DNA of 64,000 nucleotides from Borborobacter arsenicus (lineage in GTDB: Bacteria > Pseudomonadota > Alphaproteobacteria > Rhizobiales > Rhizobiaceae). Shown here in pieces: positions 1 through 64,000 of the stretch (position 1 is the stretch's first letter; the number at the start of each line of letters is the position of its first letter). The notes under the pieces were generated by a model. The model was not told where the DNA came from, did no database searches, and saw only the letters and a list, made by a program, of their open reading frames with translations. Both the position numbers and the translations under genes were made by a program. The stretch covers positions 1 through 64,000 of the forward strand of contig NZ_ML133512.1 in the NCBI RefSeq assembly GCF_003934165.1, given 5' to 3'.

Positions 1-213
1 CTGGTGCAGTCGGTGATCATCCTGGCCGACGGCAACCCCAATCCGGCGGTTGCGACCTTCAATTTCACCGAGGCAAGCGGTGCGGCCGTCGCCACAACAC
101 GCATGCGCCTGGCCAAGACCCAGAATGTGATCGCGGTGGCCAAGATGGCCGACGGCTCGGTGTTCATGGACAAGAAGCAGGTCAAGGTGACCATCGGCGG
201 CTGCGGCGGCTGA
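1..213 (+). CDS. soxY: SoxY sulfur-carrier subunit, 3' part only
   Basis: Only the last 70 codons are inside the window; the reading frame is open from base 1. The product ends in GGCGG, the signature C-terminus of SoxY. Its cysteine carries the sulfur substrate covalently in the periplasmic thiosulfate-oxidising (Sox) complex. The visible part is the beta-rich C-terminal region. soxZ follows after 22 bases, as expected because SoxY and SoxZ form a heterodimer. The N-terminal signal peptide lies outside the window. Identification is secure because of the C-terminal motif and the soxZABCD genes that follow. Confidence 0.95.
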   Translation: MVQSVIILADGNPNPAVATFNFTEASGAAVATTRMRLAKTQNVIAVAKMADGSVFMDKKQVKVTIGGCGG

Positions 214-235
214 GCGCTCAGGAAGGATTATTCAC

Positions 236-562
236 ATGGCTACTCCGAAACCACGCGTAAAATTGCCCAAGTCGGCTGCTGCCGGCGAGGTCATCACCAT
301 CAAGACGCTGATCAGTCACGAGATGGAATCCGGCCAGCGCAAGGACAAGGATGGCAACACCATCCCGCGCAAGATCATCAACAAGTTCACCTGCGAGTTC
401 AACGGCGCGCCGGTGTTCTCCTGCGATATCGATCCGGCGGTCTCGGCAAACCCGTATTTCGAGTTCAACGCCAAGGTCAACGAAGGCGGGACGTTCAAAT
501 TCACCTGGGTCGACGACGACGGTTCGGTCTATACCGACGAACAGAAGATCGACGTGAAGTAA
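236..562 (+). CDS. soxZ: SoxZ sulfur-carrier partner
   Basis: A 108-residue protein without a signal peptide, the usual SoxZ length. SoxZ is a beta-sandwich partner of SoxY and presents the SoxY cysteine arm to SoxAX, SoxB and SoxCD. It is thought to be exported together with SoxY. An AAGGA ribosome site lies eight bases before the ATG. It is followed 48 bases downstream by soxA. Order and strand match the conserved soxYZABCD arrangement. Confidence 0.96.
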   Translation: MATPKPRVKLPKSAAAGEVITIKTLISHEMESGQRKDKDGNTIPRKIINKFTCEFNGAPVFSCDIDPAVSANPYFEFNAKVNEGGTFKFTWVDDDGSVYTDEQKIDVK

Positions 563-610
563 ACGGGGGCGGGCCTTGCGCCCGCGGCTCGGAAAAGGGG
601 GAGGAAGGCC

Positions 611-1462
611 GTGAGAAACAAATTTGCCGCAGTCGCTTTCGGCGTGGCCATGGCATCGGCGGCCTTGTCGCCGGCCACGGCCGATCCGGTCGACGAGAAG
701 CTTGTCATCGACGATGTCGAGATTGTCAGCCGTGCCAAGGCACCGGAAGGCCTTCCCTTCGACGAGGTCCTGTCCGGCTGGCTCTACCGCGAGGCCGAGA
801 CCCGGGCGCTCGAGGAGGATTCCTTCGAGAATCCCGGCATGCTGGCGGTGGAGCGTGGCGAAGAGGTCTGGAACACGGTCGATGGCAGTCAGGGCAAGTC
901 CTGCGCCTCCTGCCACAATGATGCGGCCGAGACGATGAAGGGCATCGCCGCCAACTATCCGAAGTGGGATGTCGATGCCAAGCGCCCGATCAATATCGAA
1001 TTGCAGATCGACAAGTGCCGCATCGAGAACATGGGCGCGGAGGCCTACAAGTTCAACGCCGAGGAACAGGTGGCGCTGACAACCTATATCAAGCATCAGT
1101 CGCTCGGCGCACCGGTCTCGCTCGATCTGACGCAGGGCGAGTTGCAAAGCTGGTGGGACCGCGGCAAGGACGTCTATTATACGCGCACCGGCCAGCTCAA
1201 TCTCGCCTGTGCCTCCTGCCATGAGGCCAATGCCGGCAAGATGATCCGCGCCGACCATCTGAGCCAGGGACAGGCCAACGGCTTTCCCACCTACCGGTTG
1301 AAGGACGGCCTGGTTTCGCTGCATCAGCGCTTCCGCGGCTGCGTGCGTGACACCCGCGCCGAAACGCCCAAGGCTTTCTCCGACGACCTGATGGCACTGG
1401 AGCTGTACGTGACTTGGCGCGGCACCGGACTTGCTGTCGAGACGCCGGCTGTCCGGCACTGA
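611..1462 (+). CDS. soxA: SoxA diheme c-type cytochrome of SoxAX
   Basis: SoxA of 283 residues. With SoxX it attaches thiosulfate oxidatively to the SoxY cysteine. Two haem-binding CASCH motifs are seen at residues 98-102 and 200-204, so this is the diheme form. Cys136 and Cys244 sit where the haem-ligand cysteines are expected; the one near the end of the chain (GCVRD) is the modified active-site cysteine in studied SoxA. An N-terminal signal peptide of about 25 residues is present. The start is GTG, preceded by a GGAGGAAGG run. No soxX is visible; it would lie upstream of the window. Confidence 0.96.
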   Translation: MRNKFAAVAFGVAMASAALSPATADPVDEKLVIDDVEIVSRAKAPEGLPFDEVLSGWLYREAETRALEEDSFENPGMLAVERGEEVWNTVDGSQGKSCASCHNDAAETMKGIAANYPKWDVDAKRPINIELQIDKCRIENMGAEAYKFNAEEQVALTTYIKHQSLGAPVSLDLTQGELQSWWDRGKDVYYTRTGQLNLACASCHEANAGKMIRADHLSQGQANGFPTYRLKDGLVSLHQRFRGCVRDTRAETPKAFSDDLMALELYVTWRGTGLAVETPAVRH

Positions 1463-1504
1463 TCGTCGCGCGTCCAGGCGGACGCACAAAGAGCCCTGAA
1501 CTGG

Positions 1505-1550
1505 GCATCGGAACGATCCGAAAACCGCTAGCCGGTTTTCGCACCGATGC
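1505..1550. repeat. Rhizobial-type intergenic palindrome (copy 1)
   Basis: Outer arms GCATCGG (1505-1511) and CCGATGC (1544-1550) enclose inner arms CGAAAACCG (1519-1527) and CGGTTTTCG (1533-1541). The pattern resembles short dispersed palindromes common in Rhizobiales genomes; related copies lie at 25254 and 40601. A second simple hairpin, GGACACCG/CGGTGTCC, follows at 1563-1593. Both lie in the 268-base gap between soxA and soxB and may fold in the sox transcript. Confidence 0.7.
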
Positions 1551-1730
1551 TCTACCCGAAGCGGACACCGGCTTCGTCACGATGTCGGTGTCCAGACGAT
1601 AAGATAAGAGTATCGCGTGCGTCCGCCGGACGTGGGCGCTTTCATTGCGGCGCGGGCCGGGCCCGTTCTCCCTTGCTTTGAGCGATCCGGCCATATGCCG
1701 GAGGGGCCGCAGGTTTCCCCTGGAGTGAAG

Positions 1731-3422
1731 ATGTTTTCAAGACGCGAATTCCTGATGGCCACGGCAGCGCTTGGCGCGATCGCTGGTCCCGGTCTGGTCG
1801 GCAAATGGTCGCGGGCTGCTGCCCAGCAGGTGCTTTCAGAGAACGATCTGCTGGATTTCGACAGCTTCGGAAATGTCACGCTTGTCCACATAACCGATAT
1901 CCATGGCCAGTTGATGCCGGTGCATTTCCGCGAGCCTTCCGTCAATCTGGGGGCCGGTGACGTCGCCGGCCTGCCGCCGCATGTCACCGGCGCGGATTTC
2001 CTCAAGCTTTACGACATCGCGCCCGGTACGCCGCATGCCTATGCGCTGACGGCGGAGGATTTCAGCAGCCTGGCCAAGTCCTATGGCAAGATGGGCGGGC
2101 TCGACCGCATTGCCACCATCGTCAAGCGTATCCGCGCCGAACGCGGCGACAACATGCTGCTGCTGGATGGCGGCGACACCTGGCAGGGCAGCTACACGTC
2201 GCTTATGACCAAAGGCCAGGACATGGTGGATGCCATGAATGCGCTGGCGCCCGATGCCATGACCGGCCATTGGGAATTCACCTATGGCGCCGACCGGGTG
2301 AAGGAGATCGTCGACAGCCTGCCTTTCGCTTTCCTAGGCGGCAATATCTACGATGCCGAGTGGAACGAACCGGCTTTCGAAGCCTACAAGATTTTCGAGA
2401 AAGGCGGCGTGAAGGTCGGCGTCATCGGTCAGGCCTTCCCCTATACGCCGATCGCCAATCCGCGCTGGATGTTCCCCAACTGGTCCTTCGGCATCCGCGA
2501 GGAAGACATCGTCGCCAATATCGAGGCGGCAAGGGAAGAGGGCGCTGATGTCATCGTGCTTCTGTCGCATAATGGTTTCGACGTCGACCGGGCGCTGGCC
2601 TCGCGCGTCGAGGGCATCGACGTCATCCTGACCGGCCACACCCATGACGCGCTGCCCGAGCCGGTGCTGGTGGGTAAGACCCTGCTGATCGCCAGCGGCT
2701 CGCACGGCAAATTCGTCACCCGTCTGGATCTCGACGTTCAGGGCGGCGAGATGAAGGGCTTCCGCCATCGCCTGATCCCGGTGTTCTCAGATGTGATCAC
2801 ACCGGATGCGGATATGGCCAAGCTGATCGGCGATTTGCGCGCGCCCTATGAACAGGAACTCAAGCGCGAATTGGCAACGACGGAATCGCTGCTGTTCCGG
2901 CGCGGCAATTTCAACGGCACCTTCGACGACCTGATCTGCCAGGCGCTGATCGATGTGCGCGAGGCCGACATCGCGCTGTCGCCCGGCTTCCGCTGGGGGA
3001 CATCGGTGCTTCCGGGCGAGAAGATCACTGTGGAAGACCTCCACAATGCCTGCGCCATGACCTATCCGGCCGCCTATCGCTCGACCATGAGCGGGCAGGC
3101 GCTGAAGGACATACTCGAAGACGTCGCCGACAATCTGTTCAACAAGGACCCATATTACCAGCAGGGCGGCGACATGGTGCGCGTCGGCGGCATGGGCTAC
3201 ACGATCGACCCGCAGGGCGACATGGGCGGGCGTATCTCCGAAATGACGCTGCTCAAGACCGGCGAGGCGATCGACCCCGGCAAGGACTATGTCGTCGCTG
3301 GCTGGGCCTCTATCAACGAGGCTACCGAAGGTCCGGCGATCTGGGATGTCGTCGAGGATTATCTGGCGAAGAATCCAGTCGTGAAGCTGGAACCCAACCG
3401 TTCAGTGAAGCTGGCGGGCTAA
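1731..3422 (+). CDS. soxB: SoxB sulfate thiol esterase
   Basis: SoxB hydrolyses the SoxY-cysteine-S-sulfate and releases sulfate in the periplasm. It is a metallophosphoesterase-like enzyme with a dinuclear Mn site. The metal-binding stretches are visible: DIHGQ, GGDTWQG, and GHTHD, followed by the 5'-nucleotidase-like C-terminal domain. A twin-arginine leader (SRREFL) starts the protein. I chose the ATG at 1731, giving 563 residues, because GGAG lies five bases upstream and the Tat motif begins at residue 3. An in-frame GTG at 1617 would add 38 residues with no family resemblance. Confidence 0.96.
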   Translation: MFSRREFLMATAALGAIAGPGLVGKWSRAAAQQVLSENDLLDFDSFGNVTLVHITDIHGQLMPVHFREPSVNLGAGDVAGLPPHVTGADFLKLYDIAPGTPHAYALTAEDFSSLAKSYGKMGGLDRIATIVKRIRAERGDNMLLLDGGDTWQGSYTSLMTKGQDMVDAMNALAPDAMTGHWEFTYGADRVKEIVDSLPFAFLGGNIYDAEWNEPAFEAYKIFEKGGVKVGVIGQAFPYTPIANPRWMFPNWSFGIREEDIVANIEAAREEGADVIVLLSHNGFDVDRALASRVEGIDVILTGHTHDALPEPVLVGKTLLIASGSHGKFVTRLDLDVQGGEMKGFRHRLIPVFSDVITPDADMAKLIGDLRAPYEQELKRELATTESLLFRRGNFNGTFDDLICQALIDVREADIALSPGFRWGTSVLPGEKITVEDLHNACAMTYPAAYRSTMSGQALKDILEDVADNLFNKDPYYQQGGDMVRVGGMGYTIDPQGDMGGRISEMTLLKTGEAIDPGKDYVVAGWASINEATEGPAIWDVVEDYLAKNPVVKLEPNRSVKLAG

Positions 3423-3433
3423 TTCCGGGCAGG

Positions 3434-3451
3434 CCCCTCGTCATCGAGGGG
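3434..3451 (+). terminator. Hairpin after soxB
   Basis: CCCCTCG, a four-base loop, then CGAGGGG form a perfect seven-pair stem just after the soxB stop. No clear T-tract follows, so it may be an attenuator or mRNA stabiliser rather than a full terminator. A separate promoter for soxC lies right behind it. Confidence 0.45.
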
Positions 3452-3462
3452 TCCATTGCACC

Positions 3463-3503
3463 TTGATATATAGAAAAAACTGCATATAATGTTTTTCCTA
3501 TAT
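3463..3503 (+). promoter_or_regulatory. soxC promoter overlapped by a 13-bp dyad
   Basis: TTGATA (3463-3468), 16 bases, then a perfect TATAAT (3485-3490) make a near-consensus housekeeping promoter. This is striking in such a GC-rich genome. The -10 element sits between inverted arms ATATAGAAAAAAC (3468-3480) and GTTTTTCCTATAT (3491-3503), which match at 12 of 13 positions. A protein bound here would block the promoter. The soxC ATG is at 3519, so the leader would be short. Regulator identity is unknown; an ArsR-type SoxR would be the usual candidate but is not in the window. Confidence 0.7.
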
Positions 3504-3518
3504 GACCGGGAGACATTC

Positions 3519-4808
3519 ATGAGTGTTGTTCAAAAGGGCGGCGCGGCCGTGGCATCGGCTTCGCGACGGCAGTTTCTGAAGGCCGGGCTGGCGGGCGGGG
3601 CGGTAGCGGCCGCAAGCACGGTGGCCGGCGGCGCGCTGGCCGCGGGCGATCCGCTGATTACCGAGATCCAGGACTGGAACCGCTATCCCGGCGACGGTGT
3701 CGACGCATTCCCTTATGGCAAGCCCTCGCAGTTCGAGAGCGAGGTGGTGCGTCGCAACGTGCCGTGGCTGACCTCCGACTCGATCTCATCCATCAATTTC
3801 ACGCCACTGCATGAGCTTGACGGCATCATCACGCCGAACGGGCTTTGCTTCGAGCGCCATCATGCCGGCATCGCCGTGGTCGATCCGCAACAGCATCGGT
3901 TGATGATCAACGGGCTGGTCGATACGCCGCTGGTATTCACCATGGCCGACCTGATGCGCTTCCCGCGCGAAAACCGCGTCTACTTCCTGGAATGCGCGGC
4001 GAATTCCGGCATGGAATGGCGCGGCTCGCAGCTCAATGGCTGCCAGTTCACGCATGGCATGGTGCATTGCGTCATGTATACGGGCGTTCCGCTGAAATAT
4101 CTGCTCGAGGAAGCGGGCGTGAAGACCAGCGCCAAGTGGATCATGCCGGAAGGCGCCGATGCCTCGGCCATGACGCGCTCGATCCCGCTTGAAAAGGCGC
4201 TCGAGGATTGCCTGGTCGCCTTCAAGATGAATGGCGAGGCGCTGCGCCCCGAGCAGGGCTACCCGCTGCGCCTGGTCGTTCCCGGCTGGGAAGGCAATAT
4301 GTGGATCAAATGGCTGCGCCGCATCGAAGTCGGCGACGAGCCATGGCACCAGCGCGAGGAGACGTCGAAATATACCGACCTCCTGGCGAACGGCAAGGCG
4401 CGCCGGTTCACCTGGGTCATGGACGTCAAGTCCGTCATCACCAATCCGAGCCCGCAGGCCCCGATCAAGTACAAGCGCGGCCGCACGGTGCTGACCGGCC
4501 TGGCCTGGTCGGGCAACGGCACCATCAAGCGCGTTGACGTGACGCTGGACGGTGGCCGCAACTGGGTGACCGCACGGCTGGACGGGCCGAGCCTGTCGAA
4601 ATCGCTGCACCGCTTCTACTACGAGTTCGACTGGGACGGCTCGGAACTGTTCCTGCAGTCACGCGCGATCGATGAGGCTGGGTTCGTGCAGCCGACCAAG
4701 GATGAATTGCGCGCCGCGCGCGGCGACAACTCGATCTATCACAATAACGGCATCCAGACCTGGCATGTGAACCCAGACGGAGTGATTGAAAATGTCGAGA
4801 TTTCCTAA
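3519..4808 (+). CDS. soxC: SoxC molybdopterin sulfur dehydrogenase subunit
   Basis: SoxC is the molybdenum-cofactor subunit of SoxCD, which oxidises the sulfane sulfur still bound to SoxY. The protein has 429 residues, a Tat leader (ASRRQFLKAG) and an oxidoreductase molybdopterin domain. The Mo-ligand cysteine is Cys159 in FLECAANSG. A Mo-co dimerisation domain fills the C-terminus. Start 3519 has GGGAG six bases upstream; the in-frame ATG at 3489 overlaps the -10 element of the promoter and is therefore unlikely. Presence of SoxCD implies complete oxidation of thiosulfate to sulfate without sulfur globules. Confidence 0.96.
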   Translation: MSVVQKGGAAVASASRRQFLKAGLAGGAVAAASTVAGGALAAGDPLITEIQDWNRYPGDGVDAFPYGKPSQFESEVVRRNVPWLTSDSISSINFTPLHELDGIITPNGLCFERHHAGIAVVDPQQHRLMINGLVDTPLVFTMADLMRFPRENRVYFLECAANSGMEWRGSQLNGCQFTHGMVHCVMYTGVPLKYLLEEAGVKTSAKWIMPEGADASAMTRSIPLEKALEDCLVAFKMNGEALRPEQGYPLRLVVPGWEGNMWIKWLRRIEVGDEPWHQREETSKYTDLLANGKARRFTWVMDVKSVITNPSPQAPIKYKRGRTVLTGLAWSGNGTIKRVDVTLDGGRNWVTARLDGPSLSKSLHRFYYEFDWDGSELFLQSRAIDEAGFVQPTKDELRAARGDNSIYHNNGIQTWHVNPDGVIENVEIS

Positions 4809-5958
4809 TGCCGTTCTGGTGGCTGCCGCAGCGCTGCTTGCCGCTGTCACATCGGTCTCTGCGCAGGATGCGGCCCTGGGCGAAAAGGTCTTTGCCCGAT
4901 GCAAGGCCTGCCATGCGGTGGGCGAAGGTGCCGAGAACCGCGTCGGTCCGCATCTGAACGAGCTGTTCGGACGCACGGCCGGTTCGATCGAGGGCTTCAA
5001 ATATTCGCCCGCCATGACCAAGGCCGGCGAGGGTGGCCTGGTCTGGGAGGACGAGACGCTTGCCGAGTTCCTGGCCAAGCCGAAGGACCTCGTGAAGGGC
5101 ACGAAAATGGCCTTTGCCGGCCTGAAGAAGGAAGACGAGATCGCCAATCTGACGGCCTATCTCAAGACCTTCTCGGCGAATGCGGCATCTGGAGCCGCTA
5201 CGCCTGCTGCCCCGGCATCCGATGCCCCTGAAGCGCCGGCAGAGAAGAAGTCGGAAGCCGCTCCCGATGCGCCTGAAACGAAGGCGGCGGCTGCGACCGA
5301 AGCCGCTCCCGCAGAGGCAGCGGCCGAAGTTTCCGAGGAAGTTCCGTCCCATGGCGTCTTCCATCTCGGGCGGCCTGCGACCGAGGATGAGGTCGCGGCC
5401 TGGGACATCGATATCAGGCCGGATGGCGCCGGACTGCCCGAAGGGCGCGGCACGGTCGCGCAGGGCGAGACGCTTTTTGCCGATCAGTGCGCATCCTGCC
5501 ATGGCGATTTCGGCGAGGCGGTCGGGCGCTGGCCGGTTCTGGCCGGCGGGCAGGGCACCTTGATGAATGAGCGTCCGGAAAAGACGGTCGGCTCCTTCTG
5601 GCCCTATCTGTCGACGGTTTATGACTATATCCGTCGCGCCATGCCGTTCGGCAATGCGCGCTCGCTGAGCGACGACGATGTCTATGCGCTGACGGCCTAT
5701 GTGCTTTATCTCAACGACATCGTGACGGAAGAGGACTTCGAGCTCTCCAAGGAGAACTTCACCTCGATCCGGTTGCCCAATGAGGACAATTTCATCGATG
5801 ACGACCGGCTTTCGGAGCCGCATTATGCCGCCAATATCGAGCCTTGCATGAAGGACTGCAAGCCAGGCAAGGCCGAGATCACCAAGCATGCCGCCGTGCT
5901 GGATGTGACGCCGGACAGCGTGGATGACGAAGAAAATACCGGTGGCGGAATAGACTGA
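4792..5958 (+). CDS. soxD: SoxD diheme cytochrome c subunit
   Basis: SoxD receives electrons from SoxC and passes them to the cytochrome chain. The 388-residue protein has a signal peptide ending near SVSAQ, a first haem motif CKACH at residues 37-41, and a second (CASCH) in the C-terminal half. The two cytochrome domains are joined by a long Ala/Pro/Glu-rich linker, a usual SoxD layout. The start overlaps the end of soxC by 17 bases, so the two are translationally linked; ATG 4786 is an alternative two codons upstream. No further sox genes follow. Confidence 0.95.
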   Translation: MSRFPNAVLVAAAALLAAVTSVSAQDAALGEKVFARCKACHAVGEGAENRVGPHLNELFGRTAGSIEGFKYSPAMTKAGEGGLVWEDETLAEFLAKPKDLVKGTKMAFAGLKKEDEIANLTAYLKTFSANAASGAATPAAPASDAPEAPAEKKSEAAPDAPETKAAAATEAAPAEAAAEVSEEVPSHGVFHLGRPATEDEVAAWDIDIRPDGAGLPEGRGTVAQGETLFADQCASCHGDFGEAVGRWPVLAGGQGTLMNERPEKTVGSFWPYLSTVYDYIRRAMPFGNARSLSDDDVYALTAYVLYLNDIVTEEDFELSKENFTSIRLPNEDNFIDDDRLSEPHYAANIEPCMKDCKPGKAEITKHAAVLDVTPDSVDDEENTGGGID

Positions 5959-6033
5959 CCCCCTTCATTCCACGCCCCGGTGGGCGGGCTCGCTTGCCGC
6001 GCCGGGGTGTTCGCGAAACCAATATGACAAGGC

Positions 6034-6055
6034 CGGCCGGAACAAATTCCGGCCG
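6034..6055 (+). terminator. Hairpin between soxD and ku
   Basis: CGGCCGGAA, loop CAAA, TTCCGGCCG form a perfect nine-pair stem 75 bases after soxD. The following bases are CTTGCG, not a T-run. A plausible end of the sox transcript, but only moderately supported. Confidence 0.45.
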
Positions 6056-6090
6056 CTTGCGTTCAGAACGGTTGCAGCAGGGTCTGTCCG

Positions 6091-6900
6091 ATGGCGCCGC
6101 GCCCGTTCTGGAAGGGGTATTTGAAACTTTCGCTCGTCACCTGCCCGGTGGCGATGATGCCGGCGACTTCCGAGACCGAGAAGGTTCGCTTCCACACGCT
6201 CAACCGCAAATCCGGCAACCGCGTCGTCAGCCAATATGTCGATTCCGTCACCGGCAAGCCCGTCGATGAAGACGACGAGGTCAAGGGTTATCCGCGCGGC
6301 GAAGACGAATATGTGCTGCTCGAGGATGACGAGCTGGAGTCCGTCGGGCTGGAAAGCACCCGCACTATCGATATCGAGATGTTCGTGCCGGCCGACAGTA
6401 TCGGCCCGATCTGGTACGACAAGCCGCACTATCTTACGCCTGACGATCCGGTCGGCGAGGAGGCGTTTTCCGTCATACGCGACGCCATGGCGTCGACCGG
6501 CATGGTCGGCGTATCGCGGCTGGTGATGTATCGACGCGAGCGTGCGGTGATGCTGGAGCCGCGCGACAAGGGCATCGTTTTGTGGACGCTGCGCTATGGC
6601 GACGAGGTGCGCGACGAGGAGAACTATTTTGGCGGCATCGGCTCGGAAAAGGCCGACCCCGAACTGATGACGCTGGTCAAGACGCTGATCGACGAGCGCA
6701 CCAGGTCATGGGACCCCAAGATGGTCGACGACCCGGTGCAGCACCGATTGCTCGACATCATCGCGGCAAAGAAGAAGGGCAGGAAGCGGCCTGCCGCGTC
6801 TGCCAAGAGCGAGCCCGAAAAGCCCAGCAATGTCATCAACATCATGGACGCGCTGAAGAAGAGCATCGCCTCGGAAAAGAAGCCGGGAAAGCGCAAATAA
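6091..6900 (+). CDS. ku: Ku protein 1, double-strand break end binding
   Basis: A bacterial Ku of 269 residues. Ku homodimers encircle DNA ends and recruit LigD for non-homologous end joining. The whole Ku core is present, beginning MAPRPFWKGYLKL, with the characteristic FHTLNRKSGNRV and VKGYPRGEDEYV stretches, and a Lys-rich C-terminal tail that in other Ku proteins binds DNA and LigD. It is convergent with ligD and separated from it by a compound palindrome. It is clearly divergent in sequence from the second Ku at 9619. It could be cotranscribed weakly from sox but probably has its own promoter in the 132-base gap. Confidence 0.95.
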   Translation: MAPRPFWKGYLKLSLVTCPVAMMPATSETEKVRFHTLNRKSGNRVVSQYVDSVTGKPVDEDDEVKGYPRGEDEYVLLEDDELESVGLESTRTIDIEMFVPADSIGPIWYDKPHYLTPDDPVGEEAFSVIRDAMASTGMVGVSRLVMYRRERAVMLEPRDKGIVLWTLRYGDEVRDEENYFGGIGSEKADPELMTLVKTLIDERTRSWDPKMVDDPVQHRLLDIIAAKKKGRKRPAASAKSEPEKPSNVINIMDALKKSIASEKKPGKRK

Positions 6901-6934
6901 CTGCGCTCGATCGTTTCAGGCTTTTGCTAAACAG

Positions 6935-7043
6935 CCCCTCATCCTTACCCTCTCCCCGCAAGCGGGGAGAGGGGGGCGTTAGCGTTGAGGCCATCCTCCT
7001 TCTCCCTGCTTGCGGGGAGAAGGTCCCGTCAGGGGATGAGGGG
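6935..7043. repeat. Compound REP-like palindrome between ku and ligD
   Basis: Three nested inverted repeats: outer CCCCTCATCC (6935-6944) with GGATGAGGGG (7034-7043); inner CCCTCTCCCCGC (6948-6959) with its complement (6962-6973); and CCTTCTCCCTGC (6998-7009) with GCGGGGAGAAGG (7012-7023). It resembles dispersed REP-type elements of alphaproteobacteria. It lies exactly between convergent ku and ligD and could act as a two-way terminator. Confidence 0.75.
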
Positions 7044-7059
7044 CGGATTGCATCGCTCC

Positions 7060-9615
7060 CTATGCCGATTTGCGGCGGCGCTGCTTCGGCTGTTCGAGCG
7101 GGGCGGCTTCCTTGCGGAAGCCCTCCCATGGATCGCGGCGAAGCGAGGCGAGGCGTTTGGGCATGTTTTCCACGGTGAAATAGGCGGGGCCGATGCCGGG
7201 GCCGAGTTCATCCCAGGTCAGCGGCGCCGATACCGCGGTGCCGGGACGGGCGCGGCTTGAATAGGCGGCGACCGCCGTGGCGCCGCGCTGGTTGCGCAGA
7301 TAGTCGATGAGGATCTTGCCGCCGCGCTTGGCCTTGGCGATGGTCGAGACGTAGCGGTCAGGGCTGTCGGCAGCCATCGCGTCGGCAATCGCCTTGGTCA
7401 GGTCCTTCACCGCCGGCCATTCGGCCTTCGGCTTCAGAGGGGCGACGACATGCAGCCCCTTGCCGCCGGAAGTCTTGACGAAGGCGGTGAGCCCGGCTTC
7501 CTTTAGCCGGTCGCGAGTTTCCTCGGCAGCCTCGATCACCCGGTCCCAGGGAACGCCGTCGCCGGGGTCGAGATCCATGATGATGATGTCGGGCTTTTCC
7601 CAGTCGGCCACGGTCGAGCCCCAGGGATGGATTTCCAGCACGGCCGACTGGACCAGCCCGATCAGGCCGTCGAGACTGTCGATGCTGATCAGCGGCTCGT
7701 CGTCCGGCTCCTTCGGGTCGTTGATCAGGACAATGTTGGGATTGATCCCCTTCCAGGCGTGCTTCTGGAAGAATTTCTCGCCGACAATGCCGCTCGGACA
7801 GCGCAGCAGCGCCAATGGGCGCCCGGTGATGAAGGGCTCGATATGCGGCCAGATTTCCGCGTAATAGTCGGCGAGCCCCTGCTTGGTGACGCCGGTATCC
7901 GGCCAGTAGATGCGATCGGGATGGGTGAGCTTCACGGTGTGGTTCTGCACCTTCGCAGCCTCCTTTGCTGCCGCCCTGGGCGTTTCCAGCACGATCTCCT
8001 GCGCTGGCTTGTCTTCGCGCAGGCCGCGAAAGGAAGCGTGGCGCAGATTGCCGTCGGCAGTCCAGGCGCGGAATTCCGCTTCTGCCACCAGTTCGGGTCG
8101 CACATAGCGCACCTGCCTTGCTTCCTCGGCCGTCAGTTTTTTGGCGAAAGGGCTCGAAGGGATGCGCAAACGCTCCAGCCGACGCCACAAATCCTCGGCG
8201 ACTGCCGTGGAAAAGCCGGTTCCGACGCGGCCGACATGGCGCAGTTCGCCGCCGTCATAGATGCCAAGCACAAGCGAGCCGATCGCCTTGCGCGAGGCGG
8301 TGGAGGGGACATAGCCGGCAATGACGAATTCCTGGCGCTCCGAACATTTGACCTTCATCCAGTTTTTCACGCGCCCTGACTGGTAGGGTGCGTCGCGCAG
8401 TTTGGAGACGATGCCCTCAAGCCCGAGTTGGCAGGCATGGTGAAAAACGGTGCGACCGTTTTCTTCGAAATGGGTGCTGTAGCGGATGATCCCGTTGCCG
8501 TGGCCGACAAGCTGTGCCAGCAGCGATTTGCGTTGGATCAGCTTCAGTTCGTTCAAATCGTAGCCGTCCAGATGGAGGAGGTCGAAGACGTAGAAGATAA
8601 AGCGATCCGCGCGGCCCTCGCTCAAATCCGCCTGCAGAGCCGAGAAATCGGAGGCGCCGGCATTGGTCTCGACGACGAGTTCGCCATCGATCAGGGCGGT
8701 TCCGACCGGCAAGTCCTGCAATGCCGTCACGACCTGCTTGCCGAACTTCTTCGTCCAGTCGAGCCCCTTTCTCGTCAGCAGCTTGACGCGGCCGACCTCG
8801 ATGCGTGCCTGCAGGCGATAGCCGTCGAATTTGATCTCGTGTAACCAGCGCGCGCCGGTGGGCGCGGACGGTGCGAGGGTTGCCAGCATCGGCTCGATGA
8901 AATCGGGCAGGGCGGCCTTTTTCGCACCCTTGATCTTCGCCGGCTCCGGCAATACTGGCGCTGGCGGCTCATCCGCCTGCTTCGTCCTGGCCTTCGACGC
9001 TTTGCGGCGCTTCTTGTCGATCCTGCCTGTCCGGGACGACCAGCCGGGCTCCTCGCCCTCGACGTCGGCGATATCCCGGCCGGTCTTCACCGATTCCGGG
9101 CGTTCCTCGAGGATGTCGGGATCGCGCTCGCTGCGCGCGGCATCATCCTCGCCCTTGATCAGCAGCCAGTTCTCGCGCTTCTCGCGCGGCTTACGCTGCA
9201 TCCGGACCAGGTGCCAGAGACCGTCCAGTTTCTCGCCGTGCAGCTCGAATTCCAGATGCCCCTTGGCGTAGCCCTTGTGCGCATCGAATACCGGCGTCCA
9301 GGTTCCCCGGTCCCAGATGATGACGGTGCCGCCGCCATATTCCCCTTTCGGAATGGTTCCTTCGAAGTCGCCATATTCGAGGGGATGGTCCTCGACGTGA
9401 ACGGCCAGCCGTTTTTCGCTCGGCACGAGGCTCGGCCCGCGGGTGACAGCCCAGCTCTTGAGGACACCGTCCATCTCCAGCCGGAAATCATAATGCAGCC
9501 GGGTCGCGTCGTGTTTCTGGATGACGAAGCTGTTGCCGGCTTTGCGGGCGCGGGCGCCTTTGGGTTCGGGGGTGGCATCGAAATCCCGCTTCTTGCGGTA
9601 GGTTTCGAGCGCCAT
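7060..9615 (-). CDS. ligD: LigD multifunctional end-joining DNA ligase
   Basis: LigD of 851 residues with three catalytic domains in the order phosphoesterase, ligase, polymerase. The 3'-phosphoesterase module occupies about residues 20-160 (HDATRLHYDFRLEMDG; DHPLEYGDFEG). A basic linker follows. The ATP-dependent ligase has its AMP-accepting lysine at Lys262 in KFDG, with an OB-fold domain after it. The primase-like polymerase has catalytic aspartates in DLDPGD at 681-686. It lies three bases behind the second ku on the same strand, so the two form an operon. All signature residues seen are intact. Confidence 0.96.
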   Translation of the reverse strand: MALETYRKKRDFDATPEPKGARARKAGNSFVIQKHDATRLHYDFRLEMDGVLKSWAVTRGPSLVPSEKRLAVHVEDHPLEYGDFEGTIPKGEYGGGTVIIWDRGTWTPVFDAHKGYAKGHLEFELHGEKLDGLWHLVRMQRKPREKRENWLLIKGEDDAARSERDPDILEERPESVKTGRDIADVEGEEPGWSSRTGRIDKKRRKASKARTKQADEPPAPVLPEPAKIKGAKKAALPDFIEPMLATLAPSAPTGARWLHEIKFDGYRLQARIEVGRVKLLTRKGLDWTKKFGKQVVTALQDLPVGTALIDGELVVETNAGASDFSALQADLSEGRADRFIFYVFDLLHLDGYDLNELKLIQRKSLLAQLVGHGNGIIRYSTHFEENGRTVFHHACQLGLEGIVSKLRDAPYQSGRVKNWMKVKCSERQEFVIAGYVPSTASRKAIGSLVLGIYDGGELRHVGRVGTGFSTAVAEDLWRRLERLRIPSSPFAKKLTAEEARQVRYVRPELVAEAEFRAWTADGNLRHASFRGLREDKPAQEIVLETPRAAAKEAAKVQNHTVKLTHPDRIYWPDTGVTKQGLADYYAEIWPHIEPFITGRPLALLRCPSGIVGEKFFQKHAWKGINPNIVLINDPKEPDDEPLISIDSLDGLIGLVQSAVLEIHPWGSTVADWEKPDIIIMDLDPGDGVPWDRVIEAAEETRDRLKEAGLTAFVKTSGGKGLHVVAPLKPKAEWPAVKDLTKAIADAMAADSPDRYVSTIAKAKRGGKILIDYLRNQRGATAVAAYSSRARPGTAVSAPLTWDELGPGIGPAYFTVENMPKRLASLRRDPWEGFRKEAAPLEQPKQRRRKSA

Positions 9616-9618
9616 CCT

Positions 9619-10464
9619 TTAACCCGCCTTGCGACGTGGAGCGGCGGTTCGTTCGGCGCGTGCTTTCGTGGACCCGGATGCGGTCTTCTTGGCAAGGCTG
9701 GCGCTTTCACGCAGCGCCGCCATGAGATCGACCACCTTCTCGCGCTTCGGCTCCTTGCGCGGTTCGATCTTGCGACCTTCGAGCTTGGCCTTGACCAGAT
9801 CGGCAAGGGCGGCCTCGTAGCGGTCATGGAATTCCGATGGATCGAACTTGCCCTTTTTCGTTTCGATGATGTGTTCGGCCAGTTCCAGCATCTCGCCCTT
9901 GATCTTCATATCGGGCACTTCGTCGAAGGCGTCCTTGGCCGAGCGGACCTCATAGTCGAAATTCAGCGTGGTGGCGGCCAGCCCGTCGCCATGGGGACGG
10001 ATGAGCAGCGTGCGGACGCGGCGAAACAGCACCGTCTGGGCAAGGGCCGCGACCTTCTTTGCCTTCATGCCGTCGCGGATCAGCGCAAAAGCTTCCTCGG
10101 CGTGCCGGTCCGACGGCGCAAGATAATAGGGCTTGTCGAAATAGAGGTCGTCGACGTCGTCATTACGGATGAAGGCATCGACGGACAGCGTCTTGTCGCT
10201 TTCGGGAACGGCGGCGGCCACCTCCTCCGGCTCCAGCACGACATAGTCGCCCGGCCCGACCTCGTAGCCTTTGACCTGATCTTCCTTTTCAACCGGCTTG
10301 CCGCTGTCTCCGTCGATGAAAATCCGGTTGACGCGATGGCCGGTCGCCCGGTTGATGGTGTGGAAGGTGATGCGTTCGGAGGTGGAGGCGGCGGTGTAGA
10401 GTGCTACCGGACAGACCAGCTCGGCGACTTTCAGAAAGCCCTTCCAGTTCGCTCTCGGCGCCAA
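9619..10464 (-). CDS. ku: Ku protein 2, cotranscribed with ligD
   Basis: Second Ku. I prefer the TTG at 10464, giving 281 residues beginning (M)[12 protein letters not shown], which is how related rhizobial Ku proteins begin; GAGGG lies seven bases upstream. ATG codons at 10497 and 10599 would add 11 or 45 residues with no family resemblance and no good ribosome site. Core stretches [14 protein letters not shown] and [12 protein letters not shown] are present, with a basic Ala/Lys-rich tail. It is the partner of LigD by position. Two different Ku proteins in one locus allow hetero- or alternative complexes, as known in Sinorhizobium. Confidence 0.93.
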
Positions 10465-10602
10465 CTCGAAACCCTCGCTCCTGTCGCCGGCACGCATCTG
10501 CAGGCAAGGCAGATTGCCGGCGAACATCACAACGAGAGGCTCAACGCAGAACCCTTGGCTTTGTTCCATCATGACCTTTTCTGTGCCGGCACTTGCCATT
10601 TT

Positions 10603-10640
10603 TGTACTGTTAGGTACAGAGTATCTAAATCAGTACAGAA
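10603..10640 (+). promoter_or_regulatory. GTACA-repeat operator before DUF1348-tetR
   Basis: TGTAC (10603-10607) and GTACA (10614-10618) form a perfect dyad with a six-base spacer. The heptamer GTACAGA occurs at 10614-10620 and again at 10634-10640, 20 bases apart, so on the same face of the helix. The second copy touches the AAGGAG ribosome site. This is a likely autoregulatory site of the downstream TetR protein. No clean promoter was identified. Confidence 0.5.
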
Positions 10641-10651
10641 GGAGAAAATCA

Positions 10652-11110
10652 GTGCCTATTGTCCCTCCATTCACCCATGAGAGCGCGTCCCAGAAGGTCC
10701 GTCTTGCCGAAGACGGCTGGAACAGCAGAAATCCTGAAAAGGTTGCGCTCGTCTACACGGAAGACAGCCGCTGGCGAAACCGATCCGAATTCGTCAACGG
10801 GCGCGCCGAGATCATCGCGTTTCTGACACGGAAATGGGCAAAGGAACTGGACTATCGCCTGATAAAGGAAATGTGGGCGTTTTCACCAAACCGGATTGCG
10901 GTGCGCTACGCCTATGAATGGCATGACGACAGTGCAAACTGGTTTCGCTCCTACGGTAATGAGAACTGGGAATTCGATGCGGCCGGCCTGATGCAGCGAC
11001 GCTTCGCCTGCATCAATGATTTGCCTATTGCGGGGGCCGATCGAAAGTTCCATTGGCCGCTCGGCCGCCGGCCGGATGATCACCCCGGATTGTCCGAGCT
11101 TGGCCTTTGA
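10652..11110 (+). CDS. DUF1348 / NTF2-like (SnoaL-fold) protein
   Basis: A 152-residue protein of the DUF1348 group of NTF2-like cone-fold proteins. The motif [15 protein letters not shown] and a Trp/Tyr-rich centre (RYAYEWHDD) are typical. Molecular function in this family is not established. The GTG at 10652 is chosen because AAGGAG lies seven bases upstream; the longer in-frame ATG at 10514 would run through the operator region. It is followed after 16 bases by a TetR gene and probably forms an operon with it. Confidence 0.8.
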
Positions 11111-11126
11111 GCAATGGAGAACTGCA

Positions 11127-11684
11127 TTGGCGCGAATGGTTCATGAGCGAACTGATGTCATCCCGCTTCTGGCCGAGATTTTTCGGGATCTCGGCTATGA
11201 GGGGGCGACCCTCAGCCGGATCACCGAAAGGACCGGCCTGGGGAAGGGCAGCCTCTATCACTTCTTCCCCGGAGGAAAGGAGGATATGGCGGCGGTCGTG
11301 CTCGCTGATGTCGATGCCTGGTTCGAGCGTTCTGTCTTCCAGCCGCTGCGGCTTGAAGAACCGCAACGGGCAATTCCTGCCATGTGGGAGGCGGTCGACG
11401 CTTATTTTCATTCCGGCCAGCGCATCTGTCTTGTCGGCGCCTTCGCGCTTGATGAGACCCGGGACCGCTTTTCTGCAACCATCCGAGGCTATTTCGGCCG
11501 CTGGATAGAGGCGTTGCAGGACGCCCTTCTGCGCGCGGGGCGCGACAAGGAGACGGCTGCACGCGACGCCGAAGAAACGGTCCTGGCAATCCAGGGCGCG
11601 CTTGTTCTTTCGCGTGCGACCGGCGACGAGGGGCTTTTCGCCCGCACCCTGGATCGGCTGCGGCTACGCGTTGCGGCGGCGTAG
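11127..11684 (+). CDS. TetR-family transcriptional regulator
   Basis: A 185-residue TetR-type repressor: an N-terminal helix-turn-helix region (GATLSRITERTGLGKGSLYH, residues about 22-41) and an all-helical ligand domain. The TTG start at 11127 has GGAG seven bases upstream; the in-frame ATG at 11136 has none at a sensible distance. It probably senses a small molecule and controls its own operon with the DUF1348 gene through the GTACA repeats. Its last 21 bases overlap the end of the convergent FAD oxidase gene. Confidence 0.85.
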   Translation: MARMVHERTDVIPLLAEIFRDLGYEGATLSRITERTGLGKGSLYHFFPGGKEDMAAVVLADVDAWFERSVFQPLRLEEPQRAIPAMWEAVDAYFHSGQRICLVGAFALDETRDRFSATIRGYFGRWIEALQDALLRAGRDKETAARDAEETVLAIQGALVLSRATGDEGLFARTLDRLRLRVAAA

Positions 11685-13124
11685 CCTGGGCTGAATTTGG
11701 GGCTTTTGGGGCAGCACCTTGCCGGGGTTCATGATCGTTTGGCCGTCCAGCGTCGCCTTCACCCGCGCCATAGCCTCGAGCTTGGTCGGATCGGCGGTGG
11801 TCAACAGGGAATGGATACGCTTGGAGCCGACGCCATGTTCGGCTGAAAACGAGCCGCCACGTTGGCGCAGCCCGTCATAGAGGACGGTTTCGACTGCACC
11901 GGCGATACGTTCCGGCAGCGGCCCGCGCCGGTTGAGCGCGATGTGCAGGTTGCCATCGGCCAGATGCCCGAAAAGATAGGGCTCCAGATCGGGCTCGATG
12001 GCGGACAGGCCCTGCAGGATATGGGCGACATAGGCGTCGATTTCCGACAGCGGCACAGAAACGTCGTAGGATGGCGAGGCCGGATGGGTGCGATAGATCA
12101 CATCCGTATCCTCGCGCAGCCGCCACAGGTCGATTTCCTGTTGCTTGGAACTGGCGATGATGCCGGTCGTTTCGGGGAAGCGGTCGAGCACTTCGGCAAA
12201 GAGCCGTTCGAATTCACTATGAAGCGCCTGCTCATTGGCGCCGCCAAGCGACAATAGCAGGCAGATCGGCTGGTCAAGCGGAAAGTCCGGTTCCGACCAG
12301 CCATGCGCGGAAGCCGCCAGCCTTATATAGGATTGCCATAGCGCCTCGGCAGCGCGCAGGTGGCCGGCCTCGGTGTCGAGGGCGAGCCGGATCGTTTCCA
12401 GCGCGGCACCGACGGAAGGCAGGCCGAAAAGCGCGGTTGCGGTGGCCCTGGGCAGCGGATCGAGTTTCAGCACGACGCGGGTGACGATGCCAAGCGTTCC
12501 TTCCGCGCCGATGAAGAGATGCTTCAGGTCGTAGCCGGCTGAGGTTTTCACCACGCGGGTCAAATCCGACAGGATCGAGCCGTCGGCCAGCACCGCTTCC
12601 AGGCCGAGCACACGATGGCGCATCACGCCGTTGCGGAAGGCCATGATCCCGCCGGCATTGGTGGAAACCATGCCGCCGATGGTCGCCGAACCGCGCGAGG
12701 GCAGATCGATGCCGGGCTCGAGCCGATGCTCGGCGGCGGCCATCTGCAGTGCCTCCAGGGTGGCGCCTGCCTGCACCACGGCCACGCGCTCGATCGGATC
12801 GAGCCGCTCGATCGTGTTCATGCGCGCCAGGGACAGCACGATCTGGCCGGGGCTCGACACGCTGCCGCCGACGAGGCCGGTGCGCCCGCCCTGCGGCACT
12901 ACCGGGACCTGATGGTCGCGGCAAAGGCGGATGACGGCGGCGACTTCCTCGGTCGAGCCAGGTGCAACAACAATGCCGGCGCCGAAATTGTCCGGGTTCC
13001 AGCCGGGATCGGCAGCGGTCACCACCTCGCCGGTCCGGACATTTCCCCCGCCGACGACCATTCGCAAGGCATCGAGCAGGGCGTCAGGAACTGGTTTTTC
13101 AGGCGATGCGGAATCCGGGGTCAT
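11664..13124 (-). CDS. FAD-linked 2-hydroxyacid oxidase/dehydrogenase (GlcD/D-LDH type)
   Basis: A 486-residue flavoenzyme of the FAD-linked oxidase C family (GlcD, D-lactate and D-2-hydroxyglutarate dehydrogenases). The FAD-binding PCMH domain is marked by VVPQGGRTGLVGG and by GSATIGGMVSTNAGG. The C-terminal substrate domain contains GHLADGNLH and ends with SAEHGVG and MNPGKVL. Such enzymes oxidise D-2-hydroxyacids to 2-oxoacids. The ATG overlaps the TGA of the aminotransferase gene (ATGA), so the two are coupled. That pairing suggests a 2-oxoacid/2-hydroxyacid intermediate. Substrate unknown. It is the last gene of the Rieske operon. Confidence 0.88.
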   Translation of the reverse strand: MTPDSASPEKPVPDALLDALRMVVGGGNVRTGEVVTAADPGWNPDNFGAGIVVAPGSTEEVAAVIRLCRDHQVPVVPQGGRTGLVGGSVSSPGQIVLSLARMNTIERLDPIERVAVVQAGATLEALQMAAAEHRLEPGIDLPSRGSATIGGMVSTNAGGIMAFRNGVMRHRVLGLEAVLADGSILSDLTRVVKTSAGYDLKHLFIGAEGTLGIVTRVVLKLDPLPRATATALFGLPSVGAALETIRLALDTEAGHLRAAEALWQSYIRLAASAHGWSEPDFPLDQPICLLLSLGGANEQALHSEFERLFAEVLDRFPETTGIIASSKQQEIDLWRLREDTDVIYRTHPASPSYDVSVPLSEIDAYVAHILQGLSAIEPDLEPYLFGHLADGNLHIALNRRGPLPERIAGAVETVLYDGLRQRGGSFSAEHGVGSKRIHSLLTTADPTKLEAMARVKATLDGQTIMNPGKVLPQKPQIQPRLRRRNA

Positions 13125-14227
13125 TTTGCGGGCACCAGTTGGGCGAGGGCCTGGATCAGGCGGTCGTTTTCGGCCGGAGAGCCGATGGTGGCGCGCAGGA
13201 AGCATTCATAGCCCTTTTCACGCCAGGCCTTGACGATGATGCCTTCCTGCAGGAGCGAAGCCGCCAGAGCGGAACTGTCGCCACCGCAATCGAAGAACAG
13301 GAAATTGGTCTGCGACGGGGCGAGGCGAAGCCCGAGTTTTTCCAGCGCGGCGGCAACACGCAACCGCTCGGCGCGGATGCGTGCGACCGATGCCTTCATC
13401 CAGGCTTCGTCCTCAAGTGCTGCAATGGCTGCGAGCTGGGCGGCGGCATTGACGTTGAAGGGCGTCTTGGCAGCCGCGATCACCCGCGCGACCTCATGAT
13501 CGGAACAGACGGCATAGCCGACGCGCAGGCCGGCCAGCCCATAGGCCTTGGAGAAGGTGCGCAGCACGACATGGGCAATTCCGCTCTCGCGCAGCACCTC
13601 GATCCCGTCCGGCGCGTCCGGATCTGCGAATTCGAAATAGGCTTCGTCGAGGACGAACAGCGTGCCGGGCCGCACCGCACTGACCAGGCGCTCAAGTGCC
13701 TGGCTGTCGAGGCCGGGGCCGACCGGGTTCCAGGGCGAAGAGAGGAAGACGACGCGCGGGCCAGCAGCGATCGCCTGTTCGAGCGCATCGAGGTCGAAGC
13801 CGAGCGATGCGCTCATCGGCACCTTGACCACGCTGGCGCCGGCGGCAAGCGGCTCGATTTCATGCAGGCCGAAGCTCGGAACCACAGTGGCCACGGAAGT
13901 GCCGGGGACGAGCAGCGCCCGCGAGATGGCGGCGATCATTTCTTCCGAGCCGTTGCCGACGACGATCCGGGATGGCTCGATCCGCAGTCTTTCGCCGAGT
14001 GCTGCACGCAGTGCCGAGCAGGCAGGGTCGGCATAGCGCCATGGCTCGAATGCGGAGGAGGCCAGCGCTGCCATCACCGCCGGCGAGCAGCCATCGGGGT
14101 TCTCGTTGCTGGCGAGACGGGCGATGTCATGTCGGCCGCTGGCGGCGCGGGCGGCGGCGATGTTCATGCCGGCATTATAGGCCGGCAGCGAGGCGACATG
14201 CGGGTTGAAGGGCAGGCTGCTTTCCAA
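13121..14227 (-). CDS. HisC-like PLP aminotransferase
   Basis: A class I/II aminotransferase closest to histidinol-phosphate aminotransferases, about 368 residues. Visible landmarks are ASNENPDG near the N-terminus, GNGSEEM, SSPWNPVGP, FVLDEAYFEF and RTFSKAYGLAGLRVGY, which contains the PLP lysine. HisC-like enzymes act on histidinol phosphate and on aromatic amino acids. Location in a catabolic operon rather than with his genes argues for a catabolic transaminase, possibly for an imidazole or aromatic amino acid (inference). The start is uncertain: no ATG before 14167; TTG 14227 has GAGG five bases upstream, TTG 14251 is an alternative. Confidence 0.85.
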   Translation of the reverse strand: MESSLPFNPHVASLPAYNAGMNIAAARAASGRHDIARLASNENPDGCSPAVMAALASSAFEPWRYADPACSALRAALGERLRIEPSRIVVGNGSEEMIAAISRALLVPGTSVATVVPSFGLHEIEPLAAGASVVKVPMSASLGFDLDALEQAIAAGPRVVFLSSPWNPVGPGLDSQALERLVSAVRPGTLFVLDEAYFEFADPDAPDGIEVLRESGIAHVVLRTFSKAYGLAGLRVGYAVCSDHEVARVIAAAKTPFNVNAAAQLAAIAALEDEAWMKASVARIRAERLRVAAALEKLGLRLAPSQTNFLFFDCGGDSSALAASLLQEGIIVKAWREKGYECFLRATIGSPAENDRLIQALAQLVPAK

Positions 14228-14289
14228 TTTCGCCTCGACCGATTGTTCCAAGTTCAGCTTCCGTTTTGAGAGAGTAATGACACAGGCGG

Positions 14290-15408
14290 TCAGATGTCGA
14301 TCACGACCGGCCCCTGGGGCTTCGAGCAGCACAAGAGCATTTCGCCGGCACCGAGCTCGTCCAGCGGCTCCTCGAAATAGGCGACCTCGCCTTCGACCAG
14401 GCGTGACTTGCAGGTGCTGCAGATGCCCGCCCGGCAACTGAAGTCCGGCGAAAGTCCCTGCGCCTCGGCAAAATCGAGCAGCGAGCCTGCTTCCTCGTCC
14501 CACATTGCGGTCAGGCCGGATTTGCGGAACTCGACCGTGATACCATCGCCTGCAACGGCTTTGTCCGCAGATGGCGGAGCGGCGGCCGGGACGGGCGCGG
14601 CAGGGGCCTGTTCGAGAACGGTAGCAGGGCCGAAGAATTCATAGGCGATGCGGTGCCTTTCGATGCCAAGGCCGCGCAGGATTTGGTAGACCGCCTGCAT
14701 GAAGGGCGGTGGCCCGCACAGATAGACCTCGTAGTCGTCGAGCGGCAGCAGGCTTTGCAGCAATTCGCGGCTGATGAGGCCTTCGCTGTGATGGCGTTTG
14801 TCTGCCTTGTCCCGTTCGGTGGGGAAGCGGTAGCAGAAATGCGTTTTGATGCCGGGGCGCGAGGCGGCAAGCGCCTCCACTTCATCGCGCAGCGCATGCA
14901 CATCGCCATTGTCGCAGGCATGGACGAAATGCACCCGGCGGTCGGTGGCAGTAAGCGCATGCAGCATAGACACCATCGGCGTCAGCCCGACGCCGCCGCT
15001 GAGCAGCAGGACCGGGCGCGTGCTGGTGCGGTCAAGCACGAACTCGCCGCGCGGGCCTTCGGCTGCAAGCACGTCGCCGACCTCGATCGCATCGTGCAGA
15101 TAGCAGGAACTGACGCCGTCGGGCAGGCCGGGCTGCGGCGCGGCTTCCCGCTTCACCGTGATGCGGTAGCTGCCCTCGCGAGCGGGCGAGCAGGAGACGC
15201 TGTAATTGCGCAACACAAAATCGTCCCGTCCGGGAACCGGGATACGGAACACCAGGAATTGCCCCGGCTGGAACGCCCGCCAACCGTCCGGGTCAGCGGG
15301 TTCCAGATGAAAAGAAGTGATGACACTGCTTTCACGGATTTTCGCGACCACCTTCAGGTCGCGAAAACCGCTCTTGCGTTGCGCCAACTGTGCGACCGGA
15401 GCGTTCAT
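14290..15408 (-). CDS. FAD/NAD(P)H reductase with C-terminal 2Fe-2S domain
   Basis: A 372-residue electron-transfer reductase. The N-terminal ferredoxin-reductase part has the flavin motif RNYSVS and the NAD-binding GGVGLTPM. A Pro/Ala-rich linker leads to a plant-type 2Fe-2S ferredoxin with cysteines spaced C-x4-C-x2-C (CRAGICSTC) and a last cysteine in LLCC. It passes electrons from NAD(P)H to the Rieske oxygenase encoded just upstream; their genes overlap by ATGA. This is the usual two-component oxygenase design (compare vanillate demethylase VanAB). Confidence 0.92.
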   Translation of the reverse strand: MNAPVAQLAQRKSGFRDLKVVAKIRESSVITSFHLEPADPDGWRAFQPGQFLVFRIPVPGRDDFVLRNYSVSCSPAREGSYRITVKREAAPQPGLPDGVSSCYLHDAIEVGDVLAAEGPRGEFVLDRTSTRPVLLLSGGVGLTPMVSMLHALTATDRRVHFVHACDNGDVHALRDEVEALAASRPGIKTHFCYRFPTERDKADKRHHSEGLISRELLQSLLPLDDYEVYLCGPPPFMQAVYQILRGLGIERHRIAYEFFGPATVLEQAPAAPVPAAAPPSADKAVAGDGITVEFRKSGLTAMWDEEAGSLLDFAEAQGLSPDFSCRAGICSTCKSRLVEGEVAYFEEPLDELGAGEMLLCCSKPQGPVVIDI

Positions 15409-16445
15409 TCGGCGGCCGCGAGCTGCGGGTTCTCGCTGGCGATCAGATTGGCCAGGTTGCGGCGGAAGCGCAGCGGGCCGACGTCGATCTTGAGATCGAG
15501 ATTGGGGGTGCGCTTGTTAGCCATGCCCTTGTGCACGGCATTGAGCACCACGCGGTCCTCCTCGAAGGCGCCGCGCACCGACTTGGCGAACTGGCTCGAC
15601 ACTTCCTCGTCATTCGGCGCGAAATTGCGCATCTGGAACCAGTAATATTTCGTCTGGTTCTCATCGACCGGCGTCATGAAATTGTAGCTGTCCATCAGGA
15701 ACACGTCTTCGTGGAAGGGCTTGCCTTCGCCGCCGGTATTTGCCGGCACGAAGATCGCCCTGATGATGGCATTGCTCGGATAGCGCACCTCATAGTGCTG
15801 CTTGCGGTCGCAATTGCCGGAGAATTTGAGGAAGGGCGCATAGAAGGGAGCCGGCTCGACGTCGATCATCCAGCGCCAGACCGTCACCCCATCCTCGCCG
15901 ACCGTCGTTTCGAGCGGGGCGCCTTCCATGGCCTGGACGCCGCCGAAGGACGACTGGTGCACCCATGAGACATGCGACGGATCGAGCAGGTTGTCGGTCA
16001 TGTAGAGATAGTTGCAGTCCAGCACCATGGACTCGCCCCTGTTGACGCCCCAGGCCGGGTCGCCCCAATGCTCGACTTCGAAGATCTTTGCCGGATCAGC
16101 CTTTTCGGCCTCGCCCATCCAGATCCACAACAGGCCGTAGCGCTCGGCGATCGGATAGGACTGGACGCGCGCCACATGCGGAATCTTTTCGGCGCCCGGA
16201 ACACGGGTGCAGGTGCCGGTGCAGTCGAATGTCAGGCCATGATAGCCGCATTCGACGTCGTCGCCCTTGATGCGCCCCATCGACAGCGGCAGCTTGCGAT
16301 GCGGGCAGGCATCCTCCAATGCGGCCGGCGTGCCGTCGCTCTTGCGGTAAAGGACGATATCTTCGCCGAGAATCTTGACCGGCTTAAGCTCGCGCCCGAC
16401 CTCATGGTCCCATGCGGCGACATACCAGGCGTTTTTCAGGAACAT
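15405..16445 (-). CDS. Rieske non-haem iron oxygenase, VanA-like
   Basis: An oxygenase of 346 residues. The Rieske cluster ligands are Cys47, His49, Cys66 and His69 (CPHRKLPL ... CGYHG). The mononuclear iron site is NLLDPSHVSWVH with His158 and His163. It belongs to the vanillate O-demethylase / caffeine N-demethylase type, which removes methyl groups from O or N or hydroxylates aromatic rings. Its reductase is translationally coupled downstream. AGGAGG lies eight bases before the ATG. The LysR gene is divergent. Substrate not known; oxidative demethylation of an amino-acid-like compound would fit the neighbours (inference). Confidence 0.9.
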   Translation of the reverse strand: MFLKNAWYVAAWDHEVGRELKPVKILGEDIVLYRKSDGTPAALEDACPHRKLPLSMGRIKGDDVECGYHGLTFDCTGTCTRVPGAEKIPHVARVQSYPIAERYGLLWIWMGEAEKADPAKIFEVEHWGDPAWGVNRGESMVLDCNYLYMTDNLLDPSHVSWVHQSSFGGVQAMEGAPLETTVGEDGVTVWRWMIDVEPAPFYAPFLKFSGNCDRKQHYEVRYPSNAIIRAIFVPANTGGEGKPFHEDVFLMDSYNFMTPVDENQTKYYWFQMRNFAPNDEEVSSQFAKSVRGAFEEDRVVLNAVHKGMANKRTPNLDLKIDVGPLRFRRNLANLIASENPQLAAAE

Positions 16446-16530
16446 GATGGCTTCCTCCTAGGGGTGGCTTTCTATCGTTTTGACGATACGCCGCCGCCAG
16501 CAGCGTATAAAGAGCTTGCAAATGTGTTCT

Positions 16531-16549
16531 GTTTTAGAAAACCTAAAAC
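16531..16549. promoter_or_regulatory. LysR-type operator GTTTTAG-N5-CTAAAAC
   Basis: A perfect seven-base dyad with a five-base spacer, containing a T-N11-A core as expected of LysR proteins. It lies in the 131-base gap between the divergent Rieske operon and the LysR gene, 28 bases before the LysR start. Most likely bound by that regulator. Confidence 0.75.
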
Positions 16550-16576
16550 AAACCTCGATAGTGGATGTGACACCGC

Positions 16577-17524
16577 TTGACCAGCAAACTGCCTCCCTTG
16601 CGCGCGATACAGGCCTTCGAAGCTTTTGGCAGGCACGGCAGCGTGACCGCAGCCGCCGAGGAGCTTGGCGTTTCGGCCGGAGCGATCAGCCAGCAGATCC
16701 GCAAGGCTGAAGAGGCGCTTGGCCTGCGGCTTCTGGAGCGGCGCGGCAGGACCGTGGCGCTGAGCTCCTGGGGCAAAATCTATCATGCCGAGATTTCCGT
16801 CGGCTTCGACCAGATAAGGCAGGCGCAGGACATGCTGGCCCGCAGGCGGCTGGAAAGCGGGTTCACCATTTCCTGCCTGCCTTCGCTTGCCATCAAATGG
16901 GTCGCGCCGCAGCTTTTCGACTGGCAGGCCGACCATCCGGGCGCGGCGGTGCGCCTGGAAGGCACCGAGTTCGAGCCGCGATTTGGCAAGGACCAGGTCG
17001 ATTTCCGCATTTCCTACGGTGCCAAGATCCGCGCCTTCGACCATTATGTCGAATTGTTCACCGATTGGGTGGTGCCGGCCTGCTCGCCGGCGCTGCTGGC
17101 CAGGCACAGTCTGCGTAGACCCGCGGATATTCTCGACCTGCCGCTCCTGGGCATCGAATGGGACCGCGCCCATGGCTCGCCGCCCGGCTGGCCGGAATGG
17201 GCGGCAAGCATCGGCGCGCATTACAGCAAGTCCCCGGGCGAACTTACCTTGTCGCTGTCGAGCGCGGCGATCGATGCGGCCGTCAATGGCCGCGGCTTCG
17301 TGCTGGCGCAACTGGCGATGGCGGCAGACGAGATCGCGACCGGCCGGCTGGTGGTGCCCTTCAATCAGCGGCTGCAGCTGTCGGATGCCTATTTCCTGGC
17401 ATGGGACAGGGCTGCGCTCGAAAAGCCCTACGGACCGGAACTGCGCGCATGGATCACCGCCATTTCCAAGCGGCAGGAGGCGCTGTCGAACAATTGGGCG
17501 CCGCCGCCGGTCGCGCTGGGCTGA
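16577..17524 (+). CDS. LysR-family regulator (GcvA-like)
   Basis: A 315-residue LysR protein with an N-terminal winged helix (residues about 8-67; SVTAAAEELGVSAGAISQQI) of the GcvA subgroup and a periplasmic-binding-like effector domain. The start codon is TTG. It is transcribed divergently from the Rieske oxygenase operon and probably activates it through the dyad at 16531. It ends 45 bases before the convergent acyl-CoA dehydrogenase gene. Confidence 0.9.
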   Translation: MTSKLPPLRAIQAFEAFGRHGSVTAAAEELGVSAGAISQQIRKAEEALGLRLLERRGRTVALSSWGKIYHAEISVGFDQIRQAQDMLARRRLESGFTISCLPSLAIKWVAPQLFDWQADHPGAAVRLEGTEFEPRFGKDQVDFRISYGAKIRAFDHYVELFTDWVVPACSPALLARHSLRRPADILDLPLLGIEWDRAHGSPPGWPEWAASIGAHYSKSPGELTLSLSSAAIDAAVNGRGFVLAQLAMAADEIATGRLVVPFNQRLQLSDAYFLAWDRAALEKPYGPELRAWITAISKRQEALSNNWAPPPVALG

Positions 17525-17569
17525 GCCGCAGACGTCCAGCCCGTCCCTCCCTCCTGCCATCATCGCTGG

Positions 17570-18703
17570 TCAGCCCAGTATGGTGCGCGCGATGATATTG
17601 CGCTGGATTTCCGAGGAGCCTTCATAGATGCGGAAGATGCGCGCGTCGCGGGCATAGCGTTCAAGCGGCAGGTCGCGCGTATAGCCATAGCCGCCATGGA
17701 TCTGGATCGCCTTGTCGGTGACGCGGCCGACCATTTCGGAAGCAAAGAGCTTGGCCATGGACGACTCGCGCGAATAGCGCTCGCCGGCCTCGCGCTTGGT
17801 CGCCGCCGAAATGCCGAGCAGCCGGGCCGCTTCGATATCGGTCGCCATGTCGGCGAACATCCATTGCAGCCCCTGCAGGGTCGCGATCGGCGCGCCGCCG
17901 ATCTTGCGCTGCTTTGCCCATTCGATCGCAGCGCCAAGGGCCGCCTCGGCGATGCCGACGGCGCAGGCGGCAATCTCGACGCGGCCGCCGTCGAGCACCT
18001 TGAGTGCGGTACGGAAGCCGGAGCCTTCCGGCCCGAGGCGGTCTTCTTCCGCAACCAGGCAATCGATCGACACTTCGAAGACATGGCCGCCGCGCAGGCC
18101 CATGGTGCGCTCGGGCGAGCCGAAGCGCAGGCCGCCGGCCTTGGGGTCGACCACGAAGGCGGAGATGCCGCGCGCGCCCGCCGCAGGGTCGGTCTTGGCA
18201 TAGACGACGATGAAATCGGCCTCGCCGGCATTGGAGATGAAGTGCTTGGTACCGGTGATGCGGTAGCCGTCGCCTTCGCGTATCGCGCGTGTCGTCATGT
18301 CGGCGGGATTGGAGCCGGCGCCCGGTTCGGTCAGGGCAAAGGCACCGAGGCTCCGGTCGGCCGCGCCGGTGAGGTAGCGATGCCGCTGCGCCTCGTCGCC
18401 GCCATAGAGGATGGAATCGGTGGCAAGCCAATGCGCGGTGATCATGGAAGCGGTAGAGCCGCAGGCCCCGGCAATCAGCGCCACCGCGTCGAACAATGCG
18501 GTCGCGCGCAGGCCAAGGCCGCCATAGGCCTCGGGAATGTTGAGGCCCATCAGCCCCATTTCGGCGAGGCTTTCGAGATGGCAGGTGGCCGAGCGCCCGG
18601 TCTCATCGATCTCGGCCGCCGCCGGCACGAGCACCTCGGCGCAATAGCGGCGGATCGCTTCCAGCAGCGCCTTGTCGTCTTCATTATGCGTGATCATGGT
18701 CAT
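17570..18703 (-). CDS. Acyl-CoA dehydrogenase
   Basis: A 377-residue FAD-dependent acyl-CoA dehydrogenase. Visible signatures are FALTEPGAGSNPADM (first family signature), ITGTKHFISNAG, the QIHGGYGYTRDLP stretch, and the C-terminal IYEGSSEIQRN, whose glutamate is the usual catalytic base. The ATG overlaps the TGA of the upstream CoA-transferase gene (ATGA), so the two enzymes act together: a carboxylic acid is activated to its CoA thioester and then alpha,beta-desaturated. The long open frame upstream of 18703 is only a shadow of the CoA-transferase gene. Confidence 0.92.
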   Translation of the reverse strand: MTMITHNEDDKALLEAIRRYCAEVLVPAAAEIDETGRSATCHLESLAEMGLMGLNIPEAYGGLGLRATALFDAVALIAGACGSTASMITAHWLATDSILYGGDEAQRHRYLTGAADRSLGAFALTEPGAGSNPADMTTRAIREGDGYRITGTKHFISNAGEADFIVVYAKTDPAAGARGISAFVVDPKAGGLRFGSPERTMGLRGGHVFEVSIDCLVAEEDRLGPEGSGFRTALKVLDGGRVEIAACAVGIAEAALGAAIEWAKQRKIGGAPIATLQGLQWMFADMATDIEAARLLGISAATKREAGERYSRESSMAKLFASEMVGRVTDKAIQIHGGYGYTRDLPLERYARDARIFRIYEGSSEIQRNIIARTILG

Positions 18704-19872
18704 GCCTCCCGGCCGAGTTCGGCCAATATGGTGGTGCGGTCCGCATCGAGGGCGGGGGCGGCTGCTATGCCGCCGCGTGGCGCGCCGCCGAAACGGGCGG
18801 GCTGTTCGGGCACCTGCATGGCGCCGAGCAGCGGATGCGCCGTTTGCTGCAGCATGCCGCGCGAAAGCGCATGCGGCGAGGTCAGCGCCTCGGCCATGTC
18901 CTGGATTTCGGCGGCCGGCACGCCGGCGGCCACCAGGGCTTCGACCGCGCCGGAGGCGGTGAGCCCGCGCGACCATGCTTCGATCGCCTCGCGCAAGGCC
19001 TGTTCATTGGCAAGCCGGTCGGAATCGGAACGAAAGCGGCTGTCCTGGCTCAATTCCGGCCGGCCGATGAGCTCAGCCAATATGCCGAACAGCTTGTTGT
19101 TGAGAACGGCCAGCACGAACATGCCGTCGCGCGCCTGGAACGCCCCGAAGGGTGCGGAGAGCGCATGACGGTTGCCGACGCGCTGCGGCGCCTGACCGGA
19201 AGCAAGGTAGCGGGCGACAACCAGCGGCTGGAGGGCGATCATCGCGTCGAACATAGCCAGGTCGATCTGGCGGCCAAGGCCGGTGCTCTGGCGCTCGACC
19301 AGTGCCGCGAGGATGGACCATGAGCCGAACAGGCCGGCGACGACATCGGCAATGGATTCGCCCACCAGTGTCGGCGGGCCGTCCGGCGAGCCGGTGACCG
19401 ACATGATGCCGCTCATCGCCTGGAGGACGATGTCATAGGCCGGACGAGCGGCAAGTTCGCCCTGCTGGCCAAAACCGGAAATGGACGCATAGACCAGCTT
19501 GGGATTGATCGTGGACAGTTGCTTCCAGCCGATGCCGAGCTTGTCGGCGACGCCGGGACGGAAGTTCTCGACCACGACATCAGACTTCGCCGCCAGCGCC
19601 TGGACGATGGCGAGATCTTCCGGCTTGGTCAGGTCCAGAGCGATGCTGCGCTTGCCGCGATTGATGGCCAGGAAAAGTGCGCTCTCGCCCTCGATGAAGG
19701 GACCCACATGGCGGTAGTCGTCGCCGGCTGGCGGCTCGACCTTGATGACGTCGGCACCCAGATCGGCCAGCAGGGCGGTGCAGTAGGGGCCGGCCAGCAC
19801 ACGGCTGAAATCCAGTACGCGTATGCCGGCGAGAGGGCGCGACGCGGCCGGTTGGGGAGGGGCTTCGGGCAT
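18700..19872 (-). CDS. CaiB/BaiF family III CoA-transferase
   Basis: A 390-residue class III CoA-transferase. It begins with LAGIRVLDFSRVLAGPYC and contains the conserved VIKVEPPAGDD, NRGKRSIALDL and FRPGVADKLG. The aspartate in GRQIDLAMFDAM is the expected acyl-anhydride-forming residue. It moves CoA between carboxylic acids. GGAG lies seven bases before the ATG. The next gene, acyl-CoA dehydrogenase, is translationally coupled. The promoter region is shared with a divergent amino-acid ABC transporter and carries two matching operators. Confidence 0.92.
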   Translation of the reverse strand: MPEAPPQPAASRPLAGIRVLDFSRVLAGPYCTALLADLGADVIKVEPPAGDDYRHVGPFIEGESALFLAINRGKRSIALDLTKPEDLAIVQALAAKSDVVVENFRPGVADKLGIGWKQLSTINPKLVYASISGFGQQGELAARPAYDIVLQAMSGIMSVTGSPDGPPTLVGESIADVVAGLFGSWSILAALVERQSTGLGRQIDLAMFDAMIALQPLVVARYLASGQAPQRVGNRHALSAPFGAFQARDGMFVLAVLNNKLFGILAELIGRPELSQDSRFRSDSDRLANEQALREAIEAWSRGLTASGAVEALVAAGVPAAEIQDMAEALTSPHALSRGMLQQTAHPLLGAMQVPEQPARFGGAPRGGIAAAPALDADRTTILAELGREA

Positions 19873-20198
19873 TCGTTTTCTCCGGTTGCCGGTCGGGGAT
19901 TAAGGCGGCGGCGAAAGGTGCCGCCACCTCGCAGCTTTCATAATATGTATATACATAATTAAACGCCATGCAAGCGGGTTGTCAGCGGCTTTTGCGCTGC
20001 CGGCAGCGATGGGGGTCTCATCGCAGCCGATGCAACCCAGCATTGATCCGTGCAGCTCATGTCATCCAGATGATGCGTTGACTCGCTTTTGAAACGCTGC
20101 CTATATGTATAGTCATATCGACTTTCAGGCGGTCCAGGGTCGATAGTTTCGCAAGCTTGTGAGCCCCGCAGCGGGCAAAAACTCAATGGGAGATGTCA
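19873..20198. promoter_or_regulatory. Divergent promoter region with two matching dyads
   Basis: This 326-base gap holds no gene. It contains TATGTATATACATA at 19944-19957, near the CoA-transferase start, and ATATGTATAGTCATAT at 20103-20118, near the transporter start. Both fit ATATGTATANNCATA and lie exactly 160 bases apart. The first contains TGTATATACA, which resembles sites described for HutC-type GntR repressors. For the transporter, TTGACT (20078-20083), 18 bases, TATATG (20102-20107) is a possible promoter overlapping the second dyad. The GntR/HutC-like gene at 23218 is the obvious candidate regulator. Confidence 0.75.
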
Positions 20199-21026
20199 AT
20201 GCAGAAGAGGTTTTTCCTCAAGGCGCTGGTCGGTGCGGCGTTCCTTGTCGGTGCGACGGCGGGGGCCTATGCGCAGGATGCGCTCGCCCGCGTCAAGGAG
20301 TCCGGAACGCTCAAGGTCGGCACGGAGACCGCCTTCGCGCCGTTCGATTTCATCGATGCAGGAACGCATACGGGCCTGAATGTCGATTTATATGACGAGA
20401 TCGCCAAGGAACTCGGCGTCAAGATCGAGTGGGTCCTGCTGCCCTGGGAAGGCGTGCTGCCTGGCCTCGAAGCCGGCAAGTTCGATATCGTCGGCGGGCC
20501 GGCAACGGTTACCAAGCAGCGCATGGAGCGCTATCGCTTCACGCCGCCGGTCGCCGAGGCAACGGTTGCCCTGCTGAAGCGTGCTGGTGATGAAAGCGTG
20601 AAGAAGCCCGAAGATGTGGCCGGCAAGGTGGTTGGCGGCGGCAAGGCTTCGGCCCAACTCGAACAGCTCAAGGCATTTGTCGATACGCTGCCTGGCAAGG
20701 CCGATGTGCGTGAATATCCGGGCAACAACGAGGCCTATGCCGATCTGGCCGCCGGCCGTATCGTGGCGGTGGGTAATTCGTTGCCCAACATCGCCTTTGT
20801 GGCCAAGCAGCGTCCCGACACGTTCGAGGTTGTCCAGCCGCCCTTCGGTACCAAGGCCTATTTCGCCTATCCCGGCCTGAAAGACGACGACCACAAGAGC
20901 CTGATGGATGCGATCGAAGCGGCCATGCTCAAGATCAAGGGCGATGGCCGTCTTGCCACAATTCAGGAGAAGTGGTTCGGCGCCAAGTTCGAGACGCCTG
21001 ACCTGGTCAACGAACCGGCACTCTAA
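20199..21026 (+). CDS. Polar amino-acid ABC transporter, substrate-binding protein
   Basis: A 275-residue periplasmic binding protein of the family 3 (PAAT) type. It has a signal peptide ending near AYAQ and the domain start VKESGTLKVGTETAFAPFDF. These proteins bind amino acids or close analogues. I take the ATG at 20199 because GGGAG lies six bases upstream; the ATG at 20193 directly abuts that site. The two permeases and the ATPase follow. The substrate is presumably what the neighbouring CoA-transferase and dehydrogenase help degrade. Confidence 0.92.
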   Translation: MQKRFFLKALVGAAFLVGATAGAYAQDALARVKESGTLKVGTETAFAPFDFIDAGTHTGLNVDLYDEIAKELGVKIEWVLLPWEGVLPGLEAGKFDIVGGPATVTKQRMERYRFTPPVAEATVALLKRAGDESVKKPEDVAGKVVGGGKASAQLEQLKAFVDTLPGKADVREYPGNNEAYADLAAGRIVAVGNSLPNIAFVAKQRPDTFEVVQPPFGTKAYFAYPGLKDDDHKSLMDAIEAAMLKIKGDGRLATIQEKWFGAKFETPDLVNEPAL

Positions 21027-21040
21027 CTGATTGAACAAAT

Positions 21041-21072
21041 CCGCCGCGCTCTCGTAAAGGAGGGCGCGGCGG
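21041..21072 (+). terminator. Hairpin between binding-protein and permease genes
   Basis: CCGCCGCGC (21041-21049) pairs with GCGCGGCGG (21064-21072). No T-run follows. Such stems between binding-protein and permease genes commonly stabilise the upstream message or cause partial termination, giving excess binding protein. Confidence 0.55.
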
Positions 21073-21115
21073 TGCTGCATTCCAACCCAGCCAACCCAGA
21101 CGGGCAAGCCGCTTT

Positions 21116-21757
21116 ATGTCCTGGAAATTGTTCGAACTGCTGGTCCAGGCATCGCTCTATACGGTGCTCATCAGCTTCATCTCCATCACCATCGGCCTAG
21201 CGATCGGCATGGTGGTGTCGGCGGCGGCCCTTTCGCCGAGCCGCGCACTGTCCGTTCCGGGACGGACCTTCGTCAGCTTCTTCCGCGGCGTGCCGCTTCT
21301 GGTGCAGCTTCTGCTGATCTACAATCTGCTGCCGGCGCTCGGCCTCAACGTGCCGAGCGTGGTTGCGGCGATCACCGGGCTTTCCCTGTGCACGGCAGCC
21401 TACCAGGCCGAGAACCTGCGTGGCGGCTTCCAGAGCGTGCCGCGCGGACTGCTGGAGGCCGCCGACATGGCGGGGCTCAGCGCATTCCAGCAGTTCCGGC
21501 GCATCAGGGCGCCGATTGCCCTGCGGCTTGCCTTCCCTTCGCTGGTCAATGAAGCGATCATGATCCTGAAGGCCTCGTCGCTGGTTTCGGTGGTCGGCAT
21601 CGTCGAGCTGACGCGCATGGCGCAGGACCTCGCCGCCAGCACCTACCGGCCGATCGAGTTGTTTTCGGCAGCCGGCCTGCTCTATCTCATCATCAACTGG
21701 CTGATCGCCTCGGGCGGCTCGCTGTTCGAACGCTCCTTCCGCTGGGGGCGGCCATGA
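21116..21757 (+). CDS. Amino-acid ABC transporter permease 1
   Basis: A 213-residue inner-membrane permease of the HisM/GlnP type. Several hydrophobic segments are present, and the coupling loop contains NLRGGFQSVPRGLLEAADMAGL, the EAA-type contact to the ATPase. It pairs with the second permease, whose ATG overlaps its TGA. Confidence 0.92.
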   Translation: MSWKLFELLVQASLYTVLISFISITIGLAIGMVVSAAALSPSRALSVPGRTFVSFFRGVPLLVQLLLIYNLLPALGLNVPSVVAAITGLSLCTAAYQAENLRGGFQSVPRGLLEAADMAGLSAFQQFRRIRAPIALRLAFPSLVNEAIMILKASSLVSVVGIVELTRMAQDLAASTYRPIELFSAAGLLYLIINWLIASGGSLFERSFRWGRP

Positions 21758-22422
21758 ATTTCGATACGAACCTGATCGTAAGCATCATGCCCGAACTTGC
21801 GCGGGCGTTCGGGGTGACCCTGTTGACATGGGGCGTGGGCGTGATCGGCGCGGCGATCCTCGGCTTCCTGGTCGCCGTCGGGCGGCGCTATGGCAGCGCC
21901 TGGCTGGGCTATCCGCTGTGGCTGTGCGTCGAGGTCATCCGCGGCACGCCGTTCCTGATCCAGCTCTTCCTGCTCTATTATGGCGGGCCGTTCGTCGGTC
22001 TCTCGCTGGAGCCTATCCCCGCCGGCCTGCTGGGTCTCACCGTCTATGGCGCCGCCTATTTCAGCGAAATCTTCCGGGCCGGCTTCGAAGCCGTGCCGCC
22101 GGGCCATGTCGAGGCGGCCGAATGCGTCGGCCTCAACCGGCGCCAGATCGTCCGTCGCATCCTGATACCGGAAATGACCATGCTGGTGCTGCCGGCCTCG
22201 GTCAACATGGCCATTATCCTGCTCAAGGAAACCGCCGTTCTGTCCATCATCACCGTTCCGGAACTGACGCTGGTGATCAGCGCCATCGGTTCGCAGCAAT
22301 ATGCTTTCGTCGAGTCGCTCTTCCTGCTTGCCCTGTTCTACTGGGGCCTGGTCGAGCTTTCCGGCAGGCTCGGACGCTACATGGAAGCCCGCCTCTCAAA
22401 ATACAGGTTTGCAACTGCATGA
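21754..22422 (+). CDS. Amino-acid ABC transporter permease 2
   Basis: A 222-residue permease of the HisQ/HisM family with the segment FRGTPFLIQ-like (IRGTPFLIQLFLLY) and the coupling loop RAGFEAVPPGHVEAAECVGL. It starts with an ATGA overlap with permease 1 and ends with an ATGA overlap with the ATPase gene. The heterodimer forms the membrane channel of the importer. Confidence 0.92.
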   Translation: MNFDTNLIVSIMPELARAFGVTLLTWGVGVIGAAILGFLVAVGRRYGSAWLGYPLWLCVEVIRGTPFLIQLFLLYYGGPFVGLSLEPIPAGLLGLTVYGAAYFSEIFRAGFEAVPPGHVEAAECVGLNRRQIVRRILIPEMTMLVLPASVNMAIILLKETAVLSIITVPELTLVISAIGSQQYAFVESLFLLALFYWGLVELSGRLGRYMEARLSKYRFATA

Positions 22423-23210
22423 CGACGCCAGCCATTTCCGTCAAAGGACTGATCAAGCGTTTCGGCGAAGCCGAGGTGCTGCACGGGATCGACCTCGACA
22501 TCCCGCAGGGACAGGTCACCTGCCTGATCGGTCCGTCCGGTTCGGGCAAGAGCACGCTGCTGCGCTGCATGGCCTTCCTGGAGGAGGCGACAGACGGCCT
22601 GATATTCATCAATGGCGAGCCGCTGGGCTTTGCGCCCGGGCCGCAGGGAAAACCGGTGCGCCTGCCTGCCGCCCGCATCCGCGCGGTGCGCTCGCAGATC
22701 GGCATGGTGTTCCAGCAGTTCAATCTGTGGCCGCATATGACCGCGCTGGGTAATGTCAGCGAGGCGCTGAAGACGGTGCATGGCGTGCGCAAGAACGAAG
22801 CCGAAGAGCGCGCCATGATTCAGTTGAAGAAGGTCGGCCTGGCCGAGCGCGCAGGGCATTATCCCTCGCAGCTTTCCGGTGGCCAGCAGCAGCGCGTGGC
22901 GATCGCGCGAGCGCTGGCGTTGGAGCCGAAGATCATGCTGTTCGACGAACCGACCTCCTCGCTGGACCCGGAACTGACCGGCGAAGTGCTGAACGTCATG
23001 CGCTCGCTGGCGGCAGACGGCATGACGATGGTGGTGGTGTCGCATGAGATCGGCTTTGCGGCGGCGGTCTGCCAGCAGATCGCCTTTCTCGACCACGGCA
23101 AGCTTTTGATGACAGGCACGCCGCAACAGATATTCGGCAAGCCGCGCCACCCGCGCCTCGACCAGTTCCTCGACACCTATCTGGATCGCGGCGCCGCCAT
23201 GCTGGTCTAG
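22419..23210 (+). CDS. Amino-acid ABC transporter ATPase
   Basis: A 263-residue ATPase of the HisP/GlnQ group. Walker A is GPSGSGKST, the Q-loop is MVFQQFNLWPHM, the signature is LSGGQQQRVAIARAL, and Walker B is IMLFDEPTSSLDPE, followed by the switch histidine in VVSHEIGFA. The ATG overlaps the stop of permease 2; the much longer frame upstream is not coding. It is followed after seven bases by the GntR regulator, so regulator and transporter are one operon. Confidence 0.94.
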   Translation: MTTPAISVKGLIKRFGEAEVLHGIDLDIPQGQVTCLIGPSGSGKSTLLRCMAFLEEATDGLIFINGEPLGFAPGPQGKPVRLPAARIRAVRSQIGMVFQQFNLWPHMTALGNVSEALKTVHGVRKNEAEERAMIQLKKVGLAERAGHYPSQLSGGQQQRVAIARALALEPKIMLFDEPTSSLDPELTGEVLNVMRSLAADGMTMVVVSHEIGFAAAVCQQIAFLDHGKLLMTGTPQQIFGKPRHPRLDQFLDTYLDRGAAMLV

Positions 23211-23217
23211 GAATAAA

Positions 23218-23949
23218 ATGGAGGCGCGGGCAAATCCTGACAGGCGCTCGCTGCATCAGCGCATTCTAAGTGATGTAGAAGGCCGCATCCTGTCGGGGGA
23301 GTGGTCGCCCGGCTACCGCATCCCCTTCGAGCACGAACTGACGGCGCAATATGGCTGCTCGCGCATGACCGTGAGCAAGGTGCTGAACCAGCTCGCAAGG
23401 GCCGGCCTCATCGAACGCCGGCGCCGCAGCGGAAGCTTCGTTCTGCGGCCGCATTCGCAATCGGCCGTGCTGGAAATCCGCGACATCATGGTCGAGGTGC
23501 AGGCGCTCGGGCTTGCCTACCGCTTCGATATCGTGAAGCGAACCCGGCGCCAGGCCAATCGGTCCGATCTCGACCGGCTGCATCTCGACAAATCCGTGCC
23601 GGTTCTGGAATTGGCCTGCCGCCATTTCGGCGGCGACCAGCCATTCTGTTTCGAGGAAAGGCTGATCAATCTCGACGCGGTTCCAGAGGCTGACGCGGAG
23701 ACGTTTGCCGAGCGCGCGCCCAGCCCCTGGCTGGTGGAGCAGGTGCCCTGGAGCACGGGCGAGCACCGCATCCAGGCAATCGGTGCGACTGCCGCCACTG
23801 CCGCAGCACTCGACATCGCCAGGGGGACGCCCTGCCTGCTGATCGAGCGGCGCACCTGGAGCGCCGAGCAGCCGATCACCCATGTCCGCCTGACCTATCC
23901 GGGCGAGGGCCACGAGCTTGTGGCGCGCTTTGCCCCCTCCCAAGGCTGA
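23218..23949 (+). CDS. HutC-like GntR-family regulator (UTRA domain)
   Basis: A 243-residue regulator with an N-terminal GntR winged helix (residues about 10-75: FEHELTAQYGCSRMTVSKVL) and a C-terminal UTRA ligand domain. It closely follows the pattern of HutC, the histidine-utilisation repressor, including the WSTGEHRIQA stretch. HutC responds to urocanate. Here it ends an ABC transporter operon rather than a hut operon, so the effector may be a related imidazole or aromatic compound (inference). The repeated ATATGTATANNCATA dyads in 19944-20118 are its likely targets. Confidence 0.88.
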   Translation: MEARANPDRRSLHQRILSDVEGRILSGEWSPGYRIPFEHELTAQYGCSRMTVSKVLNQLARAGLIERRRRSGSFVLRPHSQSAVLEIRDIMVEVQALGLAYRFDIVKRTRRQANRSDLDRLHLDKSVPVLELACRHFGGDQPFCFEERLINLDAVPEADAETFAERAPSPWLVEQVPWSTGEHRIQAIGATAATAAALDIARGTPCLLIERRTWSAEQPITHVRLTYPGEGHELVARFAPSQG

Positions 23950-24002
23950 CCGCTCGCGTCTTGCAGGCCAGATTGTCGCAGTTTCCGTAAAGGTCAGCAT
24001 TT

Positions 24003-24016
24003 TTGCTCTTGCGCAA
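24003..24016 (+). promoter_or_regulatory. NnrR/FNR-type box before nirK
   Basis: TTGCTCTTGCGCAA matches the NnrR pattern TTGCG-N4-CGCAA at nine of ten fixed positions. It ends 64 bases before the nirK ATG, within range of an activator site. NnrR is the NO-responsive Crp/FNR regulator that induces nirK and nor genes in rhizobia; its gene is not in this window. Confidence 0.7.
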
Positions 24017-24080
24017 AGAGCGATTGTTGCAGCGCACATAAGGTTCTCCCTGTCGAAACGGTAGATCAAAGGAGATCGAA

Positions 24081-25187
24081 ATGTTGACGCGACGCGAAGC
24101 CCTCATCGGAGCAGCCTGGGCGGCTGCCGCGGCGGCCGCGATACCCGCAACCCCGGTTATGGCAGAGGTGAAGGCCGATGTCGGCGCGCTGCCCCGCCAG
24201 AAGGTGTCGCTCGTTGCTCCACCCTTCGTGCATGACCATGAGCAGGTCGCCACAGGCGGACCCAAGATCGTCGAATTCACCATGAAGATCGAGGAAAAGC
24301 CGGTCGTCATCGATGACGAGGGCACCGCCTTGCGGGGCATGACCTTCAACGGCTCGATTCCCGGACCGATGATGGTGGTCCATGAAGGCGACTATCTCGA
24401 ACTGACGCTGGTCAATCCCGAGACAAACGAGATGCCGCATAATATCGACTTCCACGCGGCAACGGGCGCGCTGGGCGGCGGGGCGCTGACCCACATTAAT
24501 CCCGGTGAGCAGGTGACGCTGCGCTTCAAGGCGACGCGGAGCGGGACCTTCGTCTATCACTGCGCGCCGGAAGGCATGATCCCGTGGCACGTGGTGTCGG
24601 GTATGAGCGGCACCGTGATGGTGCTGCCGCGCGGGGGCCTCAAGAACGACAAGGGCGAGCCGGTGCGTTATGACCGGATCTACTATGTCGGGGAAAACGA
24701 GTTCTACATCCCCCGCGACGAGGCCGGGAACTTCAAGACCTATGAATCGCTCGGCGAAAGCTATGACGATACGCTTGCGGTGATGCGCGGGCTGGTTCCC
24801 ACCCATGTCGTGTTCAACGGCAAGGTTGGCGCTTTGACCGGCGAGAATGCGATGAAGGCGAAGGTCGGCGAGACCGTGCTGATCGTCCATTCTCAGGCCA
24901 ATCGCGATACGCGGCCGCATCTGATCGGCGGACATGGCGACTATGTTTGGGAAGAGGGCAAGTTCGCCAACCCGCCCGCCAAGGATCTGGAGACCTGGTT
25001 CGTGCGCGGCGGATCTGCGGCGGCGGCGCTCTACACTTTCCTGCAGCCGGGTGTGTATGCCTATGTCAACCACAACCTGATCGAGGCGGCGGAACTTGGG
25101 GCGACGGCTCACTTCACCGTCGAGGGTGAGTGGAACGACGATCTGATGACGCAGGTCGACGCGCCGAGGCCGATCGCCACCAACTAG
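24081..25187 (+). CDS. nirK: NirK copper nitrite reductase
   Basis: Periplasmic NO-forming nitrite reductase of 368 residues with a Tat-type leader (TRREALIG). Type 1 copper ligands are His120, Cys161, His170 and Met175. Type 2 copper ligands are His125, His160 and His331. The catalytic Asp123 and His280 are in place. AGGAG precedes the ATG. It is preceded by an NnrR-type box and followed by a strong terminator and then nirV. It probably receives electrons from the pseudoazurin encoded at 27728. All catalytic residues are intact, so the enzyme should be functional. Confidence 0.97.
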
Positions 25188-25212
25188 AGGCGATCAATCA
25201 GGAAAGACGCGA

Positions 25213-25247
25213 GCGGCCTGTCGGAAACCTCCGCCAGGCCGCTTTTT
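25213..25247 (+). terminator. Intrinsic terminator after nirK
   Basis: GCGGCCTG (25213-25220) pairs with CAGGCCGC (25235-25242), followed by five T (25243-25247). It lies 25 bases after the nirK stop and before nirV, so nirV may be transcribed by readthrough or from its own start. Confidence 0.85.
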
Positions 25248-25253
25248 CATTCA

Positions 25254-25295
25254 AGCATGATGCCGAAAAGTCGAAACCGGTTTTCGGGTCATGCT
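25254..25295. repeat. Rhizobial-type intergenic palindrome (copy 2)
   Basis: AGCATGA (25254-25260) and TCATGCT (25289-25295) enclose CCGAAAA and TTTTCGG. It is the same kind of element as at 1505 and 40601. It sits in the short nirK-nirV gap directly behind the terminator. Confidence 0.8.
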
Positions 25296-25313
25296 CCTCC
25301 AAGGAGAGCTGGA

Positions 25314-26195
25314 ATGAAGCCCACAACGACCAAGCTCGCCGGCGTTGCTCTCGTAGCCCTTGCCATCCCCACCGCGCTGATCGGCCTTTCGCAAGGCATG
25401 CAGCTTCCTGCCGATCCGCGCGTGCGGATGGCGGAAACGGTGCGGATCGAGCCGGGCTCGTTCACGCATATGCAGCCGGGCGAGTTCCTGCAGGACAGCC
25501 GCCCGGCGGCAGCGCCGCGCGTGCCGGTCCGCATCCGTCGCCCGCTGGAGATCATGAAATATCAGGTCCGGCTCGACGATTACGCGCGCTGTGTCGCGGC
25601 GGGCGCGTGCAAGCCGGCAGATGCGCGCGAAGCTGGCGAGGTGCCGGTGACCGGCGTCAGCTACCGCGACGCCCTGGCCTATGCGAAGTGGTATTCCGAG
25701 GCGACCGGAGAGGACTGGCGGCTTCCGACCGATGAGGAATGGGCCTTTGCCGCCGGTTCCAGGTTCAGAGGCGATATAGAGCCGCTCGAAGTGGATACGG
25801 CAAATCCGGCGCGCGGCTGGCTTTCAAGCTACCGGCGCGAGGTCGATCTGGCACGCAAGCCCGATCCGCAGCCCAAGCCGGCCGGATCATTCGGCGTCAA
25901 TGAAAAGGGCGTTGCCGATCTTGCCGGCAATATCTGGGAGTGGACCTCGAGCTGCTATATGCGGGTGACGCTGGGACCGGACGGCAAGGCGATCGAGAGC
26001 GCCATCGAGAATTGCGGCGTGCGTGTGGTCCAGGGTTTCCACCGCACCTACATGTCCAACTTCATCCGCGATGGCAAGAGCGGCGGCTGCGCGGTGGGCT
26101 TGCCGCCCGACAATCTCGGTTTCCGGCTGGTGCGCGATAATTCGCTCGGCATGCGCATGGCGCGGTGGTTCCGTGGCGGCTGGATCGCTTCCTGA
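25314..26195 (+). CDS. nirV: NirV, FGE/SUMF-domain protein
   Basis: A 293-residue exported protein with a formylglycine-generating-enzyme-like (SUMF1) domain. Landmarks are VPVTGVSYRDALAYAKWYS, WRLPTDEEWAFAA, DLAGNIWEWTSSC and the final GFRLVRD. NirV commonly lies next to nirK in rhizobia; its exact function is not settled. The ATG at 25314 has AAGGAG seven bases upstream; the upstream in-frame ATG lies inside the palindrome. A signal peptide or anchor spans the first 27 residues. Confidence 0.92.
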   Translation: MKPTTTKLAGVALVALAIPTALIGLSQGMQLPADPRVRMAETVRIEPGSFTHMQPGEFLQDSRPAAAPRVPVRIRRPLEIMKYQVRLDDYARCVAAGACKPADAREAGEVPVTGVSYRDALAYAKWYSEATGEDWRLPTDEEWAFAAGSRFRGDIEPLEVDTANPARGWLSSYRREVDLARKPDPQPKPAGSFGVNEKGVADLAGNIWEWTSSCYMRVTLGPDGKAIESAIENCGVRVVQGFHRTYMSNFIRDGKSGGCAVGLPPDNLGFRLVRDNSLGMRMARWFRGGWIAS

Positions 26196-26205
26196 TCTAC
26201 CGGAT

Positions 26206-26400
26206 CTACCGGTGCTTGCCGTTCGACAATTGCGCACTCGCCGCGGCAAGCCAGTCGCGCAGCAGCATGCGGTCTTCCTTGGAGAAGCCGGCGCGGTGTT
26301 TCAGATCCTTGAAACTGTCTTGCGGGTGGCAGCGGTCATAGGCTGCGCGGGCAATTTCCTCGATCCGCTTCTGATGAGCTTCGTCCTGGCGTGCGCTCAT
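26206..26400 (-). CDS. Small hypothetical protein, nnrS operon
   Basis: A 64-residue, mostly charged, helical protein (for example KRIEEIARAAYDR and KEDRMLLRDWLAAAS) without a signal or membrane segment. An AGGAG site lies nine bases before the ATG, and the gene starts 19 bases after nnrS on the same strand. It should therefore be translated as the last gene of the pseudoazurin-nnrS group. I do not recognise the family. It ends 10 bases from convergent nirV. Confidence 0.65.
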   Translation of the reverse strand: MSARQDEAHQKRIEEIARAAYDRCHPQDSFKDLKHRAGFSKEDRMLLRDWLAAASAQLSNGKHR

Positions 26401-26419
26401 TGCTGCTCACTCCTGGCGA

Positions 26420-27625
26420 TCACGACGGGCTTGGATTCGGCTGGCGCGCCTTCAGGCGCGGCCGGACCAGCATGCCGCCATAATACAGCGCATAGTAGAG
26501 GAAGGCTCCCGACCACGATGTTGCCGCCACATGCAGCAGGGTCGTTTCCGCGGGGAGAAAGGCAGCGATGATGCGTGTCAACGCGCCCAGAACCACGGCG
26601 ACATAGATGATGCAGGTCGAGGTATCCGCCTTGAGGTCGCGCCCGGTATGGCCGAGCGTGGCGCGGGTCATGACCGAAAGCGTCATGGCGCCGATCGCCC
26701 CGCCGCCAAGCGCATGATAGGCGGCGGCCAATGGCACGGTTTCGGGAATGAATATGGAGAGTGAAAGCAGGGCAAGCCCGATCGGCACGAAGGCATAGGC
26801 GATGTGGAGAATGAGGACGAGCGGATCGGAAAATGTTCGGTCGCCGGCCCAACGGGCAAGGCGCAGCGCCTGAAACAGAGCCGCAAGGCTCAGCGCCGCC
26901 GCAGTGCCGGCATGGTCGGGCAGGAAGCACCAACTCGCCAGCGCGACGGCGGAAATGGCGATTGCCGCGCCGTCGAAGCGATTGAAGGGGATCGGCAGCC
27001 GGCCAGGATTTTCCCGGACCAGCCAGTTGCGGGTGAAGCTTGGAATGATCCGGCCGCCGATGATCATGATCAGCACGATGGCGGCAGCCATGCCTAAGCG
27101 GCGGCTGATGTCGGACAGGCCTGCTGCGTGAGACTCGATGTGGAAGCAGATATTGGCGATGAGCAGGATGGCGACGGGGATGAGGACCTTCAGATTGCGC
27201 CAGTTCTTGCCCGCGATGATTTCCCGGGCCGCAGCCACCGCCACCGCCGCCAGAAAGGCGGCATCGATGACGGCAGCCACCTGCCAGCCGATCGAAGCGG
27301 AGAAGAACACCGCGAAGCGCCCGGCGATCCAGATGACTATCAATACCAGCAGCGGCAGGCCCAGAACGGGCAGGCGGCCCGTCCAGTTGGGAATGGCGGT
27401 GAGCAGGAAGCCGGTGATGATTGCTGTGAGATAGCCGAACAGCATTTCATGGATGTGCCAGTCCACCGGCGCGAAGGCGCTGAAAGTTTCGATATGGCCC
27501 ATATAGGCCGGAATCCAGAACAGGATCGACAGGCCGGCATAGGCTGCGCCAAGCAGGAAGAATGGCCGAAAGCCATAGCATAGAATGGCCGGACCGGTGT
27601 AGTCGCGAAGTCGCGGGATTGCCAT
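26420..27625 (-). CDS. nnrS: NnrS, haem-copper membrane protein
   Basis: A 401-residue integral membrane protein with about twelve hydrophobic segments, typical of NnrS. Conserved features include the opening GFRPFFLLGAAYA, VDWHIHEMLFGY with candidate metal-ligand histidines, and IGGRIIPSFTRN. In Rhodobacter NnrS is regulated with nitrite and NO reductases and relieves nitrosative stress; the precise chemistry is unclear. It follows pseudoazurin on the same strand and is probably under the same NnrR-type control. Confidence 0.93.
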   Translation of the reverse strand: MAIPRLRDYTGPAILCYGFRPFFLLGAAYAGLSILFWIPAYMGHIETFSAFAPVDWHIHEMLFGYLTAIITGFLLTAIPNWTGRLPVLGLPLLVLIVIWIAGRFAVFFSASIGWQVAAVIDAAFLAAVAVAAAREIIAGKNWRNLKVLIPVAILLIANICFHIESHAAGLSDISRRLGMAAAIVLIMIIGGRIIPSFTRNWLVRENPGRLPIPFNRFDGAAIAISAVALASWCFLPDHAGTAAALSLAALFQALRLARWAGDRTFSDPLVLILHIAYAFVPIGLALLSLSIFIPETVPLAAAYHALGGGAIGAMTLSVMTRATLGHTGRDLKADTSTCIIYVAVVLGALTRIIAAFLPAETTLLHVAATSWSGAFLYYALYYGGMLVRPRLKARQPNPSPS

Positions 27626-27655
27626 TGTCGAGTGCCTTCCACAAACAAGGATAAC

Positions 27656-27680
27656 CGGGCGAGCCCCCGACTCGCCCGGC
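27656..27680 (-). terminator. Hairpin between pseudoazurin gene and nnrS
   Basis: CCGGGCGAG (27656-27664) pairs perfectly with CTCGCCCGG (27672-27680). In the minus direction it is followed by TTATCC, a weak T-tract. Partial termination behind the highly expressed electron carrier is likely. Confidence 0.6.
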
Positions 27681-27727
27681 CTGCCGCCATCCTATCCCTG
27701 GACGCGGCTCAGAGGGGGCCGCAGCGC

Positions 27728-28171
27728 CTATTGGGCGGCTGCGACCTGCGCAAACAGGTCGGCGAAAACCTTCTTCGCCTTGCCTGTCTGTTTCACCGCG
27801 CCGGCCTCTTCAGAATTGGCCGGTTGGCCGGCGACGACCAGGGCAACCATACCCATGCCGTAATGCGGCGCGCATTTCACTCCGTAGACACCCTCCTTGT
27901 CGAGGGTCACCACCACTTCTTCGTTCATCTTGCCCTTGAAGGCCTCGGCGCCTTCCGGGATCATGCCCTTGATGGTCTCGGCATTGTGCGACTTGTCGGT
28001 GGGCACGAATTTGATCGTGTCGCCCGGCGCAGCCTTCACGAAATCAGGCTGGAACACCATGGCGCCCTTCTCCCCCTTGTTCAGCATTTCGACCACATGC
28101 TCCGCCGCGGTCGCCGCGCCGGTGAAGGCACAAAGGGCGAGAATGGCGAGGGCGTGAATTGCGGGTTTCAT
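27728..28171 (-). CDS. Pseudoazurin (blue copper electron carrier)
   Basis: A 147-residue cupredoxin with a signal peptide of about 22 residues. The type 1 copper ligands are His62, Cys100, His103 and Met108 with pseudoazurin spacing (Cys-x2-His-x4-Met). Pseudoazurin shuttles electrons from the cytochrome bc1 chain to NirK in the periplasm, so it completes the nitrite-reduction route here. A near-perfect NnrR-type box lies about 75 bases upstream. nnrS follows on the same strand. Confidence 0.94.
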
Positions 28172-28246
28172 CGGGGGTCATCCTTTCTGCTTTGGCAAGT
28201 TTCATCCTCCGTCGCCGCTGTTTAGCGGCTCGGTTGGAGCCAGAAT

Positions 28247-28260
28247 TTGCGCTGGCGCAA
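28247..28260 (-). promoter_or_regulatory. NnrR/FNR-type box before pseudoazurin
   Basis: TTGCGCTGGCGCAA fits TTGCG-N4-CGCAA exactly, and the dyad extends to TTTGCGC/GCGCAAA at 28246-28261. The same type of site precedes nirK at 24003, so both transcription units probably answer to the same NO-sensing regulator. Confidence 0.82.
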
Positions 28261-28386
28261 ACTCAACCCAGAAAGCCCTGTTGCGCCGATGCTAACACTT
28301 GATCGCAGAGCGGCGGCAAGCCCTTCGCAAGTTTGTTGCAATGCAATATAACAAGGGGAGGCACCGTCACGGACAGGGGCATGGAC

Positions 28387-29169
28387 ATGGCCAGCACCAG
28401 AACAGCAATCATCACCGGCTCGACTTCAGGCATCGGATTGGCAATCGCCAATGCGCTTGCGGCGGATGGCTGCAACATCGTCGTCAATTCCTTCACCGAC
28501 ACGGAGCAGGACAAGAGCATCGCCGGGAAGATCGCAGGCCGGCATGGGGTCGAGGCGGTCTATCTCAAGGCCGATATGGCCAGGCCTGACGAGTGCCGCG
28601 CGCTGGTGGAAAAGGCTGCCGGGACATTCGGCTCGGTCGACATACTGGTCAATAATGCCGGCATCCAGCATGTCGCGCCGATCGAGGAGCTTCCCGTCGC
28701 GAAGTGGGATGCTATCATCGCCATCAACCTGTCGTCGGCCTTCCACACCATCGCAGCCGCGATCCCGCTGATGAAGACGGCCGGGTCCGGCCGTATCGTC
28801 AACATCGCGTCCGCGCATGGCCTTGTCGCCTCGCCGTTCAAATCCGCCTATGTCGCGGCCAAGCACGGCATCATGGGACTGACCAAGACCGTGGCACTGG
28901 AAGTCGCCACGCATGGCATCACCTGCAACGCGGTATGTCCGGGCTATGTGCTGACGCCCCTGGTGGAGGCACAGATTCCAGACCAGATGAAGGCGCATGG
29001 GATGGACCGGGAAACGGTGATCCGCGAAGTGATGCTGAACCGGCAGCCGAGCCGTGAATTCGCCACTGTGGAGCAGATCGGGGCCACGGTCGTCTTCCTG
29101 TGTTCGCCGGCCGCGGCCCAGATCAATGGCACGCATATTTCCGTGGATGGTGGCTGGACGGCAGCCTGA
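28387..29169 (+). CDS. bdhA: 3-Hydroxybutyrate dehydrogenase (SDR family)
   Basis: A 260-residue short-chain dehydrogenase with TGSTSGIG cofactor motif, NNAGIQHV, and catalytic Ser142, Tyr155 and Lys159. The sequence pattern (NAGIQHVAPIEE; CPGYVLTPLVEAQIPDQ) is that of D-3-hydroxybutyrate dehydrogenase, which oxidises hydroxybutyrate from polyhydroxybutyrate stores to acetoacetate using NAD. The ATG at 28387 has AGGGG seven bases upstream; 28381 and 28333 are weaker alternatives. It stands alone between the pseudoazurin promoter and an efflux operon. Confidence 0.9.
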   Translation: MASTRTAIITGSTSGIGLAIANALAADGCNIVVNSFTDTEQDKSIAGKIAGRHGVEAVYLKADMARPDECRALVEKAAGTFGSVDILVNNAGIQHVAPIEELPVAKWDAIIAINLSSAFHTIAAAIPLMKTAGSGRIVNIASAHGLVASPFKSAYVAAKHGIMGLTKTVALEVATHGITCNAVCPGYVLTPLVEAQIPDQMKAHGMDRETVIREVMLNRQPSREFATVEQIGATVVFLCSPAAAQINGTHISVDGGWTAA

Positions 29170-29195
29170 TCGGCAGACGTGTATCGACCCCGCTG

Positions 29196-29213
29196 CTGAC
29201 AACCTATTGTCAG
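29196..29213 (+). promoter_or_regulatory. Perfect dyad CTGACAA-CCTA-TTGTCAG
   Basis: An 18-base inverted repeat 27 bases after bdhA and about 170 bases before the efflux operon. A second, wider repeat GTCGGTC (29219-29225) / GACCGAC (29251-29257) follows. They could be operators of the efflux operon or part of the bdhA transcript end; there is no T-run. No local regulator gene is present. Confidence 0.45.
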
Positions 29214-29384
29214 GATTGGTCGGTCGATGAATTTTTGTGACTGTTTAGCGGACCGACTTTGCTGTAGAACGCCGCCTGAATGTGGTTTGATCCAAACAAA
29301 CCGATTGAATTCGCGATCTGCGCACCCATATCGAAATGCGCCAGCCACGCCGGTCCAGCCAGGACCCTTGCATTGGAAGCATTC

Positions 29385-30515
29385 ATGCGAAAGTTCAGGC
29401 TCCACAAGCTCGCCGCTCTGATCGTGCTCGTCGGCTTCGCGGCCTGGATGGGAACCGGCAAGTTTTCCTCGGTCGGGAGCGCGGCGACTGACGCCAAGGC
29501 GCCGGCAGCAGCCGAACAGCCCAAGCCCCCGGCCCGGAGCGTTGCCGTGGTGACGCCGCCGCGCGTCAGCCATGCCCGCGCGATCCGCATTTCCGGCGTG
29601 ACCGAGGCCGACAAGCGCGCTGTGCTCGCCACGCGCGTCGGCGGTGTCATTGCCGAACTGCCGGTCAAGCAGGGGCAGCGCGTCAAGGCGGGCGATCTCG
29701 TGCTGATGCTGGATGCCGAGGAGAAAGCCGCCGCCGTCGAGACAGCGCGCCAGGTGCTGATACAGCGCGAGGCGGAAGCCGCCGCGTCGCAGCGGCTGGT
29801 CGAGAGCGGTAATTCGCCGAAGCTGCAGGCCGATATTGCCCGCTCGGCGCTGGCGCTGGCGAAATCGCAACTGGAGACCGCCCAGGCCGAACTGGCGCGC
29901 AATCAGATCAAGGCACCGTTCGACGGCATTGTCGATCGTGTGCCCGTCGAACTCGGCAGTGCGATCATGGCCGGCGGCGAGGTCGCCACCATCCTCAGCC
30001 TCGATCCGATCATAGCCAAGGGCGAGATCAGCGAGCGCGACCTGCGTTACGTCAAGATCGGCGATACGGCGGATGTCCGACTGGTCAGCGGCGATACGGT
30101 CAAGGGAACTATCCGCTATATCAGCCGCGAGGCCTCCAGCGCGACGCGGACGTTCCGCCTGGAAGTCGCCGTTCCGAATGCACAGCGCCTCATTCCGGCT
30201 GGCATGACGGCAGAGATCACCGTGCGCGCCAAACCGGCGGATTCGGTGGTGCTGCCGCGCTCGGTGGTGACATTGAGTGAGGCGGGCGACCTCGGAATCC
30301 GGGCCGCCGACAAGAATAACAGAGTGGTTTTCTTCCCGATCGACCTGATCGACGACACGGCGGCCGGCCTGGTGCTTGCAGGCATTCCGGCTGATGCCCG
30401 GGTGATCGTATCTGGCCAGGAACTGGTGTCGGAAGGCGATGTGGTCGAGCCTGTCGTGGCCGATCCGGAAACGATCAGGAAGCTGGCGGGCGAGGCGAAT
30501 TCCGGGGCGCAATAG
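29385..30515 (+). CDS. RND efflux periplasmic adaptor (MFP)
   Basis: A 376-residue membrane-fusion protein with an N-terminal anchor (HKLAALIVLVGFAAWMG), a split lipoyl domain (GGVIAELPVKQGQRVKAGDLVLMLD ... NQIKAPFDGIVDRVPVELG) around an alpha-helical hairpin, and the beta-barrel domain. It links the inner-membrane RND pump to an outer-membrane channel. I prefer ATG 29385 over the frame-opening ATG 29280 because GGAAG precedes it and the anchor follows. The pump gene starts three bases later. No outer-membrane factor gene is adjacent. Confidence 0.9.
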   Translation: MRKFRLHKLAALIVLVGFAAWMGTGKFSSVGSAATDAKAPAAAEQPKPPARSVAVVTPPRVSHARAIRISGVTEADKRAVLATRVGGVIAELPVKQGQRVKAGDLVLMLDAEEKAAAVETARQVLIQREAEAAASQRLVESGNSPKLQADIARSALALAKSQLETAQAELARNQIKAPFDGIVDRVPVELGSAIMAGGEVATILSLDPIIAKGEISERDLRYVKIGDTADVRLVSGDTVKGTIRYISREASSATRTFRLEVAVPNAQRLIPAGMTAEITVRAKPADSVVLPRSVVTLSEAGDLGIRAADKNNRVVFFPIDLIDDTAAGLVLAGIPADARVIVSGQELVSEGDVVEPVVADPETIRKLAGEANSGAQ

Positions 30516-30517
30516 AC

Positions 30518-33500
30518 ATGGATATCGTCAAGCTTGCGATCCGCAACGCGCGGCTCACCATCTCCATCCTGCTGTTTCTCGTCCTGGCAGGGGCTGTCGC
30601 CTATCAGTCTCTGCCCAAGGAGGCCGAGCCAGACGTTCCCATCCCGATGATGTATGTCAGTCTCGCCTATCAGGGGATTTCGCCTGAGGATGCCGAACGC
30701 CTGCTGCTCAGGCCGATGGAAACCAAGCTGAAGAATCTCAAGGGTCTGAAGGAAATGCGCTCGGCCGCCTTCCAGGGCGGCGGTTATGTGCTGGTCGAAT
30801 TCGAGCCATCGGTCGATCTTGCCTCGGCCTTGCAGGATACACGCTCCAAGGTGCAGGACGCCAAGGCTGACCTGCCGCAGGCGGCCGAGGAGCCGACAGT
30901 CACCGAGGTCAATATCTCGGAATTTCCGGTTCTGGTGGTGACGCTTTCGGGCCATCTGCCGGAGCGCGGGCTGACGGCGGCGGCGCGCGAATTGCGCGAC
31001 CGCATCGAGGAGGTGCCGGGCGTTCTGGAAGGCGCGCTCCAGGGCGCGCGAGACGATCTGGTCGAGGTCGTCATCGATCCGGTGAAACTGTCGTCCTACG
31101 GGCTGCAGCTCGACGAGTTGATCCGAGGTGTGGCAGCGTCGAACAATCTGGTGGCGGCCGGCAACCTTGAGGGGTCGCAAGGCAAATATGCGGTCAAGGT
31201 ACCATCGCTGATCGAGACGCCGGAGGATATTGCCGACCTTCCCGTGGTGACCGGCCCCAATGCCGTCGTGCAGGCCAAGGACATCGCGACGGTCCGCTCG
31301 ACCTTCAAGGACGCCGAAACGGTCACGCGGTTGGATGGCAAGCCGGCCATCGCCATCGAGGTGAAGAAGCGTATCGGCGCAAACCTTATCGACACGATCG
31401 CGCAGGTGAAGACGGTCGCCGACAATTTCGTCAAGACCATGCCCGAGGGCATGGAGGTGACCTACACGCAAGACAAGTCGGTCTTCGTCAATCAGCTCCT
31501 CGCCGACCTGCAGAACCATGTGATGATTGCGGTCATCCTGGTGTTCATCGTCATCCTCTATGCGCTGTCGGGTCGCGCCTCGCTGCTGATCGGGCTGGCG
31601 ATCCCGTCCTCCTTCCTGATCGGCATCCTGATGCTGGGCCTGATGGGCTACACGATCAACATGATCGTGCTGTTCAGCCTCATCCTGGCAGTAGGCATGC
31701 TGGTTGATGACGCTATCATCGTCACCGAGTTCGCAGAACGGCGCATGAGCGAAGGCATGCCCAAGGAGGAAGCCTTTGCGCTTGCCGCACGGCGCATGGC
31801 AGGTCCGGTCATTGCGGCAACCATGACGCGCATCGCCGCCTTCTCGCCGCTGCTGTTCTGGCCCGGCATCATCGGCGACTTCATGAAATATCTGCCGATC
31901 ACGCTCATCGTGACGCTGGCCGCTTCCATGCTCTATGCGCTGATCTTTGCCCCCACGCTGGGAGCGATCTTCGCCAAGGCGCCCGAGCATCACGAAGACG
32001 ACCATCGCGACGGCTGGTATATGGGGCTGGTCAAGCAGGCCGTGCGCTTCCCCAAGACGGTGCTGGTGCTTACCGTGGTCCTTCTGGTCGGCGTGCAGTT
32101 TTCCTACAGCAAGTTCGGCGCAGGAGTCGAATTCTTCCCCAATGTGGAGCCCGATTACGGCCTGCTCTACGTGCATGCACGCGGCAATCTTTCGCTGGCC
32201 GAGATGGACGCTGCAACGAAGGAAGCCGAAAAGCGGCTGCTTGGATGGCCCGGCGTGAAGTCGGTCTATACGCGCGTGGGCAAGACGCAGGGTGGCGGCG
32301 CCGACATTCCCGAGGATGTGGTCGGCGTCATCCAATATGAGTTCGTGGACTGGCGCGAGCGCAAGTCCGCCAATCAGATTCTCGACGATCTGCGCAAGGT
32401 GATGGCCGGCCTTCCCGGCATAGACGTGGAGGTGCGCGTTCCGGAAGCCGGCCCTCCGACCGGCAAGCCGATCCAGATCAGGCTGTCGGCAGCCGATCCC
32501 GCCGGCCTCAATGACAAGGCTCGCGAGGTTGCCGCGCATATCGCCACCATTCCGGGCGTCATCGACGTTTCCGACGGGCTGCCGCCGCCCGGTGTCGACT
32601 GGGCGCTCGATGTCGACCGCGCCAAGGCAGCGCAATATGGCATCAGCCCGACTTCCGTCGGCACCGTGGTGCAACTGGTCACCACCGGCCTGAAGCTTTC
32701 CGAGTATCGGCCCGCCGGGGCAGACGATGCCGTCGACATAAGGCTGCGCCTGCCAGAGGACCAGCGCACGCTGTCGACGCTGGACCAGTTGCGTGTGCAG
32801 ACCAGCCAGGGCGCGGTGCCGATCTCCAATTTCGTCCGGCGCAAGGCAGAACCGCGGGTTGGCACGCTCAACCGTATCGACGGTGCGCGCACGGTGGTGG
32901 TGCAGGCGAATGTCGCCGCCGACAAGCAGGTGGCGGCCGTGCAGCAGGAAGTCTCCAGGCAGGTCAGCGAAATGGATCTCGGCAACGGGATACGCTGGAA
33001 GCTTGCCGGCTCCAATGAGGACAGCGCGGAGGCAAGCGCCTTCCTGAGCAAGGCTTTCGGCGCGGCCATATTCCTCATCTTCATTGTGCTTTTGTCGCAG
33101 TTCAACAGTTTCACCAGCGTGTGGCTGGTGCTGTCCTGCGTGGTCATGGCGACGATCGGCGTGTTCCTCGGCCTGCTGGTCACCGGCGAAACCTTCGGCA
33201 TCGTCATGTCGGGCATCGGCGTGATTGCGCTGGCGGGCGTGGTGGTGAACAACAATATCGTGCTGATCGATACCTATGACAGGCTGCGCGAAGAGGGCTG
33301 GGACAAGACGGAAGCCGTGCTGCAGACCTGCCGCGAGCGGGCACGCCCCGTGGTGCTGACGGCGGTTTCGGCGATCCTCGGCGTTCTCCCCATTGCCTTC
33401 GGGCTTGGCCTAGAAATCTTCCATCACGAGACGACGATCAATGCGCCCTCGACGCAATGGTGGATTTCACTGTCCTCGGCGATCGTCTTCGGCCTGTCCT

Positions 33501-33688
33501 TCGCCACCGTACTGACGCTGATCGTCACGCCGTCGATGCTGATGGTGTTCACGCGCGCAAAGCACAGCAAGGGCAGTTGGGTGAGCCGCCTGTTCAGGCG
33601 AGGCAAGAAGGCGATGCCGCCGGAGACACCTACGCAGAAGCCTGAGGCGGCTGCTGAAGCGATTTCCTATCCCAAGGCGGCTGAATAG
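30518..33688 (+). CDS. RND efflux pump, inner-membrane transporter
   Basis: A 1056-residue AcrB/MdtB-type transporter with twelve transmembrane segments and two large periplasmic loops. The proton-relay aspartates are visible in GMLVDDAIIVTEF, and the mirrored half contains GVVVNNNIVLID. The short C-terminal tail is Ala/Pro/Lys-rich. The family exports drugs, detergents or other lipophilic compounds; the sequence does not define the substrate. It forms an operon with the adaptor. Confidence 0.93.
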   Translation: MDIVKLAIRNARLTISILLFLVLAGAVAYQSLPKEAEPDVPIPMMYVSLAYQGISPEDAERLLLRPMETKLKNLKGLKEMRSAAFQGGGYVLVEFEPSVDLASALQDTRSKVQDAKADLPQAAEEPTVTEVNISEFPVLVVTLSGHLPERGLTAAARELRDRIEEVPGVLEGALQGARDDLVEVVIDPVKLSSYGLQLDELIRGVAASNNLVAAGNLEGSQGKYAVKVPSLIETPEDIADLPVVTGPNAVVQAKDIATVRSTFKDAETVTRLDGKPAIAIEVKKRIGANLIDTIAQVKTVADNFVKTMPEGMEVTYTQDKSVFVNQLLADLQNHVMIAVILVFIVILYALSGRASLLIGLAIPSSFLIGILMLGLMGYTINMIVLFSLILAVGMLVDDAIIVTEFAERRMSEGMPKEEAFALAARRMAGPVIAATMTRIAAFSPLLFWPGIIGDFMKYLPITLIVTLAASMLYALIFAPTLGAIFAKAPEHHEDDHRDGWYMGLVKQAVRFPKTVLVLTVVLLVGVQFSYSKFGAGVEFFPNVEPDYGLLYVHARGNLSLAEMDAATKEAEKRLLGWPGVKSVYTRVGKTQGGGADIPEDVVGVIQYEFVDWRERKSANQILDDLRKVMAGLPGIDVEVRVPEAGPPTGKPIQIRLSAADPAGLNDKAREVAAHIATIPGVIDVSDGLPPPGVDWALDVDRAKAAQYGISPTSVGTVVQLVTTGLKLSEYRPAGADDAVDIRLRLPEDQRTLSTLDQLRVQTSQGAVPISNFVRRKAEPRVGTLNRIDGARTVVVQANVAADKQVAAVQQEVSRQVSEMDLGNGIRWKLAGSNEDSAEASAFLSKAFGAAIFLIFIVLLSQFNSFTSVWLVLSCVVMATIGVFLGLLVTGETFGIVMSGIGVIALAGVVVNNNIVLIDTYDRLREEGWDKTEAVLQTCRERARPVVLTAVSAILGVLPIAFGLGLEIFHHETTINAPSTQWWISLSSAIVFGLSFATVLTLIVTPSMLMVFTRAKHSKGSWVSRLFRRGKKAMPPETPTQKPEAAAEAISYPKAAE

Positions 33689-33792
33689 CTGCCAACGATC
33701 CGTTTTCGCCCGGAATCTTCGCATCTCGGGAACAACAGCCGAGGATTGTGCATTGTCAGGTTATTACAGCATCTTACGCGAGGGACTGCTCA

Positions 33793-33951
33793 ATGACCCT
33801 GACAACACTTTTGATCATCATCCTGATCCTGATCCTGATCGGCGCGGTTCCTGCCTGGCCACATTCGCGTAACTGGGGTTATGGCCCCTCGGGTATCGTC
33901 GGCATCGTCGTGATCGTGCTTTTGGTGCTGCTCCTGATGGGGCGGATCTAG
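33793..33951 (+). CDS. DUF3309 small membrane protein
   Basis: A 52-residue protein with two hydrophobic segments separated by PAWPHSRNWGYGPSG, the DUF3309 signature. Function unknown; such genes are common in Rhizobiales and often stress-linked. GAGGG lies eight bases before the ATG at 33793. Confidence 0.85.
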   Translation: MTLTTLLIIILILILIGAVPAWPHSRNWGYGPSGIVGIVVIVLLVLLLMGRI

Positions 33952-33973
33952 AAGCGATCGTAGCACGTTTTGG

Positions 33974-35155
33974 CTATTCGGCGGTGGCTGGTGACGACGC
34001 GAAATCGGCGCTGCGTGCCATCCCGGCCATCAGGCAGACGATAACCAGCAATAGCGAGATGGCGACGAACACCGGCGCAAAGCCTGTGTGCTCGCCGATG
34101 AACCCTATCGCCGAAGGGGCAACAAGAATCCCCGAATAGCCCATGACGGTGACCACGCTCATGCCGGCACCCGCCGACATGCCCTTCTGATTACCGGCCG
34201 CGGAAAAGGCGATGGGAACCATATTGGCGATGCCGAGCCCGGCGAAGGTGAAGGCGGCTATCGCCAGCCATGGCGACGTGGAGAGACCGGCGGTCAGCAT
34301 GCCGGCCGCCGCGATCAGGCTTGAAATCCGCAAGATGCGCACAGCGCCGAACCGGTTGCGTACGCCATCGCCCAGAAAGCGCATGCAGGCCATGGTCGCC
34401 GAGAAGCCGGCAAAGGCGAAGCCGGCGGTCGCAAGGTCGGCGCCACGTTCCTGGCGCAGATAGAGCGCGGCCCAATCCAGCACCGTTCCTTCCGGGACCA
34501 TCGAAAACAGGGCGATGAGCCCAATCAGATAGATCATCGGATTGTCGGGCAGAGCGAATTTTCGTTTCCTATGCACGATAGGCTTGTCCTCGGCGACCAG
34601 ATGGCGAAGCGCCGGCGCTACGATTACCGCTGCGACGATCGTTACCGCCACGGCATGGGCTAAATGCCCGTAATTCTGGATGGCGATGCCGCCGAGCCCG
34701 CCGCCGGCGAAGCCGCCGAGGCTCCAGAAGCCATGCGATGACGACATGATTGCGCGCGACAATTTTCGTTCGACCGCCACCGCATTGGCATTCATGGTGA
34801 CGTCCATGCCGCCGATGACGCCGCCGAAGGCATACATGGCAAGCGCTGCGACCGCGACATTGGGAGCAAGCGCCACCGCGAGAAGGCCGAGCGTGGCCGC
34901 AGGCGCGAAGACCCGCAGAACCAGATGCGAGCCGTGGCGCCCGACGAGATAGCCGCACCAAGGCATCGCCGAAAGCGCGCCGAGGCCGAAGGCGAGAATG
35001 AGCAGGCCGAGCGTGAATTCGCTGACGCCAAGCCGGGTCAGAAGCACCGGTATCTGCGGCGCCCAGCTGCCGGTCAGGAAGCCGTTGGCAAAGAACATCG
35101 CTGCGACCGCCCAGCGGCCCCGCCGTGCCACGGCAATCTTGTTAGTCGCATCCAT
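33974..35155 (-). CDS. MFS transporter
   Basis: A 393-residue major facilitator with about twelve membrane segments. The usual loop 2-3 motif appears as GYLVGRHGSH, and the centre contains a cytoplasmic loop rich in Lys/Arg (IVHRKRKF). It resembles the YbjJ/FucP-like branch of predicted sugar or small-molecule carriers (FANGFLTGSWAPQIPVLLTRLG). Substrate unknown. It is a single gene, convergent with the DUF3309 gene. Confidence 0.85.
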   Translation of the reverse strand: MDATNKIAVARRGRWAVAAMFFANGFLTGSWAPQIPVLLTRLGVSEFTLGLLILAFGLGALSAMPWCGYLVGRHGSHLVLRVFAPAATLGLLAVALAPNVAVAALAMYAFGGVIGGMDVTMNANAVAVERKLSRAIMSSSHGFWSLGGFAGGGLGGIAIQNYGHLAHAVAVTIVAAVIVAPALRHLVAEDKPIVHRKRKFALPDNPMIYLIGLIALFSMVPEGTVLDWAALYLRQERGADLATAGFAFAGFSATMACMRFLGDGVRNRFGAVRILRISSLIAAAGMLTAGLSTSPWLAIAAFTFAGLGIANMVPIAFSAAGNQKGMSAGAGMSVVTVMGYSGILVAPSAIGFIGEHTGFAPVFVAISLLLVIVCLMAGMARSADFASSPATAE

Positions 35156-35277
35156 GAAACGGTCCGCATCCGGGTTTCAGTACGCGGCGGAAGCTAAATC
35201 GGTTCAATCGCCTGTCAAGCAGCCAGCGGCCGAAAGTTGAGGTGCAGCCGCGGACTTGCCTTTCCCTGACTGGCAGG

Positions 35278-35300
35278 CGGGCGGGAGCCTTTCCCGCCCG
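35278..35300 (-). terminator. Hairpin after pyruvate carboxylase
   Basis: CGGGCGGGA (35278-35286) pairs with TCCCGCCCG (35292-35300) around a five-base loop, 13 bases after the pyc stop in the minus direction. No strong T-run follows. Confidence 0.5.
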
Positions 35301-35313
35301 TCCAGGGAACAGT

Positions 35314-38300
35314 TCAGCCAAAGACGATCAGCAGGTCCTTGGCATCGATCTGGTCGCCCGATTTCACCAGCACTTCGGCGATGGTGCCGTCACGCTCGGC
35401 ATGAAGGGCGGTTTCCATCTTCATGGCCTCGATCGACAGCAAGACGTCGCCGGCCTTGACGCTCTGTCCGGTTGCCACTGCCAACGTCGAAACCACGCCG
35501 GGCATCGGTGCTCCGATATGGGCGTCATTGCCGGGTTCGGCCTTGCGCCTTGCCTTCGATGCCGACGCGCCATGCGCCCGGTCAGGCACCTTGATGCGGC
35601 GGGGTTGGCCGTTGAGTTCGAAGAAGACGGTGACCATACCCTTGTCGTCGACGTCGCTGACCGCAAAGCAGCGGATGATCAGGGTCTTGCCGCGCTCGAT
35701 GTCGACCATGATCTCGTCCTGCGGCTTCATGCCGTAGAAATAGACCGGCGTGGGCAGGACGCTGACAGGACCATAGTTTTCCTGCGCGCTGCAGAAATCG
35801 GAGAACACCTTCGGATACATCATCGACGAGGCGAATTCGAACTCGTTGATCTCGCGGCCGACCTTCTCTTCCACCGCCTTGCGGCTAGTCTTCAGATCGG
35901 CGGGTGCCAGCAGCGAACCCGGCCGCACGGTGATCGGCTTCTCGCCCTTCAGCGCCTTCTTCTGCAGCGCCTTGGGCCAGCCGCCGGGCGACTGGCCGAG
36001 ATCGCCGCGCAACATCGAGACGACAGAATCGGGGAAGGCGATGTCCTTGCCGGGGTTGACGACGTCGGCGACCGTCAGGTCCTGGCTGACCATCATCAGC
36101 GCCATGTCACCCACCACCTTGGAGGACGGCGTGACCTTGACGATGTCGCCGAACATCAGATTGACGTCGTGATAGGCCTGAGCCACTTCGTGCCAGCGCG
36201 TCTCCAGCCCGAGCGAACGCGCCTGTTCCTTCAGATTGGTGAACTGGCCACCCGGCATCTCATGCAGATAGACTTCCGAGGCCGGCCCCTTCAGATCGCT
36301 CTCGAAGGCGGCATATTGATTGCGCACCGCCTCCCAATAGAAGGAAATGCGGCGGATCCATTCCGGATCGAGGCCGGGGCTGCGCTCGTCGCCATTGAGC
36401 GCCTCGACGATGGAGCCGAGGCAGGGCTGCGAGGTGCCGCCGGAAAAGGCGTCCATCGCCGCATCGACGGCGCTGACGCCGCTTTCGATCGCCGCCAGCA
36501 CGGTCGCGGCCGACAGGCCGGACGTGTCATGCGTGTGGAAATGGAGGGGCAGGTCGGTCGCCTCGCGCAGCGCCTTGAACAGCACCTTCGCGGCTGCCGG
36601 CTTGAGCAGGCCGGCCATGTCCTTGACGGCGATGATATGCGCGCCTGCCGCTTCCAGTTCCTTGGCCAGCCCGACATAGTATTTCAGGTCATATTTGGAG
36701 CGCGCCGGGTCGAGCAGGTCGCCGGTGTAGCACATGGCGGCTTCGCACAGCTTGCCTTCCGCAGCGACGGCATCCATCGCCACCCGCATGTTCTCTACCC
36801 AGTTGAGGCAGTCGAAGACACGGAACAGGTCGATGCCGCCCGCAGCGGCCTGCTTGACGAAATGCTGCACCACATTGTCGGGATAGTTGGTGTAGCCGAC
36901 GCCATTGGCGCCGCGCAGCAGCATCTGCAGCAGGATGTTGGGTGCCGCCTCGCGCACTCGCGCCAGCCGCTCCCAGGGATCCTCGGTCAGGAAGCGCATG
37001 GAGACGTCGAAAGTGGCGCCGCCCCAGCATTCCAGCGACAGTAGCTGTGGAAGCGCGCGCGCATAGGTGCCAGCGATGCGGGCGATGTCATAGGTGCGCA
37101 TGCGGGTCGCCAGCAGCGACTGGTGAGCATCGCGCATGGTGGTGTCGGTGACGAGCACCTCTTTTTGCTCGCGCATCCAGGCAGCGAATTTCTGCGGGCC
37201 GAGCGCATCGAGACGCTGCTTCGTCCCGTCCTGGATCGGACCGCTGAACCAGGGGATCACGGGTGCTGCGGCATCCGCATTCGGCAGGGCGCGGTCGCGT
37301 GTTTCGGGGTGGCCGTTGACGGTGACGTCGGCGAGATAAGTCAACAGCTTGGTGGCGCGGTCCTGGCGCTTGACCTGGGTGAACAGTTCCGGCGTCGTGT
37401 CGATGAAGTTGGTGGTGTAGGAATTGTCCCTGAATTTCGGGTGCGTGATGATCGCTTCCAGGAAGGTGAGGTTCGTCGATACGCCGCGGATGCGGAACTC
37501 ACGCAGCGCCCGGTGCATGCGCTGGATGGCTTCTTCCGGCGAGCGGCCGGAAGCGGTGACCTTGACCAGCAGCGGATCATAGAAGCGGGTGATGATGGCA
37601 CCGGTATAGGCGGTGCCGCCGTCCAGCCTGATGCCGAAGCCTGCGGCCGAGCGGTAGCCGGTGATACGGCCATAGTCCGGGATGAAATGCTGCTCTGGGT
37701 CCTCGGTGGTGATGCGGCATTGCAGGGCGTGACCGTTGAGCCTGATGTCGGCCTGGGCCGGCACACCCGATTCCGGCGTGCCGATGGCATGGCCGTCGAG
37801 GATGTGGATCTGCGCCTTGACGATGTCGATGCCCGTCACCTCCTCGGTGACCGTGTGCTCGACCTGGATGCGCGGATTGACCTCCATGAAGTAGAACTTG
37901 CCGGTGTCTGCATCCTGCAGGAACTCCACCGTGCCGGCGCCGATATAATTGGTCTCCAGACCGATCTTCAGCGCATGGCCACACAATTCCTGGCGCAGGG
38001 CTTCGCTGAGATAGGGAGCGGGCGCGCGCTCCACCACCTTCTGGTTGCGGCGCTGAATGGAGCAATCACGCTCGAACAGATGCACGACATTGCCCTGGCC
38101 ATCGCCGAGCAACTGCACCTCGACATGGCGGGCACGCTCGACGAGCTTTTCCAGATAGACCTCGTCCTTGCCGAAGGCGGCCTTGGCTTCGCGCTTGCCC
38201 TCGGTCACCTCGCGGGCAAGGTCGGCTTCCGATCGGATGGCGCGCATGCCGCGTCCGCCGCCGCCCCATGAGGCCTTGAGCATGACGGGATAGCCGATGT

Positions 38301-38772
38301 CAGCGGCGAGCTTCTTCACGGCCTCGATGTCGTCAGGCAGGGGACCGGTTGCCGGCACCACCGGGACGCCGACTTCGACAGCAAGGTTGCGTGCGGCCAC
38401 CTTGTTGCCCAGCCGGCGCATCGTCTCCGCTTTCGGCCCGATGAAGATGATGCCGTTTTCGGCACAGGCTTCGGCAAATTCCGGGCTTTCCGCCAGCAGG
38501 CCGTAGCCTGGATGGATGGCGTCCGCGCCCGAGAGCTTCGCCACCCGCATGATCTCGTCAATCGACAAATAGCTCTCGATCGGCCCCATATCCTTGGCGA
38601 GATGGGGGCCGCGTCCGACCTGATAGGACTCGTCCGCCTTGAAGCGGTGGAGCGAATATTTGTCCTCCTCGGCCCAGATCGCCACGGTTTTGAGCCCGAG
38701 CTCATTGGCGGCGCGAAAAACGCGGATAGCGATTTCAGAACGGTTGGCGACGAGGATCTTCGTAATCGGCAA
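35314..38772 (-). CDS. pyc: Pyruvate carboxylase
   Basis: A single-chain biotin enzyme of 1152 residues that makes oxaloacetate from pyruvate, CO2 and ATP. Domain order is biotin carboxylase (KILVANRSEIAIRVFRA; the glycine-rich ATP loop GGGGRGMR), carboxyltransferase (DTTMRDAHQSLLATRMRT) and C-terminal biotinyl domain with the modified lysine in EAMKMET. The TTG start at 38772 gives (M)PITKILVANR and has GGAG six bases upstream; no ATG gives a better start. The length is as expected. It stands alone, with terminators on both sides. Confidence 0.96.
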   Translation of the reverse strand: MPITKILVANRSEIAIRVFRAANELGLKTVAIWAEEDKYSLHRFKADESYQVGRGPHLAKDMGPIESYLSIDEIMRVAKLSGADAIHPGYGLLAESPEFAEACAENGIIFIGPKAETMRRLGNKVAARNLAVEVGVPVVPATGPLPDDIEAVKKLAADIGYPVMLKASWGGGGRGMRAIRSEADLAREVTEGKREAKAAFGKDEVYLEKLVERARHVEVQLLGDGQGNVVHLFERDCSIQRRNQKVVERAPAPYLSEALRQELCGHALKIGLETNYIGAGTVEFLQDADTGKFYFMEVNPRIQVEHTVTEEVTGIDIVKAQIHILDGHAIGTPESGVPAQADIRLNGHALQCRITTEDPEQHFIPDYGRITGYRSAAGFGIRLDGGTAYTGAIITRFYDPLLVKVTASGRSPEEAIQRMHRALREFRIRGVSTNLTFLEAIITHPKFRDNSYTTNFIDTTPELFTQVKRQDRATKLLTYLADVTVNGHPETRDRALPNADAAAPVIPWFSGPIQDGTKQRLDALGPQKFAAWMREQKEVLVTDTTMRDAHQSLLATRMRTYDIARIAGTYARALPQLLSLECWGGATFDVSMRFLTEDPWERLARVREAAPNILLQMLLRGANGVGYTNYPDNVVQHFVKQAAAGGIDLFRVFDCLNWVENMRVAMDAVAAEGKLCEAAMCYTGDLLDPARSKYDLKYYVGLAKELEAAGAHIIAVKDMAGLLKPAAAKVLFKALREATDLPLHFHTHDTSGLSAATVLAAIESGVSAVDAAMDAFSGGTSQPCLGSIVEALNGDERSPGLDPEWIRRISFYWEAVRNQYAAFESDLKGPASEVYLHEMPGGQFTNLKEQARSLGLETRWHEVAQAYHDVNLMFGDIVKVTPSSKVVGDMALMMVSQDLTVADVVNPGKDIAFPDSVVSMLRGDLGQSPGGWPKALQKKALKGEKPITVRPGSLLAPADLKTSRKAVEEKVGREINEFEFASSMMYPKVFSDFCSAQENYGPVSVLPTPVYFYGMKPQDEIMVDIERGKTLIIRCFAVSDVDDKGMVTVFFELNGQPRRIKVPDRAHGASASKARRKAEPGNDAHIGAPMPGVVSTLAVATGQSVKAGDVLLSIEAMKMETALHAERDGTIAEVLVKSGDQIDAKDLLIVFG

Positions 38773-38840
38773 AGCAGTCTCCGGTAACGCAAGGGGAGGC
38801 AAATTGGCCCGCTTGCTTAGCGCCGGAACCGCGTCCACGC

Positions 38841-38872
38841 AAATAAAAATGCCCGGCGCGAGCGCCGGGCAT
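38841..38872 (-). terminator. Intrinsic terminator after livK
   Basis: Inverted arms ATGCCCGGCGC (38849-38859) and GCGCCGGGCAT (38862-38872) are followed, in the minus direction, by a T-rich tract (TTTTTATTT). A strong terminator 20 bases after the livK stop. Confidence 0.9.
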
Positions 38873-38891
38873 CGTTTGATCGAAGCGTGGA

Positions 38892-40010
38892 TCAGTCGAT
38901 CTGGCTGTAGTTGTACTTGCCGTCGTCGCCCTTCTTCCACTCGTAGACGACATAGTCGGCGTCGGAGCGGTCGCCCTTCTCGTTGAAGGAGAGGTCGCCC
39001 AGGACGGTCTTGAACGGACCCTTCTCGCGGATGGCCTTGGCCACTTCTTGCGGGTCGTTGGAGCCGGCGGCGTTGGCGGCCTGGGCCATGACCTGCGTGG
39101 AGGCATAGGCGTAGAGCGTGTAGGCTTCCGGCTCGAAGCCGGCCGCGCGGAACTTCTCGACCATTTCGGCGGCGTTCGGGTTCTTGCGCGGGTCCGGGCC
39201 GAAGGTGTTGAGTGCACCCTCGACGGCGTCGCCGGCGATGGAGGCCAGTTCGTTGGAGACCAGCGCGTCGCCCGAGAAGAACTGGGCCTTCAGGCCCTGG
39301 TCGGCGGTCTGGCGCATGATCAGGCCGGCTTCGGTGTGCAGGCCGCCCCAATAGATGAGCGTCACGCCGGCATCCTTCATCTTGGCGATGAGCGCGGAGA
39401 AGTCCTTGTCGCCGATATTGACGCCTTCATACATGACTTCGTTGACGCCCGCGCCGTTCAGCGCCTTCTTGGTCTCGTCGGCAAGGCCCTGACCATAGGG
39501 GGTCTTATCGTGGATCACCGCGATCTTGGCGTCGGGGAAATGCTCCTTGATATAGGCGCCGGCAATGATGCCCTGCTGGTCGTCACGGCCGCAGACGCGG
39601 ATCGTGTTCCACATGCCGCGTTCGGTATAGACCGGGTTGGTCGCCGCGGGGGTGATCTGCAGGATGCCGTTCTCGGCATAGACTTCCGAGGTCGGGATGG
39701 CGACGCCGGAGTTATAGGGGCCGATGACGAACTTGACGCCGTCGGCCACGAACTTGTTGGCAACCGAAATGCCCTGCTTGGGATCGGAAACGTCGTCGCC
39801 GATGACGAGCTTCAGTTGCTCGCCGTTGATTCCGCCGGCCGCGTTGATGTCGGCGATGGCCTGTTCCGTTCCCTTCTGGATCTGGGCGCCGAACGCGGCG
39901 TTGGGACCGGTGATAGGGGCGCCTACACCGACGATAACGTCAGCCCAGGCGCTGCCGCTGAATGCCAGCATTGCGCTGAGGGCAACTGCAGACAACAGTG
40001 ATTTTTTCAT
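38892..40010 (-). CDS. livK: Branched-chain amino-acid ABC transporter, binding protein
   Basis: A 372-residue periplasmic binding protein of the LivK/LivJ family. Signal peptide ends near GSAWA. Conserved stretches are [42 protein letters not shown] and [15 protein letters not shown] lies six bases before the ATG at 40010. It lies at the 3' end of the minus-strand liv cluster but is separated from livF by a DUF6867 gene and a palindrome, so it may have its own promoter. Confidence 0.93.
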
Positions 40011-40147
40011 AGAACACTCCCAATTGACTAACTGAGCAGGCGTGAATGATGTCTTCATGCGATGCCCACCCCCAATCGCAGAAGGCCAGTTTGCCGATTT
40101 TCCGACACTTGTCACGCCCTAAGCAGGAGCGGTGACTTGGAGGAAAA

Positions 40148-40495
40148 TCAGCCCTTTGGTTTCCAATTGAGCAGGGATGCCCGCTCGTAAAGCCAGTGAT
40201 ATTGCGTGACCATCTGGTTCGTTCGTGTGTAACGGAAGCCGAGCGAACCGATGATCATAAGGACGATGGTGTCGACGATGTAATATTGCAGCGAAAACAT
40301 CGTGCCATTGAACAGGGCGTGATGGATGAAGCGCACCGCGATGCCAAGCAACAGCAGATAGAGCACCAGGCTGACATAGCTGCGCCAGGTCTGTGCGCAG
40401 GCGCGCCCGGTCATCCAGGCCGCTCCGCCGCCAAGCAGGCAGGTGACGAAGAAGAACTGCCAGATTGACGGTTCCTCGTACAGAATGCCCTGCAT
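40148..40495 (-). CDS. DUF6867 membrane protein
   Basis: A 115-residue protein with about three hydrophobic segments beginning MQGILYEEPSIWQFF and ending in LYERASLLNWKPKG. This matches the DUF6867 family found beside branched-chain amino-acid transporter genes in Rhizobiales. Function unknown; position within the liv cluster suggests a role tied to that transporter. AGGAG lies seven bases before the ATG at 40495; the longer start at 40549 lacks support. Confidence 0.8.
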   Translation of the reverse strand: MQGILYEEPSIWQFFFVTCLLGGGAAWMTGRACAQTWRSYVSLVLYLLLLGIAVRFIHHALFNGTMFSLQYYIVDTIVLMIIGSLGFRYTRTNQMVTQYHWLYERASLLNWKPKG

Positions 40496-40600
40496 TTTAT
40501 GCTCCTCCCGATGGGGCCTGACAGGATGATCCTGCGACCCTTTTGTCATGTTCCGGCGCAGTGACTGTTGCCTGGGTCACCGCGCTCCGCTCTTTCCGTG

Positions 40601-40636
40601 GGAGCATGAGATCGGCCCGCTTTGGGATCATGCTCC
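40601..40636. repeat. Rhizobial-type intergenic palindrome (copy 3)
   Basis: GGAGCATGA (40601-40609) and TCATGCTCC (40628-40636) flank a spacer containing GATCGGCCCGC. It is of the same class as the palindromes at 1505 and 25254 and lies between livF and the DUF6867 gene. Confidence 0.75.
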
Positions 40637-40670
40637 AATGCGGCCTCGCGACATGGAGGCCGCCAGTTGC

Positions 40671-41399
40671 CTAATGCCGCCCGCCTTCCAGATAGGCGGC
40701 ACGAACTTCTGGATCGGCCAGCAAATCCCGGCCCGACCCGCTCATGGTCACGCGCCCGTTGACCATGACATAACCCCGGTCAGCCAGCTTCAGTGCACCG
40801 AACGCATTCTGCTCGACCAGGAAGACGGTAAGGCCTTCCGTCTTGTTGAGCTGGCGGATGGCATCGAAAATCTGGCGCACGATGAGAGGCGCAAGGCCAA
40901 GCGAAGGTTCGTCCAGAAGCAGGAGCTTGGGCCGCGCCATCAGCGCGCGCCCGATCGACAGCATCTGCTGTTCGCCGCCCGAGAGCGTGCCGCCGCGCTG
41001 GGACATGCGCTCCTTGAGGCGGGGAAACAGTGTGAAGACCTTTTCCACGTCCTCATCGAAATATTGCAGATTGTCCAGGCTCGCGCCCATCTGCAGATTT
41101 TCCAGCACCGTCATGCGCGGGAAAATGCGGCGTCCTTCCGGTGACTGGGCAATCCGCAGCCGTGCAATCTCATGCGTCGGCATGTGGGTGATGTCCGTGC
41201 CGGCAAAGGTGATGGTGCCGGCGCGTGCGCGCGGGTTGCCGAAGATCGTCATCATCAATGTCGACTTGCCGGCACCATTGGCGCCGATCAGCGCGACGAT
41301 CTCGCCCTCATTGACGGCTACATCGACGCCGCCCAGGGCGCGGATATTGCCGTAATAGGTCTCGACTACCTCGACCTGGAGCAAAGGCTTTGCGGCCAT
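40671..41399 (-). CDS. livF: Branched-chain amino-acid ABC ATPase LivF
   Basis: A 242-residue ATPase. Walker A GANGAGKST, signature LSGGEQQMLSIGRAL and Walker B LLLLDEPSLGLAP are intact, and VFLVEQNAFGAL contains the LivF-type switch region. The ATG overlaps the livG stop by one base (TAATG), so the two are translationally coupled. Confidence 0.95.
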   Translation of the reverse strand: MAAKPLLQVEVVETYYGNIRALGGVDVAVNEGEIVALIGANGAGKSTLMMTIFGNPRARAGTITFAGTDITHMPTHEIARLRIAQSPEGRRIFPRMTVLENLQMGASLDNLQYFDEDVEKVFTLFPRLKERMSQRGGTLSGGEQQMLSIGRALMARPKLLLLDEPSLGLAPLIVRQIFDAIRQLNKTEGLTVFLVEQNAFGALKLADRGYVMVNGRVTMSGSGRDLLADPEVRAAYLEGGRH

Positions 41400-42868
41400 T
41401 ATTTACGCCCTCCGCTCTTGGCGGCCTTTGCCGCCGCCTTGGCCAGTGTCTTGGCTTGCCCGACCCAATCCTCACGCGCAATGCGCCCGTCAAAAGCCAG
41501 ATAGGCCTCTGCGGCGGCGACATCGGCTTTCTTCCAGGCTGCGATCTGATCGAAGTGGAAGATGCCGTGCTCATTGAGCTTGCGCTGGTTCACCGGACCG
41601 ATGCCCTTGATCTGGGTGAGCTGGTCCGGCACCCCGCCGCGCGGCGCCGAAAGGGTGTTGGACAGTTTTTTCGGCTCGTCTGACGGTTTTGCGGCGGCTT
41701 TCACAGAAGCAGCCTTCGGCTGTCTGGCAGGTGCGGCCGGCTTTGCTGCCGGCGCGGCCTTGGCCGTCGCCGATTTCGCTGCCGGTTTCGGGGAAGGGGC
41801 CTTTTTCATTGCGGGAGCAGCCGATGGGGCAGCCGCAGCCTTTGCCGCCTGTTTTTCCACCTGCTCTGCCTTGGATGCGCCGGGGGTTACCCGCACGAGT
41901 TCGCCGTGGCCGTTGCTGTGGCCGATCGTGTCGCTGATCGGCCCGGCCATGAGCGAAGAAGAGGCGGAAGGCCCGTGCTCGGGGTCCGGCTCGGCGTCGA
42001 GTTCATGGATGACCTGCTCGTCGCCCACCTCGGTCAGCACGGTCTCGACCTCCTCGTCGTCGACGCCGAGATAAGCGGCGATGACCTTCGGGTCGGCTCG
42101 CACCGTTTCCGGGTTTCCGTCGGAAATCTTGCGGCCATATTCGAGCACCACGACATGGTCGGATATCTGCATGACCACCGACATGTCATGCTCGATCAGC
42201 AGGATGGAGGTGCCGCTGTTGTCCTTGATGTCGTTGAGGAGCGTGTTGAGGGCCAGCGACTCCTTGGGGTTGAGGCCGGCGGCCGGCTCGTCGAGGCACA
42301 AAAGGTCCGGCTCGGTGCACATGGCGCGGGCGATTTCGAGCCGCCGCTGAGCACCATAGGGCAGGTCGCCTGCCGGATCGTCTGCGCGATCGATCAGATC
42401 GGCCTTCTCAAGCCAGAATTTCGCCAGTTCGATCGATTGGGCGGAGGCGGAATGGTATCCGCCGATGCCGAACAGGCCGAGCAGCGTGAAGCCAGAGGCC
42501 CGCATCAGCTTGTTGTGCTGCGCAACCAGCAGGTTTTCCAAGAGCGTCATGCCTGAGAACAGGCGAATGTTCTGGAACGTTCGGGCAACCTTGGCCTTCG
42601 CGGTGATGCGGAAATCCGGCATACGCTCCAGCAGGAATTCGTTGCCGTTGCGGCCATTCAACCGGATCATGCCTTCGGTCGGCTTGTAGAAGCCGGTGAT
42701 GCAGTTGAACACAGTTGTCTTGCCCGCACCGTTCGGTCCGATCAGCGCGGTGATCTCGCCGCGCTTGGCCTGGAAGGACAGGTCGCCGATCGCGACCAGC
42801 CCGCCGAACTTCATCGACAGATGCTCGACCTCGAGGATCGGCTTGTTCATATCAGTCCCCGTTGTCAT
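41399..42868 (-). CDS. livG: LivG ATPase fused to a helix-hairpin-helix domain
   Basis: A 489-residue protein, whereas LivG is usually about 250-290. Residues 1-270 are a normal LivG ATPase: Walker A GPNGAGKT at 44-51, CLDEPAAGLNP near 191-201 and IEHDMSVV. Residues 270-410 are an acidic then Ala/Lys/Pro-rich linker. Residues about 414-478 form a helix-hairpin-helix unit (LTQIKGIGPVNQRKLNEHGI) like the one appended to NuoE and ribosomal protein L21 in many rhizobia. The ATG overlaps the livM stop by one base; ATG 42850 is an alternative start. The frame is continuous, so this is a real fusion. Confidence 0.92.
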   Translation of the reverse strand: MTTGTDMNKPILEVEHLSMKFGGLVAIGDLSFQAKRGEITALIGPNGAGKTTVFNCITGFYKPTEGMIRLNGRNGNEFLLERMPDFRITAKAKVARTFQNIRLFSGMTLLENLLVAQHNKLMRASGFTLLGLFGIGGYHSASAQSIELAKFWLEKADLIDRADDPAGDLPYGAQRRLEIARAMCTEPDLLCLDEPAAGLNPKESLALNTLLNDIKDNSGTSILLIEHDMSVVMQISDHVVVLEYGRKISDGNPETVRADPKVIAAYLGVDDEEVETVLTEVGDEQVIHELDAEPDPEHGPSASSSLMAGPISDTIGHSNGHGELVRVTPGASKAEQVEKQAAKAAAAPSAAPAMKKAPSPKPAAKSATAKAAPAAKPAAPARQPKAASVKAAAKPSDEPKKLSNTLSAPRGGVPDQLTQIKGIGPVNQRKLNEHGIFHFDQIAAWKKADVAAAEAYLAFDGRIAREDWVGQAKTLAKAAAKAAKSGGRK

Positions 42869-44256
42869 CAGCCGTGCCCCTCTTTGGTGAAGGCACTGGA
42901 TACGGCTTTTCGTTCGTGCAGGAAGGCGGTCGGTTCGCGGCTGGAGACAAAGCCTCGCGGCTTCCAGACCATCACGATGACCATGGCGATGCCGAACAGC
43001 AGCATGCGATAAAGTTCCGGCGTGAAGTCAGGTCCGAAAATGACCTTCAGGAACTGCATTTCGCGCAGGATTTCCGTGCCGCCGATAGTGACGAGGGCTG
43101 CAATGGCGATGCCCGTCAGGGACCCCATGCCGCCGAGCACCACAATGGCGACGATGATCGCCGATTCGAGGAAGACGAAGGATTCGGGGCTGACGAAGCC
43201 CTGGCGCGCGGCAAAGAAGGCGCCGGCGAAACCGCCGAACATGGCGCCGATGGCAAAGGCCGTCAGCTTGGTGTTGGTGGTGTTGATGCCCAGCGAGCGG
43301 CAGGCGATTTCGTCCTCGCGCAAAGCTTCCCAGGCACGGCCCACGGGCAGGCGGCGCAGACGGATGGTGACGAAAGCTGTCAGCAGCGCCAGTAGAAGGA
43401 TGAGGTAATAGAGGAATATCTTGTAGTAGACACCCGACTGGGCGATGTCGAACACCTTGGCGATGTAATAGGGCGATGAGATGTTGAAATCGAACAGGCC
43501 GAAAAACGTCACTTTCGGGATGCCCGAGACGCCGGCTGCGCCATTGGTAACCTCACGCCAGTTGATGATCACCAGGCGGATGATCTCACCGAAGGCGAGC
43601 GTCACGATCGCCAGATAGTCGCCGCGCAGGCGCAGCACCGGAAAGCCGAGGATGACGCCCCAGAAGGCAGCCATCAGGCCGGCGGCCGGCAGCAATATCC
43701 AGAATGACCAGCCGAACTGGGTGCCAAGCAGCGCGTAGCTGTAGGCGCCGACCGCGTAGAAGGCGACGTAGCCGAGATCGAGCAGGCCGGCCAGGCCGAC
43801 CACGATGTTCAAGCCCCAGGCCAGCATCACATAGATCAGGACCTGGATGCCGAAATTGTCCACCCATTTCAGCGAGCCCTGCAGGCCGAACATCAGCACC
43901 ATCAGGACGGGGTAGATGAACAGGAACAGCACCGCGAACTTGGTCCAGTTGCGCGCCAGATAGCTCTTCTCGGCGGCCTTGGGCGCGACACGCGCCTTTT
44001 GGAGTTTACGGCGCTCCAGCGCCGGACGCACGAACAGCACGTAGAGGAAGCGGCCGACCATGGTGAGCGCGACCAGCGAGGCCAGCAGCCCCCAGCGCTG
44101 TTCGATCACCAGCTCGTTGCGGATGTTCTGGTCAGTCTTGAGACCGACCAGCATGATGAACAGGCCAAGCGAGATCAGGCCGGCAAACAGCGACTCGCGA
44201 ATGGCTGCGGCGAAAAGGCTGGATTCGCCCGAGTTCCTGGAAATGGTTCGTTCCAT
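42868..44256 (-). CDS. livM: Branched-chain amino-acid ABC permease LivM
   Basis: A 462-residue permease. The N-terminal third (about 140 residues) holds extra membrane segments and a basic loop ([11 protein letters not shown]), a known variation of LivM in alphaproteobacteria. The core permease follows, with [26 protein letters not shown] and the coupling region [16 protein letters not shown]. It starts four bases after livH. Confidence 0.94.
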
Positions 44257-44260
44257 GGTG

Positions 44261-45163
<903 letters not shown>

Positions 45164-45483
45164 ATGGATGCGGCTCCCCTGGAATGTCGCCTCTCAGGCG
45201 CATTCCTTCTCGTATTGCCCCTAGTCGTAAAGTCCCGCAACGGGATTGCAAAGTCCTGACTCGAGCGCCCGACGAAATGTCCAGACTGCTTCAGATCGCT
45301 CGATCATGCTCCTCCCCCGGTAGCTGGATCGGCGCGGAAGCTAGCATTGGCACAGCGCAATGTCTTTGACAAATCAACACAACTTTCGTGGCCGATGGAC
45401 GAATATCTCGATTTTCGGGGCAAAAACGACGAAAACTTGCATGGTGTGAGGCGGCATTTGTTTCTCTTCTGCCGGCCGCACTG
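45164..45483. other. Intergenic region, livH promoter side
   Basis: No convincing gene in these 320 bases. The stretch around 45360-45390 is AT-richer and, on the minus strand, contains TTGTCA followed about 17 bases later by a poor -10 match, which might be the livH promoter. Codon use of the short frames here is not gene-like. Confidence 0.4.
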
Positions 45484-46485
45484 TCAGATCACCACGAAGC
45501 CATGGGCGAAGGGATCGCGGTCATCGATGAAGATCGTGTTCAGCCCGGTCATGCGCGCCCAGCCGCCGATCGAGGGAATGATGGCGGGCTTTTGCGCTAC
45601 CATCGTTTCGCTTTCGACGCGGCCCTTGAACAGCGAGCCGATGATCGATTCATGCACGAAATCCTCGCCGGCCTTCAGCCGTCCCTTGGCGTGGAGCTGG
45701 GCCATGCGCGCCGAGGTGCCGGTGCCGCAAGGCGAGCGGTCGATGGCTTTGTCGCCATAGAAGACGGCGTTGCGGGCGTGGGCTTGCGGGTTCTCGGGCG
45801 CGCCGGTCCACAGCATATGCGTCAGCCGGTTGATGCCGGGGTTCTGCGGATGCGCGAATGTGTATTTCTCGTTGAGCCGCTGCCTGACGACGGGGCTCCA
45901 GGCGATCAGATCGCCGGCCGAATGGTCGACCATATCACGATAATTTTCCTGCGGCTCGACGATTGCGTAGAAATTGCCGCCATAAGCGATGTCCACCTTC
46001 AGTTCGCCCAGCGTCGGGCATTCGACCGTCAGTCCTTCGGCATAGAGGAAGGACGGCACATTGGTGATGCGCACTTCCTCCACATGCTGGCCGACCTGCT
46101 TATACTCGGCAACAACGAGCCCGGCCGGTGTGTCGAGGCGAAGGACGCCTTGTGTCCTTGGCGTCACCAGACCGTGCTCGATGGCGAAGGTCACCGTTCC
46201 GATGGTGCCGTGCCCGCACATCGGCAGGCAGCCCGACGTTTCGATGAACAGGATAGCGATATCGCAATCCTCGCGTGTCGGCGGATAGAGGATCGAGCCC
46301 GACATCATGTCATGACCGCGCGGCTCGAACATCAGCCCGGTGCGGATCCAGTCATATTCGGCCAGGAAATGCGCGCGCCGCTCCATCATGGTGGCGCCTT
46401 CGAGCCGTGGGCCTCCGCCCGCGACCAGCCGGACCGGATTGCCGCAGGTGTGCCCGTCGATGCAGAAGAAGGAATGCCTTGCCAT
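45484..46485 (-). CDS. 4-Hydroxyproline 2-epimerase
   Basis: A 333-residue proline-racemase-family enzyme that interconverts trans-4-hydroxy-L-proline and cis-4-hydroxy-D-proline without cofactor. The two catalytic cysteines are Cys90 (CLPMCGHGT) and Cys253 (SPCGTGTSA). The opening ARHSFFCIDGHTCGNPVRLV is typical of the hydroxyproline branch; in the related 3-hydroxyproline dehydratase one cysteine is replaced, which is not so here. The ATG at 46485 begins the family match; the upstream frame overlaps the oxidase gene. It lies downstream of the oxidase and deaminase genes on the same strand. Confidence 0.93.
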   Translation of the reverse strand: MARHSFFCIDGHTCGNPVRLVAGGGPRLEGATMMERRAHFLAEYDWIRTGLMFEPRGHDMMSGSILYPPTREDCDIAILFIETSGCLPMCGHGTIGTVTFAIEHGLVTPRTQGVLRLDTPAGLVVAEYKQVGQHVEEVRITNVPSFLYAEGLTVECPTLGELKVDIAYGGNFYAIVEPQENYRDMVDHSAGDLIAWSPVVRQRLNEKYTFAHPQNPGINRLTHMLWTGAPENPQAHARNAVFYGDKAIDRSPCGTGTSARMAQLHAKGRLKAGEDFVHESIIGSLFKGRVESETMVAQKPAIIPSIGGWARMTGLNTIFIDDRDPFAHGFVVI

Positions 46486-46498
46486 GATGTCTGCCACT

Positions 46499-47755
46499 TC
46501 AGAAACGTTGCGGTGAAAAGGGTGCGAGGTCAATCGCAGGATTGCGGCCGAGAACGAGGTCACGGATCAAAGCGCCTGTTGCAGCCGATTGGGTCAGGCC
46601 GAGATGGCCGTGGCCGAAGGCGTAGAAGACGTCGCTGCGGCCGCTGGCACGACTGATGACAGGGAGCGAATCCGGCAGTGACGGGCGATAGCCCATCCAT
46701 TCGCGCCCACCGCTGGTGTCGAGGCCGGGCAGGAAGGTCTTTGCCTTGGCCAGCATCGCCTTGGCGCGGTCGAAATTGGGCTTGCGCTTGAGGCCGGCAA
46801 GTTCGACCGCGCCGCCAATGCGCAAGCCCGTCGCCAGCGGTGTCACGACGAAGCCGTGGCGGGAGAAGATGAGCTGGCGCTTCACGTCGAAGGCGCCGGC
46901 GGGCAGGGTGGTGTTGTAGCCGCGCTCGGTTTCGAGCGGCACAAGGTCGCCGAATTGCCGCGCCAGCAGATGCGACCAGGCGCCGGCGGCGATGATCAGC
47001 TTCTGTGCGGCGATCGTGCGTCCCTGGCGAAGCTGGATGGCGATATGCCCCTTGGCGGGCATTGCGAGCGCGACATCGCCCTGCGTGAATTTTGCGCCAT
47101 GTTGCTCGGCGTGGCGCCAGATCGCCTGCCCAAGCAGTTTGGGGTCGGTAACGGTCTTCCAGCCCGGAACGAAGGTGCCGCGCACGAAGCCCGACCACAG
47201 GCCCGGTTGATGGGCTGCAAGCTCTTCCTGCTTAAGATGGCGGTATTCGATGCCGAACCGGTCGCGGGCCGCCCAGCCGGGCAGGGATGCCTCGAATTCG
47301 GCCTGGCTCTCGTAAAGCTCCAGCGAGCCGTCCTGGCGCAGCATGTGCCCGGTGCCCGAGCGTTCCATCAGTTCCGCCCATTCCGCCTCGGCGAGCTTCA
47401 TCAGGGCAGCCTGGGCTTTGAGGCCGCCTTCATATTGAGAGGGGGCGCCAGCGCGCCAGAAGCGATAGAGCCAGGGTAGCAGGCGGGGAAGATAGGCGGG
47501 TGGGATGGCAAGCGGCCCGAGCGGATCGGCCAGCCATTTGGGAACCTGGGCAAGCATGCCCTTTTGGGCAAGCGGCAGAACGTCGGAGAAGGCGAAGGCG
47601 GCGGCGTTGCCCGAACTTGTCTCCTCGCAGATGCCGGTGCGGTCGATGACCTCCACCCGCAGCCCCGCCTCAGCCAGATGCGCTGCGATGGCGATGCCGA
47701 CAATGCCGGCGCCGATCACCGCGATGTCATTTGCGCGATCCTTCCCAAACTCCAT
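46499..47755 (-). CDS. FAD-dependent D-hydroxyproline dehydrogenase (DadA-like)
   Basis: A 418-residue DAO-superfamily flavoenzyme with an N-terminal dinucleotide fold (IAVIGAGIVGIAIAAHLAEAG). It resembles DadA-type D-amino-acid dehydrogenases. Between the hydroxyproline epimerase and the deaminase, its role is the oxidation of cis-4-hydroxy-D-proline to pyrroline-4-hydroxy-2-carboxylate. GGGGAGGGG precedes the ATG. This is the single-chain form; the alternative multi-subunit HypO is not seen. Confidence 0.88.
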   Translation of the reverse strand: MEFGKDRANDIAVIGAGIVGIAIAAHLAEAGLRVEVIDRTGICEETSSGNAAAFAFSDVLPLAQKGMLAQVPKWLADPLGPLAIPPAYLPRLLPWLYRFWRAGAPSQYEGGLKAQAALMKLAEAEWAELMERSGTGHMLRQDGSLELYESQAEFEASLPGWAARDRFGIEYRHLKQEELAAHQPGLWSGFVRGTFVPGWKTVTDPKLLGQAIWRHAEQHGAKFTQGDVALAMPAKGHIAIQLRQGRTIAAQKLIIAAGAWSHLLARQFGDLVPLETERGYNTTLPAGAFDVKRQLIFSRHGFVVTPLATGLRIGGAVELAGLKRKPNFDRAKAMLAKAKTFLPGLDTSGGREWMGYRPSLPDSLPVISRASGRSDVFYAFGHGHLGLTQSAATGALIRDLVLGRNPAIDLAPFSPQRF

Positions 47756-47792
47756 CGCCCCTCCCCTTGGCCGATGCCGGGTGCCGCTCCCG

Positions 47793-48686
47793 TCAGAAGG
47801 CCGGCAGCTCCGGCCTTGTGGCGAGTGCCTGCCTGATGATTTTTTCCGCCGCCTCGCGGCGCGCGCCGGTCAGCGGCAGGCGCGGCATCCGCACGCGGTC
47901 ATTGGTGCCGATGGCGTGGACTTCTGCAAGCTTGATGTTTTGGACCAGATAGGTCGACACATCCAGATCGAGCAGCGGCCGGAACCAGCGATAGATGGCA
48001 AGCGCTTCGTCGCGGCGGCCTTGCTTCATCAACTGGTAGATTGCGACCGTCTCGCGCGGGAAGGCGGTGACCAGACCGGCGACCCAGCCGATGGCGCCGA
48101 CGCTGAGCGCCTCGAAGGCGAGATTGTCGACGCCGGTGAACAGATCGAAGCGGTTTCCGAAGCGATTGATGATCTCAGTGGAGCGGCGGATGTCATCGGA
48201 GGATTCCTTGACCGCCACGAATAGCGGATCTTCCGCCAGTTCCTCCATGACGTCGACCGTCACGTCGACCCGGTAGGCGACGCGATTGGAATAGATCATC
48301 ACCGGCAGGCCACCGGCGGTCGCGACCGCCTTCATGGTGGCGACGGTTTCTTGGCCGTTGGTGTGGTAGATCGGGCTCGGCACCACCATCAGGCCATCGG
48401 CACCGGCCGCTGCGGCCTTCCTGGCCATGGCGGCGCCATCGCGGGTGGCGGCCTCGTTGATGGTCATCAGAACCGGCTTGCCGCCGGCGACCGACAGCGC
48501 TGTCTTCAGGACGGCGAGCTTTTCATCCGCGGACAGCATGGGGCCTTCGCCGAGCGATCCGGCAACGACGATGCCGTCGCAGCCGGCTTTCAGCTGGAGA
48601 GCAAAGCAGCGCTCCATCTCGGCATGGTCGAGCTGGTCGTCTTCGGTGAATTTGGTCGTGACAGCAGGAAAAATTCCGGACCACAT
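47793..48686 (-). CDS. Pyrroline-4-hydroxy-2-carboxylate deaminase (DapA family)
   Basis: A 297-residue class I aldolase-fold enzyme of the DHDPS/NAL family. The Schiff-base lysine is in FVAVKESSDD, and the tyrosine motif is PSPIYHTNG-like. In this context it deaminates and opens pyrroline-4-hydroxy-2-carboxylate to 2-oxoglutarate semialdehyde. It is the first gene of the operon, with AGGAGG eight bases before its ATG and two TGATATATCA operators directly upstream. The dehydrogenase that would finish the pathway is not next to it. Confidence 0.9.
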   Translation of the reverse strand: MWSGIFPAVTTKFTEDDQLDHAEMERCFALQLKAGCDGIVVAGSLGEGPMLSADEKLAVLKTALSVAGGKPVLMTINEAATRDGAAMARKAAAAGADGLMVVPSPIYHTNGQETVATMKAVATAGGLPVMIYSNRVAYRVDVTVDVMEELAEDPLFVAVKESSDDIRRSTEIINRFGNRFDLFTGVDNLAFEALSVGAIGWVAGLVTAFPRETVAIYQLMKQGRRDEALAIYRWFRPLLDLDVSTYLVQNIKLAEVHAIGTNDRVRMPRLPLTGARREAAEKIIRQALATRPELPAF

Positions 48687-48700
48687 AACGATTCCTCCTC

Positions 48701-48765
48701 TGATATATCACTGATATATCAAGCTAGATCCCCTATGTCAATTGGCTTTCGAAGCTGATATATCA
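48701..48765. promoter_or_regulatory. Three identical TGATATATCA operators
   Basis: The perfect ten-base dyad TGATATATCA occurs at 48701-48710, 48712-48721 and 48756-48765. The first two are 11 bases apart, one helical turn. All lie in the 85-base gap between the hydroxyproline operon and the divergent GntR gene; the third ends six bases before the GntR ATG. They are almost certainly the binding sites of that regulator, controlling both directions. Confidence 0.85.
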
Positions 48766-48771
48766 TGAATC

Positions 48772-49464
48772 ATGTCAGGGATTGCAGCATTGGAAACGAA
48801 GGAAACCGAGGCTAACGGTGCCGCCGAGCAGGCCGTGCCAGTGGCGGCTCGGGCCTATAGGGCGCTGGAACGGATGATCGTGACGCTTGAACTGGCGCCG
48901 GGCAGCCTGACCACGGAAGGCGCGTTGATAGAGAGGCTGTCGCTGGGGCGCACGCCCGTGCGCGAGGCAATCCAGCGGCTTGCCTGGGAGGGGTTGATCA
49001 ATGTGCGCCCGCGCGCCGGCCTGGAGATTGCGCCGCTGCATGCGGCCGACTGGCTGCGGGTGCTTGATGCGCGGCGCGGGGTGGAGATCGTGCTGGCGCG
49101 TTCGGCCGCGCGGTTCCTGACGGCGGAGGCTGCCGCTCCGTTCCAGGTGACGGCTGTGGCCATGCACAATGCAGTGCTTGAAAACGACGTTCTGGGTTTC
49201 CTGGAAGCGGACAAGTCGCTTGACGAGGCACTGGCGCGCGCCGCCGACAATGATTTCGCTGTCCGGGTGGCGGCCCCGCTGCAGACCCACAGCCGGCGCT
49301 TCTGGTATCGCTTCCAGAGCGGCACGGGGCTTGCGGAATCGGCCGGCAACCACGTCACATTGATCCGGGCGATCCTTTCGCGGGATGAAGAGGCGGCCGG
49401 GGTGGAGGCCGACCGGCTGATGTCGCTGCTGCGGCTGCATGCCCAGGCCGCGGCGATGCGCTGA
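48772..49464 (+). CDS. GntR-family (FCD) regulator of hydroxyproline genes
   Basis: A 230-residue regulator with an N-terminal GntR winged helix (residues about 20-85: LIERLSLGRTPVREAIQRLAWEGL) and an all-helical FCD ligand domain. It is divergent from the hydroxyproline operon and likely represses it through the three TGATATATCA sites, released by hydroxyproline or an intermediate. Confidence 0.92.
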   Translation: MSGIAALETKETEANGAAEQAVPVAARAYRALERMIVTLELAPGSLTTEGALIERLSLGRTPVREAIQRLAWEGLINVRPRAGLEIAPLHAADWLRVLDARRGVEIVLARSAARFLTAEAAAPFQVTAVAMHNAVLENDVLGFLEADKSLDEALARAADNDFAVRVAAPLQTHSRRFWYRFQSGTGLAESAGNHVTLIRAILSRDEEAAGVEADRLMSLLRLHAQAAAMR

Positions 49465-49527
49465 ACTGCTGCTGGCCGCCGTTCGTCCGAGCGGACTCAT
49501 GCCTGACGGTAAGACAATGGCTTATGC

Positions 49528-49839
49528 TCAGGCTTCGACGCCGGCGATCATCGTGCTTTCCCAATTGTTGCCGGCAGCCACGATGCAACTTCTTCCGGTC
49601 ACGTCAGTGACGATGATGGTCCAGGTGCCGCTTTCGGCGACAAATATCTCCATCACCGCCACATTGCCGATCAGGCCGAAGGCGAACTGCCGTTCCTGAT
49701 ATTTTTCAACCAGCCGCGCCACGAGGACGGAATGGTCGACGCAGGGTCCTGTTTGCGCATCTGCGACATTGAGACTTACCGCCGCGAACACGGCAACAAG
49801 CACACCCTTCATCCATACGATCAGTGATTTGCGTGCCAT
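49528..49839 (-). CDS. Small secreted protein of unknown function
   Basis: A 103-residue protein with a clear signal peptide (KGVLVAVFAAVSLNVADA). The mature part is about 75 residues with two cysteines and a beta-rich centre (AVMEIFVAESGTWTIIVTD). AAAGGAGG lies six bases before the ATG, so it is well expressed. I do not recognise a named family. It is convergent with the GntR gene; a LexA-like box lies about 142 bases upstream. Confidence 0.75.
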   Translation of the reverse strand: MARKSLIVWMKGVLVAVFAAVSLNVADAQTGPCVDHSVLVARLVEKYQERQFAFGLIGNVAVMEIFVAESGTWTIIVTDVTGRSCIVAAGNNWESTMIAGVEA

Positions 49840-49965
49840 GAGGCACCTCCTTTACCGTCGCGTCCCGGCAAAGGAAGGCACATGCGGCCGCCTCGCTTCA
49901 CCGGTACGGTTCAGGTTTCGACGTCGTCATAGCGTCGCTCCTTTTCCGTGTTCCGGGTCGTTCGA

Positions 49966-49995
49966 GTGGGAACGATATGTGTTCCCACTATGTTC
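49966..49995. promoter_or_regulatory. GTTC repeats: LexA-like box plus inverted repeat
   Basis: GTTC-CCACTAT-GTTC (49981-49995) exactly fits GTTC-N7-GTTC, the alphaproteobacterial LexA site. It overlaps an inverted repeat GTGGGAAC (49966-49973) / GTTCCCAC (49981-49988). More GTTC units lie at 49950 and 49960 with six-base spacing. Possibly an SOS promoter acting on the small secreted protein gene, or a remnant. Confidence 0.45.
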
Positions 49996-50029
49996 TATAT
50001 GGTGACGGCTTTCGTTCGCCGCAAGCAGC

Positions 50030-50061
50030 AAACAAAAGCCGCGGGCTGATGGGCCCGCGGC
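50030..50061 (-). terminator. Intrinsic terminator after mmsA
   Basis: GCCGCGGGC (50038-50046) pairs with GCCCGCGGC (50053-50061). Read in the minus direction the stem is followed by TTTTGTTTG. It lies about 150 bases after the present mmsA stop, beyond the duplicated segment. Confidence 0.8.
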
Positions 50062-50103
50062 TGCAAATGATTACCTTTTGGATCGCCAGCTTATGATGCC
50101 AGC

Positions 50104-50253
50104 GGCGTCACTTCATGGTCGGCATGGCGAACTCGGCGCCTTCCTTGGCGCCTTGCCGCGCGCCCGCAGCCGGAGGCGAGGACGCGCAGACCTAAGAAGC
50201 GTCAGGCGTCACTTCATGGTCGGCATGGCGAACTCGGCGCCTTCCTTGACGCC
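50104..50253. repeat. Direct duplication of the mmsA 3' end
   Basis: Bases 50104-50152 and 50205-50253 agree at 48 of 49 positions; the first 44 are identical. The second copy covers the last codons and stop of mmsA (antisense). The first copy lies between the stop and the terminator. The offset is 101 bases, pointing to an old tandem duplication whose middle part has diverged. Confidence 0.85.
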
Positions 50254-51705
50254 CGACGGCCAGCGCGAGGTGACCGTCTTGGTCTTGGTGTAGAAGCGAA
50301 CCGAGTCCGGACCGTACTGGTTGAGATCGCCGAAGCCCGACTTCTTCCAGCCGCCGAAAGTGTAATAGGCGACCGGCACCGGGATCGGGACGTTGATGCC
50401 GACCATGCCGACCTGCACGCGGGAAGCGAAGTCGCGGGCAGCGTCGCCGTCGCGGGTGAAAATGGCAACGCCATTGCCATATTCATGCTCGGAAGGCAGC
50501 CGCACCGCCTCTTCGAAGTCATGCGCGCGCACCACCGAAAGCACGGGGCCGAAGATCTCTTCCTTGTAGATGCGCATGTCAGGCGTAACGTCGTCGAACA
50601 GGCAGCCGCCCATATAGAAGCCGTTTTCATAGCCCTGCATCTTGAAGCCGCGGCCGTCGACAACGAGCTTGGCGCCTTCCTGGATGCCGAGATCGACATA
50701 TCCCTTGACGCGCTCCAGTGCCTGCTTGGTCACCAGCGGGCCAAAATCGGCAGACGGGTCGGTCGAGGGGCCGATCTTCAGGCTTTCGACACGCGGGATA
50801 AGCTTTTCCACCAGCCTGTCAGCCGTTGCCTTGCCGACGGGCACCGCAACGGAGACGGCCATGCAGCGTTCGCCGGCAGCACCGTAGCCGGCGCCTACCA
50901 GTGCGTCGACGGCCTGGTCCAGGTCGGCGTCGGGCATGATGATCATGTGGTTCTTGGCGCCGCCGAAGCACTGAACGCGCTTGCCGTTGGCGCAGCCGCG
51001 CGAATAGATGTACTGCGCGATCGAGGACGAGCCGACGAAGCCGACTGCGGAAATATCCTCATGGTCGAGGATGGCGTCGACCGCTTCCTTGTCGCCATTG
51101 ACGACATTGAGGATGCCATCGGGCAGACCGGCTTCGGTCATCAGTTCGGCGAGCTTCATCGGCACGCCCGGATCACGCTCGGACGGCTTGAGGATGAAGG
51201 CGTTGCCGCAGGCGATCGCCGGGGCGAACTTCCACATCGGGATCATTGCCGGGAAGTTGAACGGGGTGATGCCGGCCACCACGCCGAGCGGCTGGCGGAT
51301 CGAGTAGAGGTCGATGCCAGGGCCGGCGCCTTCCGTATATTCCCCCTTCATCAGATGCGGGATGCCGAGCGCGAATTCGACGACCTCGACACCGCGCAGG
51401 ATGTCGCCCTTGGCATCCGGAATGGTCTTGCCGTGTTCGCGGGCAAGAAGCTCGGCGAGCGCGTCATTGTCGCGGGCCACCAGTTCGAGGAACTTCATGA
51501 AGACGCGCGCGCGGCGCTGCGGGTTGGTCGCCGCCCAGGCCGGCTGGGCCGCCTTGGCATTGGCGACGGCAGCATCAAGCTCGGCCTTGGAGGCCAGCGC
51601 CACCTTGGCGCGCACCGTGCCGTCCAGCGGCTGGAAGACGTCGGCGTCTCGTCCGCTCGTGCCGGCGACGTGCTTGCCGCCAATATAATGACCGTATTCG
51701 ACCAT
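50209..51705 (-). CDS. mmsA: Methylmalonate-semialdehyde dehydrogenase (CoA-acylating)
   Basis: A 498-residue aldehyde dehydrogenase of the MmsA type. It converts methylmalonate or malonate semialdehyde to propionyl- or acetyl-CoA in valine and inositol breakdown. Landmarks are GVVAGITPFNFPAMIPMW, FVGSSSIAQYIY and catalytic Cys281 in GERCMAV. GGGAG lies upstream of the ATG at 51705. It is divergent from a LysR gene that may control it. The 3' end is duplicated downstream. Confidence 0.94.
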   Translation of the reverse strand: MVEYGHYIGGKHVAGTSGRDADVFQPLDGTVRAKVALASKAELDAAVANAKAAQPAWAATNPQRRARVFMKFLELVARDNDALAELLAREHGKTIPDAKGDILRGVEVVEFALGIPHLMKGEYTEGAGPGIDLYSIRQPLGVVAGITPFNFPAMIPMWKFAPAIACGNAFILKPSERDPGVPMKLAELMTEAGLPDGILNVVNGDKEAVDAILDHEDISAVGFVGSSSIAQYIYSRGCANGKRVQCFGGAKNHMIIMPDADLDQAVDALVGAGYGAAGERCMAVSVAVPVGKATADRLVEKLIPRVESLKIGPSTDPSADFGPLVTKQALERVKGYVDLGIQEGAKLVVDGRGFKMQGYENGFYMGGCLFDDVTPDMRIYKEEIFGPVLSVVRAHDFEEAVRLPSEHEYGNGVAIFTRDGDAARDFASRVQVGMVGINVPIPVPVAYYTFGGWKKSGFGDLNQYGPDSVRFYTKTKTVTSRWPSGVKEGAEFAMPTMK

Positions 51706-51862
51706 GGCTTTCTCCCTGGGATGATGATTGGGTTGTCGCATTCTCCCGCTTTGCACCGGCTATTGCAACGCCAGACGACAAGCACCCGTTGTGCAAAAAA
51801 TCATATACTGGCATTATCGCGCTTTATTTGCCGCAAACTGGATATTGGCTGGGGGGATGCCG

Positions 51863-52744
51863 ATGAACTGGGACGATGTGCGCATTTTCCTCGCGGTCGC
51901 CCGCGCCGGCCAGATCCTGGGCGCGTCGCGCCGGCTGGAGTTGAACCATGCCACTGTGTCGCGCCGGGTAGCCGCGCTCGAAGACTCTCTCAAGACAAAA
52001 CTGTTTCGCCGGCTAACAACGGGAAGCGAGCTTACTCCCGCCGGCGAGCGCTTTCTGGAGGTCGCCGAGCGCATGGAAGCCGATATGATCACCGCGCGGG
52101 CCGAAATATCGGGAGAAGGCGAGGAGGTCTCCGGCACGGTGCGGATCGGTGCGCCCGACGGCATCGGGGTGGCCTTCCTGGCGCCGCGGCTCGGCCGGCT
52201 GACGGCACTTCACCGCGATCTGAAGATCCAGCTCGTCCCGGTGCCGCGCTCGTTTTCGCTGTCGCGGCGGGAGGCCGATATCGCCATCACAGTCGAGCGG
52301 CCGACGGAGGGGCGGCTGGTAGCCGCAAAGCTGGTCGACTACACGCTGGGGCTGTTTGCGGCGCGCGCCTATGTCGAAGAGCACGGCCTGCCGCAGACGG
52401 TTGCCGATCTTTCCGCGCATCGCCTCGTCGGCTATGTGCCAGACCTGGTCGCCAGTCCTTCGCTCGACTATGCCGCAGAATTCAGCCCGCGCTGGGATGC
52501 GCGGTTCTCGATCTCTTCCAGCCTAGGGCAGACGGAGGCAGTGCGCTGCGGTGCGGGCATCGGCATGCTGCATACCTTCATTGCGCGCTCCATTCCCGAA
52601 CTGGTGCCGGTGCCGGCCGCCGCGCCGATCCGCCGCGCTTATTGGCTGGTCTACCATGAATCGATGCGCCCGCTGCGCCGCATTCAGACAGTGGCCGGCT
52701 ACATCACCAAGGAAGTGGAACAGGCGCGGGCGCTGTTCATCTGA
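51863..52744 (+). CDS. LysR-family regulator next to mmsA
   Basis: A 293-residue LysR protein with the winged helix in residues about 1-60 (WDDVRIFLAVARAGQILGAS; HATVSRRVAALE) and a substrate-binding effector domain. I take the ATG at 51863, which has a run of G six bases upstream; ATG 51857 is adjacent to that run. It is divergent from mmsA and probably regulates it. The 157-base gap contains several TTGCA half-sites but no single clear dyad. Confidence 0.9.
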   Translation: MNWDDVRIFLAVARAGQILGASRRLELNHATVSRRVAALEDSLKTKLFRRLTTGSELTPAGERFLEVAERMEADMITARAEISGEGEEVSGTVRIGAPDGIGVAFLAPRLGRLTALHRDLKIQLVPVPRSFSLSRREADIAITVERPTEGRLVAAKLVDYTLGLFAARAYVEEHGLPQTVADLSAHRLVGYVPDLVASPSLDYAAEFSPRWDARFSISSSLGQTEAVRCGAGIGMLHTFIARSIPELVPVPAAAPIRRAYWLVYHESMRPLRRIQTVAGYITKEVEQARALFI

Positions 52745-52829
52745 ACGCTTGACCGTTCGGCCTCGGTAAGGCATCGAACGCCGACCCCATCTGCCGCCCG
52801 AGTCGCGGCCCATCATCCGGAGACGAAAA

Positions 52830-53090
52830 TTGGCCGACGAGATCACCGAAACCAGCCAGACCGTAGCCGCAGGCCAGCTTCGCGCCTTCATCGAGCGTGT
52901 CGAGCGCCTGGAGGAAGAAAAGCAGACCATCGCCGACGATATCAAGGAAGTCTTTGCCGAAATGAAGGGCACGGGCTTCGACACCAAGGCGGTGCGCACA
53001 ATCATCCGGCTGCGCAAGAAGGACCAGGCCGAGCGCCAGGAAGAAGAGGCGATCCTCGATCTCTACAAGGCCGCCCTCGGCATGGAGTGA
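52830..53090 (+). CDS. gapR: GapR (DUF2312) nucleoid-associated protein
   Basis: An 86-residue, charged, coiled-coil protein of the DUF2312/UPF0335 family. The Caulobacter member, GapR, encircles overtwisted AT-rich DNA ahead of polymerases and supports topoisomerases. Conserved pattern: [19 protein letters not shown], then [22 protein letters not shown]. The start is TTG at 52830 with GGAG seven bases upstream. A strong terminator follows. The family is nearly universal in alphaproteobacteria. Confidence 0.95.
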
Positions 53091-53153
53091 TCCTCCTCGC
53101 CTGCCTTCAGATCGGGTAGGTTTCGCCCAGGACGGCGATTTCCTGTTCCGCAA

Positions 53154-53185
53154 CAAAAAAGGCTCGCCACCGGCGAGCCTTTTTC
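53154..53185. terminator. Bidirectional terminator between gapR and MHS carrier
   Basis: GGCTCGCC (53161-53168) pairs with GGCGAGCC (53172-53179), with an A-tract before (53154-53160) and a T-tract after (53180-53184). It serves gapR on the plus strand and the carrier gene on the minus strand. Confidence 0.92.
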
Positions 53186-53202
53186 AAATGTCTGGTCCGC
53201 AA

Positions 53203-54537
53203 TCAGGCGCGGATATCTTCCTCATGAATGAGGCTGCGCTTCGACGTTTCCGGCATGCACAGGACCACGAGCAGCACAGCCACCGAAATCACCGCCATAT
53301 AGACTGCCGGCGCGATCTTGCTTCCGGTCTGCATGACGAGCCACACGCCGAGGAAGGGCGCGGTGCCGCCGAAGATCGTATAGGCCATATTGTAGCTGAC
53401 GGCCGAGGCGCTGAAACGGGTGCGGGTTGGGAAGAGCTCGAGGAGTGCAATCCCGACAGGGCCCCAGAACAGGCCGCAGCCAAAGGCAAGCAGGCTTTGG
53501 CCGAGAACCGCCGACAGCAGGCTTCCTTGCGATGCCAGCAGATAGGCCGGGATGCAAACCAGCGCATTGATGATGACGCCTGCCAGCAGCAGGGGCTTTC
53601 GCCCGAAAGTGTCGGACAGGCGGCCACCCAGGATCATCACCAGGAAGGCGACGAACAGCGCAATGCTGTTGGAGATCAGGGCCGAGTTGCTGTCGAGCCC
53701 GACGGTCGTGGTCAGATAGCTCACGAAATAGCCGGACAGCGTATAAAAGCCGAGGCTGGAGAAGGCGGCCAGCGCGAAGCTGAAGGCCATCTGCTGCTTC
53801 TGGCTCTGGACGGCATCACGCAGCGGCGTGGAAGCCACGCGTTTTGCCGCCTGCGTCGCCTTGAAGGCAGGGGATTCATCGACCTTGTTGCGGATATAGA
53901 GGCCGATAAGCGCGAGAGGGCCGCCGATCAGGAACGGGATACGCCAGCCCCAGGAAGCATAGTCGTCGCCGCTCAGGATGTTGGTCAGTAACAGCACAAA
54001 CAGCGCGGCCACGATGGGCGGGATATTGGCGAAGGAATAGGTGAAGGCAACATAGAGGCCGCGCTTCTCGGCCGGCGCGTGCTCGGCCACGAAGGAGTTG
54101 GAGCCGACCGTCTCGCCAGCGGCCGACAGACCCTGGATCAGGCGGCAGACCACCAGCAGGATGGGCGCCATGATGCCGATCTGCGCATAGGTGGGCAAAA
54201 GGCCGATGGCGACGGTTGCGCCGCCCATCATCAGGATCACCAGCGACAGGACCTGCCGGCGGCCGATCCGGTCGCCGAGGCTGCCGAACACGAAGCCGCC
54301 GAGCGGCCGCATGATGAAGCCGACGGCATAGACCGCAAATGTCGACAGCAGCGCCGCCGCGGGGTCGGTGTTGGGGAAGAAAAGCTTTGCGATGATCGCG
54401 GCCGAATAGGCGTAGATCACGAAGTCGTACCATTCGACGAATTGGCCGATCGCGGCAGAGCCGAGCACTCTGCGCATTGCCGATGATTGAGCGGTGGCGG
54501 TCATTTGAGGCGATGCCATCCCTATGTTGCCGGACAT
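53203..54537 (-). CDS. MHS-family metabolite:H+ symporter (MFS)
   Basis: A 444-residue major facilitator of the metabolite:H+ symporter group (ShiA/ProP/KgtP-like). The opening GSAAIGQFVEWYDFVIYAYSAA and the loop GSLGDRIGRRQVL are characteristic, as is GETVGSNSFVAEHAP. These carriers take up organic acids or betaines. GGAG lies eight bases before the ATG. It is preceded on the same strand by an amidase gene 34 bases upstream, so the carrier likely imports that enzyme's substrate or product. Confidence 0.9.
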   Translation of the reverse strand: MSGNIGMASPQMTATAQSSAMRRVLGSAAIGQFVEWYDFVIYAYSAAIIAKLFFPNTDPAAALLSTFAVYAVGFIMRPLGGFVFGSLGDRIGRRQVLSLVILMMGGATVAIGLLPTYAQIGIMAPILLVVCRLIQGLSAAGETVGSNSFVAEHAPAEKRGLYVAFTYSFANIPPIVAALFVLLLTNILSGDDYASWGWRIPFLIGGPLALIGLYIRNKVDESPAFKATQAAKRVASTPLRDAVQSQKQQMAFSFALAAFSSLGFYTLSGYFVSYLTTTVGLDSNSALISNSIALFVAFLVMILGGRLSDTFGRKPLLLAGVIINALVCIPAYLLASQGSLLSAVLGQSLLAFGCGLFWGPVGIALLELFPTRTRFSASAVSYNMAYTIFGGTAPFLGVWLVMQTGSKIAPAVYMAVISVAVLLVVLCMPETSKRSLIHEEDIRA

Positions 54538-54571
54538 TTATTTTCTCCAGTTCTTTCGTTGTTGCCAGCGG

Positions 54572-55399
54572 TCATGCGCGCTGCGCAATTGCGTAGCGGC
54601 GATGTCCAAGGCAGGGGAGGACTTCCCGAACCTTGGCGAGGCGATCCGTATCGATTGTCGTGATGGCAAGGCCCTCGCCGGCCGGAACCGTGCTGACCGG
54701 GATGCCGTTCGGGTCGAGGATCATGCTCAGTCCCACCGAAGACGGAGCCGGCTGGCAGGATGCGGCGACGAAGCAGGTATTCTCGATCGCGCGCGCCTTC
54801 AGCAGGGTTTCCCAATGGAATTCCTTCAGGGGACCCGGAACCCAGCCGGATGAGACGAGAAGCACATCCGCTCCGCGGTCGATCAGGGCGCGGCTCATCT
54901 CGGGAAAGCGGATATCGTAGCAGTTGAGCAGGCCGAAGCGGAAACCTGCGAGATCGAAGGTAACCAGTTCGCCGAAATCGGGCTGGAGCTTCGCCGGCTC
55001 GTTCTTTTCCGACTCCTTGTAATGGAAGGCGTCGTAGAGATGGAGTTTCTGGTAACGGCCGAGCCAGGCGCCATCCGGACCGACGGCGACCATCATGTTC
55101 CTCGCCAGATGGCCTTCGCCCTTGCTGTAGGTGCCGGCGACGATGGCGATCTTGTGCTGCAGGGCAATTGCCTCAAGGCGGCTTTCGCAATGCTCGCCGT
55201 GCTCATTGGCCATGCGGGCAAGACGTTCGGCGGACGCTGAATATTCATACATCACGGCTTCCGGGAACACGATGAGTTCGGCCCCCTTGCCGGCTGCCTG
55301 CGCCGCCAGCGCCTCGATCGCGGCCAGGTTCTTGTCGATATCCGCCGTTCCGGCGACTTGCGCCGCCGCCACCGTCACCCGATTGCCTGTACTGGTCAT
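54572..55399 (-). CDS. Nitrilase-superfamily amidohydrolase
   Basis: A 275-residue carbon-nitrogen hydrolase with the Glu-Lys-Cys triad at Glu47 (VFPEAVM), Lys118 (YQKLHLYDAF) and Cys160 (LLNCYDIRFPE). The sequence type is that of the Nit/omega-amidase-like branch; substrate not determined. The ATG at 55399 follows a GGAGG; an in-frame TTG at 55417 is less likely. With the MHS carrier downstream and a divergent LysR, it forms a small uptake-and-hydrolysis unit. Confidence 0.9.
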   Translation of the reverse strand: MTSTGNRVTVAAAQVAGTADIDKNLAAIEALAAQAAGKGAELIVFPEAVMYEYSASAERLARMANEHGEHCESRLEAIALQHKIAIVAGTYSKGEGHLARNMMVAVGPDGAWLGRYQKLHLYDAFHYKESEKNEPAKLQPDFGELVTFDLAGFRFGLLNCYDIRFPEMSRALIDRGADVLLVSSGWVPGPLKEFHWETLLKARAIENTCFVAASCQPAPSSVGLSMILDPNGIPVSTVPAGEGLAITTIDTDRLAKVREVLPCLGHRRYAIAQRA

Positions 55400-55465
55400 G
55401 AAGCCACGATCCTCCAACTGTTCAAATTCGGCGGATTTGACAGAAACGCCCTATCGGAGTCTAAG

Positions 55466-55486
55466 ATCAAATTGCGCGTAATTGAT
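55466..55486. promoter_or_regulatory. LysR-type dyad ATCAA-N11-TTGAT
   Basis: Inverted ATCAA (55466-55470) and TTGAT (55482-55486) with further AATT symmetry inside. It lies 19 bases before the LysR ATG and 66 bases from the divergent amidase start, as expected for a LysR autoregulatory and activation site. Confidence 0.65.
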
Positions 55487-55505
55487 AACTACAGAGCATT
55501 TATGT

Positions 55506-56444
55506 ATGCGGCTTCCTGACCTTACCCGTCTGCGTTATTTCGTTGCGGTGGCAGATACGCTCAACTTCCGCCAGGCGTCGGAACTGCTGAATATCGCGCA
55601 GCCGGCGGTCAGTCGTGCCATCCAGATGCTTGAAGCCGAGCTGGGCTACAAGCTTTTGGCCCGGACGACACGTCGGGTCACCCTGACGGAAGCAGGTGCC
55701 GTTCTGGCGCGCGATGCAAGGCAGGCGATGCAGCTTCTCGAGCGCTCCGTTCGCCATTCACGACAGCTCGCGTCAGGCAAGGCCGGCGAGATAATCGCGG
55801 CCTATTCGGCCCAGGCAGCGCATGGCCCGATGGCAGACATCGTGATCAGGTTCAGGAACGCATTGCCTTCGGCGTCGGTAAGCCTCTACCAGATGGCCTC
55901 GCACGAGCAGTTGCAGGCCATCGAGAGCGGTCAGGTCGATCTCGGCTTCATGCTGTCGGCCGCCTGCAAACCACCCTTGAGCCATCTTCGTGTCGTCACC
56001 GAGCGCTTCGTGCTTCTGGTGTCGCGATACCATCCGTTCTCCGACCGCGGTTCCGTTGCCCTCAGCGAGGTCAAGGATGCGCAATTCGTCATGGGTACAA
56101 ACAAGCGCTGGGAAACCTTTCGTACCCTCGTCAACAGCGCCTGCCTCACCGCCGGCTTCCTGCCGACGATCGTCGAGGAGGCCGATGACGTGCCTGTCTT
56201 GCTGCAACTCGTTTCCTTGCAGCGCGGGGTCACCCTCTACGGATCGGCGATCACCGCAACCTTGCCGCCGGATGTCGTTGCAGTTCCGGTCAGCGATCCG
56301 CAGGCGGCGTTCGATATCGGCATCGCCTGGGATGCAAGGCGGCAGACGCCCCTGGCCAGCGAGTTCATTTCCTTCGTGGAGATGCAGTTGGCGGGCGATG
56401 TCCAGCTTTCACCACCAGTCACACCCTCGGCTCTCAAGGCGTGA
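55506..56444 (+). CDS. LysR-family regulator of the amidase/carrier unit
   Basis: A 312-residue LysR protein: winged helix in residues about 1-62 (LRYFVAVADTLNFRQASELLNIAQPAVSRAI) and an effector domain of the CbnR/CatR-like type (KLLARTTRRVTLTEAGAVL). The ATG at 55506 opens the family match; the upstream in-frame TTG overlaps the dyad. It is divergent from the amidase and MHS carrier genes and most likely regulates them. Confidence 0.9.
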   Translation: MRLPDLTRLRYFVAVADTLNFRQASELLNIAQPAVSRAIQMLEAELGYKLLARTTRRVTLTEAGAVLARDARQAMQLLERSVRHSRQLASGKAGEIIAAYSAQAAHGPMADIVIRFRNALPSASVSLYQMASHEQLQAIESGQVDLGFMLSAACKPPLSHLRVVTERFVLLVSRYHPFSDRGSVALSEVKDAQFVMGTNKRWETFRTLVNSACLTAGFLPTIVEEADDVPVLLQLVSLQRGVTLYGSAITATLPPDVVAVPVSDPQAAFDIGIAWDARRQTPLASEFISFVEMQLAGDVQLSPPVTPSALKA

Positions 56445-56572
56445 TGCTGGATTCGGCATCGACCGATTTGATGATGGCTTTACTGCCAAAAGCACCGACC
56501 GGGCACGATGCTCGCGTGCTAGAGAGCGCGGCATAGTCCGTCTCATTCGTGCAAGCTTCGGGGTTTGTTCGC

Positions 56573-59371
56573 ATGCTGCCAGGCAAAGGGTGTCTCCTCG
56601 CAACAATGGCCGCCCTGATTGCCGGGGCGGTATCGGCTTTCAGCACGCCCGCGCGGGCTGAAAGCGACCTCGCCGGTCGCTGGAGCGGCAACTACAATTG
56701 TGGCATCGAAACGACGATGACGCTCGAGGTTTCAGAAAAGGATGGGCTGCTCGACGGCGTCTTCTCTTTCGATGCGCAGGGGCAAAGCGGCAGCTATCGC
56801 ATGGCTGGCCGCCTCCAGCCGGATCGCCGCTTCACATTCGTTCCGCGCGAATGGATTAAGCGGCCGGACGGCTTCACCGCGCTTGGCATCACCGGAATCC
56901 TGAATGAGAACAACCGGCTGATCGAAGGCCGGTTGTCGCCCTGCATGCCGGGGGATTTCAAGGCTGCCCGCGCCATGCCCGAGGCAGAGCGCTCGGCTGC
57001 CATGGCGCCGCCGCAGCCGCTCCAGACCGGGGCGCTGAGCGGCATTTGGGCCGGCGGCATCGGCTGCCGCATGAACCGGCGCGGCAACACTGAAACCTAC
57101 CCGCTGGAACTGCAGGTCATTGCGGACGGCGATGGCGTAGGCGCGTTCGGGCATATCCGGATATACAAGAAGCGCAACAGCGGAGCAGGCCCGGCCTTCG
57201 ATCAATTCATGCTCCTTTCCGGTCGCCAGGACGGCACTTCGCTCACCCTCGAAAATCCGCTCATGGTCGACCGGGGTGGCGCACAGGCGCAGCTCAAGGG
57301 CCTTGCGGGCAACATCGGAACGGACTCCATCGAAGGCCAGGTCAGCATGAGCGGTTGCGAGACCGTTTCGCTGAAGCGAAAGGGTGCGTTGCAGCAGGTT
57401 GCCGTGCCAGCGACGCTGGCCGGCACCTGGATGGGGACTGCGGGACGGCAGAACGAAACCTCCGTGATCTTGCATGCCATGCCTGATGCCGATCCGCCCT
57501 TCTTCGAGTTGCAGGCGACTTATCCAGCAAATCTGCCCGATGCCGAACGCGACAGGCTGCGGCTCGCGCTTGTGCCGGTCGTCGAGCAGGACGGGCGGCT
57601 CTTGTTGATGCCTGTTTCCAGGCGGGAGGCGACAGGGGTCTTCGGCACCGGTTCGGGGCCGGTAAGACACGCCCTTGGCCAATGGCGCGGGGTGTTGGTG
57701 TCTGCCGGCTCAAACGAGAGCGTCGAATTGCGGGGGCTGGCGCGCGAGAGCGATGTTGCGGCTGCGGCCGGAAGCCCGCAAGCGCTGCAGAACACGATCC
57801 GGCTCACGCGGCCGACGAAACAGCAGCAGGAAGCCGTGGCGAGCGGCGAGGCACCGCCCATCGATTTCGGCGGCTCGATCGCTGGGGCGCTTGCCGCCGC
57901 ACCATCCCGCGAGGCGCAGTGCCGTGTGCTTGAAACATGGCTCAAACCCTTCGAGGGGGGATTGAATATCGACCGCATGAGCCTGGACGCCGTGCTGGCG
58001 GGGTTGATCGGTGCGTTCGCCGACGAGGCTTTCGAGCCGGTGTTCGGGTTGCCCTTCCTGCTGACCATCCAGGAGGAGCGCGGTGCGGTGGCGAGGTTGA
58101 TCCGCGACACGTGCCGTAGCGCGATGCGCATGCGGATGGTTGGCGTGGTGGGTGATTTCGTGCTGAGCACCGAGCACCAGTTCACCGGCATGACCACGCT
58201 GATGGCCGACCGGACCGAAACAGGCGGATGGATGGCGCGCCTGCAGGAGGAACTGCGCGACTTGCCCCAGGATCAGTCCGGGCTCGATCGTATCAACGGG
58301 ATGCGCGCGGATATGGCCAAGCGCAGGCGCGACCTGACCGATACCCAGGCCAAGGAGGTCGAGGCGGCGATCGCCAGGCGGGAAAACGATGTGAAACTCG
58401 CCATGCTGCTGGCGGAGGTGGCAGCCTTGCCGGAAACCGGCTTCGAGCAGGGGAACCTCAACCGCGTCTTTGCGCTGCTGAAACGGGCGCAGGCATCCGG
58501 GCTGGACAATCAGAGCCTGGGCAAGCTGCGCGAGGGTGCGGAAGCGAAGGCCCGCAGCCTGCTTGACGGGCCACTGCGGGAGGCTGCCGGCCTGGCCGCC
58601 ACGCTTCCGATGTCGCTTGAGGGCATGAGGCTTGGAAACGAGGCGATGGGCCGGTTCCGCCCCTACCGGCGGGGGATGGAGGAGTGGTTCGGCACGATCG
58701 ATGGCGCCGGCGTCCTGCATCCGCTCTATTCGCGGCTGGAGGAAATCCGCAACGATGCCGGGGTGAAGTCGGCCTTTCGCGAGAAGCTTCTGGAGGTGGC
58801 GACAGGACCGGATGCCGAAGCCATCGTACGCAACACGGCGGCAGCCTATGTCGAACCTGAGGAAACTCACCGATACCCCGAATATGCCGCCCTCATCGAT
58901 GAGGTCGCGCTGGTGGCGGAAGTTCGTGCGATCTCGATCGTGGACGATTCCGGCAGCCCGCAGCCCGGCGAACCGACGGCCGAGGAAATCGCGCGTTTCG
59001 CCCTGCAAAGGGTGCGCGACTACAATGCGCAGCAGGCGGCCAAGGACGATGCCTGTCTGTCCGGTCAGGTTTCGGACCCGGTCCAGGCAATGTTGTGCCT
59101 GACGTCTCCAGCCCTCTACACCGGGCAGAAGGGATTTGGCGCCCGCCTGATTGCGGTGCGCAAGATCGGGTGCGTTCCCGAGGTGTCCGACATCCAGTAT
59201 CGCTGCACCTTCACGCAGGAAATCCAGATCAACATGCCGGGTGGCGAGGCCTATGGCGGAAACACGCTCTCGCAGATGGCCCGGCAGATGAGCAGCGGCG
59301 AAGCCGTTGACGCGCGGTTCAGCCGCGCCGCTGGCGGCGGATGGAATATCGTCTGGGGCGACCTGCAATGA
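56573..59371 (+). CDS. Large exported protein of unknown function
   Basis: About 932 residues with a signal peptide ending near TPARA. No family is recognised. Counting from the in-frame GTG at 56549, repeated beta-rich units begin at residues 41 (LAGRWSGNYNC), 163 (LSGIWAGGIGC) and 290 (LAGTWMGTAG). Units 1 and 2 end with an EG-x-x-S-x2-3-C pattern, suggesting a disulfide-closed barrel. The C-terminal 480 residues are mainly helical, with a charged coiled-coil-like part around DMAKRRRDLTDTQAKEVEAA, and end in a small Cys-containing beta domain. It stands alone; no operon partners. The GTG would add eight residues. Confidence 0.75.
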   Translation: MLPGKGCLLATMAALIAGAVSAFSTPARAESDLAGRWSGNYNCGIETTMTLEVSEKDGLLDGVFSFDAQGQSGSYRMAGRLQPDRRFTFVPREWIKRPDGFTALGITGILNENNRLIEGRLSPCMPGDFKAARAMPEAERSAAMAPPQPLQTGALSGIWAGGIGCRMNRRGNTETYPLELQVIADGDGVGAFGHIRIYKKRNSGAGPAFDQFMLLSGRQDGTSLTLENPLMVDRGGAQAQLKGLAGNIGTDSIEGQVSMSGCETVSLKRKGALQQVAVPATLAGTWMGTAGRQNETSVILHAMPDADPPFFELQATYPANLPDAERDRLRLALVPVVEQDGRLLLMPVSRREATGVFGTGSGPVRHALGQWRGVLVSAGSNESVELRGLARESDVAAAAGSPQALQNTIRLTRPTKQQQEAVASGEAPPIDFGGSIAGALAAAPSREAQCRVLETWLKPFEGGLNIDRMSLDAVLAGLIGAFADEAFEPVFGLPFLLTIQEERGAVARLIRDTCRSAMRMRMVGVVGDFVLSTEHQFTGMTTLMADRTETGGWMARLQEELRDLPQDQSGLDRINGMRADMAKRRRDLTDTQAKEVEAAIARRENDVKLAMLLAEVAALPETGFEQGNLNRVFALLKRAQASGLDNQSLGKLREGAEAKARSLLDGPLREAAGLAATLPMSLEGMRLGNEAMGRFRPYRRGMEEWFGTIDGAGVLHPLYSRLEEIRNDAGVKSAFREKLLEVATGPDAEAIVRNTAAAYVEPEETHRYPEYAALIDEVALVAEVRAISIVDDSGSPQPGEPTAEEIARFALQRVRDYNAQQAAKDDACLSGQVSDPVQAMLCLTSPALYTGQKGFGARLIAVRKIGCVPEVSDIQYRCTFTQEIQINMPGGEAYGGNTLSQMARQMSSGEAVDARFSRAAGGGWNIVWGDLQ

Positions 59372-59408
59372 CGGCGAAAAAGAGCTCCTGCCGTCCGGGG
59401 ACTGCGTT

Positions 59409-59810
59409 CTATGCCGGCTGGAAATTCAGCGCCACGCCGTTGACGCAATAGCGCAGGCCGGTCGGCGGCGGGCCATCCTCGAAGATGTGGCCGAGGTGAC
59501 TGCCGCAGTTTGCGCAGTGAACCTCCGTGCGCACCATCCCGTAGCTGCGATCGACTGTCGTGGCGACGGACCCGTCGATCGGATCGTTGAAGCTCGGCCA
59601 GCCGGTGCCGCTTTCGAATTTCAGCTTGGATTCAAACAAGGGCTGGTCGCATCCCGCACAACTGAAAGTGCCGGCGCGATGCTCGTGCAGCAGCGCGCAG
59701 CTTCCCGGCCGCTCGGTGCCGTGGCTGCGCATGACGGCATATTGCTCCGGCGTCAGGCGCTGGCGCCATTCGGCCTCTGTGCGGGTGACGGGATAGGTCT
59801 GTACGTCCAT
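59409..59810 (-). CDS. msrB: Peptide methionine-R-sulfoxide reductase MsrB
   Basis: A 133-residue MsrB that reduces the R-isomer of methionine sulfoxide. Zinc-binding pairs are Cys51/Cys54 and Cys99/Cys102. The catalytic cysteine is Cys122 in RYCVNG. The site often occupied by a recycling cysteine reads SGTGWPSF, with Thr69, so regeneration must use another route. AAGGAGG precedes the ATG at 59810. No leader is seen, so it is cytoplasmic. Confidence 0.95.
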   Translation of the reverse strand: MDVQTYPVTRTEAEWRQRLTPEQYAVMRSHGTERPGSCALLHEHRAGTFSCAGCDQPLFESKLKFESGTGWPSFNDPIDGSVATTVDRSYGMVRTEVHCANCGSHLGHIFEDGPPPTGLRYCVNGVALNFQPA

Positions 59811-59918
59811 GCTTTGCCTCCTTCGGCGGCTTGAGCGGATCGTGCCCGGCTGCCAGTCTGTTATCGTCAAGATAGGCATTCAGGAGCCATCGCGCACGGA
59901 TTTTCTTGGGGGTGGCGC

Positions 59919-61109
59919 TCAGTGCTTGCGGGACAATTCGCGCATGGCGCTTTCCAGCCCCGAAAGCGTGAGCGGATACATGCGCTGGGCAAAGATGTCG
60001 CGGATCATGCCGATGGAGTGGGTGTAGCCCCAGTGTTTCTGCGGCGTCGGGTTGAGCCAGACGGCATTCGGCCACTGGGCAAGCACGCGCTGCAGCCAGA
60101 CCGCGCCGGGCTCGGGATTCCAGTGCTCGACCGATCCGCCGGCATAGGCAATCTCGTAAGGGCTCATGGCGGCGTCGCCGACGAAGATGACGTGATAGTC
60201 GTGGCCATATTTGTGCAGCACGTCGAAGGTCGGGATGGTCTGCGAATGGCGGCGCAGATTGTCCTTCCACACACCTTCGTAAAGGCAGTTGTGGAAGTAG
60301 AAATATTCCATGTGCTTGAACTCGGCGCGCGCGGCCGAAAACAGTTCCTCGACTGCCTTGATGTGGTCGTCCATCGAGCCGCCGACATCGAAGAACATCA
60401 AGAGCTTGACGGCGTTGCGCCGCTCGGGGCGGGTGCGCACGTCCAGATAGCCATGCTCGGCGGTGGCGTGGATGGTACCGGGCAGGTCGAATTCTTCCTG
60501 CGCGCCCTCGCGCACCCAGCGGCGAAGCCGCTTTAGAGCAACCTTGATGTTGCGGGTGCCGATTTCCACGCCGTCGTCGAAATTGCGGAATTCGCGCTTG
60601 TCCCAGACCTTCACCGCACGGCGATGCCGGCTTTCATGCTGGCCGATGCGCACGCCCTCGGGATTGTAGCCATAGGCGCCGAAGGGCGAGGTGCCGGCGG
60701 TGCCGATCCATTTGGAGCCGCCCTGGTGGCGCCCCCTCTGCTCCTCCAGCCGTGCTTTAAGCGTCTCCATCAGCTTGTCGAAGCCGCCCAGCGCCTCGAC
60801 CAGTCTCTTCTCCTCCTCGCTGAGATGCTTTTCGGCCAACCGCCGCAGCCATTCCTCCGGCAGGCCGGCGACATCGACGGCGGCTTCGCCTGACACCGCT
60901 TCAACGCCCTTGAAGACATGGGAGAAAACCTGATCGAAGCGGTCGATATGGCGTTCGTCCTTCACAAGCGAGGAGCGCGCCAGATAGTAAAAGCCCTCGA
61001 CATCGTAATCGACCAGCCCGGCCTCCATGGCTTCGAGCAGCGACAGATATTCCCTGAGCGAAACGGGGACCTTTGCTGCCTTCAGTTCGAGGAAGAAGGG
61101 AATGAACAT
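59919..61109 (-). CDS. VWA-domain protein, CoxE-like
   Basis: A 396-residue protein with an N-terminal region of the CoxE/YehP type (FIPFFLELKAAKVPVSLREYLSLLEAM) and a C-terminal von Willebrand A domain. The metal-site motif reads DVGGSMDD (residues 241-248), with glycine where DxSxS has the first serine. Such proteins work with MoxR AAA+ ATPases to mature or remodel protein complexes; a MoxR gene starts to appear at 63289 on the same strand. The start is not certain; ATG 61130 is an alternative. Target unknown. Confidence 0.85.
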   Translation of the reverse strand: MFIPFFLELKAAKVPVSLREYLSLLEAMEAGLVDYDVEGFYYLARSSLVKDERHIDRFDQVFSHVFKGVEAVSGEAAVDVAGLPEEWLRRLAEKHLSEEEKRLVEALGGFDKLMETLKARLEEQRGRHQGGSKWIGTAGTSPFGAYGYNPEGVRIGQHESRHRRAVKVWDKREFRNFDDGVEIGTRNIKVALKRLRRWVREGAQEEFDLPGTIHATAEHGYLDVRTRPERRNAVKLLMFFDVGGSMDDHIKAVEELFSAARAEFKHMEYFYFHNCLYEGVWKDNLRRHSQTIPTFDVLHKYGHDYHVIFVGDAAMSPYEIAYAGGSVEHWNPEPGAVWLQRVLAQWPNAVWLNPTPQKHWGYTHSIGMIRDIFAQRMYPLTLSGLESAMRELSRKH

Positions 61110-61275
61110 GGGCGGCACTTTGCTTTGCATCGGCGTCCGGGGCAAGGCCGGCGGCGGCGTGATGTAAACGGAAACTTAGGATTCAGTCTTTCTTGGTAAT
61201 TTATCGTTAGGACTTCCGCTAGCGGGCCGGGGGCGATGGCATCGCCGCGGCGAATTGTTTTGCGTACGGGTTGCC

Positions 61276-62304
61276 ATGCATCGTTTCAACGTGCCTTTTG
61301 TCCTGTCCATCTGCCTTGTTGTTGCCGGCTGCACCTCCAGCCGCATGGACGAGATTCTCTCGCCGTCGTCGGAGACGACCAGTTCGATCAGCCGGCCGGA
61401 CGTGCCGACCCCCACGGTTGCGGTGGGCGCGGTCAAGCCGGTGGAGGCTGCGGCGGCGGTCGGGGTCGCGGCACTCATGCCCCAGCCCGCCGTGCCCGAG
61501 CCTTTCGAGGCATCGATGCCGCTGGCGGGCATGCCCGTTCCGGCGGCAAGGCCGGTGGCGATGCTGGCGCCCGACATGCCGGCGGTGGGGACCGCACCGC
61601 GGATGCGCGGCAAGATCTACAGCCGCCAGTTTCGCGATGCCAAGCCGATCAATTTCGGCTCGCGCTCGCCGCGCTCATTGCCAGTTCACGGCGTTGACGT
61701 TTCGCGCTGGCAAGGCGAGATCGACTGGCCGAAGCTGCGCAGCCAGGGCGCGAACTTCGCCTATATCAAGGCCACCGATGGCGGCGACCACCTCGATCCG
61801 ATGTTCCGGAAGAACTGGCGTGCGGCGCACGAGGCCGGGCTGAAGCGCGGTGCCTATCATTTCTTCTACTGGTGCCGCGTGGCCAGCGAACAGGCCGACT
61901 GGTTCATCCGCAATGTGCCGAAGGTTCCAGGCGCGCTGCCGCCGGTGATCGACGTCGAGTACAATGGCGAGTCAAGCTGCAAGCGACGCCTGTCGCGCGC
62001 CAAGGTGCTTGAAAAAATGCAGGTCTTTATGGACAGGCTGGAGCGGCATTACGGCCAGCGCCCGATCATCTACACCGCCCCGGATTTCTATAGCGACAAT
62101 CTGGAAGGGGCATTCCCCAACCATCACTTCTGGCTGCGCTCGGTGGCCGCGCATCCGTCCAAGGTCTATCCCGGCCGCAAATGGCTGTTCTGGCAATATT
62201 CCGGTTCCGGCCTGTCGCATGGCGTGACCGGCCGCATCGACCTCAACGCCTTCCATGGCAGCGAGGATGAGTGGCACCGCTGGGCATCGGGGACGCGCGG
62301 TTGA
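61276..62304 (+). CDS. GH25 lysozyme-like lipoprotein
   Basis: A 342-residue lipoprotein. The leader ends in the lipobox LVVAGC. A Pro/Ala/Val-rich linker of about 90 residues follows, then a glycoside hydrolase 25 domain: HGVDVSRWQGEIDWPKL, AYIKATDGGDH and VIDVEYNGE, with the expected acidic residues. GH25 enzymes cut the muramic-acid linkage of peptidoglycan. The plus-strand gene sits between minus-strand VWA and MoxR genes. The longer start at 61255 would add seven residues before the leader. Confidence 0.92.
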   Translation: MHRFNVPFVLSICLVVAGCTSSRMDEILSPSSETTSSISRPDVPTPTVAVGAVKPVEAAAAVGVAALMPQPAVPEPFEASMPLAGMPVPAARPVAMLAPDMPAVGTAPRMRGKIYSRQFRDAKPINFGSRSPRSLPVHGVDVSRWQGEIDWPKLRSQGANFAYIKATDGGDHLDPMFRKNWRAAHEAGLKRGAYHFFYWCRVASEQADWFIRNVPKVPGALPPVIDVEYNGESSCKRRLSRAKVLEKMQVFMDRLERHYGQRPIIYTAPDFYSDNLEGAFPNHHFWLRSVAAHPSKVYPGRKWLFWQYSGSGLSHGVTGRIDLNAFHGSEDEWHRWASGTRG

Positions 62305-62331
62305 CGGCGGGGCTGCTTCCGTCTCAGACCC

Positions 62332-62742
62332 TCATGCGCGGGCCAGCCATTTTGCCGCGAGCATGCCGGCAAACATCGCCGGCACGAAGATGAGCGTGCC
62401 GGTTTCGGCAAAGCCCAGCGAGGTCAGCGCCGGGCCGGGGCAGAAGCCGCCCAGACCCCAGCCAAGGCCGAAGATCGCAGCACCCGCGACGAGGCGGCCA
62501 TCGATTGCGCTGCGCTTAGGCAGCTGGAAGTCAGGCGCCAGCAACGGCCGCTTCCGGCCGAGCACGACGCGGTAGCCGAAGAAGGCGACGATGACCGCGC
62601 CGCCCATGACGAAAGCCAGAGACGGGTCCCAAGTGCCGGCAAGATCGAGGAAATTGAGCACTTTGGCCGGATCGGCCATGCCGGAGATCACGAGGCCGAC
62701 GCCGAACAGCAGGCCAAGCAGCAGGTTGACGATGAAGCTCAT
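62332..62742 (-). CDS. PmpB-type YeeE/YedE family membrane protein
   Basis: A 136-residue membrane protein with four hydrophobic segments and the motif GLGGFCPGPAL, whose cysteine is typical of the second half of YeeE/YedE sulfur transporters (DUF6691). It forms a pair with the next gene, 10 bases upstream. The YeeE family takes up thiosulfate or other sulfur species, which fits the sox genes elsewhere in the window. The long frame upstream of 62742 overlaps pmpA and is not coding. Confidence 0.88.
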   Translation of the reverse strand: MSFIVNLLLGLLFGVGLVISGMADPAKVLNFLDLAGTWDPSLAFVMGGAVIVAFFGYRVVLGRKRPLLAPDFQLPKRSAIDGRLVAGAAIFGLGWGLGGFCPGPALTSLGFAETGTLIFVPAMFAGMLAAKWLARA

Positions 62743-62752
62743 GGCCGGTCCT

Positions 62753-63175
62753 TCAGGCAAGATGACGGACGACAAAGACGGTGGCGATGGCCACCGCCAT
62801 GAACACCAGCGTGGCCACCAGTGAGCGCGGCGACAGGCGCGCCAGGCCGCAGACACCATGGCCGCTGGTGCAGCCGCTGCCATAGACACTGCCGAAACCG
62901 ACCAGCAGGCCGGCAATGAGCATCAGCGGCAGGTTGGACGAGACGGTCTGGACGACCGGCGCGCCGGACACCAGGGCGTCAAGCAGCGGAGCGAGGACGA
63001 GCCCGAGCACGAAGCCCAGCCGCGATAGCACCCCGCCTTTGTGATAGGGCGGCAGCAAGCGCGCAGCGATGCCGCTGATGCCGGCGATGCGGCCCTCCAG
63101 CGCCATCAGCAGCACGGCGCTGAGGCCGATGAGCGCCCCGCCGATAAGCGATGCGACGGGGGTGAATTCAGTCAT
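62753..63175 (-). CDS. PmpA-type YeeE/YedE family membrane protein
   Basis: A 140-residue membrane protein with four hydrophobic segments and the motif [17 protein letters not shown], the conserved cysteine loop of YeeE/YedE proteins. It is the N-terminal half equivalent; together with the PmpB-like protein it makes a complete transporter. First gene of the pair. Confidence 0.9.
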
Positions 63176-63288
63176 TCGATGTCTCCGATTGGTGGTGCCG
63201 GGTTGCAGCCTTCATTTGGGGATTGAAGCCGGGTGGCTCAAACGAGCAGATCGTCACATGGCTTTCATCCGCCGTGCGAGGCCGGTCC

Positions 63289-64000
63289 TCACCCCTGGCG
63301 TCTGGCCATGAAGGCGAGGCGCTCGAACAGATGCACGTCCTGTTCGTTCTTCAGCAGCGCGCCATGCAGTTTGGGCAGGGCGTTCTTGGGGTCGGCGCGC
63401 AGATCGGCCGGATCGACGTCGTCGGCGACGAGCAGCCTGATCCAGTCGAGTGCCTCGGAGGTGGACGGCTTCTTCTTCAACCCCGGCACGTCACGGATTT
63501 CGTAGAACTGAGTCAGGGCCGCGCTGACCAGCTTCTGCTTGATGCCCGGATAGTGCACCTCGACGATCCGGCGCAGCGTGTCGGCGTCGGGAAAGCGAAT
63601 ATAGTGGAAGAAGCAGCGGCGCAGGAAGGCGTCGGGCAGTTCCTTCTCATTGTTGGAGGTGATGATGACGATGGGGCGCACCGAGGCCTTGATCGTCTCT
63701 CCGGTCTCGTAGACGAAGAATTCGTTGCGATCGAGTTCCTGCAGCAGGTCGTTTGGGAATTCGATGTCGGCCTTGTCGATCTCGTCGATCAGGAGCACCA
63801 CCTTGCGTCCAGCCGCGAAGGCATCCCACAATTTGCCGCGCCTGATGTAATTGTGGATGTCGTTGAAGCGATCGTCGCCGAGCTGGCTGTCGCGCAGGCG
63901 CGAAACGGCGTCATATTCATATAGGCCCTGCTGCGCCCTGGTGGTCGACTTGATGTTCCATTCGATCAGTTCGAGGCCAAGGGCGGCTGCCACCTGGCGG
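63289..64000 (-). CDS. MoxR-family AAA+ ATPase, C-terminal part
   Basis: The gene runs off the window; 237 codons are visible and the Walker A loop lies beyond base 64000. Walker B is VVLLIDEIDKAD, sensor 1 is PIVIITSNNEKELP, and the arginine finger region is DAFLRRCFFHYIRFP. MoxR ATPases act as chaperones with VWA proteins; the CoxE-like VWA gene lies 2.2 kb downstream on the same strand, separated by the pmp pair and the antisense GH25 gene. Confidence 0.93.
   Translation of the reverse strand, partial: RQVAAALGLELIEWNIKSTTRAQQGLYEYDAVSRLRDSQLGDDRFNDIHNYIRRGKLWDAFAAGRKVVLLIDEIDKADIEFPNDLLQELDRNEFFVYETGETIKASVRPIVIITSNNEKELPDAFLRRCFFHYIRFPDADTLRRIVEVHYPGIKQKLVSAALTQFYEIRDVPGLKKKPSTSEALDWIRLLVADDVDPADLRADPKNALPKLHGALLKNEQDVHLFERLAFMARRQG

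Follow-up and report, generated by a model that had tools for sequence, protein, structure and literature searches.

We describe a 12-gene cluster of the soil bacterium Borborobacter arsenicus that probably takes up modified histidines and channels them into the Hut pathway, whose genes lie elsewhere in the genome. The cluster lies at positions 11664 to 23949 of the window, by which we mean the whole 64,000-nucleotide stretch of DNA analyzed. The proposed pathway is a new one built from known enzyme families. On a broader reading, over which our confidence is evenly divided, the cluster represents a mobile, often plasmid-borne "modified-histidine island," in which the CoA-dependent conversion of imidazole-propionate to urocanate is combined with a demethylase of ring N-methylhistidine, the two forming a HutC-wired add-on to Hut.

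Every gene named in an initial annotation of this DNA is present in the window as an intact open reading frame, and the 4-base ATGA overlaps that it placed at most junctions occur at five of the eight junctions inside units (Rieske/reductase, HisC-like/FAD oxidase, CoA-transferase/acyl-CoA dehydrogenase, permease/permease, and permease/ATPase), the other gaps being 38, 89, and 7 bases. Its gene list omitted a divergent LysR-family (GcvA-like) gene with a TTG start (16577 to 17524, forward strand; HTH_1 and LysR_substrate domains), which sits between the two halves, the Rieske operon and the CoA-transferase/importer unit. Families were assigned by Pfam and NCBIfam scans of 10 of the 12 proteins (all but the two permeases), and the main domains of the scanned proteins exceed the curated Pfam cut-offs. 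None of these 10 proteins is HutH, HutU, HutI, HutF, or HutG; the hut operon of this genome is on contig C4, away from the cluster.

Two reverse-strand genes, for a class III CoA-transferase (CoAT; 18700 to 19872) and an acyl-CoA dehydrogenase (ACAD; 17570 to 18703), are likely to turn imidazole-propionate into urocanate (branch A). The CoAT would load CoA onto imidazole-propionate, the ACAD would form urocanoyl-CoA from imidazole-propionyl-CoA, and the CoA would then pass to the next imidazole-propionate, freeing urocanate for HutU. The CoAT matches PF02515 (CoA_transf_3) at 435.2 bits (cut-off, 23.3) and carries an IAD motif whose Asp176 we take to be the catalytic residue; the ACAD has N-terminal, middle, and C-terminal acyl-CoA dehydrogenase domains (Acyl-CoA_dh N/M/1) and a YEGS motif with a presumably catalytic glutamate. 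The CoAT falls below the L-carnitine CoA-transferase cut-off (128.3 versus 413 bits), as does the ACAD below that for crotonobetainyl-CoA dehydrogenase (159.3 versus 540 bits).

Gene neighborhoods point to the Hut pathway. The order hutI-hutH-hutG-CoAT-ACAD-hutU is found on a plasmid of Paracoccus alcaliphilus and on plasmid pAMI6 of P. aminophilus, where the genes overlap as far as ACAD and hutU follows 12 bases on, and in Thioclava hutF/hutI/hutH directly precede CoAT-ACAD. Ten other genomes carrying the pair were fetched: in 6 of them the pair has hut genes no more than about 10 kb away, and in the remaining 4 (L120, L121, L123, and L139) it has none in that range. Eight of the 14 plasmid records carrying ACAD were examined; hut genes are absent near the pair on Paracoccus yeei pYEE1 and on the plasmids of Leisingera S132 and Pseudosulfitobacter; there, the pair adjoins a LysR gene instead. 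Neither an ACAD nor a hut neighbor accompanies any of the four weaker CoAT matches from other genomes that were fetched (from 43 at 45 to 50% identity), and these four form a separate group in the tree. In the CoAT and ACAD trees, hut-linked and unlinked members are intermixed, with no split into two functions inside the clade of the pair, and the window copy groups with two other hut-unlinked copies (L003 and L004). That close homologues exist without hut genes nearby would also fit a pair acting on some other aryl- or alkyl-propionate, or running in reverse as a urocanoyl-CoA reductase, and the top NCBIfam match of the ACAD is acryloyl-CoA reductase, albeit under its cut-off (362.1 versus 640 bits). 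We consider such a function unlikely, given the embedding of the pair between hutG and hutU on the two Paracoccus plasmids and the HutC operator common to the pair and hut genes; moreover, the known reductive route uses a different enzyme, UrdA, according to the available part of PMC13320830.

On balance, we favor a role in ring N-methylhistidine demethylation for the VanA-type Rieske oxygenase (15405 to 16445, reverse strand) and the reductase (14290 to 15408, reverse strand; branch B). Together they would strip the ring N-methyl group from methylhistidine, of which anserine and balenine are sources, so that formaldehyde is released and HutH receives histidine. The oxygenase has Rieske (78.7 bits; cut-off, 20.3) and VanA_C (157.9 bits; cut-off, 23.5) domains. 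Residues C47, H49, C66, H69, D155, H158, H163, E296, and D297 are invariant across 36 homologues, and all except E296 are presumably ligands of the cluster and of the mononuclear iron. In a structure search, the model was closest to dicamba and guaiacol O-demethylases, with SxtT/GxtA next and NdmA lower. The reductase, which carries flavin, NAD, and 2Fe-2S domains (FAD_binding_6, NAD_binding_1, and Fer2) and whose gene overlaps that of the oxygenase, is presumed to be its partner.

Across 385 genomes, hutH lies about 1.1 to 12.3 kb from the Rieske gene for all five orthologues of at least 54% identity outside the genome itself and, among the hutH matches listed, near none of 53 weaker homologues (Fisher P = 1.2e-6, with the genome's own copy counted as a miss and places within one genome not independent; at most five candidates were scored per genome). 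In two loci the Rieske gene is part of a hut operon (hutI-H-G-U-Rieske in L147 and Rieske-hutU-G-H-I in L148), and a reductase like that of the window was not found in either. We also counted genes, at identity thresholds of our own choice, around the Rieske gene in the best 80 of 317 relatives, which are mostly Rhizobiales and several of which end at contig ends. Of these 80 loci, 67 have a window-like reductase near the Rieske gene, 15 have two or more hut enzymes, 47 have a DUF2817 protein, and 5 have an M20 peptidase. Genes for formaldehyde disposal accompany some relatives: Gfa and class III ADH occur in 10 loci each, and 12 loci have one or both. Four of the loci (L030, L038, L041, and L043) represent approximately one lineage, their HutH, HutU, and HutI being 88 to 99% identical to those of L043, and no hut enzyme gene occurs in the stretch examined at any of 17 Mesorhizobium-named Rieske loci. 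The Marinimicrobia metagenome-assembled genome (MAG) L060 may be mis-binned. Class III ADH is present in the genome of the window; no Gfa over the cut-off and no DUF2817 match was detected there, both weak negatives because the controls gave no match either. Vanillate or lignin demethylation by the Rieske enzyme was rejected, the surrounding context being hut genes.

Two other functions for the Rieske enzyme were weighed. Hut linkage would be expected to be identical if the substrate were an alpha-N-methylated histidine (hercynine, histidine betaine) rather than a ring-methylated one, and Rieske demethylation of betaines likewise yields formaldehyde; the reductase also resembles GbcB, far under the cut-off (153.6 versus 500). 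We judge this improbable, since the oxygenase has VanA_C, with Ring_hydroxyl_A not among its Pfam matches, and, among solved structures whose substrate is named, the closest belong to enzymes working on aromatic or heteroaromatic compounds. Furthermore, when 13 of the 51 plasmid records carrying the Rieske gene were examined, sarcosine oxidase was annotated in just one region (that of a 51% Ruegeria conchae homologue). Slightly less probable still is an enzyme that hydroxylates or desulfurizes an imidazole (e.g., one derived from ergothioneine) and is no demethylase. SxtT/GxtA, which rank next in the structure search, hydroxylate C-H bonds, but the two nearest solved folds are demethylases, and Gfa and/or FrmA occur in 12 of the 80 loci, with FrmA present in the Leisingera caerulea unit.

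Branch C, the weakest of the three and one with co-location as its sole basis, is put forward tentatively. A FAD-linked 2-hydroxyacid dehydrogenase (11664 to 13124, reverse strand; D-2-hydroxyglutarate/D-lactate dehydrogenase superfamily, FAD_binding_4 and FAD-oxidase_C) could convert imidazole-lactate to imidazole-pyruvate, which a HisC-like aminotransferase that uses PLP (13121 to 14251, reverse strand, TTG start) could transaminate to histidine. Among PDB entries, the hydroxyacid dehydrogenase is most similar to an unnamed "putative oxidoreductase" and next to D-2-hydroxyglutarate and (D-)lactate dehydrogenases; identity as the glycolate oxidase GlcD was rejected (TIGR00387, 244.1 bits versus a cut-off of 567.9). 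This family is D-specific, whereas the title of a 1973 study names imidazolyl-L-lactate, which counts against the branch. The HisC-like protein exceeds the TIGR01141 cut-off (285.4 versus 276.55 bits), falls under that of PRK05166 (425.8 versus 540 bits), and carries an FSKAYGLAG motif whose lysine we take to be a functional residue. A biosynthetic role in histidine formation is unlikely because the genome has another HisC over the TIGR01141 cut-off (C7, 302.4 bits), and the catabolic context suggests that the HisC-like protein is not the biosynthetic HisC of this genome.

A predicted regulatory site connects the importer and branch A to Hut. The HutC protein (23218 to 23949, forward strand) scores 293.9 bits against TIGR02018 (equivalog cut-off, 220) and is the second paralogue of the genome, the one other match over the cut-off belonging to the contig C4 hut operon. 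The published HutC operator is TGTA-N2-TACA, as given in the available part of PMC12977541. In the window, TGTATATACA (19946 to 19955) is the sole exact match. The 5.45-Mb genome, scanned with the exact pattern fixed beforehand, has two, against 0 for a backward-pattern control; the one in the window lies in the divergent promoter between the CoAT/ACAD pair and the importer-HutC operon, and the other exact site lies between hutI and hutF. HutC would repress branch A and the importer through this predicted site. A possible second site with two mismatches (20106 to 20115, by motif scan) is weak, two more such sites occurring elsewhere in the window. A looser pattern was chosen after one-mismatch sites had appeared, so its counts are descriptive: such sites occur at most 170 bases upstream of the Rieske gene in 3 of the best 80 of 317 loci (L037, L062, and L076) and were not found in the Paracoccus, Thioclava, G732, and G536 stretches. 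Exact sites are found upstream of ABC-DUF2817-Rieske genes on plasmids of Pseudomonas fragi (a meat isolate) and P. bubulae.

In the 131-base gap (16446 to 16576) that separates the Rieske operon from the LysR gene and forms their divergent promoter region, a motif scan gave no exact or one-mismatch HutC site. A LysR gene is present in 71 of the best 80 of 317 Rieske loci, and its product here is the probable regulator of the Rieske operon. The amino-acid-type ABC importer genes together span 20199 to 23210 on the forward strand: a family-3 solute-binding protein (20199 to 21026; SBP_bac_3, 116 bits), permease 1 (21116 to 21757; an open reading frame with tblastn conservation and the same annotation in the AR02 relative), permease 2 (21754 to 22422; joined by an ATGA overlap and present in 15 of the same 80 loci), and an ATPase (22419 to 23210; ABC_tran). 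We infer that the importer would bind modified histidines; the binding-protein family is uninformative on ligand.

The two halves are better read as parallel branches meeting at histidine or urocanate than as one chain. The initial annotation had proposed a single route (demethylation, transamination, hydroxyacid interconversion, CoA activation, and desaturation), which we set aside as the leading model, since in most relatives the halves are separate and each is linked to hut independently, in or beside hut operons of other genomes. Neither half adjoins the hut operon of the window's own genome. Both are together on plasmid p2 of Gemmobacter fulvus and on a plasmid of Mesorhizobium AR02; L022, L054, and L122 likewise have both, and the joint recurrences include Mycoplana, a Geminicoccaceae MAG, and G042. 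Mesorhizobium sp. Root552 (L003) has the entire cluster. The annotation had let its reading stand or fall with a conserved neighborhood of the halves; none is seen in most Mesorhizobium relatives (HutC and CoAT/ACAD at 1 of 17 Mesorhizobium-named Rieske loci), but other lineages have one. That the halves are unrelated modules and neighbors by chance is very unlikely, for although just 4 of the best 80 of 317 loci have CoAT/ACAD near the Rieske gene and the regulators differ (LysR versus HutC), the joint recurrence and the independent association of both halves with hut genes argue otherwise. The earlier interpretation is partly supported: catabolism of an imidazole compound, with N-methylated histidine and imidazole-lactate among the candidates, is well supported by the genomic surroundings, the formaldehyde genes, and the HutC operators.

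A paper title describes imidazole-propionate as a "nonmetabolizable inducer" of the enzymes that degrade histidine in Aerobacter; if our reading is correct, the CoAT/ACAD pair would render it metabolizable. Methylhistidines and anserine are compounds of muscle and meat, and branch B would give VanA-type Rieske enzymes a new substrate class. Combined with the variant peptidases and importers of relatives, the proposed island would allow growth on the anserine or balenine of meat and animal waste. In the literature searched, we found no gene assignment for the imidazole-propionate and imidazole-lactate conversions; judged by title, there was no work on bacterial urocanoyl-CoA or imidazole-propionate degradation or on imidazole-lactate genes, and, judged by title and abstract start, none on methylhistidine and Rieske enzymes. 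The literature matches listed likewise included no enzyme for bacterial demethylation of methylhistidines or anserine and no bacterial genes degrading imidazole-propionate. The available parts of PMC7676231 and PMC12512386 report that imidazole-propionate, a microbial metabolite, is elevated in diabetes and shows an association with heart failure, and those of PMC13320830 and PMC11872695 describe its production by UrdA and not bacterial degradation genes. The cluster supplies candidate genes for destroying this diabetes-linked metabolite.

Compared with known systems, the cluster shares with the Hut pathway the HutC family and operator, the placement of its halves in hut operons elsewhere, and the proposed products histidine and urocanate, but it contains no Hut enzyme among the 10 scanned proteins and would form an upstream extension of Hut. 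The oxygenase is like VanA-type demethylases of vanillate, dicamba (DdmC), guaiacol (7qwt), and caffeine (NdmA/B) in domains, fold, separate reductase, and formaldehyde genes near some relatives. Its sequence identity is about 30% with DdmC and 7qwt and about 20% with NdmA; it differs in its hut linkage and proposed amino-acid substrate. CaiB and CaiA of carnitine metabolism are a class III CoA-transferase and acyl-CoA dehydrogenase pair. The CoAT and ACAD resemble such pairs as a CoA-recycling transferase and a flavin acyl-CoA dehydrogenase acting beside a carboxyl group, but they score below the cut-offs of the carnitine, crotonobetainyl, and acryloyl models, are in or beside hut operons in other genomes, and are proposed to work in the oxidative direction. 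The 1973 work reportedly described conversions of imidazole-propionate and imidazolyl-L-lactate as activities, without genes; these are the compounds of branches A and C, and methylhistidine is absent from its title. Finally, UrdA also connects urocanate and imidazole-propionate but, in the available part of PMC13320830, makes imidazole-propionate, whereas the cluster would run in the opposite direction via CoA esters.

The gene block in the window is best explained as several entry branches that feed modified histidines into the histidine utilization (Hut) pathway. Every gene named in the initial annotation was found intact, and the ATGA overlaps that it described occur at 5 of the 8 within-unit junctions. 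Genes for an FAD oxidase, a HisC-like transaminase, a reductase, and a VanA-type Rieske oxygenase (15405-16445) lie on the minus strand, followed by a plus-strand LysR gene, a minus-strand acyl-CoA dehydrogenase (17570-18703) and class III CoA-transferase (18700-19872), and then, all on the plus strand, a binding protein, two permeases, an ATPase, and HutC. Mesorhizobium sp. Root552, whose Rieske protein is the nearest relative found in the genome collection (93% identity), carries this whole set of genes in unchanged order. Mesorhizobium sp. AR02 has the block too, again in this order and with a DUF2817-ABC unit added, on a plasmid of 95 kb; the stretch concerned also contains repABC-type genes and a Tn3 transposase. 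Upstream of the cluster, at 6091-10599, two Ku proteins and LigD make up a bacterial end-joining set. Directly after HutC (24081-27625) lie a multicopper oxidase, nitrite-reductase-like to judge from its neighbors, an FGE-sulfatase-domain protein, and NnrS, a denitrification-type cluster that appears to be unrelated.

The Rieske protein, with Rieske and VanA_C domains, would demethylate ring-methylated histidine. Its AlphaFold model (mean pLDDT, 90.4) most closely matches the folds of dicamba monooxygenase and of 7qwt, a guaiacol O-demethylase (TM mostly 0.8-0.9), with SxtT/GxtA and then the caffeine N-demethylase NdmA next in the ranking; the residues that we take to be ligands of the Rieske cluster and the iron site are invariant across 36 homologues. 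We examined up to 10 kb per side around the best 80 of 317 protein relatives, naming families by clustering and Pfam/NCBIfam, with counts that rest on identity thresholds we set. Among these 80 loci, LysR was found in 71, the reductase in 67, the HisC-like gene in 53, the FAD oxidase in 48, the binding protein of the window-type importer in 15, HutC in 8, and the CoA-transferase and acyl-CoA dehydrogenase in 4 each. Other frequent neighbors were HutH (16), HutU (13), HutI (12), HutF (12), HutG (11), a HutD/Ves-type protein, the glutathione-dependent formaldehyde-activating enzyme Gfa (10), the class III alcohol dehydrogenase FrmA (10; either of the two in 12), a DUF2817 protein (47), in many cases fused with an ABC ATPase, and M20 peptidases (5). 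Gfa and FrmA fit with formaldehyde release. DUF2817, presumably a peptidase (one weak AstE_AspA match), would, with M20 and aspartoacylase-like neighbors, suit the hydrolytic release of methylhistidine from acyl conjugates or dipeptides (anserine, for example). A Pseudomonas fragi strain isolated from meat has a plasmid that encodes LysR, an importer of the histidine type, DUF2817, and Rieske; an FAD-binding oxidoreductase occupies the position of the reductase, and an exact HutC operator lies immediately upstream of the importer's first gene. Meat is just one habitat among several, since carriers were also recorded from soil, nodules, leaves, and sea water.

At least two hut enzymes were present in 15 of these best 80 Rieske loci and any in 16, including loci from Mycoplana, Gemmobacter, Xinfangfangia, Aureimonas, Fulvimarina, Geminicoccaceae, Acidovorax, Rhodoferax, and Paralcaligenes; no hut enzyme gene occurred in the stretches covered at the 17 loci named Mesorhizobium. 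The Rieske gene lay near hut genes in 4 of 13 plasmid records examined (Aureimonas AU20, Leisingera caerulea, Mameliella alba, and a 28-kb Paracoccus yeei plasmid). The last, pLM20P5, is a compact version of the system, with HisC-like, FAD oxidase, LysR, Rieske, reductase, aspartoacylase-like, ABC importer, GntR, hutF, and hutI genes. Adjoining the L. caerulea unit is a "class II histone deacetylase" (L164:11338-12447) that may perhaps deacylate N-acylated histidine. Phytanoyl-CoA-dioxygenase-type proteins recur near Rieske or CoA-transferase-dehydrogenase units (L076:8982-9959, L123:12452-13285, and L169:9086-9874), possibly for a further oxidative step on histidine derivatives.

In a less selected test, the Rieske query was searched against 385 genomes of the class, giving 59 places among the matches listed (E up to 1e-60). 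Six had at least 54% identity: the window and genomes G040, G154, G042, G252, and G213. In the last five, hutH lies 1.1, 2.5, 1.2, 2.7, and 12.3 kb away, respectively. No listed hutH match fell within 100 kb of any of the 53 weaker homologues (≤44% identity). HutH (TIGR01225) scored above the cutoff in 97 of the 385 genomes, including all six; the association gave a Fisher p of 1.2e-6 with the window's own copy scored as a miss and with several places sharing one genome. Gene orders were hutI-hutH-hutG-hutU-Rieske in G154 and Rieske-hutU-hutG-hutH-hutI in G252, and neither 20-kb stretch showed a HisC-like gene, an FAD oxidase gene, or a reductase gene of the window type. This argues that the Rieske enzyme belongs with Hut in its own right, independently of the transaminase.

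For the CoA-transferase-dehydrogenase pair, the transferase was searched against 385 class genomes and the dehydrogenase against 398 phylum genomes, and ∼20 kb was examined around the closest pairs in ten other genomes. Hut genes were close by in six (G042, G594, G732, G536, G556, and G436), and none occurred within ∼10 kb in the other four (G263, G037, G079, and G681). G536 has the order hutH-transferase-dehydrogenase-hutU, and G042 holds Rieske, a HutC-like gene, hutH, the pair, and hutU inside 20 kb. G042 also has, between hutH and the transferase, another Rieske oxygenase (L122:7826-8941); this one is of the Ring_hydroxyl_A type and possibly a betaine-type demethylase, e.g., for hercynine. 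Plasmids of Paracoccus alcaliphilus and P. aminophilus are annotated hutI-hutH-hutG-transferase-dehydrogenase-hutU and then an amino-acid importer, with genes overlapping as far as the dehydrogenase and 12 bases from there to hutU; in Thioclava, hutF, hutI, and hutH precede the pair. Among eight plasmid regions examined for the dehydrogenase, three had hut enzymes, AR02 had HutC and the importer, Gemmobacter fulvus had the Rieske unit, and three had LysR as the sole notable neighbor. In these three (L151, L152, and L153; dehydrogenase 64 to 66% identical to the window's), the LysR gene is divergent from the pair and no hut genes are nearby. For a pair placed among hutH, hutG, and hutU, imidazole-propionate is the obvious candidate substrate; its CoA ester would be dehydrogenated to urocanoyl-CoA.

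PMC12977541 gives the HutC operator as TGTA-N2-TACA. In the 5.45-Mb genome, which encodes two HutC proteins above the cutoff, TGTATATACA occurs at exactly two places (backward-pattern control, 0): C4:224054, between hutI and hutF of the hut operon, and window position 19946, 74 bases from the transferase start and 244 from the binding-protein start. The hut operon and the window unit thus have a predicted operator sequence in common. A looser pattern gave 18 hits across 14 of the 80 Rieske loci (1.48 Mb), against none in either the mononucleotide shuffle or the reversed sequence, and 11 hits across 10 of 38 further loci (0.77 Mb), against none in the reversed sequence. It lay ≤250 bases upstream of Rieske in 3 of the 80 (L037, L062, and L076) and between importer and transferase in AR02. 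Searches of the stretches from Paracoccus, Thioclava, G732, and G536 did not find it, and the window's Rieske-LysR promoter had no exact or one-mismatch HutC site.

The FAD oxidase groups with D-2-hydroxyacid dehydrogenases, and the HisC-like protein scores above the HisC cutoff. The simplest reading of their co-location is a route in which the oxidase would convert imidazole-lactate to imidazole-pyruvate and the HisC-like enzyme would then form histidine. The conversions of imidazole-lactate and imidazole-propionate were reportedly already studied in work from 1973. No genes were assigned to them in the literature searched, which included PMC12977541, PMC12772324, PMC13320830, and PMC11872695. 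The enzyme families are known ones, and the pathway and gene assignment appear new within that literature.
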